This document shows positions 1-64,000 of a stretch of DNA of 64,000 nucleotides, piece by piece. The first letter of the stretch is position 1. The number at the start of each line of letters is the position of its first letter. The notes beneath the pieces are model-generated. The model was not told where the DNA came from, made no database searches, and was given only the letters and a program-made list of their open reading frames with translations. The stretch is from NCBI RefSeq assembly GCF_040183065.1, contig NW_027185502.1, positions 633,501 through 697,500 of the forward strand, written 5' to 3'. The position numbers and the translations under genes were made by a program. The stretch comes from Periplaneta americana. Taxonomy: Eukaryota > Arthropoda > Insecta > Blattodea > Blattidae.

Positions 1-385
1 CTTTTCTCGTTTACCATTCATTCCAATGCATCCTCCAGTAGGCAGTTTCTTCTTAGCAAGTGACCCAACCAATTGCTTTTCCTCTTCCTGATCAGTTTCA
101 GCATCATTCTTTCTTCACCCACTCTTTCCAACACAGCTTCATTTCTTATTCTGTCTGGCCACTTCAACCTTCCATTCTTTTCCATATCCACATTTCAGAT
201 ACTTCTATTCGCTTCTCTTCACTTCGTCGTAACGTCTATGTTTCTGCAGTAAAACAATGCTACACTCCACACAAAGCACTTCACTGGTCTCTTCCTTAGT
301 TCGTTTTCCAGAGGTCCGCAGAAGATGCTCCTTTTTCTATTAAAAGCTTCCTTGGCCATTTTTCCTGGCAGCAGCTTTTACTTTA
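1..385 (-). pseudogene. LINE reverse-transcriptase 3' fragment
   Basis: On the minus strand, the frames between about 340 and the window edge read pieces typical of the C-terminal end of non-LTR retrotransposon ORF2. Examples are NGRLKWPDRIRNEAVLERVG and RKSNWLGHLLRRN, the post-RT 'RNEAVLERVGEERMML' and 'WLGHxLRR' motifs. The frame shifts at least once and stops interrupt it, so it is a dead copy. It runs off the left edge of the window. The match is from memory of this abundant arthropod LINE family; the exact clade is not determined. Confidence 0.7.
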
Positions 386-972
386 ATATGTACAAATTAT
401 TTACCGAGTGACAGATTTGTTCCAGTTGTCAAACTGCATGCTGCGTGCCGTTCAGTTTTGCGTCCACTCTGATGTTTTATGAATGAATCAAAACCTGTTT
501 CGTTACTTCATTCAGCTGTGCGCTCCGCTGAGTTGCTGTACAGGAGAAGCTCGCAGTCGCTCCGTTGGCGACTGTAAACTTCCCAAGTTTCCTAGTTTTC
601 ACGTTATGAAATATACACGAATGTGATGTTCATGAAACCTAATGCATTTCCTCAAAGTTTCGTTTTACGGACAAGAGACTTTCACACGGATAGTAACAGT
701 GCTGATGCCTCTATTCGGTGCTCAGAGTTAATTGGCCTGATACGTGGGAAATGCTACAGGCTTTCCTACAAACATTGCTTATGGCAGAAAATTGCGGTTA
801 AATAAATAAGAATGTGTGAAATAGTACGTACTTTCTTTTTAAATATTTTACGAAGTAACTAAAAGTTGTTCTTTAAATAAAATTGTGGTAAATTAATTTT
901 TCACGATAATTTCTACATGCTCTTCTTAGAAAGAGAATAATTGTGTGCTATGTATGAGAAGTAACTAGATAC
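386..972. other. No gene recognised
   Basis: AT-rich sequence. A 60-codon open frame at 623-805 has no recognisable domain and no splice context, and I do not support it as a gene. Confidence 0.5.
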
Positions 973-1240
973 ATAGGGAACCTATTACAATATTCACAGA
1001 GATAATAGATCAAGTCATGCGAACCAGTTTTGACAGATAATTTTCTTGATACGTCAATAGTTTTGGGAGTACGAAACATAACATGTTTCACTGCTCCTTG
1101 AGGTCATTGCTCCACAGTGGGGACGAGTGTAACTCCAAGACTTGCGAGAGGAGAATGTAAACAAAAACGTCTCATCACATACGTTTCGATCAAATTACTG
1201 TACTATCGTAACACTTAACACATTATTTAACAATACTGTA
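973..1240 (+). repeat. Left arm of an inverted repeat pair
   Basis: This stretch is similar to the reverse complement of 4850-5120. Shared landmarks include AGGGAACCTATT, ACCAGTTTTG, ATTGCTCC/TTGAGGTCATTGCT and GCGAGAGGAGAATGTAAAC followed by AAAAACGTCT. The arms are diverged (indels and substitutions) and enclose the pogo-like element and a SINE. It may be one unnamed repeat family inserted twice in opposite orientation. Confidence 0.65.
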
Positions 1241-2955
1241 AACTTAATTTCTTTTCTAAATTAATTTATTTTTAATTCCTTCAAAGATAATAACTTGAAT
1301 GAAGATTGAGTTATAGGATGTCTATTCGTAATAATGTTATTTTGAGTTTACATCTAATGCAAAGGAATCTTTAATGGAAATAGATACAGTGAATGTTAAA
1401 TTAAGTTTCATGGCACTAAACTTAAAGTTAAAGTGGTTATAGCGTCATAAAGAATATTATTTTGATGTACCGAAGTATGTACTGTTGGTGACTGGTAAAT
1501 CCGGCCATGTAACGAATTTCACCCACTCCACTTCTAACAGTCCTCAAGCTGCCAACAAACACGTGACAAACCGAGGTAGAGGGAGAGAAGAGACTGCCCT
1601 GCTACTGCTACTATTGATAAAGAAAACATATTACTCACTGGTGAATCATAATGCTGTTGCTTCAATTACGTTAGCCTCAGAAACCGTTTTAGCTGTATTT
1701 GATAACAGCCATACTATTAAACTGAACATATTCACCTGTTCAAATATTTTATTTACTATTACATATTACTTGCTTATTTTCTGTTACAAAAAAGGGCGCT
1801 GTTTAAAAAAAAACAGCACTATATGAACGGTTGGATACACTTAGATAAATCACACGAGAAATGCCGAAATTCACACATTAACCAAAATGACATATTGCAA
1901 GAAAGGGATGAATTCGCATTGCATATTTCTGACAACAAAATCAGAAGGAAAATAAGTTTGAAAAGATTTCTGGTAAATTACTACGTGCATTAGTTCGGCG
2001 AAATTAACTATTTCATCAAACATTTGTGACCAATGGTAATTAAAACATTATTGGAAACTTAGGACTGCAGTGTCCTAAATGTAATACATCAAATAGCAAA
2101 TACACATTAAAGCGATCTGAGGGTATTCTGAAAATGACTATAACTACATCTAAATAGTAAATACTAGTTTGTTATTATGTAGTTTAATTAGTAACGGGAA
2201 AACGTTTTGCCTATCCAGTCGCAGTCCTTTCAACAGCTGTAAATGAATTAACATACTCCTTTAATAAATTGCGAGTTAATCACACTCTTCAGTAATTTCA
2301 AAATTGTTTCGATAAGCTAACTGCAAATTAAGAGAAAGTGCCAGCCAGCACTTTGCTGTAAAAATAGTATAAAATAATACTTTTAAGAAGTCGTGTTGTG
2401 AAAGTAGCTAGCAATAAATTTTCACAGGAAAGAAGTGTAGGATCCGCAGTTACGACAGCGTGTTCTTCACAACTAGGCAGTCCGTGGTTCCATTCCTGAT
2501 GTGGGGTGAAATTTATCTCTATGCCACGGGACTCGGTAGGTCTTGCACTTGTCCTGTAACGTCTCCATGATGGTCCTGTATTGTGAGAGATATGCCATCC
2601 CCTACATCTCGTTGGCTTGTTGAGTCATTTAAGGCGGAGATAAAACAAGACAAAGAAAGAAGTTGTGTACGAAGGCCTGCCGAAGGATAGCGAGACTCCC
2701 TCGAATCATTAAGAAATGGACAAAGGGCTAAAGTAACGAATAAGTTCATTACCCGTCATCATGAGTAATTATCAAATCAGGCTTGGCATTGAAATCAGAT
2801 TCCCGCTTTCAAACTGGGCAGAGGGAGTCAGATGTTAACACCGAATGAGTAAGTCCAAGGCGACATTTATTATAACTAAAAACTTGAAACAATTATAAAG
2901 AAGAACACACTAACTAAACTAAATTGTTATAACAAAAACTAAAGAGCTAGTAATA
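1241..2955. other. No gene recognised; short SINE-like match near 1463-1505
   Basis: Mostly AT-rich sequence without a credible gene. Positions about 1463-1505 resemble the reverse complement of 4285-4315 (shared GTGACTGGTAAATCCG), suggesting part of the same SINE family as at 4290-4800. A 113-codon frame at 1485-1826 runs across this and has no recognisable domain. Confidence 0.45.
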
Positions 2956-4111
2956 CAGTGAAACCTGTTCAAGACGGAAGTGACATGGTCCTAATTTTTT
3001 TTCTGTTGTGGACAGGTTTCCGTATTATTCAGGTGTGACATTAAAATGGAATATTTTGTCATTCATATACATGAAAAACAAAATGGCATGCTGCAAACTG
3101 CAAGAAGTACAAAATATTCCATTTAACGCTTTCTGTCGCTCATTACGTTGGTGAATCGTCTTGATTAAAATCTCATTTTCTGTATAAATATTATCATAAC
3201 TCACTCATTAGTCGTTAAACATTACTAAAGTTTACTAATCTCATTCTATTTAATATCTAACACTATACTCTAATACTGTACTGCATATCACTGCACATTA
3301 TTAATTAATTGGACCAGGAGCCATCTATTAGAAGCCTTGAATTCTAGTTTATTTAATTTCTTTCCCAGTTCAATAGCTTGCTTTGCAGAATAGATCCAGA
3401 AATTGGCTTGTTCTTTGAAAGGTCATGAAGAACCCACTCTCACAACAGTTCATTTATTTCCACATAAACAGTTGCTTTGTGGTTCCTTTTGTGTCACCAA
3501 TATTGGCCGCACACCACTCACTCATTATGATCTTTATTTTTTAAAGTGTCACACCTGAGTTTTCCACAACTCTACTTCTATATTATTTCACATAGATTTT
3601 GTTTCTAATTTTCCTTTATCTCGATAACTTTTATTTCATCACTTAATGTTAATGCCACATTTTATGCAACTTTTTTTTTTACCTGGAAATTACTATACTT
3701 GCGTTCTGTTTAGCTACGGCAGTATACGGGTATGAATCATTGAAAATCTTTGAAGGGACTCGTCTGCCTAGTCAATAGGGTAATACAATTTATGACCGAC
3801 AGACCAACACACCCTCGTACCCTCTAGAATGTTGCAAAGAAAACTTGTTTTTATCTTAGTGACCTACATATTTCGTATATTCCTTGAAATTACACGCTGT
3901 TTCAAAATATATTTACAAAATATAGTGTGTCCAAAATATTGTTTCCGTTTTGAACAGTAGCAGACAGTTTCCGTTTCCGCGTTGGACAGTTTCCGTTTTA
4001 TTCAGGAAAAATTACACATAATACATACAAATTTCGCCGGGACCAAAAAATTGTTCCGAAATAGACAGGATTCCGGATTATTCAGGTTCCAATTTGAACA
4101 GGTTTCACTGT
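2956..4111 (-). mobile_element. pogo/Tigger-like DNA transposon remnant
   Basis: The ends are inverted repeats: left CAGTGAAACCTGTTCAA and its complement at 4095-4111, each flanked by TA (2954-2955 and 4112-4113). This is the target duplication of the Tc1/mariner superfamily. The CAGTGAAACCT-type terminus is like pogo/Tigger ends. On the minus strand a decayed transposase N-terminus can be read in broken frames. A centromere-protein-B-like helix-turn-helix region (LSDEIKVIEI, then CGKLRCDTLKNK) lies about 3540-3660. A Tc5-type DNA-binding piece (QAIELGKKLNKLEFKASNRW) lies about 3310-3400. No catalytic domain is visible, so this copy is non-autonomous or internally deleted. The termini are direct observation; family placement is an inference from TIR, TSD and fragments. 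Confidence 0.72.
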
Positions 4112-4289
4112 ATATTACAGAACGTGAAAGCAAAAGATCATCAAACCAAATGTTTTCAACACGTACAACACACAGGCAGGCAAGACTGAGGATCTGACCA
4201 CCTGACAACCATAAACTGACTGACAAACTCTTGCTACTGAAGCGTGTGATGGGTCGGGAGCAATTTTCACCCCTAACTTCTCCAAGTTC

Positions 4290-4800
4290 TACGTAGGGTC
4301 GGATTTACCAGTCACTAACAGTATGATATTTCCATGCAGAAATTCTGCGTTACCACATGGTAAAGGATGGATAGAACAGAGAAGAATTCTCTCCGGCACC
4401 AGGACTCGAATCTGCGTTTTCAGTTCTACGTGCTGACGCTTTATCTACTAAGCCACACCGGATTATAGTTCCGATGCCTGATCGAATCCGTCTCAGTTAA
4501 GTTCTACCTCTCAGTTTTCCTTTGGTGGCCTACCCTCATGTACTGTGTCACAGAATATGTGACATTGGCATAATGTCCAATGCAATGTGTACAGAGGTGC
4601 ACTCATTACAAGTGACTAAGTGGCCGGAATCTGATGGGATGAACGCCATCTTGAATCACTAAGTGATTACTTACGCATATCATATTATTATGATGTACTG
4701 AAGTACATAATGATATTTCCGTGCAGGCATTCTGCGTTACCATGTGATTAAGTATGGATAGAACAGACAAAAATTCTATCCATCCTTCATCATGTAATGA
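4290..4800 (-). mobile_element. tRNA-headed SINE
   Basis: On the minus strand, 4470 down to 4395 forms a tRNA-like head. An A-box-like GTGGCTTAGTAGATAAAGCG is followed by a B-box-like GATTCGAGTCC, the internal promoter of RNA polymerase III. Conserved flanking blocks GATATTTCCATGCAG (4327) and GATATTTCCGTGCAG (4713) occur on both sides. The layout is that of a SINE common in cockroach DNA as I recall it. The exact ends and target duplication are not certain; a second partial copy may overlap at 4680-4800. Confidence 0.6.
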
Positions 4801-4849
4801 AGAATGCTAAAAACCAAACAATTTGCGTAATTAATTGATTCAATACTTT

Positions 4850-5120
4850 GTTTTCATCTACAGTAATTTTATTGAAATGTATTTGATTAGACGTTTTTGT
4901 TTACATTCTCCTCTCGCAAGTCTGCGGAGTGGATGATTGCAGTTACACTGACCCACCCATACTGAGTAGCAATGACCTCAAGGAGCGTTGCAGTGTTGCA
5001 ACATCTTACATTTCTTATTCTTATAATTGGATGTATCAAAAAATTATTTGACAAAACTGGTTTGCATTGACTTCATCTATTACCACTGTGATTTAGTGCA
5101 ATAGGTTCCCTTCCACTCTG
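4850..5120 (-). repeat. Right arm of the inverted repeat pair
   Basis: Diverged reverse complement of 973-1240; landmarks GTTTACATTCTCCTCTCGC (4909) and CAATGACCTCAAGGAGC (4970). Confidence 0.65.
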
Positions 5121-5345
5121 TATAATGGTATAATTCATTCCATGTATGCGAAATATGTATTTTATTAGATGGAATTAGATTTAAATACTACAAATACAGC
5201 AGTGTTGCCACTTTTAGGGTAATTCTGTACTACATAGAGTAATTCTAAGGTAAGGTTACTCTTAGGGTAATTTTAGGGTAATAATGAAAAAATTAGAAGC
5301 TTTGATATGGAAAAAGAAATTGCTTATTAAAGCATTATTTTACTA

Positions 5346-5700
5346 TTAATAATGAACTATATCTGTCTTATTTCCAATTCTGCTGTAACAGTTTTTTGTG
5401 GGTTCAAATTTAACACAGTCCTGAACACCATTTTTGGTACGCATAATTTCATTCATTGTGTCTGTTTTTAGCTGATTTCTGTGACGAGTTTTTATTAGCT
5501 TTAGCTGGCTAAAAACTCTCTCTACTGATGCATTTGATGATGGCAGACAGAAAATAGTCTTCAGATTCGGGAACACCTGATGGTCTGCAGCATTTTTCAG
5601 AGAAAAAAAAAACATTTTCTTATAATCTAAAATACTTATATCAGGGTTTAAACCTAAAGATTTAGTATTTTGCAATTCATTTTTAATTTTCAGAGAAGTC
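5346..5700 (-). pseudogene. hAT transposase C-terminal (dimerisation) fragment
   Basis: A 109-codon minus-strand frame (5346-5675) contains FPNLKTIFCLPSSNASVERV followed by FSQLKLIKTRHRNQLKTDT. This matches the hAT C-terminal dimerisation domain, in which the LP.S.A..ER.FS.LK signature is diagnostic. Only the last ~110 residues of a normally 500-700-residue transposase are present, and nothing upstream matches, so it is a 5'-truncated fossil. A poly-Lys/Phe stretch from an A-rich tract lies just before the domain. Clade within hAT is not resolved. Confidence 0.8.
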
Positions 5701-6002
5701 TATATTGTATCTTAAAAGTATTTATTTCAGTCACTGACTTCACAACATATGTTTAAGGTGCTGCACCTTTACATTACATATTTAAAAGACGTATGAACGT
5801 TTTCGTTGGTCTCGCCAACATCATCAGATACGAAGTACATTTCAGCAATATCAGTGCTCTCTACATAATATCTACAAATACAAAACATATTTAGTGGCAT
5901 GCAAAATGAGACATATTAAAAACCAACATTGCTGTGATACACATTGACATTCTGTATGACTGCCTTGATTGTCACTTACTTAAAATACACGTATAGATTA
6001 CA
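5701..6002. repeat. Unclassified repeat with hammerhead-like motif (minus strand)
   Basis: Minus strand 5835-5800 reads CTGATGAT, a GTTGG/CCAAC hairpin, then GAAAACGTTC. This resembles a hammerhead ribozyme core (CUGANGA, stem II, GAAA) except for one extra base before stem II. Similar motifs recur at 45286-45320 and 62665-62700. The rest holds no gene. Confidence 0.4.
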
Positions 6003-6005
6003 AAA

Positions 6006-6060
<55 letters not shown>
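6003..6060. repeat. (TA)n microsatellite
   Basis: Nearly pure TA dinucleotides; a shorter TA run occurs at about 6285-6302. Minus-strand open frames here (Ile/Tyr runs) are by-products of the repeat. Confidence 0.95.
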
Positions 6061-6065
<5 letters not shown>

Positions 6066-6416
6066 CAAGTCTTCATATATGAGATAATAAAATGACATGA
6101 TTTAAAAGTGATAAAAATAATAAAATATAAAACTGAGATAAAAAGTATTATGAATGTGAAGAGTTGCAACATTACAGTAATTACATTTATTATATTCCTA
6201 TTTCTGTTTCACAATAATATATATATTTTTCACCATTCAGAAACGTATGTATCATGGTTATTATCTCATATGTGAAGACTTGCATTATATATATATATAT
6301 ATGTAAATCAATAAGAATTAATAATTAATTAATTAATAATTAATAATTACTTTATTATTGTTTTCTTCAAATTTTCATTAGTCCCGCATTCAAAGCAACG
6401 AAAGGACTTTGCTCGG

Positions 6417-6417
6417 C

Positions 6418-6470
<53 letters not shown>

Positions 6471-6471
6471 T
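6417..6471. repeat. (TAA)n microsatellite, left
   Basis: About 17 TAA/ATA units directly abutting the left terminus of the TIR element at 6472. Confidence 0.95.
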
Positions 6472-7480
6472 AGGGGGCGGATGTTGATGACCTCAAAATT
6501 TACATAAAATGATCATTAAAATGCCCTTCAAGTAATGGAAAAATGACATAAAATTAAAAGAAAATGACATTTAAATATTATTCACCGTACTCACACCACA
6601 ACTTCTTAAAAATTAGTCATCTTGTTTCAATGACTGCCTTGCAAATCTCGGAGAGAGGAGGCAACTTCCTGCAATTTGGCTAAGATAAAGGAAAAGAACA
6701 TGCAACAAAATGAAGGTTTCAAGGGAAAACTATAGATTTTAATGAGGGTTTACACTGTGTTTCAATCAGGGGTGGTCCATGTCAGTGCCTTCATTCTGTC
6801 TCCTCCTCCTTCCGCACTTCACTTTTGTTACCAGATCTTCCAGATGAGGGAGTGTGAATGACGAAACAAATTGTGGTGCAGCATGCATTCTTGCAATATT
6901 TGTGTTAAAAATACTGTCTACTACAGTAGACATCCCTTCCGAACCATGTTGAGGACACAACGTCTTGTTCAGGACATGGTGAAAGTTTCCCCCGTTCCAA
7001 ACATAAATTCTAAAGACACCCTCGTACCAACAAAAGAACATTAGCGGTCGAAGTCCTCACTTAAACTAAGCTGCTATCAAGCATTTGATATTACTTCCGT
7101 TGTGTGAGGCGAAGCCTTCAGTGGAATGAGGGATGGACTTTAGAGTCTGTTCCAAACTATAAAACTCAAACTCCATTGTTATTCACTTATTCAGTAGGTA
7201 ATTGCTACTGATCTATTTGATTAGAAAATGATATAACAGACCTATCGGTAAAGAAGAAAGTAAAATGCATTCCAAATTATCTCAAAGTTCTTCAAAGTAT
7301 TAAAAATGACCAAAAATGCCGAAAAAATATAAAAATGACCTGTTAGTTAAAAGAGTAAAAAAATGTAATATAAGAAATTACTTTTTTACGTTGATATTAA
7401 CATAGTAAGGATTTCTATATTAATAGGCATCGTCCTAATGTGAAAATAAGAAGATGACTTTTCATCAACATCCACCCGCC

Positions 7481-7483
<3 letters not shown>
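6472..7483. mobile_element. ~1-kb TIR element inserted in a TAA microsatellite
   Basis: The left end GGGGGCGGATGTTGATGA and the right end TCATCAACATCCACCCGCC are inverted copies. Both ends abut TAA microsatellite, so the target duplication is hidden in the repeat. Inside, a 91-codon minus frame (6766-7041) ends in VTKVKCGRRRRQNEGTDMDH. I do not recognise its domain; it could be a fragment of the element's own protein. Class II origin is inferred from the termini only. Confidence 0.55.

Positions 7484-7566
<83 letters not shown>
7482..7566. repeat. (TAA)n microsatellite, right
   Basis: About 28 AAT/TAA units following the right terminus of the preceding element. Confidence 0.95.
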
Positions 7567-7567
<1 letters not shown>

Positions 7568-8055
7568 TTTAAACTTACATTAGACATTCACAAATAGAGC
7601 CACTTCCTGATGAGGATTGAACCTGTGTCTGCTAGACTTTAATGAACATACTGTCAATTGAATCATGGCAGAAGAATTCTAATGTGATAGAAGTTCACAC
7701 TTGACTAAAGACTCGCGTTAAGCAAATGACTGACATCGACTTCCCAAGTCGTCGGAAACATGAGTTCGTCATAGTGCAATAAACCAAAGACGTTGTAGTT
7801 ATATATCATAAACTAAGATTCGGCACCTACGACTATTGTATGTGAACAGATAAGCTATTCTTCTTGCGAGATGGACAGTCATGCTCCACTCCCTGCAGAG
7901 ATTTTCAATGGAACGTGCCATCCGGAACGACTTAGGAATTCTAACGGATCAAGAGACGTGTTTTTCAAGAATGGCGTCGCATCGTGGTGTGAAATTGATC
8001 ATGCTGTCCACTAAACGGCTAGAGATGGAGGACTCATCTTCGGTCCGGCACTAGA
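7567..8055. other. No gene recognised
   Basis: Unique-looking AT-rich DNA; no domain, splice signal or repeat boundary that I can support. Confidence 0.5.
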
Positions 8056-8640
8056 CTACAGGGGCGGATGCAAGGGGGAAGATTAAGGCGACATATCCCC
8101 TCCCGAAATTTTGAGAAAAATACGAAACAAGGAAAAAATAATATTAATTTTAATTCGTGAATGTACATAGGATTTAGATAGTTTTCCACGTAAATTTTCT
8201 TTGCTAAAATGTTAAATTCCAAGAACTGCAGGAAGACAAACACAGCGTTCTTACTTCAAGACAGAGAGTCATGAAGAGTATTTTAGGCTTTTAATTTTCC
8301 TTCTCTTCTTAGACTATTTCATTAGTCAGCTCAAGGACAGGTTTTTAAATCATAAGGGAATCCTAAAGTCCATACAAACTTTGCTGCCTAAAAACATAGT
8401 GCGAGCATTAGATGAGCTATCATGTGATAGCGTCAATAGCGATTCTAAGAATAAATATGCATATTGGAGGCTGATAATTAAGCCTCGATTGGACAGGCAC
8501 ATTTAAAAACACTACCGATCGTGCGACACAATTTAAAAAATACTGAGGACAAGGAAGTTTTATGGTTTTAATACATTGCATTACTTTATGACCATCCTTT
8601 TTTATCAATAAACATAAACAAAATAAATCGTATAATGCAG
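8056..8640 (+). pseudogene. hAT transposase fragment (P52/THAP12-like group?)
   Basis: Reading the plus strand from about 8275 with frame changes gives FIPFLDYFISQLKDRFLNHK followed by GILKSIQTLLPKNIV and later NKYAYWRL. This is the region typical of hAT transposases of the THAP12/zinc-finger MYM-like group, where 'R.S.F.PLLD.FI.QL..RF..H' is common. The sequence CAGGGGCGGATGCAAGGGG at about 8057 looks like a hAT 5' terminus. Stops and frameshifts show decay, and no right terminus was found. Moderate confidence, based on family memory. Confidence 0.5.
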
Positions 8641-9300
8641 CGCTTCTGAAAGTTTGGAATTCTGTAATTGTAGACTATTTAACTAGTATTTCAAATTTGG
8701 AGATTACTGCAAAATGTAGGTATATGAAGTCACGAAAATACGAATCTATAAAAACATGATGTTAGACAGTGTACTAGTCTTAATTTAAAAACAAGGTTTA
8801 GTGTAAAATAATGATAACAAATTTCTGCGCCCGACCCCAAAATATTAATCATTATTATATTTCATAATTATTATTATTGAATATCTAAAAAGAAATATAA
8901 TATTTATCACTTCATATCTGGATTCTCTGTGTATTTATCCATGAAAACAAATCACAGAAATAGTCTACAGCTTTCCGCCCTAAAACCAGATAATTATGCC
9001 TTTAAAAAGTAACATATTCATCCCACTCAACAGAACAATAATTAAGTACTAGATTTTATATAATTACGTGTGTGAATTATTGTTAAATACTATTAAAATA
9101 TATTAACATTTGTATACTAAGGATTATTTTTTATTAAGTTATTATTTTTTTACTCTTTTAAAAATCTTATACAAGTTCATAGTAGGCCTACTGATTATAG
9201 CGAATGTGCACTTTAAACTGAATTGAAAATGCAAGTTTTTGAGAGTGTATGTGCATTATTAACATAGTTTCAGTTCTACAGTTACACCCACCTCATTAAA

Positions 9301-9360
<60 letters not shown>

Positions 9361-10328
9361 TGGACTACAAGAATTCCAAGTTTGTACACTACGTTAAAAG
9401 TGATCCGAAATGGAAAAAAGTTTGAGAAAGACTGGCATAATGTATTACAATATGTTCATACTCGTAGTTGTTATTAAATCTAATTCAAATTCATGTAACT
9501 GTTACGAAAATCTTCATCTGTCTCTAATTTAATAGAAATATATTGTACGAATGAACAATTGCTTCGAAATGTCTATAATTTTTAACCAACGTTACGAACT
9601 CACAATATCAGAGGTCTTACAGGTGGTCACGAACTAATCATAGACCCCTCAATTAATAACGGCTAAATTGACACGAACTCATCTTTCCTTTTTGGTGCTT
9701 TTATTATCGAAGCGGTCTCAATGTTGACAGAAATTGAAATATATTGAATCTCATAACTACTTCCAGCCCACTTGGTCTGATCAATTGTTTGGGTCACATA
9801 ATCCCGTAGCTCACCATGGATTCATTTTGCCTTAATATCACTTCCATTCCATCAATTCAGTCGATGCTGAGTGACCTCGTTAAATAACAGACTTACAAGC
9901 TGCCGGAAAGAAAAAAAGAAGTGGATACATTTTATCTTTCCACGTTCGAATGTAGAAAGTTGCACTGTCTGTACTGCATTTTCGGCACTGCCTCCGAGAA
10001 CGTGGAAATAAAATATAGGTTATGCACATAATTATAATCAATCAGCCGGAGTGTAATCTAACTCACATCCCAGCACACGAGTCTCTTTCCCTAGTCCATC
10101 TATGCCGATTGTCACTAGCTGTATTAAATTAAATTAAACATTTTAGGTGGCTTTTACAAGTCTTTCAGAACTTTCGAAACAATTCCAGGAATTTTCAAGT
10201 AATTCACTGATTCGATTATTATCGAAGTTACTTGCAGTATTGTAGGTTTACAGAGAGATCTGCTTGCGACAGAGAACATTTTCAGACAAAGTGAACTCTA
10301 AATCTTCCATAGAATCCTCTCATTTAGG
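8641..10328. other. No gene recognised; (TAA)n at 9301-9358
   Basis: AT-rich DNA with a TAA microsatellite at about 9301-9358. No coding region is supported. The TCTGCGCCCGACCCC stretch near 8823 may be an old transposon edge but has no partner. Confidence 0.5.
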
Positions 10329-10331
10329 TAA

Positions 10332-10942
10332 GACTACTGGGTGTTCAGTTCAAAGTGTGTCATAGCTCGCTGTATGCCGTCATGTGGCTAGTTGGTGAGC
10401 CTAGAGAATTCAATCTTCCTACACTTCCGCAGAGGTGTATTACTTATGTGTCAGAGAAGTTGCCTAGCAAGTACGGCGTTCATTCAGAAGAGTACTTACA
10501 GATATGTACGGTAACGCCGGTAGTGGCAGGAATGTGAACTGTTTCGAAACATATACTGAGGTGAGTTTTTCTTACTGTCGTGATATGGGGAGAGAGTTAA
10601 GACGATTACTTACGTATTTGTTGACATTAACTTCGACGGTCAACATGGACACGGAGCATTTGATATGTATTGTGGAATGTAGCCGTATGCAACTGATTCT
10701 AAGAAATACCCTGCGTACGACTCCCCCGCGCAAAACACAGTTCGAAAGAGGTTATGGTAGCACACAGACCGTACAGACCATCTGTTGCTACGACGTTCAA
10801 GTTATACCGTACACGTTCTGAAGTTCAGATTGAACGCCTTGATTAATAGGCAACTTCTCTGACACAAAAGCTGAAACTCGCTTCAAATCGCTGACTCATC
10901 AACAGTGACGTCATGACACTTTGAAATGAACACCCAGTAGTC
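10332..10942. mobile_element. MITE with 28-bp TIRs and TAA target duplication
   Basis: The left end GACTACTGGGTGTTCAGTTC and the right end (complement GACTACTGGGTGTTCATTTC) are near-perfect inverted repeats of about 28 bp. They are flanked by TAA at 10329-10331 and 10943-10945. A second, perfect internal inverted repeat (TGTGTCAGAGAAGTTGCCT at 10448 and its complement near 10848) shows foldback potential. A 3-bp TAA duplication fits PIF/Harbinger-type insertion. Open frames inside (10355-10537, 10504-10821) show no transposase domain, so the element is non-autonomous. Confidence 0.8.
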
Positions 10943-11092
10943 TAATGTAATTGCGTCAATCTAAATCATGGGACACATCACTTTACTTTTGTTCTAAAGT
11001 GAGACAAATTACGCCGTTTATAGCCTTTAAAACTTCACCATCGTCGATTAAAATTTTAACATTTATTATTCCACATTTCTGAAATTTTCTAG

Positions 11093-11239
11093 GAACAACA
11101 GGAGCCCATGCAGTGGGAAGGCATCGACGCCGACAGTGACATGCAGCCCATGGAGTGGGACCCTTTAACTAACCCTGTCGAACATCAGGATAACAGACAA
11201 TGGAATTAATGACGGTGGACTAAACGTTTCGCCAACAAG
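11093..11239 (+). CDS. Probable exon of a host gene (C-terminal coding exon)
   Basis: A pyrimidine-rich acceptor (TTTCTGAAATTTTCTAG, AG at 11091-11092) is followed by a GC-richer stretch. It reads, in phase 0, EQQEPMQWEGIDADSDMQPM then EWDPLTNPVEHQDNRQWN and a TAA stop at 11207-11209. A consensus donor follows (AAG at 11237-11239, then GTAAGG). The other two frames are closed. The peptide carries an internal duplication, PMQWEGIDAD / PMEWDPLTNP, and is acidic. Its composition differs clearly from the AT-rich flanks and no repeat is recognised in it. I do not recognise the protein. If the donor is used, the stop lies upstream of a 3'UTR intron; otherwise the donor is chance. The upstream exons were not found. 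Confidence 0.5.
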
Positions 11240-11499
11240 GTAAGGCCTTGCGACTTTCATCTTCTTTATTACGTCAAATAATTGAATTAGCATGAACTAT
11301 TACTCAAGAAATATTCCTGGTCTGCATTGCAGTAGCAGGGAACTGAGGGTTTAAGATTATTTACCTCTAGAAATGTAAGGCTTTTGCTTTGAGAAATATA
11401 CACGTTAAATTATTGCATGTTCATAACGTATTGAACGGGCAATTTTTCTTAATTCTTGAAATTAGTTTGTAGAGATTTTTTGATAGCTTCTATGTTCAA

Positions 11500-12384
11500 A
11501 TGTTTAATCTAAATTTAACAGAAGAAATACTGAAATCAGAAGTAAACACTGAAATACTGAAACAATTGTCTTTAGAGACAATTAATATTAGGTACCCTCC
11601 ACAAAACTGGCTTCATTTATACACCAACGGATCCTTTATCTCCAGAGAACAAGGTGCCGGTGCAGGTGTTACGTGCTGTCTCTTCTCACTTTATACATCT
11701 CTTGGATATGGAACAACAAGTTTTGATGGAGAAATCGTTGCAATAAGTGAATGTCTCAGGAATCTTCTATGCCACAGCAATAAATTTAGGAATGCAGTTA
11801 TATTGTCAGATTCCAAAGCAGCTATTCTATCAATCGTCTCTAAACACACACCTTCATTTCAAACAGCAGAAATAACTAAAATGCTCTCTCAATTAATATC
11901 ACTCAATAAAAGAATTGTATTCTAATGGATACCATCCCATTGTGGAATCCTGGGAAACGAGAATGCGGATGCTTTAGCAAAGAAGGGCAGCACTGCTACT
12001 TATAGACCTTTTACTAAATCTACGTATTACTCTGTGAAGAGATTTATTAAATCTACATACTTAGACTTCAACAAACAAAATTTGATAACTCAATCCCAAG
12101 GGAAAAAATGGAACTCTCTGCATCAAAATCCACAGTTAATTCCCGATTTACCACGAAAATCGTCTGTAGCTGCATGTAGATTGGCAACAGGCCATGATTG
12201 TTTGTCCAAACACCTGCATAGAATTGGAATATATCAGTCCCCTAACTTATTGTGCAACTCAAGCCAAGAAATGGATTCGGAACACCTCAAAATCTGTGCT
12301 TTAGTGGCTAGTCATGATACTATCTTTGAAAAATATTGGAGTGCAAGAGGTCAAATGACTTTATTGTCAAACGCCTGGCATTAG
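11500..12384 (+). pseudogene. Jockey/R1-like LINE RNase H and C-terminal fragment
   Basis: The frame 11500-11925 carries the RNase H fold used by Jockey, R1 and I-type LINE ORF2. Motif 1 is LHLYTNGS (normal YTDGS, so the first catalytic Asp is Asn). Then come GAGAGV, the Glu motif EIVAISECL, and the Asp motif ILSDSKAAI. It ends at an in-frame TAA (11923-11925). The next codons continue in the same frame with WIPSHCGILGNENADALAKK, the last catalytic region. The stop therefore sits inside the domain, where the family has Gln before WIPSH. The frame then runs to 12384 through the usual C-terminal region. A CAA-rich tail at about 12387-12402 marks the 3' end. The element is 5'-truncated and carries at least two inactivating changes. 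Confidence 0.85.
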
Positions 12385-12402
12385 AAAACAACAACAACAA
12401 CA

Positions 12403-12844
12403 TGTTCAAATGTGTGAAAACATGTTGATTTCAACGACGATAAAACAGTATGTTCTTCCTTATAGCGGTGTCTTTTGGGGTTTAGGCAACACCAAGACTC
12501 AAGGGGTTTTAGTGGCACAATCAAAATTATCTCATGCATACCTGTGTGTCCCCCACTCCACACGAATATAAAAATTAAAATTAAAACTTTTTTTTTTTTT
12601 CAGAATTATATCAATCCTATAGTTATTAATTTAATAAACTGTATTCAGTTCACGATTTTTCCTTTGTATTTGTTTCACAACTTCTCTTATCACTGCATAA
12701 ATGAATAATATTGAAGTGTTAGTTTGCTTAATCTTGATAGACATTTGATTTCATCTTGTTTCTGCTTCGCATCTAGGTAATGAGCAAACCAAAAATTAAT
12801 TAATAGTATTTGTGAACTTAAAAATGGCGTCGTTCTAATAACAA
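12403..12844. other. No gene recognised
   Basis: AT-rich DNA with a T-run at 12588-12600; small frames on both strands have no recognisable domain. Confidence 0.5.
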
Positions 12845-13060
12845 ATAAATTATGTTTTATTTAACAACGCTCGCACCTGCAGTGTCGCCGGCATGCCGGA
12901 ATTATGCCCCGCAGGAGTTCTTTTACATGCCAGTAAATTTACTGACATGAGCCTGTAGCATTTAAGCACACTTAAATGCCATCGACCTGGGCCAGGATCG
13001 AACCTGCAACCTCGGACACAGAAGGCCAGCGCTATACCGCCTGCGCCACGCAGGTCGACC
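12845..13060 (-). mobile_element. tRNA-headed SINE
   Basis: Minus strand from about 13055: GTGGCGCAGGCGGTATAGCG (A-box region) and GCAGGTTCGATCCTGG (B box). A body follows containing TTTAAGTGTGCTTAAATGC, and a GTTAAATAAAACATAA tail near 12850. A, B boxes and tail are direct observation. The family appears abundant in cockroach DNA from memory. Confidence 0.8.
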
Positions 13061-13620
13061 GTTATAGTAATTTTATTTATTAATGTGACAGAACTTCACG
13101 TTTATTCCTTAGTATGTGTGTATTTAATGTCTACCCACTTCACCTTACGTGATTCGCGTTTCGCATATTGCGGATAGATGGCAGAACTGTGCCCCATTTT
13201 CTAGTTGCACACCACTTCGGCGGGTCACGCTGTACATGATGTGTATCTGTGGAGAGTTATGTCTTGTACTAGAGTGAGTGTATATGTAAGTATAGTATAT
13301 GGAATGAGTGATGATGATGAAGATGAGAAAGAGAGAAGGAGAAACCCGGTGCCAGCATGTAGCCTACTCCTGTCGAATAGCACTAAGGGGGCCGTCAAGC
13401 TTAACGCCCCTATCCGACAGACGAATCCCTAACAACAGTGACATATACCTTCTCTTCATATGCACTGCAGAGAGATTTGAGATTTAATATTTATTTCTTG
13501 TAATAATGTTAATTTTACATATCTAGTATTTCAATGACGTAACTTTAATCTTAAATCCTGGAAGACTAACTTTCTTGGTGTTATGTTCGATAAGTATCTT
13601 AGTTATTCTTTTGCATGGAT
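13061..13620. repeat. Probable dispersed repeat, unclassified
   Basis: Contains GGAATGAGTGATGATGATGA, GAGAAACCCGGTGCC and a short GC-rich block at 13330-13440. I recall similar blocks as dispersed repeats in cockroach DNA. No promoter boxes or coding domain are seen, so this is weakly supported. Confidence 0.3.
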
Positions 13621-13639
13621 GACCTTTATAATGCTTTAA

Positions 13640-14222
13640 ACTCAGTATGGGGGGCAAAGGCTAATTGGGATTTCCTGGTCTCTGATCGGGTCAAAAACCC
13701 TGATGGAACTGATATTTAACCCTTGTGGAGAATTTCGGTGAAGTCCGGAGGGCCTAATTAGTCAAATCCACTCTCCTCACCTTCACGCTGGGGCCCCCTG
13801 GGATCTTTTAAGATGCGAAAGAGAGAGTGGTATGCGGATAGCATTGGGAGGCTACCGCATTTATATATCCCAAGAAGATGAAATGATAAAAATGCCATGA
13901 TGAGTCTTTCCCTGGTAAAAAATTCCGGACGTAAACTATCCCCCCAATCGGATGTCCGGGTGGGGGATACTGGGGAAGGACATGTCATGACGAAATCCAA
14001 AGGAGAGAAGAAAAGAAGATGGACAAGAAGATGGACAAGATGGACAAGAAGATGGACAGGATGGACAAGAAGATTAAGAAGATTGACAAGAAGACCGAAG
14101 ACTCCGCCTGTACCAGGTAAGTTGGAAAACTTGAAGGAAACAATGAGAGGAATCAGAATGGATGTGATGGGAATATCAGAAGTGAGGTGGGAAAATAGTG
14201 GTGAATTGATGAGTGATGAATA
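13640..14222 (+). pseudogene. 5' end of a LINE: minisatellite plus endonuclease N-terminus
   Basis: After a GC-richer leader, 14008-14095 holds a degenerate repeat of the unit AAGATGGACAAG (Lys-Met-Asp-Lys in one frame). Just downstream the frame reads VPGKLENLKETMRGIRMDVM then GISEVRWENSGELMSDE. This is the N-terminus of an apurinic/apyrimidinic-type endonuclease domain (consensus GKLENVKREMK..DILGISEVRW.GSGE). It breaks off at 14220 and nothing after matches. So the fragment is the 5' portion of an RTE-like LINE whose 3' part is missing, the reverse of the usual 5' truncation. The 83-108-residue frames on either strand over the minisatellite are by-products. Confidence 0.65.
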
Positions 14223-15507
14223 GGGCTCGGAGTTATGAAATATCATATTATTTCTTAGACATCACAAACAATGCAGGATACAATATAAACTCGTTTCACG
14301 TCAACATAAACCAATATACTCTACTTTTACTTGCGTTTACTTGTATTTTTTGGTCTTTAAATGTTTACTGGCCATATTTAGGAAATGTTATACTTTTTGT
14401 TGCATTGGTGCCATTTTCTTCTTTTTAACGGACTTTTTTACGATCTAATCATAGTCTACATTCCAGAATCGAATCAATTTCATTTTTTAATAGAAGTCTA
14501 AACTTCTTTATTTCAATTCCCTGAATTTATCTTTCTTTGAGGTTATACCTATATTAGAAGTAACCGTTACTACGTGCTTCATCTTTTGATTCGTTTTCAG
14601 ACTTTACTCCTATGATTAAGTTTTATTGTTAATAGCTTGGTGACGTACATGTTGTCATGCTACTGTCCGTCCGATTGGTTATGTCACACGGTCGTCAAAA
14701 CTGGGAAAATCACATGACAGTTAGGCCTACTTGTTTAACGGGGCCCTTTTCTTTAAATTATTTTAAACAGTTGTATAATATTACGTAAACTTCCAATTCT
14801 GTACAGCAAATATTTTGTAGAGAAGAGCCCAACACTTCAGCTACTAGCCCTTACATAGAGGACAGGAGGAATGAGTGGGACAAACTGGGATGCGATTTAA
14901 CCATTTGGCTGGACAGTACCTTTTTAGCCTCTTCATAGTTAGCAATCAGTGTATTACGAAGATTTTAACACAGAATTTTAACACTGTCTTTTAGCTGGAC
15001 ATGATACAACTGGCAAGCCGGCAAAGCCGATGAAAGTACACGCTGCCATGCCCATGGCCGTTAAAATTTAAAATATTTGATTCTAATTTAGGCTGCATTA
15101 ATTTCCTATGCAAATGTATACGGCAAATAGCGTGCTCTGTAATAAAAATGGCTGATTTTTCGGCATTTGCAGCGTAAAGGATTGCGGTACTCTGGATATC
15201 CACGAACTCTGTGCACAAGTTCAGGAGACTTGAATTCTTATTGGTAGCGAATAGAGCATTTATCCAGTGGTGTCATTCAATCAGTTCATGCCAGTCGCCC
15301 GATTCACTTGTTGAATTTGTCGTAGTTTGTAGAACCTGTTCTTAAATGTTTGATATTAAAACAAATTAGGTTCTTGACAGAAAGGAACATGAATTTAACA
15401 TTAACACGAATTTCTCTAGCTTTTTAATATGACAGTAAACATAATCATATCATATTATGAAATCGCTGTTTCTTATCCAAGTGTGTAGGCAGTCAGAACA
15501 GGAATAC
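14223..15507. other. No gene recognised
   Basis: AT-rich. A 75-codon minus frame (14991-15218) has no recognisable domain. A run of GC-richer bases at 14995-15060 is unexplained. Confidence 0.5.
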
Positions 15508-15724
15508 AATATCGACGGCCCAGCTTGAAAGGGAAATAACTAAAAATTTAAAGTTTTGAGAAACCTGCATTTTGAAGTTTTATGTTGCTGTGAAAAATCA
15601 AAGGATCGTTTAACTTAATCCAAATTCGGATCATGTTTTATATAATGCTTGAAGCTTTAAACTTCAGTTTTCTGAAAACTTTAAATTTTGAGTTGTTTCC
15701 CTTTTGAACTGGCCTGTCGATATT
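15508..15724. mobile_element. 217-bp foldback MITE
   Basis: Left AATATCGACGGCCCAGCTTG ... AAATTTAAAGTTTTGAGAAAC and right GTTTTCTGAAAACTTTAAAT ... GGCCTGTCGATATT are ~55-bp inverted repeats with about 85 percent identity by eye. The centre also carries short complementary AAACTTCA/TGAAGTTT pieces. No coding capacity. The target duplication is not clear because the palindromic AATATCGAC extends to the boundary. Confidence 0.75.
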
Positions 15725-16339
15725 ATGCTTGCAGGTTTGAAATCGATCTGTTATTACTTAGGCAGTCGTTTACCAATACCCTTTCCCTTTGAGTGCTAAT
15801 ACCGTACACACAACAATGAACCATAGTTTATTATTAAAAAACAATTTAAATAAATAAATAGATTTTTAACTACAAAATACACTATTACGCACGTTAATAA
15901 GATACGGTAAACGCTTGTAATATCGTGATAGGAGTAATATCGTGATAGTTTGTTTGAGAATTTATTACAATTTTACGTATCGAGACAAAAATCAGTTTTT
16001 TTATGACAACGTATTAAGGATAAGTTCGCGGACAAATCGTTGCATAAAATTGGTCCTTCTCTCGCTCTGTAAAACGGTGATAAGCTATCAAACACAGTAT
16101 CACGATATTACTCGTAATACAGGATTACCAACTTTTACCCTACTTCGTATTCCTCTTTTAATATTCCTCTTACAATTTTTATTCCAATTGGATGAAATAT
16201 AGCTATTATTTTTTCTTTGAAAGTATTGACAATAAAATTCAGAATGCTTTATGGTTGCTGGGTCGTTAGTAGTCAGTATCATTTAACTGTGCTTATGTTT
16301 GAATCTAAATCCCACACAGCAATCAGTGTAGTGCAATGA
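15725..16339. repeat. Short foldback sequence at 15915-16120
   Basis: GTAATATCGTGATA occurs twice in direct order (about 15917 and 15932), and its complement TATCACGATATTACTCG lies at about 16098-16114. This gives a ~185-bp foldback. The rest of the interval is AT-rich with no gene. It may belong to the 5' flank or terminus of the THAP element that follows. Confidence 0.4.
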
Positions 16340-18220
16340 AACGTGAAGGCATTTCATCAAGTCTTCTAAAGCCTTGTTTTTTAAGATCTTGATTTCAAGT
16401 GTTGATGGTTCACCTTGGAAACAAACACCCGCAACAAGAATTTGTGGTATTCATTTTATTGGGAACGAGATCAGGAAACCCCCAAAACTAGCTTACCATT
16501 CCCAGTATTTTACTAAAAGATTACAAGTAAAAGACTGCCTCATCTCAACTAGCTCCCCAAAGATACGAAAGAGACGCAAAAATAAGAAGAAAAGATGAAA
16601 ATTTAAGTTTTATGGAAGGCGAATGTTCAACAAGTGTTATTTATAAAAATTAAGTAGCCATACAGGCAGAAGTAAATGAAACTATTCTTAGTAATTTTGT
16701 TTTTTCTTTCACAACTGAATTGTGTGAATTTTCTACTCAAGTGTTTATTCCATTATATGCCGAACTGAAGTCACATAAGAAATGTTATGAGAAGAGTTCA
16801 GGAACAGATGATAATATATGTTTAATGAAATGCAAGGTTTCCGAGATTATTCTACAATAAAATATGAGCGGGAACTACCAGACTTAATGGGAGTGGCATT
16901 TGTGGTTTTGAATATATTGTTAAAATTGCTGCCAATTGAAACACAATCATACCCATAGAATCATAATAAGAAATATTTCCAATTCTATCATTTAACCCAA
17001 AAATAGCTACCATAGATAGTCGAAACGCCCCAAGATGTAGACCATACATATTCTTTTCTTTCCATTTTTATTAGTGAATTTCACATCAAAAGCTTTCGAA
17101 AAATTCTGTCCAAGAGTAAGATTAGTAAAGAAAATCGTCTACTCATATTTTTAAATTAAAATGAAAACTGGATTGTCATATTCTGCTATGAGGGTGATGT
17201 TCGGAGTTAATCGTACATTTATAATTATGATATATTTTTACCGCCACTTTAATGTTGTTGACATCCACAATACTTACTTACAAATGACTTTTAAGGAACC
17301 CGAAGGTTCATTGCCGCCCTCACATAAGCCTGCCATTGGTCCCTATCCTGTGCAAGATTAATCCAGTCTCTATCATCATACCCCACCTCCCTCAAATCCA
17401 TTTTAATATTATCCTCCCATCTACGTCTCGGCCTCCCTAAAGGTCTTTTTCCCTCCGGTCTCCCAACTAACACCTATATGCATTTCTGGATTCGCCCATA
17501 CGTGCTACATGCCCTGACACTCGGGAGGAAATTAAACGCAGAATAAATATGGGAAATGCGTGTTATTATTCGGTTGAGAAGCTCTTATCATCCAGTCTGC
17601 TGTCCAAAAATCTGAAAGTTAGAATTTATAAAACAGTTATATTACTGGTTCTTCTGTATGATTGTGAAACTTGGACTCTCACTCTGAGAGAGGAACATAG
17701 GTTAAGGGTGTTTGAGAATAAGGTACTTAGGAAAATATTTGGGGCTAAGTGGGATGAAGTTACAGGAGAATGGAGAAAGTTACACAACACAGAACTGCAC
17801 GCATTGTATTCTTCACCTGACATCCACAATGGTTACTGTAATTTTGGGTTTTGGCCTAGCAGAGAAAGTATTCAGGAAACAATGCCTGCAATATTGAAAA
17901 ATGTAGAGTGACAATTAATTGTTCAAAAGTGGAACAGCCACCCAATGTGGATCAGATGGTGGCCTTCAAATCTAAATGCTACTGTGGCAGATCGAGTGAC
18001 ACATTCATGACAACTGATTGCGGATTATTGACGTTATTAGAAGGTGGTGATGAAGTCAGGTTTTCCCGGAATAATAACAAACCTCTCCGATAAAGGGATC
18101 ATGTTGTTACTCCACCGTATCTGCATGATGATAAATTAACAGCTGAAGAAGTCGAAACTACTTACAGCGTTGCCAGTGTTCGAATTCATGTTGAAAGGTG
18201 CATTCAGCGAATTAAAATAT
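16340..18220 (+). pseudogene. THAP-domain PIF/ISL2EU-like transposase, broken and interrupted
   Basis: Four consecutive plus-strand pieces of one transposase can be read. First, a THAP zinc-finger C-terminal half at 16380-16520 (TPATRICGIHFIG, the C..HF signature). Second, ELPDLMGVAFVVLNILLKLL near 16870-16930, the helix before the HTH. Third, KMKTGLSYSAMRVMFGVNRT at 17155-17215, the HTH region (MKLR.GLSY..IA..FGVHRTT). Fourth, on the far side of a LINE insertion, YCGRSSDTFMTTDCGLLTLL at 17980-18040, then LTAEEVETTYSVASVRIHVE (18138-18195) followed by RCIQRIK. The last is the C-terminal Glu region of a DDE_Tnp_4 domain. The Asp of the expected 'aDrGF' motif is missing after GDEV. Multiple stops and frameshifts make it inactive. 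Domain order is seen; the superfamily name is an inference. Confidence 0.72.
17272..17817 (-). mobile_element. LINE copy with twin-primed 5' inversion
   Basis: Minus strand 17520-17272 encodes the C-terminal end of the same LINE ORF2 as at 19482-20847 ([20 protein letters not shown] ... RAAMNLRVP stop), with a GTAA-like tail at the left. From 17522 to 17817 the plus strand encodes an upstream segment of the same protein ([20 protein letters not shown] ... [14 protein letters not shown]). The two pieces lie head to head and are nearly consecutive in the protein. This is the pattern expected from twin priming. The insertion is flanked by TGACATCCACAAT at 17259-17271 and 17818-17830; TGACAT may be shared with the LINE end. 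It disrupts the transposase above. Confidence 0.85.
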
Positions 18221-18717
18221 ACAGTATAACATTTTACACAAACTATCAATTGAACTTCTTCCGCATGTTGATCTTGTTTATTCAACTGTCCAAAGAGAAG
18301 TCTGAACCTCACAAGTGATACCAACAAGGCACCACTTATGAGGGAACTAGGCCAGAATATCATGGGGTAGGGTGACCAGTTCCTTTTCCCTTCCATTGCA
18401 TATATCGCCGACTAGCTACAAATTACACTAGTCAGACTTCATATACATACAAACAATATTGCTCTTCCTCTGACACATATCGTCAAGTGAGATGTACAGC
18501 CTGATAACAGATGTACATATCAGCCAGAACCCCAATCAGAGGTAGTTTGTTTATGATATTGTTCATATGTGTTGTGTAATTAAGACTACTTTTAGAATTA
18601 AATCACATTAAAATACGTAATTTATAGAGACTACACCTTTACATTCTTTAGGAAACGTACATTTGATTACTTTGCCCCAAAATATGACGGCCTTCCCTCA
18701 CACTCTTCACCACTTAA
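18221..18717. other. No gene recognised
   Basis: AT-rich flank. TATGACGGCCTTCC near 18685 is complementary to GGCCGTCATGTTTTGG near 22613, outside the TIR element on both sides. Confidence 0.45.
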
Positions 18718-18963
18718 GGATCCTTGCACACGAGTGACTTTTAGCCACCAAGGTCGACTGCAAAAAGCAGTTGACCTTAGCGGCTTGTCGCGGGGATGCA
18801 GTCGGTAATGTATTTAAATGGAAAATGTAGGTTTCTTTACACACGAGCGCTGACCCCGACGGCAGACTTACAATCGGTCCCCGCGACCGGCGGCAGCGTT
18901 TTCTGCTTACACAAGGATGAATTTTAGCCACCAAGATCGGCGACACGCAGTGGTTCAGAATAT

Positions 18964-19481
18964 AAATTTATCTGGATATAATTAATGTCTTTTCTCCAAT
19001 TTAACAGATATTCATGAAACTTTGTATAGTAGTTACACGTAGTATATTTGTTTGTATATAAACTTTGATAACGTTTTTATAAGGGAAACTACCCCTTATA
19101 GGGTGCATCTAGAGAAAATTAATAACTTTTCTCCTATGTAACAGATTTTCATAAAAATTTTGTGTAATAGTTTCGAGTAGTATATTTATTTTGTATACAA
19201 GCTCTGATTACGTTGGTATAAGGGGAAGTACTCCTTACAGAGGGTGTATTTAGAGAAAAAATTAATAACTTTTCTCCTATGTAACAGATTTTCATAAAAA
19301 CTTTGTGTAATAGTTTCGAGTAGTATATTTGTTTTGTATACAAACTCTGATTACGTTGGTACAAGGGGAAGTACTCCTTACAGAGGGTGTATTTAGAGAA
19401 AAAATTAATAATTTTTCTCCTATTTAACAGATTTTCATAAATCTTTGTGCAATAGTTTCGGGTAGTATATTTGTTTTATAT
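18964..19481. repeat. ~140-bp tandem satellite, left part
   Basis: Four diverged units, each beginning with a version of AATAACTTTTCTCCTATGTA then ACAGATTTTCATAAA (about 18982, 19119, 19264, 19399). Each also contains a block like AGTATATTTGTTTTGTATAC followed by a CTACCCCTTATAGGG-type block. Units are separated by 135-145 bp. The array is interrupted by a LINE and resumes at 20848. Confidence 0.85.
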
Positions 19482-20847
19482 TCGAAAAGAAGAAGAAGAA
19501 GAAGACTAACTGTAGTAACTTTCGAGGAATATCACTTTTGTTGCTGTCGTACAAAATTTTGTCGAATATTCTTTTGAGAAGATAAACTCCATATGTAGAT
19601 GAAATTATTGGGGATCATCAGTGTGGTTTCAGGCGTAATAGATCAACTATTGACCAGATATTTTGTATTCGACAGATAATGGAGAAAAAATGGGAGTATA
19701 AGGGTACAGTGCATCAGTTATTCATAGATTTCAAAAAGGCATATGACTCGGTTAAGAGAGAAGTTTTATATAATATTCTTATTGAATTTGGTATTCCCAA
19801 GAAACTTATTCGATTAATTAAAATGTGTCTCAGTGAAACTTATAGCAGAGTTCATATAGGTCAGTTTCTGTCAGATGCGTTTCCAATTCACTGTGGGCTA
19901 AAACAAGGAGATGCACTATTACTTTACTTTTTAACTTTGCTCTAGAGTATGCCATTAGGAAAGTCCAGGATAACAGAGAGGGTTTGGAATTGAATGGGTT
20001 ACATCAGCTGCTTATCTATGCGGATGACGTGAATATGTTAGGAGAAAATCCACAAACGATTAGGGAAAACACGGAAATTTTACTTGAAGCAAGAAAAGAG
20101 ATAGGTTTGGAAGTAAATCCCGAAAAGACAAAGTATGTGATTATGTCTCGTGACGAGAATATTGTACGAAATGGAAATATACAAATTGGAAATTTATCTT
20201 TTGCAGAGGTGGAGAAGTTCAAATATCTTGGCGCAACAGTAACAAATATAAATTATACTCAGGAGGAAATTAAACACAGAATAAATATGGGAAACGGCTG
20301 TTATTATTCGGTTAAGAAGCTCTTATCATCCAGTCTGCTGTCAAAAAATCTGAAAGTTAGAATTTATAAAACAGTTATATTACCGGTTGTTCTTTATGGT
20401 TGTGAAATGTGGACTCTCACTTTGAGAGAGGAATATAGGTTAAGGGTATTTGAGAATAAGGTGCTTAGGAAAATATTTGGGGCTAAGAGGGATGAAGTTA
20501 CAGGAGAATGGGGAAAATTACACAACACAGAACTGCACGCATTGTATTCTTCACGTGACATAATTAAGAACATTAAATCCAGACGTTTGAGATGGGCAGG
20601 GTATGTAGCACGTATGGGCGAATCCAGAAATGCATATAGAGTGTTAGTTGGGAGGCCGGAGGGGAAAAGACCTTTAGGGAGACCGAGACGTAGATGGGAG
20701 GATAATATTAAAATGGATTTGAGGGAGGTGGGATATGATGATAGAGAATGGATTAATCTTGCTCAGGATAGGGACCAATGGCGGGCTTATGTGAGGGTGG
20801 CAATGAACCTCCGGGTTCCTTAAAAGCCAGTAAGTAGTAAGTAAGTG
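19482..20847 (+). mobile_element. 5'-truncated LINE (RT + C-terminus) with 17-bp target duplication
   Basis: Flanked by GTATATTTGTTTTATAT at 19465-19481 and 20848-20864. From 19500 the plus strand reads RT motifs: NFRGISLL, GDHQCGFRRNRSTIDQIFCI, a FIDFKKAYDSV motif (Asp of RT motif A) and CGLKQGDAL. In the second frame (19984-20823) comes [13 protein letters not shown], the YADD catalytic motif. A one-base deletion near 19918 (CTATTAC where CTATCACC is expected) shifts the frame, and a stop sits near 19580, so it is inactive. The C-terminus [20 protein letters not shown] ... MNLRVP ends at 20823. A GTAA-rich tail (AAGCCAGTAAGTAGTAAGTA) follows. Clade RTE/Jockey-like is not decided. Confidence 0.92.
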
Positions 20848-21565
20848 GTATATTTGTTTTATATACAAACTGAATACGTTGGTAGATGGGAAACTACACC
20901 TTAAGGGGGGTATTTAGAGAAAAATTAATAACTTTTCTTCTATCTAACAGATTTTCATGAAAAGTTGTACAGTAGTTATAGGTTGTATATTGGTTTTGTA
21001 TACAAACTCCGATTACGCTTGTATAAAGGAAACTACCCTTTATAGGGACTGAATTTATAGAAAAATTAACAACTACTCGTATTATTAATTTTTCTCCAAT
21101 TTAACAGATTTTCATGAAACTTTGTACAGTAGTTACAGGTAGTATATTTGTTTTGTACAGCAACTCTTGTTACGTTTGAGGGAAACTACCCCTTATAAGG
21201 GGCACATTTAGAGGAAATTAATAACGTTTCTTCTATCTAACAGATTTTCGTTAAAATTTACACAGTATATTTGTTTTATATACAAACTCTAACTATACTT
21301 GTGTAAAAGAAACTGTCTCATTGTAGGGGTGAATTTAGATAAAATTAGTACCTTTTCTCATACGAAACAGATTTTCATCAAAATTGTACGTTAGTTAAGG
21401 GTAACATATTTGTTTTGTATACAAGCTCTAATTATATTTGTGTAAAGCAAACTACCCCATTATAGGGGTGAAATTAGATAAATTTAATAAGTTTCCTTCT
21501 ATCTATCAGATTATGATCAAACTTTGTACAGTAGTTAGAGGTAAAATATTTATTTTGTAACAAGA
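20848..21565. repeat. ~140-bp tandem satellite, right part
   Basis: At least five further units of the same satellite (starts near 20924, 21084, 21218, 21345, 21484), more diverged from one another than those on the left. Small open frames crossing units are by-products. Confidence 0.82.
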
Positions 21566-21753
21566 GGCAAAAGTTAGTGGAATAGGCTTTATGGCAGCTG
21601 ACATGTATGCTCTTTTTATTTTGAGGCACTTTTCGGTGTAGTAATTGTAATTTCCTTGACAAAATTAGCAGTATCTCTCTTTCCCTGATCTGTCGAGCTT
21701 ATCTGTGTAAGAAAGAGAAGTTACTCCTTTTTTTGTGACTGCAGTGTGTGTGG

Positions 21754-21995
21754 TAATTTAACGACGTTGTATCAAATACTAAGTAATTTAGCGTCAATGG
21801 GATTGGTGGTAGCGAGATGTTATTTGACGAGATGAGACCGAGGATTCGCCATAGATTACCTGACATTCGCCTTACGGTTGAAAAACCTCGGAAAAAATCC
21901 AACCAGGTAATCAGCCCAAGCGGAAATCGAACCCACGCCCAAGTGCAACTCCAGATCAACAGGCGAGCACCTCAGTCGACTGACGCCGGTGGCCT
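21754..21995 (-). mobile_element. tRNA-headed SINE
   Basis: Minus strand from 21995: GCCACCGGCGTCAGTCGACT (A-box region) then CGTGGGTTCGATTTCCGC (B box). The body follows with CCGAGGATTCGCC (complement) and CATAACATCTCGCTACCACC-like sequence. It ends at the GTTAAATTACC tail near 21757. This family is widespread in insects from memory. It lies inside the TIR element. Confidence 0.82.
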
Positions 21996-22495
21996 GCAAT
22001 ATGTTCCTAGCTTTCCTTCTCTCAGACCTTTCAGAAGCTTCAGAAAAAGGTTTCCTAGATCTGCACCGTCTGTCACTTTTTCCAACAGATGATCGAATGA
22101 TAACCCTGACATTCTGAAATAGTGAAGAAAATTATCTCCATAGGCACGAAGCTCGTGAAAAATACAGTGAAATTGGCCATACTGCGCTCATTGAATGAGA
22201 ATCCGATGTATCCGATATTTTCTATGTTTAACACGTATTTTTCTAGGACAGAGAAGAAATAATAAAAGTAGTTCTTCCTCGACGTGCATTATTGTAATAA
22301 GAGTGAAAACGACACACCTTTTGCAGTTCGACTGCCGCCGGAACCGACGACACACAACGCCCGTATCGACTGTAGAATCGCTCATGTCAACTGCGTCTGC
22401 TGTTGAAGAACCGCTCATGTCAGCGGCAAACCGACTGCTTTTTGCAGTCGACCTTGGCGGCTAAAAGTCGCTCGTGTGTAAGGGCCCTAAGGAAC

Positions 22496-22929
22496 GAGCA
22501 AGATGTGAACACTTAGCTCAGTTGCCAATTCTTGAAGTTATTGTCATATTTCATTTCTGCCACGTGCCTAAGACTTGAGGAGAAGGTGGGAATTTACCAA
22601 TTTCTGGAAGAAAGGCCGTCATGTTTTGGAGCAAGATATCCCTCATCATTATTAAAATCTAAAAAGCGTCACATTCCAGTACAATGCCCCGAAATTTTCG
22701 CATGTTATGCATCGTGTGAATATTGGATGAAAGAGTTATAAGAGTTATAGTGACAAAATTTTCTCCGAAGAACTTTTAATTGCACAACTGAACAACACTG
22801 CACAACACAGCATGTCTTAGTAGTCTACTTTAGTGTAACGTTTATTGTTATAATTGTTAGTGTACCGTTTATTGTTATAATTGCAACTAACAAACAATAA
22901 AATTACAAGAAATGGATAAGAAATAAAGA
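22496..22929. other. No gene recognised
   Basis: Contains a 69-codon plus frame (22532-22741) without a recognisable domain. TAGTGTAACGTTTATTGTTATAATTG is followed by a near copy about 30 bp downstream (22831-22881). No gene supported. Confidence 0.45.
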
Positions 22930-23125
22930 AAACTGAGCGACTTGGCTCAAACGGTAGTGTTTGAAACTAGTATTCGGAAGGCCCTGGGTTCAAATCCCGT
23001 GCTCAGTCAATCGTTTTTCATGGTTTCCCTCTGTAACGAAGGCACATGCCAGATTGGAAATTTACATAGGCCTGCCATGATTCATGATCTCCTTAATCAC
23101 TAATATAATCATTAAAACAAAATGT
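22930..23125 (+). mobile_element. tRNA-headed SINE
   Basis: The head at 22932-23008 has a perfect 7-bp acceptor pair (ACTGAGC / GCTCAGT), an A-box-like TTGGCTCAAACGG and a B box GGGTTCAAATCCC. Position 8 is G rather than the invariant T and the anticodon arm is poor, so it is not a functional tRNA. A SINE body follows with GGTTTCCCTCT, AGGCACATGCCAGATTGG and ATCTCCTTAATCACTAATAT. Confidence 0.7.
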
Positions 23126-23179
23126 AAATCAGTTACATGAACATAAGGCATCTATAACACACGACAATAAAAACAGACA

Positions 23180-24095
23180 CAGAACAAAAATCCACGAGCT
23201 ACTGATATAGCCAAACATCCTACACACGCGATATGACGAAATTAACACAGGAGTAAAACAGGATTCCGGCCTTTCCCACCTTCTGTTTATAATGCACAAG
23301 AACGAAATTCTTCAGGAATGGAGACAAATGCGACATGATCAGTTGCAGATAGACAGAAATTTAAAAATAGGTTCATTGATATTTGCAGTATTTGCAGATG
23401 ACCTGGTTTCAATAGCACCTACAGAAAATGATTTACAGTATTCAGTACATAATTTAAATATAATTGCAAAACAATATAACATGGAAATAAATACAGAAGA
23501 AAAGCAACAAAGTTATGGCCTTCTGGGAAAAATATTCTCTTCCACGTAAAATACGTTTAGAAGGCAAAATTTTAGAAAGACTTAATGATTTTACATATCT
23601 TGGCTATAAATTAATATTTGATATTGATTTGAATATGACCAAAATTGTAAAATGCTCCAAAACTATGGGAATAACCAATAGGGTAATGAAACCTTCCATG
23701 GCACAGGAAATCACTAGAATACGCCTTTAATGAACCTTGTGCTCTGATATAGCAGTGAGGCATGGGTATTAAGGCTGGTGGCTGAAAGCAGAATAACAGT
23801 AACTAAATGAGGCTTATGCGAAGAATAGCCTGATATACAAAATGGAACCATAAACGCAACGACGAAGTATGGAATAACTCGGTCTGGAATCAGTATTCCA
23901 TTTCATACAGAAATATCAGAGCTGGATGAGCCATTTGCGATGAATGAGATCCACAGAATGCGAAAAGCTATACTTCACTATCAGTCCCATAGGAAGAGAT
24001 CTCTGAGACGTCCCAAAGAGTTTAAGAGGAAATTCCTCTTTATTATGAGATCGTAATAGGCCATATGGCGTAATAGGCTAAATGTTTGGATGAAT

Positions 24096-24125
<30 letters not shown>
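23180..24125 (+). pseudogene. LINE fragment with (GAT)n tail, copy 1
   Basis: The plus strand reads SLIFAVFADDLVSIAPTEND (RT FADDLV motif, with an extra AVF insertion), INTEEKQQSYG, then in another frame LERLNDFTYLGYKL and IVKCSKTMGITNRVMKPSMA. Further decayed pieces of the C-terminus (KRSLRRPKEF-like) follow. It ends in a (GAT)n microsatellite at 24100-24125, a common LINE tail. Frameshifts and stops disable it. A second copy lies at 25670-26210 in the same position relative to the exon family, so the pair was duplicated together. Confidence 0.82.
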
Positions 24126-24127
<2 letters not shown>

Positions 24128-24610
24128 GTCAGGTAGTAGTGGTGTTTGGGAATGTTTCTTGTTGTACAGTAACTAAATGGAACAAAAGCATAGTATAGTT
24201 GTTTTGATTTTTCCACACCCACATTGCATATGCAAGGAATTTCCCGCCATCGGGTACAGTTAAGAGAAAAAAATATTATGTGATTACAAATAATTTAGAA
24301 TGTTTTCACAAAATATTCTAATTTGGGGCTTCATGCCACAAAAATCTAAAAATACGTTACATTGCATGCTCATTAGTGTATTATATACAAGATCGCCTGA
24401 AATATGCAAAAATAGTATGTACAATTAATTTGGAATATTCGTCATTACAATCGTTCAAAATGTGTATAAATTAATTTTGTATTACTTCCAAATGAACGGC
24501 AAAAATATGCAGTTGCATACGAATCCTTGTCCTATTAATAAGCCATTCATTGAAAGGCAGTGACTACATTGACACATGCTTAACGATCAAGTTTATTTTG
24601 CTTCTTGCAG
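24126..24610. repeat. Conserved upstream block of exon unit 1
   Basis: Closely similar to 26210-26664. Shared stretches include GGTGTTTGGGAATG, GTTGTTTTGATTTTTCCACA, CCCACATTGCATAT and AAGGAATTTCCCGCCA. It ends in a shared polypyrimidine acceptor. Conservation of this probable intron is from duplication and may include splicing signals. Confidence 0.6.
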
Positions 24611-24811
24611 AGATGAAGGAAGCCACGGACGACTATCGAAATATCCCCATCCTGAAGGCCATACCATCCATGCCAAATCTCATGGCAGCTCGCATGCCAG
24701 CACCATCATTGGAACACTTACCAGCAGAAGAAGAAGCTGAGGAAGGAATAACGAAGACTGGCTGCGGGTCCTTTTTAAGAAATGTATTTCGTAGACGTCG
24801 TCTTTTTAGGC
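24611..24811 (+). CDS. Symmetric (phase 1-1) exon, small copy 1
   Basis: Preceded by acceptor TTTTGCTTCTTGCAG and followed by donor GTAAGT (24812-24817). The exon is 201 bp. It starts with two bases of a split codon and ends with one, so both junctions are phase 1 and skipping or duplicating it keeps the frame. Translation: MKEATDDYRNIPILKAIPSM, PNLMAARMPAPSLEHLPAEE, EAEEGITKTGCGSFLRNVFR, RRRLFR. The order is a variable start, a Met-Pro-Ala seed, an acidic cluster (EEEAEE), one Cys and an Arg-rich tail. I do not recognise the protein. Reading through the donor gives a stop two codons later. The evidence for exon status is the shared phase and splice sites in three copies. Outer exons were not identified. 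Confidence 0.62.
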
Positions 24812-25034
24812 GTAAGTAAATATAAATTTTATGTCTCAGAGCCATTTTCAGATTGATTGCCCTCGGCGTCTTCCTTTGTTTCCCTCACCACTTGTTCACA
24901 GTGAAGCAATTCTGTTACAGTAATAGTACTTACATTATGTGCACTCCTTAAAGTCCTATTAATAAGCCATTCATTGAAAGGCAGTGAATACATTGACACA
25001 TGCTTAACGATCAAGTTTATTTTGCTTCTTGCAG

Positions 25035-25235
25035 AGGTGAAGGAAGCCACGGATGACTATCGAAATATCCCCATCCTGAAGGCCACACCATCCATGCCAA
25101 ATCTCATGGCAGCTCGCATGCCAGCACCATCATTGGAACACTTACCAGCAGAAGAAGAAGCTGAGGAAGGAATAACGAAGACTGGCTGCTGGTCCATTTT
25201 AAGAAGTGTATTTCGTAGACGTCGTCTTTTTAGGC
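25035..25235 (+). CDS. Symmetric (phase 1-1) exon, small copy 2
   Basis: Same 201-bp length, acceptor, donor (GTAAGT at 25236) and phase as copy 1. Differences are few: VKEATDD for MKEATDD, KATPSM for KAIPSM, and GCWSILRSVF for GCGSFLRNVF. The Cys, acidic cluster and Arg-rich end (RRRRLFR) are unchanged. The frame remains open, consistent with constraint or recent origin. It could be an alternative (mutually exclusive or tandem) exon of the same gene. Function unknown. Confidence 0.62.
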
Positions 25236-25376
25236 GTAAGTAAATATAAATTTTATGTCTCAGAGCCATTTTCAGATTGATTGCCCTCGGCGTCTTCCTT
25301 TGTTTCCCTCACCACTTGTTCACAGTGAAGCAATTCTGTTACAGTAATAGTACTTACATTATGTGCACTCCTTAAA

Positions 25377-25669
25377 GTTACCAACAATTAAAACTTTCAT
25401 TTTGTTTGGCGCTCTTTTTCTTTATGTGCTAAAAATATATCTGAATCTCACACTCGGTCCCTTCGTTTCATTCAATGTGGCGACAATTAAGCACGTGTGC
25501 TTGTAATTTTCATTTAATTCTTTCGTTTCCGAACAAGTACATCATGCTTAGAAATATTTGGAGCTGTATATTGTGAATTAATCATATTTGTATTGCTAAG
25601 GAACAGGAAAGGGATGTTCTGTCTTCTGTTCTTATTTTTTTCGCACTTTCGTCGCAACAAATCTCTCGT
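25377..25669. other. Downstream flank shared with the large exon; no gene
   Basis: 25370-25460 is homologous to 31800-31890 (CATTTTGTTTGGCG, TTTTTCTTTATGTGCTAAAA). 25475-25530 resembles 37120-37180 (CAATGTGGCGACAATTAAGC). No gene seen. Confidence 0.6.
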
Positions 25670-26210
25670 AAAATGTTTAGAAGGCAAAATTTTATAAAGA
25701 ATTAATGAGTTTACATATCTTGGTTAGAAATTAATATTTGATTTGAATATGAGCAAAATTGTAAAATACTCCAAAATTATGGGAATAATCAACAGGATAA
25801 TGCAACCTTCCATTTTACGCCTTTAATAAACCTTGTACACTGTTATGGTAGTGAGGCTTGAATATTAAGGCGGGTGGATGAAAGCAGAATAACAATAACG
25901 GAATTAGATTTATACGAAAAACAGCTTGCTGTACAAAATGGAACCACAAACACAACGACGAAGTATGAAAGAGCTTGATCTGGAATCAGTATTCCATTTC
26001 ATACAGAAATATCAACAATTGGAAGAGCCATTTGCGACGTATGAGATCCCACAAAATCCCGAAAGCTATACTTCACTACAAGTCTATGGGAAGAGATCTC
26101 TGGGACGACCCAAAAAGAGGGGGGAGGAATTCATCTTTATTGTGAGATCGTAATAGGCCACATGGCCTAATAGGCTATTTGTATAGCTGCTGATGATGAT
26201 GATTAATTCA
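25670..26210 (+). pseudogene. LINE fragment, copy 2
   Basis: Diverged copy of 23550-24125. It reads YGKRSLGRPKKRG and LDLESVFHFIQKYQQLEEPF in 25926-26153, with the same GAGATCGTAATAGGCCA end and a short GATGAT tail. More deleted than copy 1. Its position before the large exon mirrors copy 1 before the small exons. Confidence 0.8.
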
Positions 26211-26664
26211 GGTAGGTAGAGGTGTTTGGGAATGCTTCTTGTTGTGCAGTAACAAAAGCATAGTGTGGTTGTTTTGATTTTTCCACACCCACATTGCATA
26301 TTCAAGGAATTTCCCGCCACCGAGTACAGTTAAGATAAAAATATTATGTGATAAACAATTCAGAATAATTTTTTTACAAAATATGCGAATTTGGTGCTTT
26401 GTGCCACAAAATACTAAAAGTATTGCTTGCTCATTAGTCTATCATGTACAAGAACGCCTGAAATATGCAAAAATATGCACAATTAATTTGGAATATTCGT
26501 CATTACAGTAGTTCAAAATGTGTATAAAATGATTTTGTATGACTTCCAAATGGACAGTAAAACTATGTAATTGCATACGAATCGTGGCCGTATTAATGTT
26601 ATTCCTGAAAGCCAGTGAATGCAATGACACATGCTTAACGATCAAGTTTCTTTTTATGTTGCAG
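26211..26664. repeat. Conserved upstream block of the large-exon unit
   Basis: Homologue of 24150-24610 ending in acceptor CTTTTTATGTTGCAG (AG at 26663-26664). Relative to the small copies there is a one-base indel just before the AG. This shifts any reading frame upstream, while the frame downstream of the AG is preserved. That fits an intron/exon boundary here. Confidence 0.65.
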
Positions 26665-29600
26665 GGTTCTCGAAAGCCAGGCCAACTCCCATACCACCCA
26701 TACCACCTCCCACATCACCCATGCCAGCTCCCATATCAGATCCCATTGCCAGCTCCCATTCCAGATGTGCCATTGCTCCCATGCGAGATCCCATTCCAGA
26801 TTCCTTGCCAGCTTCCATACCACATCCCATATTAGCTGCCATGCAAGCTCCCACTGCTAGATCCCATGCTAGTCCCCATGTCACCGATGTTAGTTCGCAT
26901 GACAGCTTCAATGCCAGGTCCCTTACAAGGTCTCATGCGAGCTCCCATGCGAAATCCCTTGCCAGATGCCATGCCAGCACACCTGTGCCAGCTCCCATGT
27001 CAGATTCCTTGCAATCTCCCATGCGAGATCCAATGCAAGCACTTATTTCCGGCTCTCTTGTCAGTGATCCCAAGGTAGATCCCTTATCAGCTCCCACGTC
27101 AGATCCCATACCAGCTCCCATTGCCAGTTCCCATGCCAGCGATCCCCTGGCAGTTCCCATGCCTGATTCCATGCCACGTCCCATTACCAGCTCCCATGCC
27201 AGATATATTGCGAGGACCCATGCTAGATCCCTTGCAAGGTCTCATGCGAGCTCTCATGCCAGCGATTTCATGTCAGACACCATGCCAGCTCCCATGCCAG
27301 ACCCCCTGCCAGGTTCCATGCCAGCCCCCCTGCAAGTTGACATTCAAATTGTCATGCTATATGCCAGGATAAGTCCCTGTATAGGTGCCTTAGATGTAAT
27401 GCTAGGTCCCATGTCAGCTCCCATTCCAGCTGACATACCACCTGCCATGCTAACTGCCATGCCAGCTGACATGCCACCTGCCATACTAGGTGTCATGCTA
27501 GATAACATACCACCAACCATGCGGGATGCCATGCCAGCTGACATACCAGCCGCCGTTCTAGTTAACATGCAAGCCTCGATCCTAACTGCCGTGTCAGCTA
27601 CCATGCCAGCCCACATGCCAGTTCCCATGGCAGATCCCATGCCAGCTTTCATGTCAGATCCCACGCCAGCCCCCATGCCAGCTCCCATGCCGGCCCCCAT
27701 GCCAGCCACCCTGCCAGTTGACATTCAATTTGCCATGCTTCGTGCCAGGATAAGTGTCTGTATAGGTGCCTTAGATGTCATACGAGGTCCCATTCCAGCC
27801 CCCCTGCCACGTCCCATTCCAGCCACTCTGCCACTTGACATTCAATTTCCCATGCTTCGTGCCAGGATAAGTGACTGTATAAGTGCCTTGGGTGTCATGC
27901 GAGGTCCCATGCCAGCCCCCATACCGGATCCCTTAGCAACTCCCATGCAAGCCCACATGCCGGATCCCATGCCAGCCACCATGCCAGCCACCTGCTCCCA
28001 TGGCAGCCACCATGCCAGCCGCCATTCCAGCCCCCATGCCAGCTCCCATGCCAGCTGCAATGCCAGCCCCAATCCCACCGCTATGCCAGCTGCCATGTCA
28101 GCCACCATGCCAGCCCCCATGCCAGCCTCCATGCCAGGCCCCATCCTAACTGCCGTGCGAGCTGCCATGCCTGCTTTCATGGAAACCCCCCTGCCAGGTC
28201 CCATGCCAGCCACTCTGCCAGTTGACATTCAATTTGCCATGCTTCGTGCCAGGATAAGTGTCTGTATAGGTGCCTTAGATGTCATGCAAGGTCCCATGTC
28301 ATCTCCCATGCTAGCCCCCAGGCCGGATCCCTTGGCAGCTCCCATGCCACGCCACATGCCGGATCCCATGCCAGCCCCCGTCCCAGCTGCCATGCCAGCC
28401 GCCAGCTCCCATGGCAGCTATCATGCTAGCTGCCATGCCAACCCTCATTGGAGCCCCCATGCCAGCTCCAATCCCTCCCCCATGCCAGCTGCCATGCTAG
28501 CCCCCATGCCAGTTCCTATGCCAGCCCCCATGCCAGCCCCCCTGCCACGTCCCTTTCCAGCCACTCTGCCACTTGCCATTCAATTTGCCATGCTTCGTGC
28601 CAGGATAAGTGACTGTATAAGTGCCTTAGATGTCATGCGTGGTCCCATTCCAGCCCCCCTGCCACGTCCCATTCCAGCCACTCTGCCATTTGACATTCAA
28701 ATTGCCATGCTTCGTGCCAGGATAAGTGACTGTATAAGTGCCTTAGGTGTCATGGGAGGTCCCATGCCACGCCCCCTGCCAGGTCCCATGCCAGCTATCA
28801 TGCCAGATCCTATGCCAGGTCCCGCGCCAGCCCCTATGCCAGCTCACATACTAGCCCTCCTGACAGGTCCCATGCCAACCCCCATGCCAGCTGTCATGCC
28901 AACTCCCACACCATTCCCCATGCCAGCTCCAACGCCAGACCCCATGCCAGAACCCATGCCTGCCCCCATGCCAGGTCGCACGCGAGACCCCATGACAGCT
29001 CCCATGCGAGCTATCATGCCAGATCCCATGCCTGCCCCCATGCCAGCTCCCACGCCAGCCTCTATGCCAGGCCCCATACCAGCCAATCTGTCACTTGATA
29101 TTCAATTTGCCATGCTTCGTGCCAGGATACGTGCCTGTACAAGTGCCTTAGATGTCTTGCGAGGTCCCAAGCCAGCCCCCCTTACAGCTCCCATGCCAGC
29201 CCCCCTGCCAGCTCCCATGCCAGCCCCAATGGCAGCACCCCTGCCAAGACCCATGCCAGCCCACCTGATAAGTCCCATGCCAGGCACCCTACCAGTTGAC
29301 ATTCAATTTGCCATGCTTCGTGCCAGGATACGTGCATGTATAGGTGCCTTAGATATCATGCTAGGTCCCATATCAGCTCCCATTCCAGCTAACATGCCAG
29401 CCCCCATTCAAGCTCCTATGTCAGGTCCCATGCCAGATAACAAACCACCAGCAAAGCTGGATGCCATGCCAGTTCACATACCAGCTGCCGTTCTAGTTAA
29501 CATGCCAGCCTCGATCCTAGCTGCCGTGCCAGCTTCCACGCCAGGTCCCATGGCAGATCCCATGCTAGCCGCTATGCCAGCTCTCATGCCAGATCCCATG

Positions 29601-31662
29601 CTAGCCACCATGCCAGCTCTCATGCCATATCGCATGCTACCCACCATGCCAGGTCTCATGCCAGATCCCATGCCTGCCCCCATGCCAGCTCCCACGCCAG
29701 CCTCTATGCCATCCCCCATGCCAGCCCCTATGCCAGCCAATCTGCCACTTGACATTCAATTTGCCATGCTTCGTTCCAGGATAAGTGCCTGTATAAGTGC
29801 CTTAGATGTAATGCGAGGTCCCAAGGCAGCCCCCCTTCCAGCTCCCATGCCAGCACCCCTGCCAGCTCCCATGCCAGCCCCCATGGCAACACCCCTGCCA
29901 AGACCCATGCCAGCCCACCTGGTAAGTCCCATGCCAGGCACCCTGCCAGTTGACATTCAATTTGCCATGCTTCGTGCCAGGGTACGTGCATGTAAAGTTG
30001 CCTTAGATATCATGCTAGGTCCCATATCAGCTCCCATTCCAGCTAACATGCCAGCCCCCATTCAAGCTCCTATGTCAGCTCCCATGTCAGATAACATACC
30101 GCCAGCAATGCTGGATGCCATGCCAGCTCCAGCTCACATACCAGCTGCCGTTCTAGTTAACATGCCTGCGTCGATCCTAACTGCCGTGCCAGCTTCCACG
30201 CCAGCTCCCATGCCAGCTCCCATGCCAGCTCCCACATCAGCCCCCATGCCAGCTCCCACGCCAGACCCCATGCCAGTTCTAATACCAGACCCCATGCCAG
30301 TTCCCATACTAGACCCCATGCCAGGTCGCACGCCAGACCTCATGCCAGCCCTCATATCAGTTCCCATGTCAGCTCCCATTGCAGGCCCCCTGCCAGGTCT
30401 CATGTCAGCCCCCCTGCCAATTGACATTCAAATTGTCATGCTTCGTGCGAGTATAAGTGCTTGTATAGCTGCCCTAGATGTCATGCGAGGTCCTATGCTA
30501 GCTCCCCTCCCAGCTCCCATGCCAGACCTTCTGCCAGTTGACATTCTAATTGCCTTGCTTCGTGATAGGGTAACTGCCTGTATAGGTGCCTTAGATGTCA
30601 TGCGAGGTCCCATGCCAGCTCCCATTCCATCCGTCATGCCAGCCCCCATGCCACCCTCCATGCCGGATCCTATGCCAGCTCCCATGCTTGCTCCCATTCC
30701 AACTCCCATGGCATCTCGCATACCAGCCCCCTTGTCAGCTCCTATGCTAGCTGCCATGCCAAGTACCATGCCAGCCTTCAGCTTCCATGCCATCCCCCAT
30801 GCCAGCTCTAATGCCAGCCCCCATGTCAGGTTTCATGCAATCCCCCATCTCACCCCCATGCCAACCCCTATTCCAGCTGTTATACCAGCCCCCATGCCAG
30901 CCCCCATGCTAGCTCCCATTCCAGCCCCCATGCCAGCCCCCACGCCAGCTCCCATGCCAGGCCCAATCTTAGCTGCCGTGCGAGCTGCCATGCCTGCTCT
31001 CATGCCAGCTCCCATGCCAGGCCCAATCCTAGCTGCCGTGCGAGCTGCAATGCCTGCTCTCATGTTACCCCCCACGCCAGCTCCCATGCCAGGCCCAATC
31101 TTAGCTTCTGTGCTAGCTGCCATGCCTGCTCTCATGCCAGCTCCCATGCCAGGCCCGATCCTAGCTGCCGTGCGAGCTGCCATGCCTGCTCTCATGCCAG
31201 CCCCCACGCCACCTTCCATGCCAGGCCCAAACCTACCTGCCGTGCGAGCTGCCATGCCTGCTCTCATGCCAGCCTCCACGCGAGCTCCCATGCCAGGCCC
31301 AATCCTAGCTGCCGTGCGAGCTGCCATGCCTGCTCTCATGTTACCCCCCACGCCAGCTCCCATGCCAGGCCCAATCCTAGCTGCCGTGCGAGCTGCCATG
31401 CCTGCTCTCATGCCAGCCCCCACGCCAGCTCCCATGCCAGGCCCAATCCTAGCTGCCGTGCGAGCTGCCTTGCCTGGTCTCATGCCAGTTCCCATATTAG
31501 CCCCCACACCAGCTGCCATGCCAGGCCCAATCCTAGCTGCCGTGCGAGCTGCCATGCCAGGCCATCTACCAGCAGAAGAAGAAGCTGAGGAAAGAAGAAT
31601 GATGGGTTGCCGCTGGCCCTCTTTAAGAAATGTATTTCGTGGGATTCGTCGTCTGTTTACCC
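26665..31662 (+). CDS. Giant symmetric exon: Met-Pro-Ala repeat protein with 12 Cys modules
   Basis: Exon of 4,998 bp (1,666 codons, divisible by 3), phase 1-1, acceptor AG at 26663-26664 and donor GTAAGT at 31663. The frame is open from 26631 to 31670 with no stop; the other plus frames are repeatedly closed, for example by TAA inside the modules. Content: degenerate MPAP-type tetrapeptide repeats (12-bp DNA unit) interrupted by 12 copies of a ~22-residue module like VDIQFAMLRARISACIGALD, each with one Cys. The core ATG/TTG positions are 27354, 27735, 27852, 28239, 28590, 28707, 29112, 29313, 29766, 29967, 30438 and 30555. From 30950 follow nine copies of PGPILAAVRAAMPALM. The end, HLPAEEEAEERRMMGCRWPS then LRNVFRGIRRLF, matches the small exons. 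No homologue is recognised; it could be a structural, secreted or low-complexity protein. Expression is untested. Confidence 0.62.
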
Positions 31663-31944
31663 GTAAGTAGTTACCAATTTTATGTCTTAAATGGCTATTT
31701 TCAGATAGATCACCCTCTGCTTGTTCCTACTTGTTCCCCTCACCACTTGTTTATAGTTAAGCAATTCTGTTAGAGTAATTTCACATTATGTGCAGTCCTT
31801 AATGTTACCAACTATTAAAACATGCATTTTGTTTGGCGGTCTTTTTCTTTATGTGCTAAAATATGTCTGAATCTCATGCTCCGTCCTTGTTTCCACCCAG
31901 TGCACAGTGATATTAATAATATATCAGGTCTACTAGCTTACCTT
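31663..31944. repeat. Downstream flank of the large exon
   Basis: Diverged homologue of 24812-24952 and 25236-25460 (CCCTCACCACTTGTT, AGCAATTCTGTTA, CATTATGTGCA). The duplicated unit therefore reaches to about 31890. Confidence 0.75.
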
Positions 31945-32049
31945 GGGACAGTGTTTCTCAACTGATGGCTCGCGTCCCCCTGGGTACAGTGAAGTGGTAG
32001 GCCCAGTTTTCTTTGTCCGTAATAAAGGCGCTTAATTTAACACTTTATA
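31945..32049. mobile_element. Possible hAT terminus
   Basis: CAGTGTTTCTCAACTGATGG at 31950 has the CAGTG.TTCTCAA form of many hAT (Charlie-like) ends. No matching right end found, so it may be a solo fragment. Confidence 0.4.
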
Positions 32050-33440
32050 TATTATCGGAAGTTAAGACACTAAAAATTGGTGTTTTAGGTTCCTAAAAAA
32101 GCTCTGAAAAATGGTATTTTAGGTTCCTAAAAAGGCACTAAAAATTGTATTCCAGACACCTAAAAGACACTAAAAATAAAAATTTAGGGAAAATTAACCA
32201 CTGAAAATTTATTCCACACACAATAATTAATTTGGGCTATTTCCTTGCTCGATGTTTTAATTAAATGCCAGTATTCGCTTTTTTGTTCTTTATGTAGGTA
32301 TACACAGCAAATTAACATAACACTGCATGACCACTTAAAAGAATTAGATAAGTGGTATTTGTCCTACAGAATGTTTAATTTAGTGTGCACTTATTCGTCT
32401 TCATGTTCATAATTTGAATGACAGTACACAACAAACAACTTCTCAAGATTAAAACACTTGCTCTTGTGACGTCTATTGGACAAAATCTGTTTATATGCCG
32501 AAAAGGATCTCTCAACATGCACTGAAGTGACTGGAACGTGCTTATACAGTACCGTCCTGGCTACATTAAACCCCTCAGGAAGCTCACCACTTAGAACTTT
32601 ATACACAGAATTAATGGTTTCATATCCAGGATTTCTTGAAAAAAAAAACTTTTTAGCTTCTCACATATTTGAGCAGCATACTTGCCAGGAGCTACACATA
32701 ATCTATCTTTGCATTCAATAACAGAGACGTGGATTCACAAAATGACAGACTGCTGGATTCCAGTTGTTGCATGGTATCTGCTACTAAAGTGAAATGCGCA
32801 TCGATATATGCTAAGTCTTCTTTAAGTCCTTTTTCTTGAAACACACATTGAGCTTCTTTGATTGACAGAGAATCATTCTCTGAAAATTCCTTAACAATTA
32901 GTGCTATTTGTTCAAAGTTATTCACATAGTATTTTACTTCTCTCAACGATGTCCCTCACTTCGTAACAATATGCTCAGGGGGCAGGGGAGTGTCAGATAA
33001 CTTCTCTCTGAATACAAAGATAATCCTAGACTGTAAGTAGATACGTCGTGTATGTTATGCAGGAGAAGGGTAGATAATAAAGTAAACCGTTATCTGAACT
33101 CAAGACAGTGACTGTCGGTATGAATGATGGGGCTAGTTAGGTAGAGGGTCTTAAGGATTCCATTACAAATCTTTGTATACTATAAGAACTATCAGTTTTT
33201 TTGTCAGTTTCATGGAAAAAAATAATAATGAGTGCTGTTAGCTATATATCCCTATACAGAAAAAGGAAAAAAGAACAAAAATAAAAACAAAAAAGGCACA
33301 AACTGTAAAAAAGGCAAATATATGCAATATAAAACTTCACCACAAGATTTAATTTTTCGTGATTCGTATACATAAATTAACAGCCTTAAAAAAACGTACA
33401 TTAAGAAAATAGGCATTTTCCTAAACTTCCGATCCCTAAT
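32050..33440 (-). pseudogene. hAT element with decayed transposase
   Basis: Minus-strand frames 32946-32692 and 32606-32391 encode the end of a hAT transposase. The second reads VPVTSVHVERSFSAYKQILS and NRRHKSKCFNLEKLFVVYC, the dimerisation domain of the group in which 'T.VDVERSFS.YK..LS.RR' is typical. Stops and a frame change lie between the pieces. ATCGGAAGTTAAGACAC at 32052 and the complement GATCGGAAGTTTAGGAAAAT at the right (about 33420) resemble inverted ends. Repeated TTTTAGGTTCCTAAAAA blocks at 32085-32135 are subterminal. Nothing upstream of the C-terminal part is recognised. Confidence 0.65.
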
Positions 33441-33654
33441 TATTAGTGTTCATTGAGTTAATATGTCCCTTATGTGTTAGAAACATTGTACGATTATGTC
33501 CATGACTGTTTAATAGTAACGTTTTAGTGGTTGTCAGATATTAAAGTAACTTCACTGTTTATTGTATTTATTATGGGGCACTTAATAAATAAGAAATCTA
33601 AGTGAGCACGCACACAATGCAGTTTTAGAAACACTTTAATAGGGTAAAGAATGT
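33441..33654. other. No gene recognised
   Basis: AT-rich flank between the hAT remnant and the RAG1/Transib-like pseudogene. Confidence 0.5.
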
Positions 33655-34041
33655 TCATTGATCACTGTCACTAGTATTGGTATTGTCCTCCTCTCCGAAA
33701 GTTGTTACTGTGCTTGTAGTAGGCCTACTTATGAGGCATCCCTTGTTTGTTTCAGAACTCAATAGGTTTATGACTTCCACAGGTAGGATCCTTTTTTTGT
33801 CTTTTGTTCGGTACTGTTGGCGGAGGGATGTTATAAAAGGATCAGAGGTGGCAAGGAGTGGATTGAATACATCCCAATTAGTGGCCTCTCTTGAAATATT
33901 TCTGGCATGATATTCACGAAATTGCTTAAGATGTTTATTCCTTGCTTCTTGGGCTTCTTCCGACATTTGTCCAATTGGAAGTAATGCCTCGGAAATAATA
34001 GCAGAACCATGAATGAGTATTTTATGTACAGTGACCAAAAG

Positions 34042-34047
<6 letters not shown>

Positions 34048-34136
<89 letters not shown>

Positions 34137-34425
34137 CCTTGGTGCTACAGCCCATGAAGGACCTAGAGCGACCAGCCGGCTGCTGGCCTCACGCCCACAT
34201 GCCGAAGCAGAGGTGTGGTTAGCACGATGATCCCCCCAGCCGTTATAGGTGGCTTTCGCAACTGGATTTCGCTACCTATCGTACATCACGATGCCGGGTG
34301 GGCTGGGCACTGGTCCCATTTCATGAGAAAAATTCTTTCCCCATGAGGACTCGAACCAGCGCGCATTCCATAATGCGGGTCCTAGGCAGGATGCCTTAGA
34401 CCACGACGCCATGGCATGGGACATA
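34048..34425 (-). mobile_element. tRNA-headed SINE with (TAA)n tail
   Basis: Minus strand from 34420: ATGGCGTCGTGGTCTAAGGC (A-box region) then GCTGGTTCGAGTCC (B box). The body contains GCTACCTATCGTAC (complement) and AACGGCTGGGGGGATCATCG. The 3' end reads GGGCTGTAGCACCAAGGA followed by a microsatellite. The GGTCTAAGGC start resembles class II (Leu/Ser) tRNAs. The tail at 34048-34136 is TAA repeats turning into TTA repeats, a long perfect palindrome. A sister copy is at 47995-48345. Confidence 0.88.
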
Positions 34426-35436
34426 CCAAGAGTACAGTGAGACAAATAATCTGGCAGTCTCTCTTGCATTTTTTAAAATTCATTTGTGTTTATTTCAAAT
34501 CCACTGGATATAGTTTTAAATATAATTACACATCTGTGGATGGGATTCCTGTCAATGCCAGTTATTTGTGCACTTACTCCTTCATTATCACAAAATCGTC
34601 TGGCAGTGTTGCCATCATTTGTGTTTCAGCTTCCTCCTGTCTTGGGTTGGTCTACCAAGAGCCCTAATTCAGAATGGAATTTACTTTGGATTTCTTTCTT
34701 GCAAGTGGCCACACCTTCTTTCAACTTCTTGCCTCTCACTTGCCAAACTTGAAATGCTAAACAGTAGGAAAGATGCCAGCCATGCAAAGCTAACAAGCCA
34801 AATTTAAAAGTAGATGTGTCAATTTTCTTCTTGCCTATGCCATTTCATTTCTTTCGGTGTTGCCCTGCAGATGTAACACCTTTGGATTGATAAAGTTGAC
34901 ATCACAGCGTTATAAATTTTGCCATGGTTGGTACAATTTCATGGTTAATTTCTAGCTCTTTTCCAAATAAATCAATGTGAGTGGAACTGAGAGCACATAT
35001 CTGTTCTTCAATGTAAGCTACTTCTTCCTTAGAAAGTTTGGCAGTCTCTTTTAGAAATTGTACCCATATGGGGCGACAGTACAATGTAGAAGACGGTCGA
35101 CGATTTTGCCAATCAATAATAATTTTTTCTCCATTTTCGTTTGAAGAATAAAGCTGCAAGGGAACCATAGACGTGAAGAATATATCAGAGTCAGAAAATC
35201 CCTCCGCCTTTTGTTTGTAGAGCGAATGTCGTCTACTGCAATCACAGCCCCACTTTGAAAATAATGTCATACACAGTTTTTCGTCTTTCGTATTCTCAAT
35301 TACTGGTTCTTGTGACCTCAGAATTCGGCTAGCAGTATGATTCAATAGATCGTGAAGTTTTACTTCTGTAAGGAATTCTGTGACCATTACAGATTCAGGA
35401 TAACTTTTCTTTACATTTAAAATCCTTTTATATGAT

Positions 35437-35438
<2 letters not shown>

Positions 35439-35485
<47 letters not shown>
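35439..35485. repeat. (TA)n microsatellite
   Basis: About 22 TA dinucleotides inside the transposase pseudogene; adds Tyr-Ile runs to any frame crossing it. Confidence 0.95.
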
Positions 35486-35486
<1 letters not shown>

Positions 35487-35885
35487 GCATTTTGATCTTT
35501 GGCACCTCATCTCATCATATTGTACTGGTGTGTTGTAAAATCTGCCTCCAGGAAAAGCGCCAACGCTTCTTCTTCATCATAGCATCTTGTAACAGAGTTG
35601 CTAGTTGATGCCAACGTCCAGCTTTTTCTAATTTTGAAAGCTCTAGTAGACGTTTTATTCATCTCCTCTAAAAGCCTAGCATGGTCTTCACTGCCAGACT
35701 CGCGATACTTCATTTTTGCAGCAAATGTTAAACTTTCCGCACTTTCTGCTGATTTTCTTACAATTTTCAATTTTTCTACGCTGAGACCTACTATTGTTCC
35801 CCCCAAACTCTGCCTTTGGTCTTCTTCTTTTCTGTAGAGTAGGTTTCACAACATTTAAACCACATAAAACTCTTAATCTAACCAC

Positions 35886-36446
35886 TGCTCATTGTTTTTA
35901 AAAAATCTATCACTCATCCTGTTCGATTTATCGAGTCTGCAAAGCAAATTTCTGAAAAAACGGGAAAAATGTCTTTCTAACAATTTAATTTGATCGTAGG
36001 AGTCTTCTATACCGATTTTTGTAATAAGAAACTGCAATACTACGTCTTTTTGTTTTTCACTACCGCTTTTTTCCTTCTATATATCATCTAACAATTCCTT
36101 CCTTTTGCAATGGTACTCCATTCTGAAACCAAAATAAATGACGAAAAATTTGTTACTTTTAACTTTTCTAACTATTTGATAGTTTTGCTTTAGAGAAGAA
36201 ATTAACTAATACTGAGAATATTTGTATTTTAGACGATTAATTTGAAATACACCAATAAATATATTTATCTAAATCTTATCAAAAGGGGCAAGTATGGGTA
36301 GTTTTACCATTCGAGATCATTAAGTAAACATGTCAGACTACACATTGGTCAAGGAAATAACACGGGGCAACGTGAGGCAATTTTTGTTAGTCTGCATAAA
36401 GACCGAACTTAAGGAATCACAAAATAAAATTGTACATAATATGGTT
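35886..36446. other. No gene recognised
   Basis: AT-rich; no domain, repeat boundary or splice signal that I can support. Confidence 0.5.
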
Positions 36447-36745
36447 GGCGGCCGGGTAGCTCAGTTGGTAGAGCAACTGGTTACGGACTGGAAGGTCCGG
36501 GGTTCGATCCCAGGTGGTGACAGGATTTTTTTCTCGTTGTCAAACTTTCAGAATGGTCCCAAAGTTCACTCAGCCTCCTATAAAATTGAGTACTGGGTCT
36601 TTCCCGGGGGTAAAAGGCGGTCAGAGCGTGGTGCCGACCACACCACCTCATTCTAGTGCCGAGGTCTTGGAAAGCATGGGGCTCTACCTCCATGTCCCCA
36701 AAGTGCCTTCATGGCATGTTACAGGGATACCTTTTTTTTTACATA
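36447..36745 (+). mobile_element. tRNA(Arg)-like-headed SINE
   Basis: Head at about 36449-36522: GGGTAGCTCAGTTGGTAGAG (A box), anticodon loop TTACGGA (anticodon ACG, Arg) and GGGGTTCGATCCC (B box). The T stem is imperfect, so it is not a functional tRNA. The body follows with AATTGAGTACTGGGTCTTTC, CCGGGGGTAAAAGGCGGTC and CTCCATGTCCCCAAAGTGCC, ending in a T-rich run at 36729-36740. Confidence 0.75.
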
Positions 36746-37338
36746 ATATGGTTACATGTCCTTAGCCAAGCATAATATACTTAATCATTATAATAATAAC
36801 AACGTACTCTTAATTCAAAAACATAACTCTAAGAATCTATAATAACACTTACTTGAAAATCAACCATAGAAGCACAAAAAATAATACCGGTAACTGAAAT
36901 TCTGATTGAAAAACACACAGCTACAACAGAGCAAAAACGACACTTCATGCACTTGCTTGAAAGGTTCGAATACAACTGCATAGAATTAGACCTGCTACGA
37001 GGGTGGCTGTTTTATGACCGCCAGACCTTGGAGATAGTTGGGGTATATTGTAAACACCATAAAACTAAAAGTGGAAAAAATATTTTTGGCCAGCTTTTGG
37101 GTCTCTTGGAAACACTGTGCAATGTGGCGACAATTAAGCATTGTGGTCACATTTTCCATTTATTTTATATCTTTTCAGTAGGTTATTTTGCGATTCTGTA
37201 TCAACATCATAGGTTATTTAGTATCTAAATGAGGTGAAGGTGATAATACCAATGAAATGAGTCTGGAGTCCGGCACCGATAGTTACCCAGCATTTGCTCA
37301 CTTTCCCTCTAATTACTTATTTTTTATTATAAACCATG
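36746..37338. other. No gene recognised
   Basis: A 93-codon frame (36947-37228) has no recognisable domain. 37120-37180 resembles 25475-25530. TCCGGCACCGATAGTTACCC at 37268 recalls a dispersed insect repeat but is too short to call. Confidence 0.45.
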
Positions 37339-37480
37339 AAGTCATTACAACATAAATATGGAATTTATTATTAGTGAAGCTACAAGATCTCATACAATTA
37401 GTTAACACAAAATGAACACTTTCAGGAATATCTGGTTTTCTAAAAAATATTCTTTTAAATATACATATAAGCATGGATCA
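37339..37480 (+). mobile_element. Penelope-like terminal fragment (inverted)
   Basis: Diverged reverse complement of 45195-45365. Shared pieces: TAACACAAAATGAACACTTTC / AGGAATATCTGGTTTTCTAA and ATAAATATGGAATTTATT. This copy lacks ~35 bp that carry the hammerhead-like motif in the other copy. It probably is the opposite end of the same PLE cluster. Confidence 0.65.
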
Positions 37481-38427
37481 ATAAAACAACCACAATGAAA
37501 ATTTAACTATTGGATTGTTAAAATGTGTGTTACAAATGTAACATCAATAGGTTATAGAGAATAACCAAAGTCCGTATTATAAAATATGATGCCATGGTTA
37601 AATGCAAAAACTAATAAAGGATTTTCTTGATAGTAACAGTGTATATGTCATAAGTGCGTAGAACACTTTTAATGGTTAGGCCTACTCAAAACAGTTAACA
37701 TAATTTAAAACTAAGGTACACAGTGTATAATATAAATATCCTGAGTATCTTCATCAATATGCAATCTGGTTGTACATGCTGTGTTACGTAACGTGATCGT
37801 GTTGTTTCATTTTGGATGATAAATTTGAGGAGAAATCCTGCAACCACAATAAGGGAAGATTTTTAGAAAAATTTAAGTATGAATACATGAACCGTGAAAG
37901 GTGATGTATGAAGAATGCTGTTCGATGTAATACTTACATGGAAGTTGTTGGGGGGAGGGTCACCAACCTTCAAGTAACATAGCAGAACACGACTGACCTT
38001 TACAAAAAGTGATTGGCATGAAGAAAACTATGTAGGTTACCTGGCAGAAGTACTGGATCAATCCAAGAATTTATTTTATTACGATTTTGTATAGAGGATT
38101 AGGTATTTAAGTTGGATAATTGTTCGTTAGTTAAATGTGTATTATTATTTATTTTAATGTTTTGCAATGTAGTTCTCTTCTGCTATGCTTATGTATTTAT
38201 TATTATTAATTGTTCTAAGAACTTGTAAGGTACCGGTATTTATTATATGTTCGTGAGTTCGTGATTGTTATTAGTTAAATGTGTCGCAAACTTGGATTTA
38301 TTCCTGTTATGTTTTAAAAATTTGCTTTATGCTCATTGTAACAGGTTCTGAAATTCCTTTTGGTTTGATCTATGTATTTACTACAACAATTTTTACAAAT
38401 TGTTTATTAAATATATTCCGCTTTTGT
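37481..38427. other. No gene recognised
   Basis: AT-rich interval inside the Penelope-like cluster; no supported coding fragment. Confidence 0.45.
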
Positions 38428-38722
38428 CTAGATTGTTTCGATGTAGTATTTTATTAGGAATAATATTTTTTTTAGTTTATTATTTGTCCTGAAAGTAATA
38501 TTGATTTTTTTCTTTTTCAAAGAAATTACGTAGCTTGTGTGAGATATTACCAAAAAAAGGTCATTGTTTACAGTTTTTTTTTGTCCAATTTGGGTTAATG
38601 TGATACCTATGTTGGATTTAGTTTTAAACTTATTTTTCCATTTGCGGATCCTGTTAACAATAGCTTTTTTGAAAGTCATATTGAGGTTAAGATTTCAGAC
38701 AAGTTTAAAGTATATATGAATT
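38428..38722 (-). pseudogene. Penelope-like element linker fragment
   Basis: The minus frame 38428-38679 reads INITFRTNNKLKKIL, matching the NI.Y.SNNKLNSIM region between RT and GIY-YIG in the copy at 42255-42940. 38665-38706 is nearly identical to 44568-44612. Another PLE fragment follows the trimeric SINE at 39587, so the SINE landed between PLE-derived sequence. Confidence 0.6.
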
Positions 38723-38914
38723 GCAAATCAAGATTTCAGGTATAACTCCCTGTAAAGTTGATTTGAATAATACACGTCACTGTTCGTTAACAGAAAACCA
38801 CAATTTAAGTCACACGGAGTCAGTGTGCACTCGAAGTTGGTTGCTTGACGGTTGTCAGCCCACTTTGAGGTCTGTGGATATAGAGGGAAAAATTGGATCG
38901 GTGTCGGTTAGAGT

Positions 38915-38986
38915 TCCCGGGTAGCTCAGTGGTAGAGCGTTGGTACGTTAAACCAAAGGTCCCGGGTTCGATACCCGGCTCCGGAA
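38915..38986 (+). tRNA. tRNA-Asn(GTT)-like SINE head, unit 1
   Basis: A canonical 72-nt cloverleaf. Acceptor TCCCGGG/CTCCGGA has one mismatch and one G-T; D arm GCTC/GAGC; anticodon stem TTGGT/ACCAA with loop ACGTTAA; T arm CCGGG/CCCGG around TTCGATA. The anticodon reads GTT, but position 33 is C instead of the near-invariant T, so function as a tRNA is doubtful. A and B boxes are intact. Confidence 0.6.
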
Positions 38987-39199
38987 CAATTTTTCCCTCG
39001 AAATTATTCAAATCAACTTTACAGGGAGTTATACCTGAAATCTTGATTTGCATAATACACGTCACTGTTCGTTAACAGAAAACCACAATTTAAGTCACAC
39101 AGAGTCAGTGTGCACTCGAAGTTGGTTGCTTGACGGTTGTCAGCCCACTTTGAGGTCTGTGGATATAGAGGGAAAAATTGGATCGGTGTCGGTTAGAGT

Positions 39200-39271
39200 T
39201 CCCGGGTAGCTCAGTGGTAGAGCGTTGGTACGTTAAACCAAAGGTCCCGGGTTCGATACCCGGCTCCGGAA
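39200..39271 (+). tRNA. tRNA-Asn(GTT)-like SINE head, unit 2
   Basis: Identical in the head to unit 1, including C33. Confidence 0.6.
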
Positions 39272-39484
39272 CAATTTTTCCCTCGAAATTATTCAAATCA
39301 ACTTTACAGGGAGTTCTACCTGAAATCTTGATTTGCATAATACACGTCACTGTTCGTTAACAGAAAACCACAATTTAAGTCACACGGAGTCAGTGTGCAC
39401 TCGAAGTTGGTTGCTTGACGGTTGTCAGCCCACTTTGAGGTCTGTGGATATAGAGGGAAAAATTGGATCGGTGTCGGTTAGAGT

Positions 39485-39556
39485 TCCCGGGTAGCTCAGT
39501 GGTAGAGCGTTGGTACGTTAAACCAAAGGTCCCGGGCTCGATACCCGGCTCCGGAA
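39485..39556 (+). tRNA. tRNA-Asn(GTT)-like SINE head, unit 3
   Basis: As units 1 and 2, except that the T loop starts CTC instead of TTC (T54 to C), weakening the B box. Confidence 0.55.
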
Positions 39557-39586
39557 CAATTTTTCCCTCGAAATTATATATGAATT

Positions 39587-39725
39587 ATTTTATAATTTCA
39601 GCCAACAACTTATCTAACCTAATAATACAGAAAACAATTTTCTGTTATTTCACACCATAACATTATATATCCACAAATATTTTCTATTTTTAAAAATCAT
39701 CTTCAGGTGGAGAGACATAAATTGA
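39587..39725 (-). pseudogene. Penelope-like RT-end fragment
   Basis: Matches 44800-44920 (ATTATTTTATAATTTCA, CAACAACTTAT, TATATATCCACAAATATTTTC, AAAATCATCTTCAGGTGGAG), which in that copy lies at the end of a PLE reverse transcriptase piece. Confidence 0.7.
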
Positions 39726-40280
39726 CAAATATTGAACAGGTACAGTTACCCTTAAAAGGAATGAGACGACTCTTGGTCGTCGGAAGTTAAAGTTCTATAG
39801 CGTGGTTTCTCGATATCGACATAACGATAAGTTTCATGACAAATATAAAAAGAATTGTTACAAGGACCAGAATAAGGATCACAAAGAAGATAGCCATTTA
39901 AGGCCACGATTTCACAACATAGCTCGGGTCACAAAATATCATTGCTTCTCTGTACTGAATGGCAAATGCCTGCTATGGGATCTACATTCTAGACTGCTAC
40001 TGTCACTATCTTGTCTCGGTAGTTCATATAGTAGCGTGTCGGTTCCACTGCTTAACCGAAACATCTCGTGTTCGATCCCAGGTAAAACTTTTTTTTTATT
40101 GAGGTGTAATTAATTTCTTCAGAGTTCCTCGACTGTCTAATTTGTCGAAAAATATGAATAATTTATGCCCAATTTCTGGGTCTTACAAGTGGGCTGAACC
40201 TCGTCAAAAAAAATAAATCTTACTTGGAAGTTAAAAGTATTCTTCCTCAAACAAAAATCATAAGAAACAAAAAGAGACCT
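39726..40280. other. tRNA-like sequence near 40010-40085, otherwise no gene
   Basis: CTCGGTAGTTCATATAGTAG (A-box-like) and CGTGTTCGATCCCAGG (B box) flank a TCGGTT/AACCGA stem, followed by a T-run. This is probably a degraded SINE head on the plus strand. The 103-codon frame 39802-40113 shows no domain. Confidence 0.4.
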
Positions 40281-40289
40281 GTTAACTTA

Positions 40290-40445
40290 AAATCTTGTCC
40301 ACATGCCAGCAGCTTCTATTACAGCTCTAAGTCAGTCCGGCATGGATGTCACGAGATTGTGGAATAAGTTCTAATCCCCGGCGAGATCTTCCCAGGTGTC
40401 AACAACTTGATCCCACAATTCGTCTCGATTTCGATGGCATCAGTG
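40290..40445 (-). pseudogene. Tc1-like transposase C-terminal fragment
   Basis: The minus strand reads ELWDQVVDTWEDLAGD, a stop, NLFHNLVTSMPD, a stop, then LRAVIEAAGMWTR. This is the final helix region of Tc1/mariner DDE transposases (…L..SMP.R..AVI.A.G..T). Two in-frame stops, and no catalytic residues left. Confidence 0.72.
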
Positions 40446-42254
40446 GGCATAGGTGGCTATCCTTCTCTTTTTCAATTATGAAAGAGGGAAATATAATACA
40501 TTTGAATAGAAAAGTATAAAATTCAGATAATGCAATTAAAGCTATTCGGAATATTATTAAAGTTGAACTTGTAGATATCCTAAGAAAGAAAATATTTTTT
40601 TCATTGAAACCAGTGAATATAAAGTAGAGGATCCCAAATCTATTGCAAATTCTTTTAACGTCTTATAGTATATAGTACAGAAATATTATTGACAACTTAA
40701 ACATTCAATATTTTGCAAAAGATACTGCAATTAGTTACTTAACAGATGCATTTAATAATTAGTATTAATATATATAATTAGTCAATAACTGCAACAGTGC
40801 TTTTTCATTCAATCATAACATGAATAAAGTTGAAAGCACATTAAATTAAACACTATTGCAAACACGTAGATAAAATAGTTAAAATCAACTGAAGGGGTGA
40901 GAATGAAATAATCCAAAGCCACACTTTTAACGAAAATTGTTTTGTGCAAGTGCATTTATTACACATTTAGGAAAGCTACTAATAAAATATTGTAATAATT
41001 ATTCAACAAATGACATAGCCTAAGGACTCTAAACCTTTGTAAAAGTTTGTCTGTGTGGCTTAGGAATATTTTTTAGTTTCATTTTAATTGTTAGTTTTTA
41101 ATATGTATGCATTTACCTTGTATATGTGTATATATAAATGCATTCATTAGATTAACGTTTATAATATTATAACTTGTAATTTTGTATTGTCTGTGATCAT
41201 TAACACTTAATCTGAGGACTTTGTAAAACTCTATTTCAACGTTACTTAGCTATTTCAACGTTATTTAGACAAAAAAAAATCGTTGATGTAGACTAAGAAT
41301 CGAACTCACTCTCTTCTACACAACACGCGGAAGTCTTAGCATCTGAGCTATTGCAACGACATGAAGGCTTTCCTTTCTGTGCGGAGTGTCGATCTAGTCA
41401 TGAAGGTCCATCATCGATTTAACTACACGATTTATGTATATATTTATCTTTTATTTACGTAATATTATCATATTTTTTGTAGTTTTTTAAGTGAATTTCG
41501 GAACGATGCTAGTAACAAACCAAATAGCCTGAATTTAAGTAACTCAATATTCGTTATCTTGTGTATCAGTGCTCTGGTTTCCGATCATGCGCAGTGTCTT
41601 ACATCTGAGACTTAGGAATATTCAATCGTCTCATCCTTTTCTAGGGAAACTGTACGTGACATGCAAGAAAATAATACACACACACATATTATAAATAAAA
41701 ATCAAAACTGTTTAAAAAGAATGTGATATAAAATGTGGTTCTAAATCATTTCAATATGATAAACCATTCTGTAAAGTTTTCAAACCAACAGTCATACAAA
41801 GTGATGAACACACTACTTGAATCTCTTGATGTTATATAACAAGTTTCAATCATAAAATTGTATGTATCTATTAATAATTAAATTTTAAAATTTTTTTAAA
41901 GCCATTAGTGATACCATGTTCATACGAAAGGTTACAATTATTGGTGTTCTGTAAATTTATTAATCAGTCACTTGAATCAATAAGGTGTGCGTGACATCTG
42001 AAATTAACCAAAAAGTAATTTTATGAAACAATAATTAGAAAAGTAAGAGTTATGCATTTTTATTAATACTTATGATGTTCAGAGGAGGATGCAGAATCAG
42101 ACGTTGAGGTCATCTCATCGAAGCGTTACAAAGCTTGTGACTGATCGTGTACACACTGTGGAATGTGGGTAGGAAGGGAGAGGGGAGTTTTATCGAGAAG
42201 CCAGACAAAACTGCTCTATAAATGGTTATATGGGGGATTTTGGAAATCAGGAAT
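40446..42254. other. No gene; degraded tRNA-like SINE head near 41285-41365 (minus)
   Basis: AT-rich. Minus strand 41365-41285 reads TTGCAATAGCTCAGATGCTA (A-box-like) and GTGAGTTCGATTCTTAG (B box), possibly an old SINE. No coding region is supported. Confidence 0.45.
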
Positions 42255-42940
42255 TTATTCATTTAGCAATTGTATGTTTTGATTATAATGCCTGGCTATA
42301 AAATATTCCTCAGCTGTATTAATTAAATATGGATTATTCACTGTTTTTAAGATTTGCAATGTGTTGTGAATACTATTAAGTTCATGACCTGTGTTAATTA
42401 AGTAAGTGGCAAATTTTGATTTATTTCTATTGTGAATGAAATCGGATTCATGTTCCTTGTACCTAGCATGAAAATTCCTTTTTGTTTGGCCAATGTATTT
42501 CATATTGCAGTTAGTAAAATTTAATTTATAAACTCCACTATGTAAATGTTTGTTAATTTTCCCGATTTTATTGGGCATTATACTGTTTAATTTATTGTTA
42601 CTTTTATAAGTAATGTTTATATTTTCTTTCTTGAAAAGGCAGATAGTTGATTATTAATTTCCTCCATGTAGGTTATAGAGTTCCAGATTTTGACTTTTTT
42701 GGATTCTGTACGTTGTAAGGTGATGGGTGTGTTGTAAGGTGATGGGTGCCTTATTTTTTAATTTTCTAATTCTGTTTTGGATGAAGTTCTGAATCTTTTT
42801 TTATTAAAACCATTCTCAATAGCTAATTGTATTATGTATTTGTATTTTGTTAAGTAGGCTTGGTTATTAAGAGGTGTGTTTATTAAATGATCGACTAAAA
42901 ACCTGTATTTACAAATTTTGTGGGAATAAGGATTTTTATT
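42255..42940 (-). pseudogene. Penelope-like element: linker and GIY-YIG endonuclease
   Basis: The minus strand from 42940 reads KYRFLVDHLINTPLNN, YIIQLAIENGFNKKRFRTSS, then YKSNNKLNSIMPNKIGKINK and HSGVYKLNFTNCNMKYIGQT followed by KRNFHARYKEHE. The last is the GIY-YIG nuclease (GVY ... YIG, catalytic Arg in RNFHARYKEH) that PLEs carry after the RT. The C-terminal part with NTAEEYFIARHY provides the metal-binding Glu region. A stop and frame changes lie between linker and nuclease. PLEs use RT plus GIY-YIG for target-primed insertion. Confidence 0.85.
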
Positions 42941-43737
42941 TAAATTTATTTATGTACTACACTAGGTTTACACTACATTAGCCAATGCAGCCTGAAAGAG
43001 CAGAAGCTCGTGCTCGGGTGCAGTTCAGTCTACTTATATAAAATTGAATAGTGTTAATTCAGCACAATAATATTAATATATAGTAAATTACAGACCATGT
43101 AACAACATACACGAATATAGAAAATACGAAATACACGAGTATTAGATTACAATTTTAAACTCGTACAGCTTAATAAAAGACCAAACAATTAAATAATTAA
43201 TCTAATTTGTTTCCTAAATCTATGTGTGTTCAGTGTACTTAGTTCAGGATAAGCTCTAATTAATGCATTATAAATTCTGGATCTAAAATTTCTGCTGTGT
43301 TTTAATCCAGTACTTATGTAGCATTTGGGGGTGTTTAGAAGAAACTATAGTTTTGTCTCGTATGGTATTCATGAGGATCGAATTTAAATTTGTGATTTTT
43401 ATGGAAGTAAATCAGCAATATTTGTTTATAAATTTGTTCTCGATTTGATACACCAAATTCCTGAAAAATTAATTTCGTTGGGTAATCAAAAGTTTTATAT
43501 CGACAAATTTTGATAATTCTTCTTTTGGAGTAAATTTAAAGGATGGATAGTGGATTTTGACATTTCTTCCCAACCTAATATACCATACTGAATTATTGAT
43601 TGAAACAGAGCTAAGTACACAGTATGCAGAACATAAATAAGTAAATAAGAATGTAGAATGGAAAATTTTTGGATTGTTTTACACAATCTGTTATATAGGA
43701 ATGAGATATGCTTGTCCCATTTTAAATATTGGTCAAT
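42941..43737 (-). pseudogene. LINE 3' fragment inserted in the Penelope-like element
   Basis: The minus strand reads YLALFQSIIQYGILGWEEMS (43610-43545), then LLQKKNYQNL, NTPKCYISTGLKHSRNF and RSRIYNALIRAYPELST (43330-43210). This is the C-terminal end of a Jockey/CR1-like ORF2. The flanks are PLE N-terminal and PLE linker sequence. The PLE reverse-transcriptase core expected between them is missing, so insertion came with, or was followed by, a deletion. Confidence 0.7.
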
Positions 43738-44565
43738 AATAATAGAGTTCAGTAGGATCCACTTTAAGTTCTGTTATTTGATTTATAGTGATAAATTCTG
43801 ATGTTTTGTTAACGTAATCTTCTTTTTTTTTCCCATTAGAACAATAGAATCGGATTTATCAGCTTTAATATGAATGATATTATTTCGATTAAATTTTTTC
43901 TCTAGCTTGATGACCTTCTTATGTTCGGATTTAGCTTTTTGTATTTGATGTTTGGTTTTGGGATCTTTAATATACTCTGAAATTATTTTTGAAGTTTGAT
44001 GTCTTAGGTGTTCTTTATTTTCATGTGAGCTACTTTGTATAATATGTTCTGTCTCTATTATTAAATTGTCGAGAATTTTATTTTCATCACATGGTTCATA
44101 GTTATGTATTGTAGCCTCTGTTAATGATTTCTATTTCTGATGGGGAAAGAGAAGTGTCTTTTAAGTTGGTTAACCTATTAGTTGAATTGATGATGTAGTT
44201 CGCTGCGATTTTGATGTTAGAAGGGTGTCTAATTTCTTGTTTAAAGTTTCATATTTAGCTTTCATCAATTGATTAACTTTATCTTTTTTTTTTTTTTTGT
44301 ATGCTATCCCAATATATACCAGTTGATTTTGCTGTGAGTAAATGCAGTGTATATAATTTATTGCTGAGTGTTTCTTTTTTCCTATTTTGAAATTTAATTT
44401 AATTTTTGAGCCAACAGAATTGAATTTCTTGGCAGCTATGGAATTATTATTGATCACTTTATGTTGAAGGCATTGTTTGTTGAACCGAAGATTGGCTTTG
44501 GTTTTATGTAATTTCACCTTAATGTTCAACTACGTGTATCCAAGTTTCTTTGCCTGACTGGTTTC
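43738..44565 (-). pseudogene. Penelope-like element N-terminal region
   Basis: The minus strand reads KVKLHKTKANLRFNKQCLQH (44525-44460), typical of the PLE N-terminus (.R..FN..CL). After a frame change comes IIHIKADKSDSIVLMGKKKE (43890-43830) and DYVNKTSEFITINQ. This is the conserved 'IKADKG...V.M...DY..K' motif upstream of the RT palm. Several stops. Confidence 0.75.
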
Positions 44566-44784
44566 GATAAATTTGAAAATCATATTGAGGTTAAGATTTC
44601 AGACATATCATTCAATATCATTTATATTTTCAAGAAAGATAATTTTGTGAATATGACATTCTGGCAACAAGCGAATCCCAAATCTAAAATTTAGTATTTT
44701 TTTTTTTAATTAATAAAAAAACATAACTGCTCTGTATTCAGGATCCTTGTAGTCACCCTCGCTGGAGGGCTGATGATTTAATTA

Positions 44785-45180
44785 AATCCTTCTCTAATAA
44801 TGAATTATTTTATAATTTCATTCAACAACTTATCAATTAATACAGAAAACAATTTTCACATCACAAGGTTATATATCCACAAATATTTTCGACTTTTTAA
44901 AAATCATCTTCAGGTGGAGATTGTTATTGTTACAAAATACCGATATATCATCAACATATCGAGCATAAAATTGTATATTGAATTCTGTCTTGAAATTGGG
45001 AACGTGTTTGTTTTCCAATTCCTGTAGAAAAATCTCGGCTAGAAGGCCTGAGATCGGATCACCCATTGCTAATCCCTTAGTTTGTTGGTATACTTCGTCA
45101 TTGAAAGAAAAATAATTGTGTTTTAATGTAATCGAAAGTAAATCAACTATTTATTTTATGACATCCTCATTAGTGTTATT
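44785..45180 (-). pseudogene. Penelope-like reverse transcriptase fragment
   Basis: The minus strand reads LKHNYFSFNDEVYQQTKGLA, MGDPISGLLAEIFLQELE and FYARYVDDISVF, with the RT catalytic YVDD. It ends soon after at LKMIFKKSKIFVDI. It lies upstream of the N-terminal region of the neighbouring copy, so it belongs to a second, truncated PLE or a rearranged part of the first. Confidence 0.88.
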
Positions 45181-45194
45181 GATCCATGCTTATA

Positions 45195-45365
45195 TTCATA
45201 TTTAAGAGAGTATTTTTTTAGAAAACCAAATATTCCTGAAAGTGTTCATTTTGTGTTAACTAATTGTACAAGACCTGAAGATGCCATTACATGGCGAAAA
45301 TGTTCATCTCTTAAAGCTTCACCAATAAATTCCATATTTATATCACAATTTAATGACTTTGTGGT
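45195..45365 (-). mobile_element. Penelope-like terminal region with hammerhead-like motif
   Basis: Reverse complement partner of 37339-37480. Contains CTGAAGAT, then a GCCA/TGGC hairpin, then GAAAATGTTC at 45286-45320, similar to a hammerhead ribozyme core. PLE termini are known to encode hammerhead ribozymes. An extra base before stem II leaves activity uncertain. Confidence 0.5.
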
Positions 45366-45524
45366 TTATAATACAGGATAAGTAACTAGAAGGAAATAAA
45401 TACATATGTATTTGTCATTAAAATTGTTAAATAAAAATAGGCAAGCAATAAGAAAAGAAAATTTTAATACAAAAAGAAAATAGGGAAATTCATTGTAAAT
45501 GCTACAGTGAATGTTAAGGAGAGA
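45366..45524. other. No gene recognised
   Basis: Short AT-rich spacer. Confidence 0.5.
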
Positions 45525-46030
45525 GGATGGCTGTAATATGGTGGAAAACCGTTGAATTAAAAAATGATTTTGTTGCAAAATACACTTCGATATGTGAGAA
45601 ATATATATATTACGTAAATTTTAATGTGGATTTATGCCCTTTTCAGCTACTGCAAAGCTATTTTAAAGCTCTGGTGCACATGATTTTCAAGGCGCAAGGA
45701 TAGTTAAAATGTGGTGGAAAACCAGTAAATTTTTAAAAAGGAAAGGTTTGCTTTAAAATAATCTTTGAAATTTCAAACTTTCATCGCACAAATTTAATGT
45801 ACATTTATAGCGCTTTTAGCTGCCATTTTTAAAGATCTGGTGCACGGTGTTTTCAAGGGGAAAGGATGGTTAAAATTTGGCGAAAAACCAGTATATTTTT
45901 AAAAAGAAAAATTCTTGCTTTAAAATAATCTTTGAAGTTTGAAACTTTCATCACACTAAATTTAATACATTTATGGTACTTTTAGCTGTCATTTTTAAAG
46001 CTCTGATGCACAGGGTTTTTAAATTACACT
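45525..46030. repeat. Three-unit ~170-bp tandem repeat
   Basis: Units start at GGATGGCTGTAATATGG (45525), GGATAGTTAAAATGTGG (45698) and GGATGGTTAAAATTTGG (45864). Each continues with TGGAAAACCAGTAAATTT-like sequence and ends with AAAGCTCTGGTGCAC and a GATTTTCAAGG-like block. Non-coding. Confidence 0.85.
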
Positions 46031-46985
46031 GAACTTTGATTGAAATTTCTGGTAACTTTAATTGTTTGTTTTATTCTCACACAAAAGAATTAATATCGTT
46101 ATATCTTCGGAACTATTTGATGCTACATGCATTCATGCATTATATTTGAAACACTCATTCTTAGGGTATTATGAAACTTTTCTGTGTATCAGAGATTTGT
46201 TATTTTGTTGCATTTAAAAAATATCTCTAAAATTTATTCTTAAGATGTAGCCTATGCTTTATTTGAACATTGTGAAAACGAATATCAAAATTATGCTACA
46301 ACCATTTTACAGAACGTGCTTTTAGGAGTAAAAAGACAAAGAGGTTTTGAATTTATTTTAAAAAATGGCTGAGATATATTCACTGTTGTGAACTACAGTG
46401 TACTGGTACTTTTTCTCCCCAAGATTTCTGTCCCAATTTTTTTTTACTAATCTCAAATTTAAGTTGTTGCAGCAATGATATTTCTACATAATGAAAAAAA
46501 AAAAAAAAAAAGGAAAATTACGATGAAATAGGAAAAAATTCAAATTATACAACCACCTCCCTTTAAAAATAAGATTTGCATGTATCGGAAATAGTCTATG
46601 CAGGTCACTGACAGCTTGTGCATGCCGTGTGTATGAGTGGGGGAAGTATGTATCAGTTTGTAGAGATTATAAAGAAATTCCATTCCATAAGTGAATTAAA
46701 GCATTAAATATTTAGGCCAGTTTAACTGATTCTCTGAGAATATCAATTTCATTCTGGAGGGAGATAGAGATGAGAGTCACTAAAAAAAAAAAAGTGGAAA
46801 TTAAAAAAATATGTTATTAAATACACAGTTGATGAATAGCTGTGTAAATTTTCTCTGGCGTTGCAGCACACTTAAACTTTAACATGGGTACAGGAAAATG
46901 TATTATTGTAATAAAAATTATTTTATTTTTATTTTTGGAAATTGAAAAGGGTGAACTATCTGATTGTGGCTCCTAAATGTATAGG
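46031..46985. other. No gene recognised
   Basis: AT-rich with an A-run at 46494-46510; nothing supported. Confidence 0.5.
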
Positions 46986-47399
46986 AGTAGCAGCAGCAGG
47001 AGGAAGAGCAGCAGCAGCAGCAGGAGCAAGAGCAGCAGCAGCAGCAGCAGGAGCAAGAGCAGCAGCAGCAGGAGCAAGAGCAGCAGCAGCAGCAGGAGCA
47101 AGAGCAGCAGCAGCAGCAGGAGCAAGAGCAGCAGCAGCAGCAGGAGCAAGAGCAGCAGCAGCAGGAGCAGTAGCAGCAGCAGCAGCAGCAGCAGAAGCAA
47201 TAGGAGCAGGAGAAGCAGCAGCAGAAGCAGCATCAGAAGTAGGAGGAGTAGCAGCAGCAGGAGCAGCATTAGCAGGAGCAGGACCAGGAGCAGCAGTAGT
47301 AACAGGAGCAGGAGCAGCAGTAGCAGCAGCAGCAGGAGCAGGAGCAGCAGTAGTAGCAGGAGCAGCAGCAGCAGTAGCAGTAGCAGCAGGAGCAGGAGC

Positions 47400-47431
<32 letters not shown>

Positions 47432-47895
47432 GAGCAGCAGCAGCAGGAGCAGGAGTAGCAGGAGCATTAGGAGCAGCAGTAACAGCAGTAGCAGCAGCAG
47501 CAGGAGCAGGAGCAGGAGAAGCAGCAGCAGCAGGAGCAATAGCAGCAGTAGCAACAGCAGCAGGAGAACTAGCAACAGCAGGAGCAGTAGCAGCTATAGG
47601 AGCAGTAGCAACAGCAGCAGGAGCAGCAGGAGCAGCAGCAGCAGCAGCAGCAGGAGCAGCAGCAGCAGGAGCAGGAGCAGGAGCAGGAGCAGCAGCAGTA
47701 GCAGCAGCAGCAGCAGGAGCAGCAGCAGCAGCAGCAGCAAGAGCAGGAGCAAGAGCAGCAGCAGTAGCAGGAGCAGCAGCAGTAGGAGCAGCAGCAGCAG
47801 CAGCAGGAGCAGGAGCAGGAGCAGTAGCAGTAGCAGGAGCAGCAGCAGGAGCAGCAGCAGGAGCAGCAGCAGCAGTATGAGCAGCAGCATCATCA
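46986..47895. repeat. ~0.9-kb imperfect (GCA/GGA/GTA)n trinucleotide repeat
   Basis: Almost every triplet is GCA, with scattered GGA, GTA, AGA and ACA, ending in CAT repeats at 47888-47903. Because the period is 3, the plus strand is open as Ala/Gly (46942-47880) and as Ser/Arg (46977-47954), and the minus strand as poly-Leu. All arise from the repeat. There is no start context, splice site or non-repetitive domain, so I do not call a gene. CAG/CTG-type repeats form hairpins and are length-unstable. Confidence 0.9.
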
Positions 47896-47994
47896 TCATC
47901 ATCCTATTCCTAATAACTAGGAACCGGACCATTTTAGGTTTTTGGAATAAGTGAAGTAGGTTTTTTTGGGTTTTATGTCCAATCTGTGTTCTAC

Positions 47995-48345
47995 GCCATG
48001 GCATTGCGGTCTAAGGCCTCCCGCCTAGGACTCGCGTTATGGAATGCGTGCTGGTTCGATTCCTCATGCGGGAAGAAATTTTCTCATGTAATTTCGGCCA
48101 GTGTATGGGACCGGTGCTCATCCAACATCATGATGCACTTGGGGAGCTACGATAGGTAGCAAAATCCGGTTGTGAATACCAGCTATAACGGCTGGGGGAA
48201 TCATCGTGCTAACCACACGATACCTCCATTCTGGTAGGATGATCGTCCACCTCTGCTTCGGCATATGGGCGTGAGGTCAGCAGCTGGCTGATCGGTCTAG
48301 GCTCTTCACGGGCTGTAGCGCCACGGATTATTATTATTATTATTA
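47995..48345 (+). mobile_element. tRNA-headed SINE with (TTA)n tail
   Basis: Head: ATGGCATTGCGGTCTAAGGC (A-box region) and GCTGGTTCGATTCCTC (B box). The body has GCTACGATAGGTAGC and ATAACGGCTGGGGGAATCAT, ending GGGCTGTAGCGCCACGGA plus TTA repeats (48329-48345). Same family as 34048-34425, opposite orientation. It carries a ~40-bp segment (GATACCTCCATTCTGGTAGG) absent from the other copy. Confidence 0.88.
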
Positions 48346-49691
48346 TGTCCAATCTGTGAAAGGGGACGCAAAAACTGCCTGATTGTTAAAAAAGTATCCT
48401 TATTCATAAAAAAATATATATATTTATTAAGGCATCGCCGGCTGCTATACTACACGCCTTCCCACCTCCACGGCAGGCTTGAAATCGACGCAGTTCAAGC
48501 GCTGCCTGTATGTCACTGTTAGAACGTAGCTCGTATTTGGTTACACACGCAAAACCTTTCTACTTTGAGGTTTCGTGTTCAAATATTTTACTCGTTCAAA
48601 ACATTCAGTTGTTTTTAAGGCTATGTTCTTTAGAAACAAGGGAATTACACTTTCACAAATTATTTCACTCATTGTTTGTGAATGGCCAGGCTGAGAGCAC
48701 TTCAGTAGTGGAGCTTCACTCAGAATGGGAGTAACAACTTCTGATAGACTGGCACTGACGTTAGATGATAACTGCCTTCATAACAAACTCGTGAATTACT
48801 TTCAAAATCCAAAGCAGAGAGTTTGAAGGGTAGTTGAGCTTATTACAGTCGTCTCTTTTATAGATTAACTCCATTAGTATGGAGCTGCATTTCGATATGG
48901 CTACATTATTCACACACAGATGACAATTTTCTTTACCACTTTAGACATAATATAGCCTCCGATGTATGCCATACTTGCTATCTCAATACTTGATACCCAA
49001 GAGCTGTGAAAGAAAACAAGTATAAATCATTACGAATTTAAAACTGTGGAATAAAAGTGTTACATTTGCAAGAAACTTGATACTTATGATATTCAAGCCT
49101 ATGAATGAGGTTTATGAGATATTATTCATTTTGTAATGTAGCATTTGCATACTAAACTTCATTTTAAAATGCCACTATTACTTTTATAGTTACTTACAAG
49201 GTGTCTTCTGCACTCGTAGAAGGATATCAGTTACTGCCTGCGGTAAGTGTACTATTTTCTGCACAGGAAATATTTTTCCTTGTCATTCCTATCATATTTG
49301 TCTCATTCCTGCTTTCAATGTTGCTGGTTGACGGAACTGAAAGAATGCCTGTTTAAACTGCTCTGCATCCAGCATATCATTATTCCCTGACATTTGCCGT
49401 AATGCATTGCAAAATAGTTCTAGTGCGTCACTGTTAAAAGCCCTTGTGAGCACAAAATGGAATCCACTCTACTGTAGACGACGATGTTACGAGGATGGCT
49501 TGGTATGTCTCTTTACTGAGAAATTCCTTTCCTTCCTTTTCACTCGCGTCTTTTATTTTGGCAAGGTAGCGAGGAAAATCATGGTCGAGCCACTGCAACC
49601 TCTCATCATTAATGTTAAACAAATGCATTTTCTCCGGTTTATGCATGTCCGTATTACTGCTGCTAACATCATGAATGTCTAACCACTTTTT
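48346..49691. other. No gene recognised
   Basis: A 74-codon plus frame (48510-48734) and 91-codon plus/70-codon minus frames (49407-49682) show no domain I recognise. The sequence just before 49690 is not repetitive and could be the unique flank of the minisatellite array. Confidence 0.45.
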
Positions 49692-52600
49692 AATGGTCCA
49701 CTGTATGTTCTCTCAGTCCTCTTTCTATTCTCTCCGTCCACTCTATGACCTCTCTGTCCACCTATGTCCCCTCTGTACACTCTGTGTCCTCTCAGTCCAC
49801 TTTCTGCCATCTCTGTCCACTATCTCATCTCAGTACACTCTGTGTCCTCTCTGCCACTTTTTGTCCTCTCAGTCCACTATAGTTCCTCTCAGTCCATTCT
49901 CTATTCTCTCAGTCCACTCTATGTCCTCTCTGTCCACTCTGTGTCCTCTCAGTACACTCTTTGTCTTCTCAGTCCACTTTCTCTCCTCTCGGTCCACTCT
50001 ATCTCGTATGTGTACACTCAGAGTCCTCACAGTCCACTTTCTGTCCTCTCAGTCCGCTCTATCTCCTCTCAGTCGTTATCTCAGTCCAATCTAAATATTG
50101 TCATTCCAAACTGAGTCCTCTCAGTCCACACTATATCTTCTGAGTCCAGTCTATGTACTCTCAGTACTGTCTGTGATCTCTCAGTCCACTTTCTTTCCTC
50201 TCAGCCCACTCTATGTTCTCTCAGTTCAATCTATGTTCTCTCAGTACACTCTGTCTACTCTCAGTCCACTTTGTGTCCTCTCAGTCCACTCTATCTCCTC
50301 TCAGTCCAACCTACGTCCTCTCTGTACACTCTGTGTCCTCTCAGTCCACTTAATGTCTTCTCAGTCCACTCTATCTCCTCTGAGTCAATTCTAAATTCTC
50401 TGATTAAACTCTGTGTCCTATCAGTCCACTTACTCTATTCTCAGTCCACTCTATCTCCTATCAGTCCATCATATGTCCTCTCATTACACACTGTATACTC
50501 TCAGTCCACCTTATGTCTTCTGAGTCCACTCTACATCATCTCAGTCCACTCTATCTTCTCTCAGTCCACTCTATATGTTCTCGGTCCAATGTATGTCCTC
50601 TCAGTCCACTCTATATCTTCTGAGTCCAGTCTATGTACTCTCAGGGCTCTCTGTGTCCTCTCAGTCCACTTTCCGTCCTCTCAGTCCACTCTATGATGTA
50701 TCAGTCCACTCTATGTCCTCTCAGTACACTCTGGGTCCTCTCAGTCTACTCCCTGTGTTCTCAGTCCAAACTATATCCTCTCGGTCCATTCTACGTTCTC
50801 TCAGTACACTCTGTGTCCTTTCAGTACACTCTGTGTCCTCTCAGTCCACTTTCTGTCCTCTTAGCCCACCCTATCTCCCCTCAGTCCACTCAATGTTCTC
50901 TCAGCACACTCTGTATCCTCTCAGTCCACCTTCTGTACTCTCAGTCGACTCTATGTCCTCTCAGTCCACTCTATGTCCTCTCAGTCCACTCAATGTTCTC
51001 TCAGTCCACTTTATGTCCTCTCAGTCCACTCTATATCTTCTCAGTCCTCTCTATGTCCTCTCAGTACTCTCTGTGTCCTCTCTGTCCACTTTCTGTCCTC
51101 TGAATCCACTGTATGTCCTTTCAGTCCAATTTCTATTCTCTCTGCCAAATCTATGTTCTCTCAGACCACTCTTCATCTTCCCAGTCCATTTATGTCCTCT
51201 CAGTCCACACTATATCTTCTCAGTCCTATCTATGTACTCTCAGTACTTTCTGTGTCCTCTCAGTCCACTCTATCTCCTCTCAGCCCAGTCTATGTTATCT
51301 CAGTCCAATCTAAATATTATCAGTTCACTCTGAGTCCTCTCTGTCCAATCTATATCTTTTCAGTCCAGTCTATGTACTCTCAGTACTCTCTGTCATCTCT
51401 CAGTCCACTTTCTTTCCTCTCAGCCCACTGTATGTTCTCTCAATTCACTGTATGTTCTCTCAGTACACTCTGTCTACTCTCAGTCCACTTTTGTCCTCTC
51501 AGTCCACTCTATCTCCTCTCTGTCCAACCTACGTCCTCTCAGTACACTCTGTGTCCTTTCAGTCCACTTAATGTGCTCTCAGTCCACTCTGTCTCCTCTC
51601 AGTCCACTCAATGTCCTCACAGTACACTCTCTATCCTCTCAGTCCACCTTCTGTCCTCTCAATCCACTCTATGTCCTTTCAGTCCACTCTACATTCTCTC
51701 AGTCCACTCTGTGTTCTCTCAGTCCACTCTATATCTTCTCAGTCCACATTATGTCCTCTCAGTCCACTTTCTACTCTCTCAGTCCACTCTGTGAACTCTC
51801 AGACCACTCTATGTCCTCTCAGTACGCTGTGTGTCCTCTCAGTTCAATTTATGTTCTCTCAGGCCACTCTATCTCCTCTGAGTCCACTCTATCTCCTCAC
51901 AGTACACTCTGTGTCCTCTCAGTCCACTTTTTGTCCTCTCAGTCCACTGTATGTCCTCTCAGTCCACTTTCTGTTCTCTCTGTCTACTCTATGTCCTCTC
52001 AGTACACTCTGTGTCCTTTCAGCCCACTTTCTCTCCTATCAGTCCACATTATCTCCTCTCAGTCTATCCTACGTCCTCTCAGTACACTCTGTGTCCTCTC
52101 AGTCCACTTTCTGTCCTCTCAGTCCAGTCTATGTTCTCTCTGTCTACTCTATGTCCTCTCAGTACACTCTTTTTGTCCTCTCAGTCCACCTTCTGTCCTC
52201 TCAATCCACTCTATGTCCTTTCAGTCCACTCTACATACTCTCAGTCCACTCTGTGTTCTCTCTTTCCACTCTATATCTTCTCAGTCCACTTTATGTCCCC
52301 TCGGTCCACTCTATTTCTTCTCAGACCACTGTATGTCATCTCAGTACCCTCTGTGTCCTCTCGGTCCACTTTCTGTCGTCTTGGTCCACTGTCCAATTTC
52401 AATTCTCTCAGTCAACACTATGTTCTCTCTGTCCACTCTACATAATCTCAGTCCAATTTATGTCCTCTCAGTCCACTCTATATCTTCTCAATCCACTCTA
52501 TGTCCTCTCAGTACACTCTGTGCTCTCTAAGTCCACTTTTTTCCTCTCTGTCCACTGTATGTTCTCTCAGTGCTCTTTGTACTCTCTCAGTCCACTCTGT

Positions 52601-55600
52601 GAACTCTCAGTCCACTCTATGTCCTCTCAGTACACTCTGTGTCCTCTCAGTCCACGTTCTGTACTCTCAGTCCACTCTATCTCCACTCTGTCCATTCTAC
52701 GACCTCTCAGTACATTCTGTGTCCCCTCAGTCCACTTTCTGTCCTCTCAGATCACTCTATCTCCTCTCAGACCACTCAATGTCCTCTCGGTACATTCCGT
52801 AACTTCTCAGTCCACCTTCCCTCCTCTCAGCCCACTCAATGTCCTCTCAGTCCACTCTACATCCTGTCAGTCCACTCTACGTTCTCTCAGTTCACTCTAT
52901 ATCTTCTCAGTCCACTCTATGTCCTCTCAGTACTCTCTGTGTCCTCTCGGTCCACTTTCTGTACTCTGAGTCCACTCTATGTCCTCTCAGTCCAATTTCT
53001 ATTCTCTCAGTCAACTCTATCTTCTCTCAGTCCACTCTATATTTTCTCAGTCCACTTTATGTCCTCTCAGTCGACTCTATATCTTCTCAGTCCAATCTAT
53101 GTACTCTCAGTACACTGTGTCCTCTCAGACCACCTTTTGTCCTCTCAGTCCACTTTCTATTCTCTCACTCCACTCTGAGACTTCTCACTCCACTCTATGT
53201 CGTCTCAGTACACTCTGTGTCCTCAGTCCACTTTCTGTCCTCTCAGTCCACTCTGTGCCTCTCCGTACACTCTGTGTCATCTCAATACACGTTCTGTCCT
53301 CTCAGTCCACTCTATCTCCTCTCGGTAATCTGTATCTCCTCTCAGTACACTCTGAGCACTCTAAGTCCACTTTCTGTCCTTTCAGTCCACTCTATCTCCT
53401 CTCAGTCCACTCTATGACCTCTCAGTTCACTCTGTGTCCTCTCAGACCACTTTCTGTCCTCTCAGTCTACTCTATCTCCTCTCTGTACATTCTACGTCTT
53501 GACAGTACACTCTGTGTCCTCTCAGTCCACACTATGTCCTCTCACTACACTCTGTAGCCTCTCAGTCCACCTTCTGGGCTCTCAGTCCACTCTACATCCT
53601 CTCAGTCCACTCTATGTTCTCTAGGCCCACTCTACATATTCTCAGTCCACTTTATATCCTCGCAGTTCACTCTATATCTTCTCAGTCCACTCTATGTCCT
53701 CTCAGTAGTCTCTGTGTCCTCTCGGTCCACTTTCTGTCCTCTCAGTCCACTCTATGTTCACCCAATCCACTCTATGTCCTTTCATTAAAGACTATTCTCT
53801 CAGTCCACCGTATGTCCTCTCAGTCCACTCTACATCCTCTCAGTCCACTCTATGCCTTCTCAGTCCACTCTATATCTTCTCAGTCCACTCTATCTCCTCA
53901 CTGTCCAATCTATCTACTTTCAGTTCACTGTTATCTCAGTCCACTCTGTGTCCTCTCAGTCCACTCTATGTCCTCTCAGTCCACTCTGTGTACTCCCAGT
54001 CTACTTTTTGTCCTCTCGGTCCACTGTCTGTCCACTCGGTCCACTTTCTATTCTCTCACTCCACCTATGTCCTCTCTGTACACTCTGTGTCCTCTCAGTC
54101 TACTTTCTGCCATCTCAGTCCACTATCTCCTTTCAGTACACTCTGTGTCCTCTCTGCCCCTTTTTGTCCTCTCAGTCCACTATAGGTCCTCTCAGTCCAT
54201 TCTCTATTCTCTCAGTCCACTCTATGTCCTCTCAGTCCATTCTATGTCCTCTCAGTCCACTCTATGTCCTCTCAGTACACTCTGTGTCTTCTCAGTCCAC
54301 TTTCTGTCCTCTCAGTACACTCTATCTCGTATGTGTACACTCTGAGTCCTCACAGTCCAATTTCTGTCCTCTCAGTCCGCTCTATCTCCTCTCTGTCCAC
54401 TCCATATCCTCTCAGTACTCTCTGTCCTCACTGTCCATTTTCTGACCTCTCAGTGCACTCTATGTTCTCTCAGTCCACTCTATGTCCTCTGAGTAAATTC
54501 TGTGTCCTCTCAATCCACTTTCTGTCCTCTCAGTCCACTCTATCTCCTCTCAGTCAAATCTACGTTCTCTGATTAAACTCTGTGCACAATCATTCCACTT
54601 TCTCTACTCTCAGTCCACTCTATCTCCTCTCTGTCCACTATATGTCCTCTCATTACACACTGTATCCTCTCAGTCAACCTTATGTCTTCTCAGTCCACTC
54701 TACATCCTCTCAGTCCACTCTATCTTTTCTCAGTCCACTCTATATCTTCTCAGTCCAATATATGTCCTCTCAGTCCACTCTATATCTTCTGAGTCCAGTC
54801 TATGTACCCTCAGGGCTCTCTGTGTCCTCTCAGTCCACTTTCCGTCCTCTCAGTCCTCTCTATGTCCTCTCAGTACACTCTGGGTCCTCTCAGTCTACTT
54901 TCTGTCTTGTCAGTCCAATCTATTTCCTCTCAGGCCATACTACGTCCTCTCAGTACACTCTGTGTCCTCTCAGTCCACTTTCTGCACTCTTAGCCCACCC
55001 TATCTCCTCTCAGTCCACTCAATGTCCTCTCAGTACACTCTGTATCCTCTCAGTCCATCTTCTGTCCTCTCAGTCGACTCTATGTCCTCTCAGTCTACTC
55101 TACATACTCTCAGTCCACTCTATCTTCTCTCTGTCCACTCTATATCTTCTCAGTCCACTTTATGTCCTCTCGGTCCACTCTATATCTTCTCAGTCCAATC
55201 TATGTCCTCATAGTACTCTCTGTGTCCTCTCGGTCCACTTTCTGTCCTCTGAATCCACTGTATGTCCCTTCAGTCCAATTTCTATTCTCTCTGTCAAATC
55301 TATGTTCTGTCAGACCACTCTACATCTTCCCAGTCCACTTTATGTCCTCTCAGTCCGCACTATATCTTCTCAGTCCACTCTATATCCTCTCAGTCCGCTC
55401 TATCTCCTCTCAGTCCACTATATGTCCTCTCATTACACACTGTATCCTCTCAGTCCACCTTCTGACCTCTCAGTCCACTCTATATCCTCTCAGCCCACTC
55501 TATGTTATCTCAGTCCAATCTAAATATTCTCACTCCACTCTGAGTCGTCTCAGTCCACACTATATTTTCTGAGTCCAGTCTATGTACTCTCAGTACTCTC

Positions 55601-58600
55601 TGTGATCTCTCGGTCCACTTTCTTTCCTCTCTGCCCACTGTATGTTCTCTCAGTTCACTCTATGTTCTCTCAGTACACTCTGTCTACTCTCAGTCCACTT
55701 TCTGACCTCTCAGTGCACTATGTTCTCTCAGTCCACTCTATGTCCTCTGAGTACACATTGTGTCCTCTCAATCCACTTTCTGTCCTCTCAGTCTACTCTA
55801 TCTCCTCTCAGTCAATTCTAGGTTCTCTGATTTAACTCTGTGTCCTATCAGTCCACTTTCTCTACTCTCAGTCCACTCTATCTCCTATCAGTCCACTATA
55901 TGTCCTCTCATTACACACTGTATCCTCTCAGTCCACCTTATGTTTTCTCAGTCCACTCTATTTTCTCTCAGTCCACTCTATATCTGCTCGTTCCAATGTA
56001 TGTCCTCTCAGTCCACTCTATATCTTCTGAGTCCAGTCTATGTAGTCTCAGGGCTCTCTGTGTCCTCTCAGTCTACTTTCCGTCCTCTCAGTCCACTCTA
56101 TGATGTATCAGTCCACTCTATGTCCTCTCAGTACACTCTGGGTCCTCTCAGTCTTCTTTCTGTCTTCTCAGTCCAAACTATATCCTCTCAGTCCATTCTA
56201 CGTCCTCTCAGTACACTCTGTGTCCTCTCAGTACACTCTGTGTCCTCTCAGTACACTTTCTGTCCTCTTAGCCCACCCTATCTCCTCTCAGTGCTCCCAA
56301 TGTCCTCTCAGTACACTCTGCATCCTCTCAGTCCACCTTCTGTACTCTCAGTCGACTCTATGTTCTCTCAGTCCATTCTACATCCTCTTAGTCCACTCTA
56401 TGTTCTCTCAGTCAACTCTATATATTCTCAGTCCACTTTATGTCCTCTCAGTCCACTCTATATCTTCTCAGTCCTCTCTGTGTCCTCTCAGTACTCTCTC
56501 TGTCCTCTCAGTCCACTTTCTGTCCTCTGAACCCACTGTATGTCCTTTCAGTCCAATTTCTATTCTCTGTCAAATCTAGGTTCTCTCAGACTACTCTACA
56601 TCTTCCCAGTCCATTTATGTCCTCTCTGTCCACACTATATCTTCTCAGTCCAATCTATGTCCTCTCAGTACTTTCTGTGTCCTCTCAGTCCACTCTATTT
56701 CCTCTCAGCCCACTCTATGTTATCTCAGTCCAATCTAAATCTTCTCAGTTCACTCTGAGTCCTCTCAGTCCACTCTATATCTTTTCAGTCCAGTCTATGT
56801 ACTCTCAGTACTCGCTGTGATCTCTCAGTCCACTTTCTTTCCTCTCAGCCCACTCTATGTTCTCTCAGTTCACTCTATGTTCTCTCAGTACACTCTGTCT
56901 ACTCTCAGTCCACTTTGTGTCCTCTCAGTCCACTCTATCTCCTCTCTGTCCAACCTACGTCCTCTCAGTACACTCTGTGTCCTTTCAGTCCACTTAATGT
57001 GCTCTCAGTCCACTCAGTCTCCTCTCAGTCCACTCAATGTCCTCACAGTACACTCTCTATCCTCTCAGTCCACCTTCTGTCCTCTCAATCCACTCTATGT
57101 CCTTTCAGTCCACTCTACATTCTCTCAGTCCACTCTGTGTTCTCTCAGTCCACTCTATATCTTCTCAGTCCACTTTATGTCCTCTCAGTCCACTTTCTAC
57201 TCTCTCAGTCCACTCAGTGAACTCTCAGTTCACTCTATGTCCTCTCAGTACTCTGTGTGTCCTCTCAGTCCAATTTCTGTTCTCTCAGGCCACTCTATCT
57301 CCTCCGAGTTCACTCTATTTCCTCACAGTACTCTCTGTGTCCTCTCAGTCCACTTTTTGTCCTCTCAGTCCACTGTATGTCCTCTCAGTCCACTTTCTGT
57401 TTTCTAAGTCTACTCTATGTCCTCTCAGTACACTCTGTGTCCTCTCAGCCCACTTTCTCTCCTATCAGTCCACACTATCTCCTCTCAGTCCATCCTACGT
57501 CCTCTCAGTACACTCTGTGTCCTCTCAGTCCACTTTCTGTCCTCTCAGTCCAGTCTATGTTCTCTCAGTCTACTCTATGTCCTCTCAGTACACTCTTTGT
57601 CCTCTCAATCCACTCTATGTCCATTCAGTCCACTCTACATTCTCTCAGTCCACTCTGTGTACTGTCATTCCACTCTATATCTTCTCAGTCCACTCTATGT
57701 CATCACAGTACCCTCTGTGTCCTCTCAGTCCACTTTCTGTCGTCTTGGTACACTGTCCAATTTCAATTCTCTCAGTCAACACTATGTTCTCTCTGTTAAC
57801 TCTACATAATCTCAGTCCAATTTATGTCCTCTCAGTCCACTCTATATCTTCTCAATCCACACAATGTGTTCTCAGTACACTCTGTGTTCTCTAAGTCCAC
57901 TTTTTTCCTCTCTGTCCACTGTATGTTCTCTCAGTCCTCTTTGTACTCTCTCAGTCCACTCTGTGAACTCTCAGTCCACTCTATGTCCTCTCAGTACACT
58001 CTGTGTCCTCTCAGTCCACTTTCTGTCCTCTCAGTACACTTTATGTTCTCTCAGTCATCTCTATGTCCTCTCAGTACACTCTGTGTCCTCTCCGTCCACA
58101 TTCTGTCCTCTCAGTCCACTCTATCTCCACTCTGTCCATTCTACGACCTCTGAGTACATTCTGTGTCCCCTCAGTCCACATTCTGTCCTCTCAGTTCACT
58201 CTATCTCCTCTCAGTCCACTCAATGTTCTCTCAGTACATTCCGTAACTTCTCAGTCCACCTTCTCTCCTCCCAGCCCACTCTATGTCCTCTCAGTCCACT
58301 CTACATCCTGTCAGTCCACTCTAAGTTCTCTCAGTTCACTCTATATCCCCTCAGTCCACTTTGTCCTCTCTGTCCATTGTATATCTTCTCAGTCCACTCT
58401 ATGTCCTCTCAGTACTCTCTGTGTCCTCTCGGTCCACTTTCTGTCCTCTGAGTCCACTCTATGTCCTCTCAGTCCAATTTCTATTCTCTCAGTCAACTCT
58501 ATCTTCTCTCAGTCCTCTCTATATTTTCTCAGTCCACTTTATGTCCTCTCAGTCGACTCTATATCTTCTCAGTCCAATCTATGTACTCTCAGTACACTGT

Positions 58601-61600
58601 GTCCTCTCAGACCACTTTTTGTCCTCTCAGTCCACTTTCTATTCTCTCAGTCCACTCTGAGACCTCTCACTCCACTCTATGTCGTCTCAGTACACTCTGT
58701 GTCCTCGGTCCACTTTCTCTCCTCTCAGTCCACTCTATCTCCTCTCAGTCCACTCTGTGTCCTCTCCGTACACTCTGTGTCATCTCAACCCACGTTCTGT
58801 CCTCTCAGTCCACTCTATCTCGTCTCGGTCCTCTGTATCTCCTCTCAGTACACTCTGAGCCCTCTAAGTACACTTTCTGTCCTTTCAGTCCACTCTATCT
58901 CCTCTCAGTCCACTCTATGACCTCTCAGTCCACTCTTTGTCCTCTCAGTCCACTTTCTGTCCTCTCAGTCTACTCTCTCTCCTCTCAGTCCATTCTACGT
59001 CTTGACAGTACACTCTGTGTCCTCTCGGTCCACTCTATGTCCTCACAGTGCACTCTGTAGCCTCTCAGTCCACCTTCTGGACTCTCAGTCCACTCTACAT
59101 CCTCTCAGTCCACTCTATGTTCTCTAGGTCCACTCTAAATCTTCTCAGTCCACTTTATATCCTCATAGTTCACTCTATATCTTCTCATTCCTCTCTATGT
59201 CCTCTCAGTAGTGTCTGTGTCCTCTCGGTCAACTTTCTGTCCTCTCAGTCCACTCTATGTTCTCCCAGTCCACTCTATGTCCTTTCGGTACACTCTGTGT
59301 CTCTTAGTCCACATTCTTTCCTCTCAGTCCACTCTATCACCTCTCAGTCCATTCTACTTCCTCTCAGTACAATCTGTGTCCCCTCAGTCCTCTTTCTGTC
59401 CTCTCATTCCAGTCACTCGGCTCTCAGTCATCTAAATGTCCTCTCTGTACATTCTGTATCCTCTCAGTCCACCTCCTGTCCAATCAGACCATTCTATGTC
59501 CTCTCAGTCCACTCTACATCCTCTCAGTCCACTCTATGTTCACTCAATCCACTCTATATCTTCTCAGTCCACTTTATGTCCTCTCAGTCCACACAATATT
59601 TGCTCAGTCCACTCTATGTCCTCTCAGTATTCTCTGAAGTCCTCTCAGTCCACATTCTGTCCTCTTTGTCCACTCTATCTCGTCTCAGTCCACTATATGT
59701 GCTCTCAGTCCACTCTACATTCTCTCAGTCCACTCTATATTTTCTCAGTCTACTCCATGTCCTCTCAGTCCACTCTATATCTTCTGAGTCCAGTGCATGT
59801 CCTCTCAGTTCTCTCTGTGTCCTCTCAGTCCACTTTTTGTCCTCTCAGTCCACACTATTTTCTCTCAGTCCACTCAATCTCCTCTCAGTTCATCCTACGT
59901 CCTCTCAGTCCACTTTCTCTCCTCTCAGTCCACTCAATGTCCTCTCGGTACACCCTGTATTCTCTCAGGCACCTTCTGTCCTCTCAGTCCACTCTATGTC
60001 CTTTCAGTCCACTCTACATCCTCTCAGTTCACTCTAACTTCTCTCAGTCCACTCTATATCTTCTCAGTCCACTTTATGTCCTCTCAGTCCACTCTATATC
60101 TTCTCAGTCCACTCTATGTCCTCTCAGTACTCTCTGTGTCCTCTCAGACCACTTTCTGTTCTCTGCGTCCTCAGTATGTCCTGTCAGTCCAATTTTTATT
60201 CTCTCAGTCAATTCTATGTTCTCTCAATCCACACTATATCTTCTCAGTCCACTTTATGTCCTCTCAGTCCACTCTATGTCCTCTCAGTACACTGTGTCCT
60301 CTCAGTCCACTTTTTGTCCTCTCTGTCCACTGTATGTCCTCTCAGTACACTTTCTACTCTTTCAGTCCAATCTGTGAACTCTCAGTCCACTCTATGTCCT
60401 CTCAGTTCACTTTGTGTCCTTTCAGTCCATTTTCAGTTTTCTCGGTCCACTCTATCTCCTCACAGTACACTCTGTGTCCTCTCAGTCCACTTTTTGTCCT
60501 CTCAGGCCACTGTATGTACTCTCAGTCCACTTTCTATTCTCTCAGTCCACTCTATGTCCACTCAGTCCACTATATGTCCTCTCAGTTCACTCTGTTTCCT
60601 CTCAGTCCACTTTCTGTCCTCTCAGTCCACTCTATCTCCTCTCTGTGCTCTCAGTTCACTCTATGTCCTCTCAGTACTCTCTGTGTCCTCTCAGTCCACT
60701 TTCTGTCCTCTCAGTCCACTCTATGTTCTCTCAGTCCACCCTAAGTCCTCTCAGTACACTCTGTGTCCTCTCAGTCCCCTTTCTGTCCTCTCAGTCCACT
60801 CTATCTCCTTTCAGTCCATTCTACGTCCTCTCAGTACAGTGTGTCCTCTCAGTCCACTTTCTGTCCTCTCAGTCCACTCTATTTCTTCTCAGTGCAGTCT
60901 ATGTCCTCTCAGTACACTCTGTGTCCTGTCAGTCCACTTTCTGTCTTCTCATCCCACCCTATGTCCTCTCAGTCCACTCTACATCCTGTCAGTCCCCACT
61001 ATTTTCTCTCAGTCCACTCTCTATCTTCTCAGTCCACTCTATGTCCTCTCAGTCCACTCTATATCTCTCAGTCCACTCTATGTCCTTTCAGTCCACTCCA
61101 TGTCCTCTCAGTCCACTCTATATTTCTCAGGCCACTCTATGTCCTCTCAGTCCACTCTATATTTCTCAGGCCACTCTATGTCCTCTCAGTCCACTCTACT
61201 TCTGTTCAGTCCACTCTATGTACTCTCAGTCCACTCTATTTCCTGTCAATCCACTCTATATATTCTCAGTCCACTCTATGTCCTCTCTAACCACTCTATG
61301 TTCTTTCAGTCCACTCTATATACCTTCTCAGTCCACTCTATATCCTCTCAGAACACTCTGTGTCCACTCTGTCCACTCTATGTCCTCTCAGTCCACTGTA
61401 TCTCCTCTCAGTCTACTCTATATATTCTCAGTCCACTCTATGTACTCCCTGTCCACTCTATGTACTCTCAGACCTCTCTATGTCCTCTCAGTCTACTCTA
61501 TATCTTCTCAGTCCACTCTGTCCGCTCAGTCCACTCTATGTTCTCTCAGTCCACTCTTTGTCCTCTCACTCTACTCTATATCTTCTCAGTCCACTCTATG

Positions 61601-62115
61601 TCCTGTCAGTCCACTCTATGTCCTCTTAGTCCACTCTTTGTCCTCTCAGTTCACTCTATGTCTACTCAGTCCACTCTATGTCCTCTCAGTCAACTCTATC
61701 TCCTCTCAGTCTACTCTATATCTTCTCAGTTCACTCTATGTCCTCTCGGTACACTCTGTGTTCTCTCGGTGCACTCTATATGTTTTCAGTCCAATCTATG
61801 TCCTTTCAGTCCACTCTCTCTCCTCTCAGTCTACTCTATATCTTCTCATTACACTCCATGTACTCTCAATGCACTCTATATGTTTTCAGTCCAATCTATG
61901 TACTTTCACTCTACTCTATCTCCTCTCAGTCTACTCTATATCTTCTCATTACACTCTATGTGTTCTCTGTGCACTCTATATGTTTTCAGCCCAATCTATG
62001 TCCTTTCAGTCCACTCTATCTCCTCTCAGTCTACTCTATATCTTCCCAGTGCGCTCTATGTGCTCTCAGTCCAGTCTCCGTCTTGTCAGTCCTTTCCCTG
62101 TCCTGTCATTGGATG
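49692..62115. repeat. 12.4-kb array of a ~20-bp minisatellite
   Basis: About 600 degenerate units of TCCTCTCAGTCCACTCTATG. Variation is mostly at the last 4-6 bases (CTATGT, CTGTGT, TTCTGT, CTATATCT, CTACAT). The order of variants is repeated over kilobases: blocks recur at offsets of about 5.41-5.48 kb (50642 with 56049, 51541 with 56967, 52979 with 58461) and about 4.2-4.3 kb (49866 with 54169). A 20-bp period rotates through all three frames and the unit has no stop on this strand, so open frames of up to 670 codons appear in every plus frame. They are not genes. Confidence 0.97.
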
Positions 62116-62250
62116 TATAAGTTCCTAATTTTACGATAATTTGCAATTCTCTCATACATTTCCCAAAGAATTACTTCTATACTGGAATCGATCCCGGGTA
62201 TTAATGTGTTGGATCAACACTTGCTGTACCGCACGGGTTTACTGTGCTGG
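62116..62250 (-). mobile_element. Degraded tRNA-like SINE head
   Basis: Minus strand 62250-62180: GTGCGGTACAGCAAGTGTTG (A-box-like) and CCCGGGATCGATTCCAG (B box with one change). The body and tail are unclear. Confidence 0.4.
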
Positions 62251-63126
62251 ATGCATCGTATCAATGCGACTCTGGTGTTGTGTCTATAAACTACGTCCAC
62301 GATTTCATAGTCACAACTTATTGGCTTTTCAAATACATGATTGCAGGCTTTCTCTCATCGCTAAATAGTGTAGTGTTGGCTGCAATGCATACGTGCATAA
62401 TTTTGAATGACGTAGTAGCCTTGCGCTCGTCCGCCATGACACTTGGCAACCTATCATTGGATTTAACCAGGATTTGAATTATGTGCATATGATCTCTCTG
62501 TAGTAACGTTAAGTTTCCTTTGACGTGCCTCAAATTTTTTCACTGGATGTTTAGATGCAGGCAGAAAATCAATGGCTTTAATTTGATTATATTGGGTTAC
62601 TGTTCAGTTAAAACTTATCACTTTTACACAATGAATTATATCATTGTATGTAAATATATTTTATTTTATTATATGACGAGCGCTTTCGCCTTACAGCATC
62701 ACCAGGTTTCATGATCATAACAGAAATACATTATAAAGCATCTGGTTAACAACATATAATATGCATGAATTACAACATTGTGGTGAAGACTAGAAATACC
62801 GGTGATTTGCTTAGGAGCATGTCAGAATGCATATGTAATTTATGAGGCATTTGCATATTATTGTTCAATATGGAAGAACCAGAAATATACAATATTATGC
62901 ACATTATATATGTCTTATATGCCAGGTGAAATAATTAAAATACAATGATAGTTGTAGGTGGATATTGGATAGTGTAAGTTTAGACTGAACAGTAACCCAA
63001 TACAATTAATTTATTAGTAACTTATCTGAAAAAAGTCTGTCAATGACTTTAGCTAAGAAGAGCTACAAACTCGTCTACTAATGAGAAAAACGTATTATCA
63101 TCGATATCATTATTTAATTTACTTCT
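62251..63126. other. No gene; hammerhead-like motif near 62665-62700 (minus)
   Basis: Minus strand near 62700 reads CTGGTGAT, a GCTGTAAGGC hairpin, then GAAAGCGC. This is the third locus with a CTGRNGA ... GAAA arrangement. The rest is AT-rich with no gene. Confidence 0.4.
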
Positions 63127-63495
63127 CTACATTACCATTTGCTTATATTCTGAATTTTGTTGTTGACTATTATTGTTAGACTTAACTCCATTACTGGCTT
63201 CCTGTTCAAGGGGTAACAATAAAGTCACTTGTGATTTAGAAATAACAGAATTATTAGATGGGTCATTTATCTGTCTGTTCACTAACCATGTACGATGTAG
63301 CTCTGGATGCACTTTTGTGACATGAATATTAACACCTTTAGCGAATTTGAATAATTTTCCACAGTGAATGCACGCAGTCTGAGAATGAGAGTCACAGTTA
63401 TTAAGGGGAGAGACGGTATTTGTTAAAACATTTTCTCTATTTGGTGTAAAATATTGTTTTTTGTATGTAGAGAGCTCATGGCTATAGGAACTCAA
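63127..63495 (-). CDS. C2H2 zinc-finger fragment, probably LINE-derived
   Basis: A 122-codon frame with one finger, CIHCGKLFKFAKGVNIHVTK followed by VHPELHRTWL. Cys-X2-Cys ... His is spaced as in C2H2 fingers, and the 'KG.NIH..K.HPE' ending is typical of N-terminal fingers in non-LTR retrotransposons (R1/R2-like) as I recall. The downstream part is Asn/Gln-rich (SNNNSQQQN). Only one finger is present and the flanks are AT-rich, so a retroelement remnant is more likely than a host transcription factor. The ATG at 63495 is simply the first in frame. Confidence 0.45.
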   Translation of the reverse strand: MSSYSHELSTYKKQYFTPNRENVLTNTVSPLNNCDSHSQTACIHCGKLFKFAKGVNIHVTKVHPELHRTWLVNRQINDPSNNSVISKSQVTLLLPLEQEASNGVKSNNNSQQQNSEYKQMVM

Positions 63496-64000
63496 CCAAA
63501 TATAAATATTTTGAAAAAAATATATATATATTTTGGGACTCAGATTGGAAAAAAAAATGTACTCAATGTAGGATTTTACTAAAACCGATATATCTAAGCC
63601 ATTTTTAAAGATAAATTCAACAGTTTTTTTTCCATTTCACTTGTAAAAGCATGCTGTACAAACTGTCTGTCACAGAATGTTGATATTAGTCTTTACATTT
63701 GTAAAATAAACAATTAAAATTGAATAACCCTTTTTTGATTTCCCTTTTTGCAAACAGACAGACATATTTTTGAAATGAAAACAATTACCAAAATTGTGTT
63801 ACAGAAAAAAGTTTCCTAATAGTCTAGGGATATGTGTTCTATTTTATGCACGTATCTTTAATAGTTTAGAAATTATATCCATTTTTGTCTGGCAATGTAG
63901 CAAAAAAAATGAAGTTGGCGGAAACAACAATCAAAGGGGGCATGTGATTTAAAAATCCAGAGTGCAGGAAGTTTAAAAATGGCATCTCAACATCCAATAA
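63496..64000. other. No gene recognised
   Basis: AT-rich to the window edge; short TA run at 63520-63530. Confidence 0.5.

Follow-up and report, generated by a model that had tools for sequence, protein, structure and literature searches.

In the REST genes, which include the mammalian semenogelins and the rodent Svs/Svp genes, the published account places conservation of the main exon largely at its splice sites and exon ends, with the noncoding parts well conserved, and ascribes growth of this exon to taxon-specific slippage and duplication of tandem repeats, small and large paralogues being found together (PMC7556508). The Periplaneta americana locus described here is like the REST genes in combining paralogous exons of unequal size in one locus with growth of repeats, but it is Pro/Ala/Met-rich where they are Gln/Lys-rich, and the part duplicated here is the exon (PMC7556508). 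The REST-type trait of a main exon with conserved ends and a variable, repeat-bearing middle is also found at this locus, two tail motifs included, although only the main-exon candidate is visible out of the REST plan of a signal-peptide exon, a main coding exon and a 3' untranslated exon. We read the comparison as suggesting a likeness in anatomy and not membership.

Two other systems resemble the locus in part. The insect fibroin heavy chain of Lepidoptera and Trichoptera, which is high in Ala, Gly and Ser in moths and butterflies, is matched by the proposed short first exon and giant repetitive last exon of our locus and by its non-repetitive C-terminal domain (PMC11241164). Fibroin heavy chain also has an N-terminal domain, whereas the cockroach locus is known from the candidate last exon alone, and short sister copies are a feature of the cockroach locus that does not appear in the fibroin description used here (PMC11241164). 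The ant pilosulin precursors, compared in their source with bee melittin, include a one-Cys form that is reported to be a possible dimer, and these hymenopteran precursors share with our locus a Pro/Ala-periodic acidic spacer ahead of a basic helical peptide; unlike in them, the spacer of our largest copy runs to about 1,600 residues, and secretion is hypothetical here (PMC5666370).

The window, a stretch of 64,000 nucleotides from contig NW_027185502.1 of P. americana, contains three exon-like units that are homologues of one another. Our preferred reading, to which we give a probability of about one half, is that an uncharacterised P. americana gene has had its last coding exon copied, giving these three units, and that each of them runs from a shared phase 1 acceptor to a shared short, cationic tail with its stop codon. 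The units and their ends are as follows.

24566 to 24610, forward strand: acceptor region of copy 1, made up of a CTTAAC that resembles a branch point, a pyrimidine tract and the AG, with homologues at 24990-25034 and 26620-26664
24611 to 24816, forward strand: coding part of exon copy 1 (small), with stop TAA at 24817-24819 and a candidate weak donor GTAAGT at 24812
25035 to 25240, forward strand: exon copy 2 (small), with stop TAA at 25241-25243 and a candidate donor at 25236
26665 to 31667, forward strand: exon copy 3 (large), which read from 26667 gives 1,667 residues before its stop TAG at 31668-31670, with a candidate donor at 31663
31563 to 31670, forward strand: C-terminal block of copy 3, HLPAEEEAEERRMMGCRWPSLRNVFRGIRRLFTRK and the stop, located by alignment and tblastn
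25387 to 25392, forward strand: ATTAAA that follows copy 2 and may be a poly(A) signal, with a homologue at 31814 after copy 3

Each unit starts directly after an AG (at 24611, 25035 and 26665), two bases before the first whole codon, and each carries the tail pattern HLPAEEEAEE...Cys...LRNVFR..RRLF.RK. Copy 1 has 68 codons when counted from the ATG at 24613, or 66 codons and one base with the donor in use, and copy 3 is expanded about 25-fold, at some 1,670 amino acids vs 67. Within the window, tblastn matched the C-terminal block of copy 3 to copy 1 at 7e-7 and to copy 2 at 6e-8. Upstream, the 25 bases TGACACATGCTTAACGATCAAGTTT of the branch-point and tract block are unchanged across all three copies, and on this evidence the acceptor looks real. 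The original prediction, of a common acceptor, a phase 1 start, GTAAGT and a C-terminal block with EEEAEE, one Cys and an Arg-rich end, holds in all three units, and its proposal of a real splice site is supported on the acceptor side by the identical block. The one-base indel that it placed near the AG of the large copy was confirmed; it is a single-base gap within the copy 3 polypyrimidine tract. From start to GTAAGT the units measure 201, 201 and 4,998 bp, as had been claimed, but that these are exon lengths divisible by 3 with both junctions in phase 1 is true only with GTAAGT a genuine donor.

Whether it is one bears on a different reading, in which the units are internal cassette exons with phase 1 junctions at both ends and GTAAGT as their donor. 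They might then be used as alternative or mutually exclusive exons of one gene, which could make a module of 67 or 1,666 residues. The persistence of GTAAGT in all three copies despite changes on either side of it, at a background density of 0.25 per kb, and lengths that preserve the frame both speak for such cassettes. However, the donors are weak on the exon side, which reads GGC/GTAAGT or CCC/GTAAGT: the base at -1 is C in every copy, and those at -2 and -3 are G or C. On an approximate matrix, 2.6% (copies 1 and 2) or 1.3% (copy 3) of all GTs in the window equal or exceed their score. The frame also reads through GTAAGT to a stop two codons on (CGT AAG TAA, CGT AAG TAA and CGT AAG TAG), and a stop kept through a TAA/TAG change fits a C-terminus, although such a stop is not rare by chance and, the copies being homologous, the three in-frame stops are a single observation. 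ATTAAA lies 144 nt beyond the stop codon in copies 2 and 3, which is weak evidence at a background of 2.5 per kb for A[AT]TAAA, and no such poly(A)-type ATTAAA was found between copy 1 and copy 2. A last exon ending in Arg-Lys-stop, or a duplicated 3' end, is at least as likely as an internal exon, and in our judgement last exons are more likely by roughly two to one. The internal, symmetric phase 1-1 exons of the original prediction are therefore not favoured over last exons, given the weak donors with C at -1 and the stop two codons on, and we hold the cassette reading to be doubtful.

The history of the units can be followed through two duplications.

24529 to 25378, forward strand: 424-bp tandem duplication that produced copies 1 and 2
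23545 to 25460, forward strand: unit A of an older duplication, ending about 70 bp beyond the ATTAAA
25667 to 31886, forward strand: unit B of the older duplication, carrying the expanded exon

The two halves of the tandem duplication are 98.4% identical, with 7 differences in 426 aligned bases, and since they come from one tandem duplication the two small copies are not independent evidence. Six of the seven differences fall within the exon (Fisher 0.064 vs flank), five of them nonsynonymous and one synonymous. Copy 3 appears to have arisen from the older duplication, as judged from the alignment of its flanks, where identity is 85.2% both upstream (848 of 995 aligned bases) and downstream (184 of 216). 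The C-terminal blocks of copies 2 and 3 are 81.0% identical (85 of 105 aligned bases), so the exon is no better conserved than its flanks. Unit A starts inside what we take to be the 3' part of a LINE, and an (ATG)n tract lies at 24096-24126. We considered 3' transduction by the LINE as the origin of the older duplication and set it aside, because the two units adjoin and the end of unit B has no obvious tail; tandem duplication is simpler and is preferred for these reasons.

The expansion of copy 3 is apparently one of short repeats.

26677 to 31566, forward strand: degenerate 12-bp array with the unit ATGCCAGCTCCC (Met-Pro-Ala-Pro), detected with TRF
24670 to 24705, forward strand: three tandem 12-mers in copy 1, ATGCCAAATCTC ATGGCAGCTCGC ATGCCAGCACCA, the likely seed, which match ATGCCAGCTCCC at 9, 10 and 10 of 12 bases
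27321 to 30626, forward strand: span within the array over which a 35-codon element with the consensus PATLPVDIQFAMLRARISACIGALDVMRGPMPAPI occurs 12 times, interspersed

TRF counted about 404 copies of the 12-bp unit at 60% matches (26718-31560). The best three-unit run in the small exon reaches 29 of 36 matches. Shuffling that exon 5,000 times never gave more than 22, and the best run in positions 1-24500 of the window scored 21 on the forward and 19 on the reverse strand. The three 12-mers of the small exon are, on this comparison, likely to be the seed of the copy 3 array. The simplest history is that the seed grew by slippage and unequal exchange, a less simple alternative being that the small copies shrank. 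In the alignment, array and tail meet, just ahead of the C-terminal block, at a gap of 8 bases, a length not divisible by 3 that speaks against coding. The 35-codon elements, of the form VDIQFAMLRARISACIGALDVMRGP with one Cys in each of the 12 copies, start at 27321, 27702, 27819, 28206, 28557, 28674, 29079, 29280, 29733, 29934, 30405 and 30522; a 13th regular-expression match (27462), non-homologous by eye, was left out of the set. Descent of this element from the small exon was considered and rejected, since the alignment is limited to the VMRGPMPAP end and the protein comparison gave P 0.18; at the nucleotide level no codon shuffle of 1,000 scored as high, but the stretch concerned is the one with the common 12-mers. 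Two further large arrays are present in the window and were judged probably non-coding.

An open frame of this size could also arise with no protein behind it. On such a reading, which we find unlikely but give real weight, what was duplicated would be an exon-like fragment or the 3' end of a gene now dead, and the array would be a 12-bp minisatellite of the ordinary kind, its openness due to the fact that ATG, CCA, GCT and CCC are all more than one step away from a stop codon. The phase of the array that reads MPAP has no stops in 163 codons outside the exon frame either, which favours this reading; most of the openness is therefore due to the repeat itself, and we do not take the bare length of the open frame as coding evidence. 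In favour of coding, the exon frame has no stops across the array, where 1,000 column shuffles averaged 6.1 and none reached 0, and the other two forward frames have 74 and 37. We likewise rejected the column-shuffle probability at face value, because related repeats inflate it and the other frames are also off by nearly 3 SD, so that its significance is overstated.

The pattern of frame shifts argues in the opposite direction. The exon frame leaves the MPAP phase eight times, a ninth, one-codon segment at the 3' edge of the array (31563) being excluded from the count, and every excursion goes into the ASSH phase and reverts. None leads into the CQLP phase, which is rich in stops (71 of 1,599 codons). 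Grouped by eye, the excursions comprise about two to three entry types and four exit types, so they amount to some six to seven independent coin flips, or P of about 0.01, and not to one in hundreds of thousands. Within the ASSH phase, stops were found in none of 161 codons inside the exon frame and in 29 of 1,443 outside it (one-sided Fisher 0.045; these phase-by-phase counts omit indel-spanning codons), a value that is too strong because 17 of the 29 lie in the 12 related elements, 11 of those at one position. Besides this inflated deficit and the shifts that are always compensated, a functionless locus has to accommodate the 25 identical bases of the acceptor block and an indel that keeps the frame of the tail: from HLP onwards the C-terminal block has a single indel, of 3 bp, against 5 of 18 flank indels in multiples of 3. 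The small exon is open in one of its six frames, with P 0.036 for that frame and 0.099 for any of the three forward frames in 5,000 dinucleotide shuffles. Against coding, a 34-codon block stays free of stops 47% of the time after 19 random substitutions.

Substitutions, by contrast, side with the non-functional reading, pN and pS being roughly the same and near the divergence of the flanks. The 34-codon C-terminal comparison (NG86) gave pN 0.17-0.18 and pS 0.19-0.20 at a noncoding divergence of about 0.15, and we accordingly rejected positive selection on the block as a whole. Its changes are synonymous alone in HLPAEEEAEE (2 vs 0), which favours coding, and 11 nonsynonymous to 0 synonymous in the middle ten codons, a segment chosen post hoc. 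Codon positions 1, 2 and 3 vary alike among the 12 elements (Fitch 31/25/25), and pN is 0.23 vs pS 0.20 in the 35-codon elements, in a set still including the 13th match. The failure of our searches to find either homologue or domain, and the two neighbouring arrays judged probably non-coding, also fit a locus without function. On balance, these comparisons moderately support a coding status for the exon frame, and we put its translation at about three in four.

In the small copies, net charge is -5 through EEEAEE and +9 beyond it, as would be expected of secreted peptide precursors, a special case of the last-exon reading in which an acidic, Pro/Ala-rich pro-region is followed by a cationic, one-Cys helical peptide and the pro-region is enlarged in copy 3. 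The last 15 residues of the copy 3 tail have a helical moment above that of shuffles (P 0.02), and AlphaFold2 places a helix at tail residues 51-67 of the small exon, at low confidence (mean pLDDT 63); a 100-residue piece with two of the 35-codon elements was predicted as a helix for each, also at low confidence (mean pLDDT 59.5). The 5:1 ratio of nonsynonymous to synonymous changes between copies 1 and 2 points the same way, but alone it is not significant. However, the tails of copies 1 and 2 are no more amphipathic than shuffles (P 0.21-0.29), and we know of no precedent for a pro-region of about 1,600 residues. A signal-peptide-type first exon was sought in positions 1-26600 on both strands, in a scan with an approximate donor matrix and no positive control, and gave 0 matches at two settings. 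Secreted precursors of this kind seem improbable to us. The frames before four strong donors (score 7.5 or more) were also read by eye and held no convincing exon.

The searches for relatives were consistent with the original prediction, which had recognised no family. None of the three exons matched a Pfam-A family at E 1 or better, solved structures gave no relative of the small exon, and none of 127 pattern matches among viral contigs was a relative. In the protein database the 68-residue small exon had no match among proteins of about 37-119 residues sharing three 5-residue words, a length limit by which a small exon joined to a much longer protein would escape. The large exon, among its best 7,983 candidates, had one match (985 residues, 1.7e-3, 1% coverage), taken as chance. 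The LINE ORF at 19846-20820 served as a positive control: its best match was 91% identical over 89% to a predicted P. americana protein, and among the best 120 of its 7,411 matches every named one was from P. americana and one was unnamed, so the database does hold predicted proteins of the species. Among the top-listed papers of the open literature, judged by title and the start of the abstract, none describes the exon. With the small exon unmatched in a database that contains P. americana proteins, the gene appears to be uncharacterised.

We return to the preferred reading of three duplicated last exons, into one of which an upstream exon or exons would splice in phase 1, the GTAAGT overlapping Arg-Lys-stop being a fortuitous or occasional donor. 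The common tail would be the functional part and the middle a disordered spacer, whose enlargement in copy 3 would have begun with the three seed 12-mers and gone on by slippage and unequal exchange. Selection on the array would purge changes that lose the tail, keeping the frame and not the residues. Selection of this kind predicts an open frame, compensated shifts, common ends, no codon-position signal and an exon diverging no slower than its flanks, and the locus does show these features. The product is most likely a protein that evolves fast, with a Pro/Ala/Met-rich middle that is disordered and a functional tail that is helical, Arg-rich and Cys-bearing. The stronger proposal, that one gene has three interchangeable versions of this exon and that the choice among them changes one module of its protein 25-fold in size, between about 67 and about 1,670 residues, owing to minisatellite growth in one duplicate under selection on frame and tail alone, is in our view rather unlikely.

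Among the best 7,983 candidates scored from a database that includes predicted P. americana proteins, the frame of the large exon was not returned, and annotation may miss such genes. If the locus is untranslated, it is a warning that an open frame of 1,600 codons may come from a stop-poor 12-bp repeat. If it is translated, it offers a clear view, before and after, of a short exon becoming a giant repetitive one, since one locus contains the enlarged copy, its short sister copies and the repeats that seeded the array, with alignable noncoding flanks as a neutral ruler, and it could be used to test whether selection in such arrays keeps the frame alone and not the sequence.

The common 3' coding end of the exon-like copies, the tail, was compared between copy 2 (25139-25240), one of the two small tandem duplicates, and copy 3 (31563-31667), the large copy. 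The ten codons between two conserved tail motifs carried 11 nonsynonymous and 0 synonymous differences, counts that depend on gap placement and come from a patch picked post hoc, with the data already seen, and the ten codons preceding this patch carried 0 nonsynonymous and 2 synonymous differences. The stretch between the motifs may be a hypervariable patch.

Other features of the window are as follows:
18970-21564, 139-157 bp tandem repeat, in blocks on either side of LINE pieces
38722-39577, three 285-bp tandem units with 95-97% mutual identity (BLAST)
42255-42650, minus strand, 131-aa ORF
46989-47889, GC-rich 6-bp repeat, ~0.9 kb
49696-62092, tandem array of a 20-bp unit (GTCCACTCTATGTCCTCTCA), 12.4 kb, 622 copies, 73% matches

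The sequence at 17275-17823 is found again at 20257-20836, with one half in inverted orientation. A tRNA-Asn(gtt) gene is predicted in all three 285-bp units. The minus-strand ORF, in which we see a likeness to the terminal GIY-YIG part of Penelope-like elements, gave no match in a Pfam scan. The 6-bp repeat is Ala-rich, and more than one frame is open across it on both strands; the sole frame scanned there (46915-47877, plus strand) had no Pfam match. The 20-bp array is strongly enriched in C/T on the plus strand and several of its forward frames contain long ORFs; it is probably non-coding, since its period is not divisible by 3.
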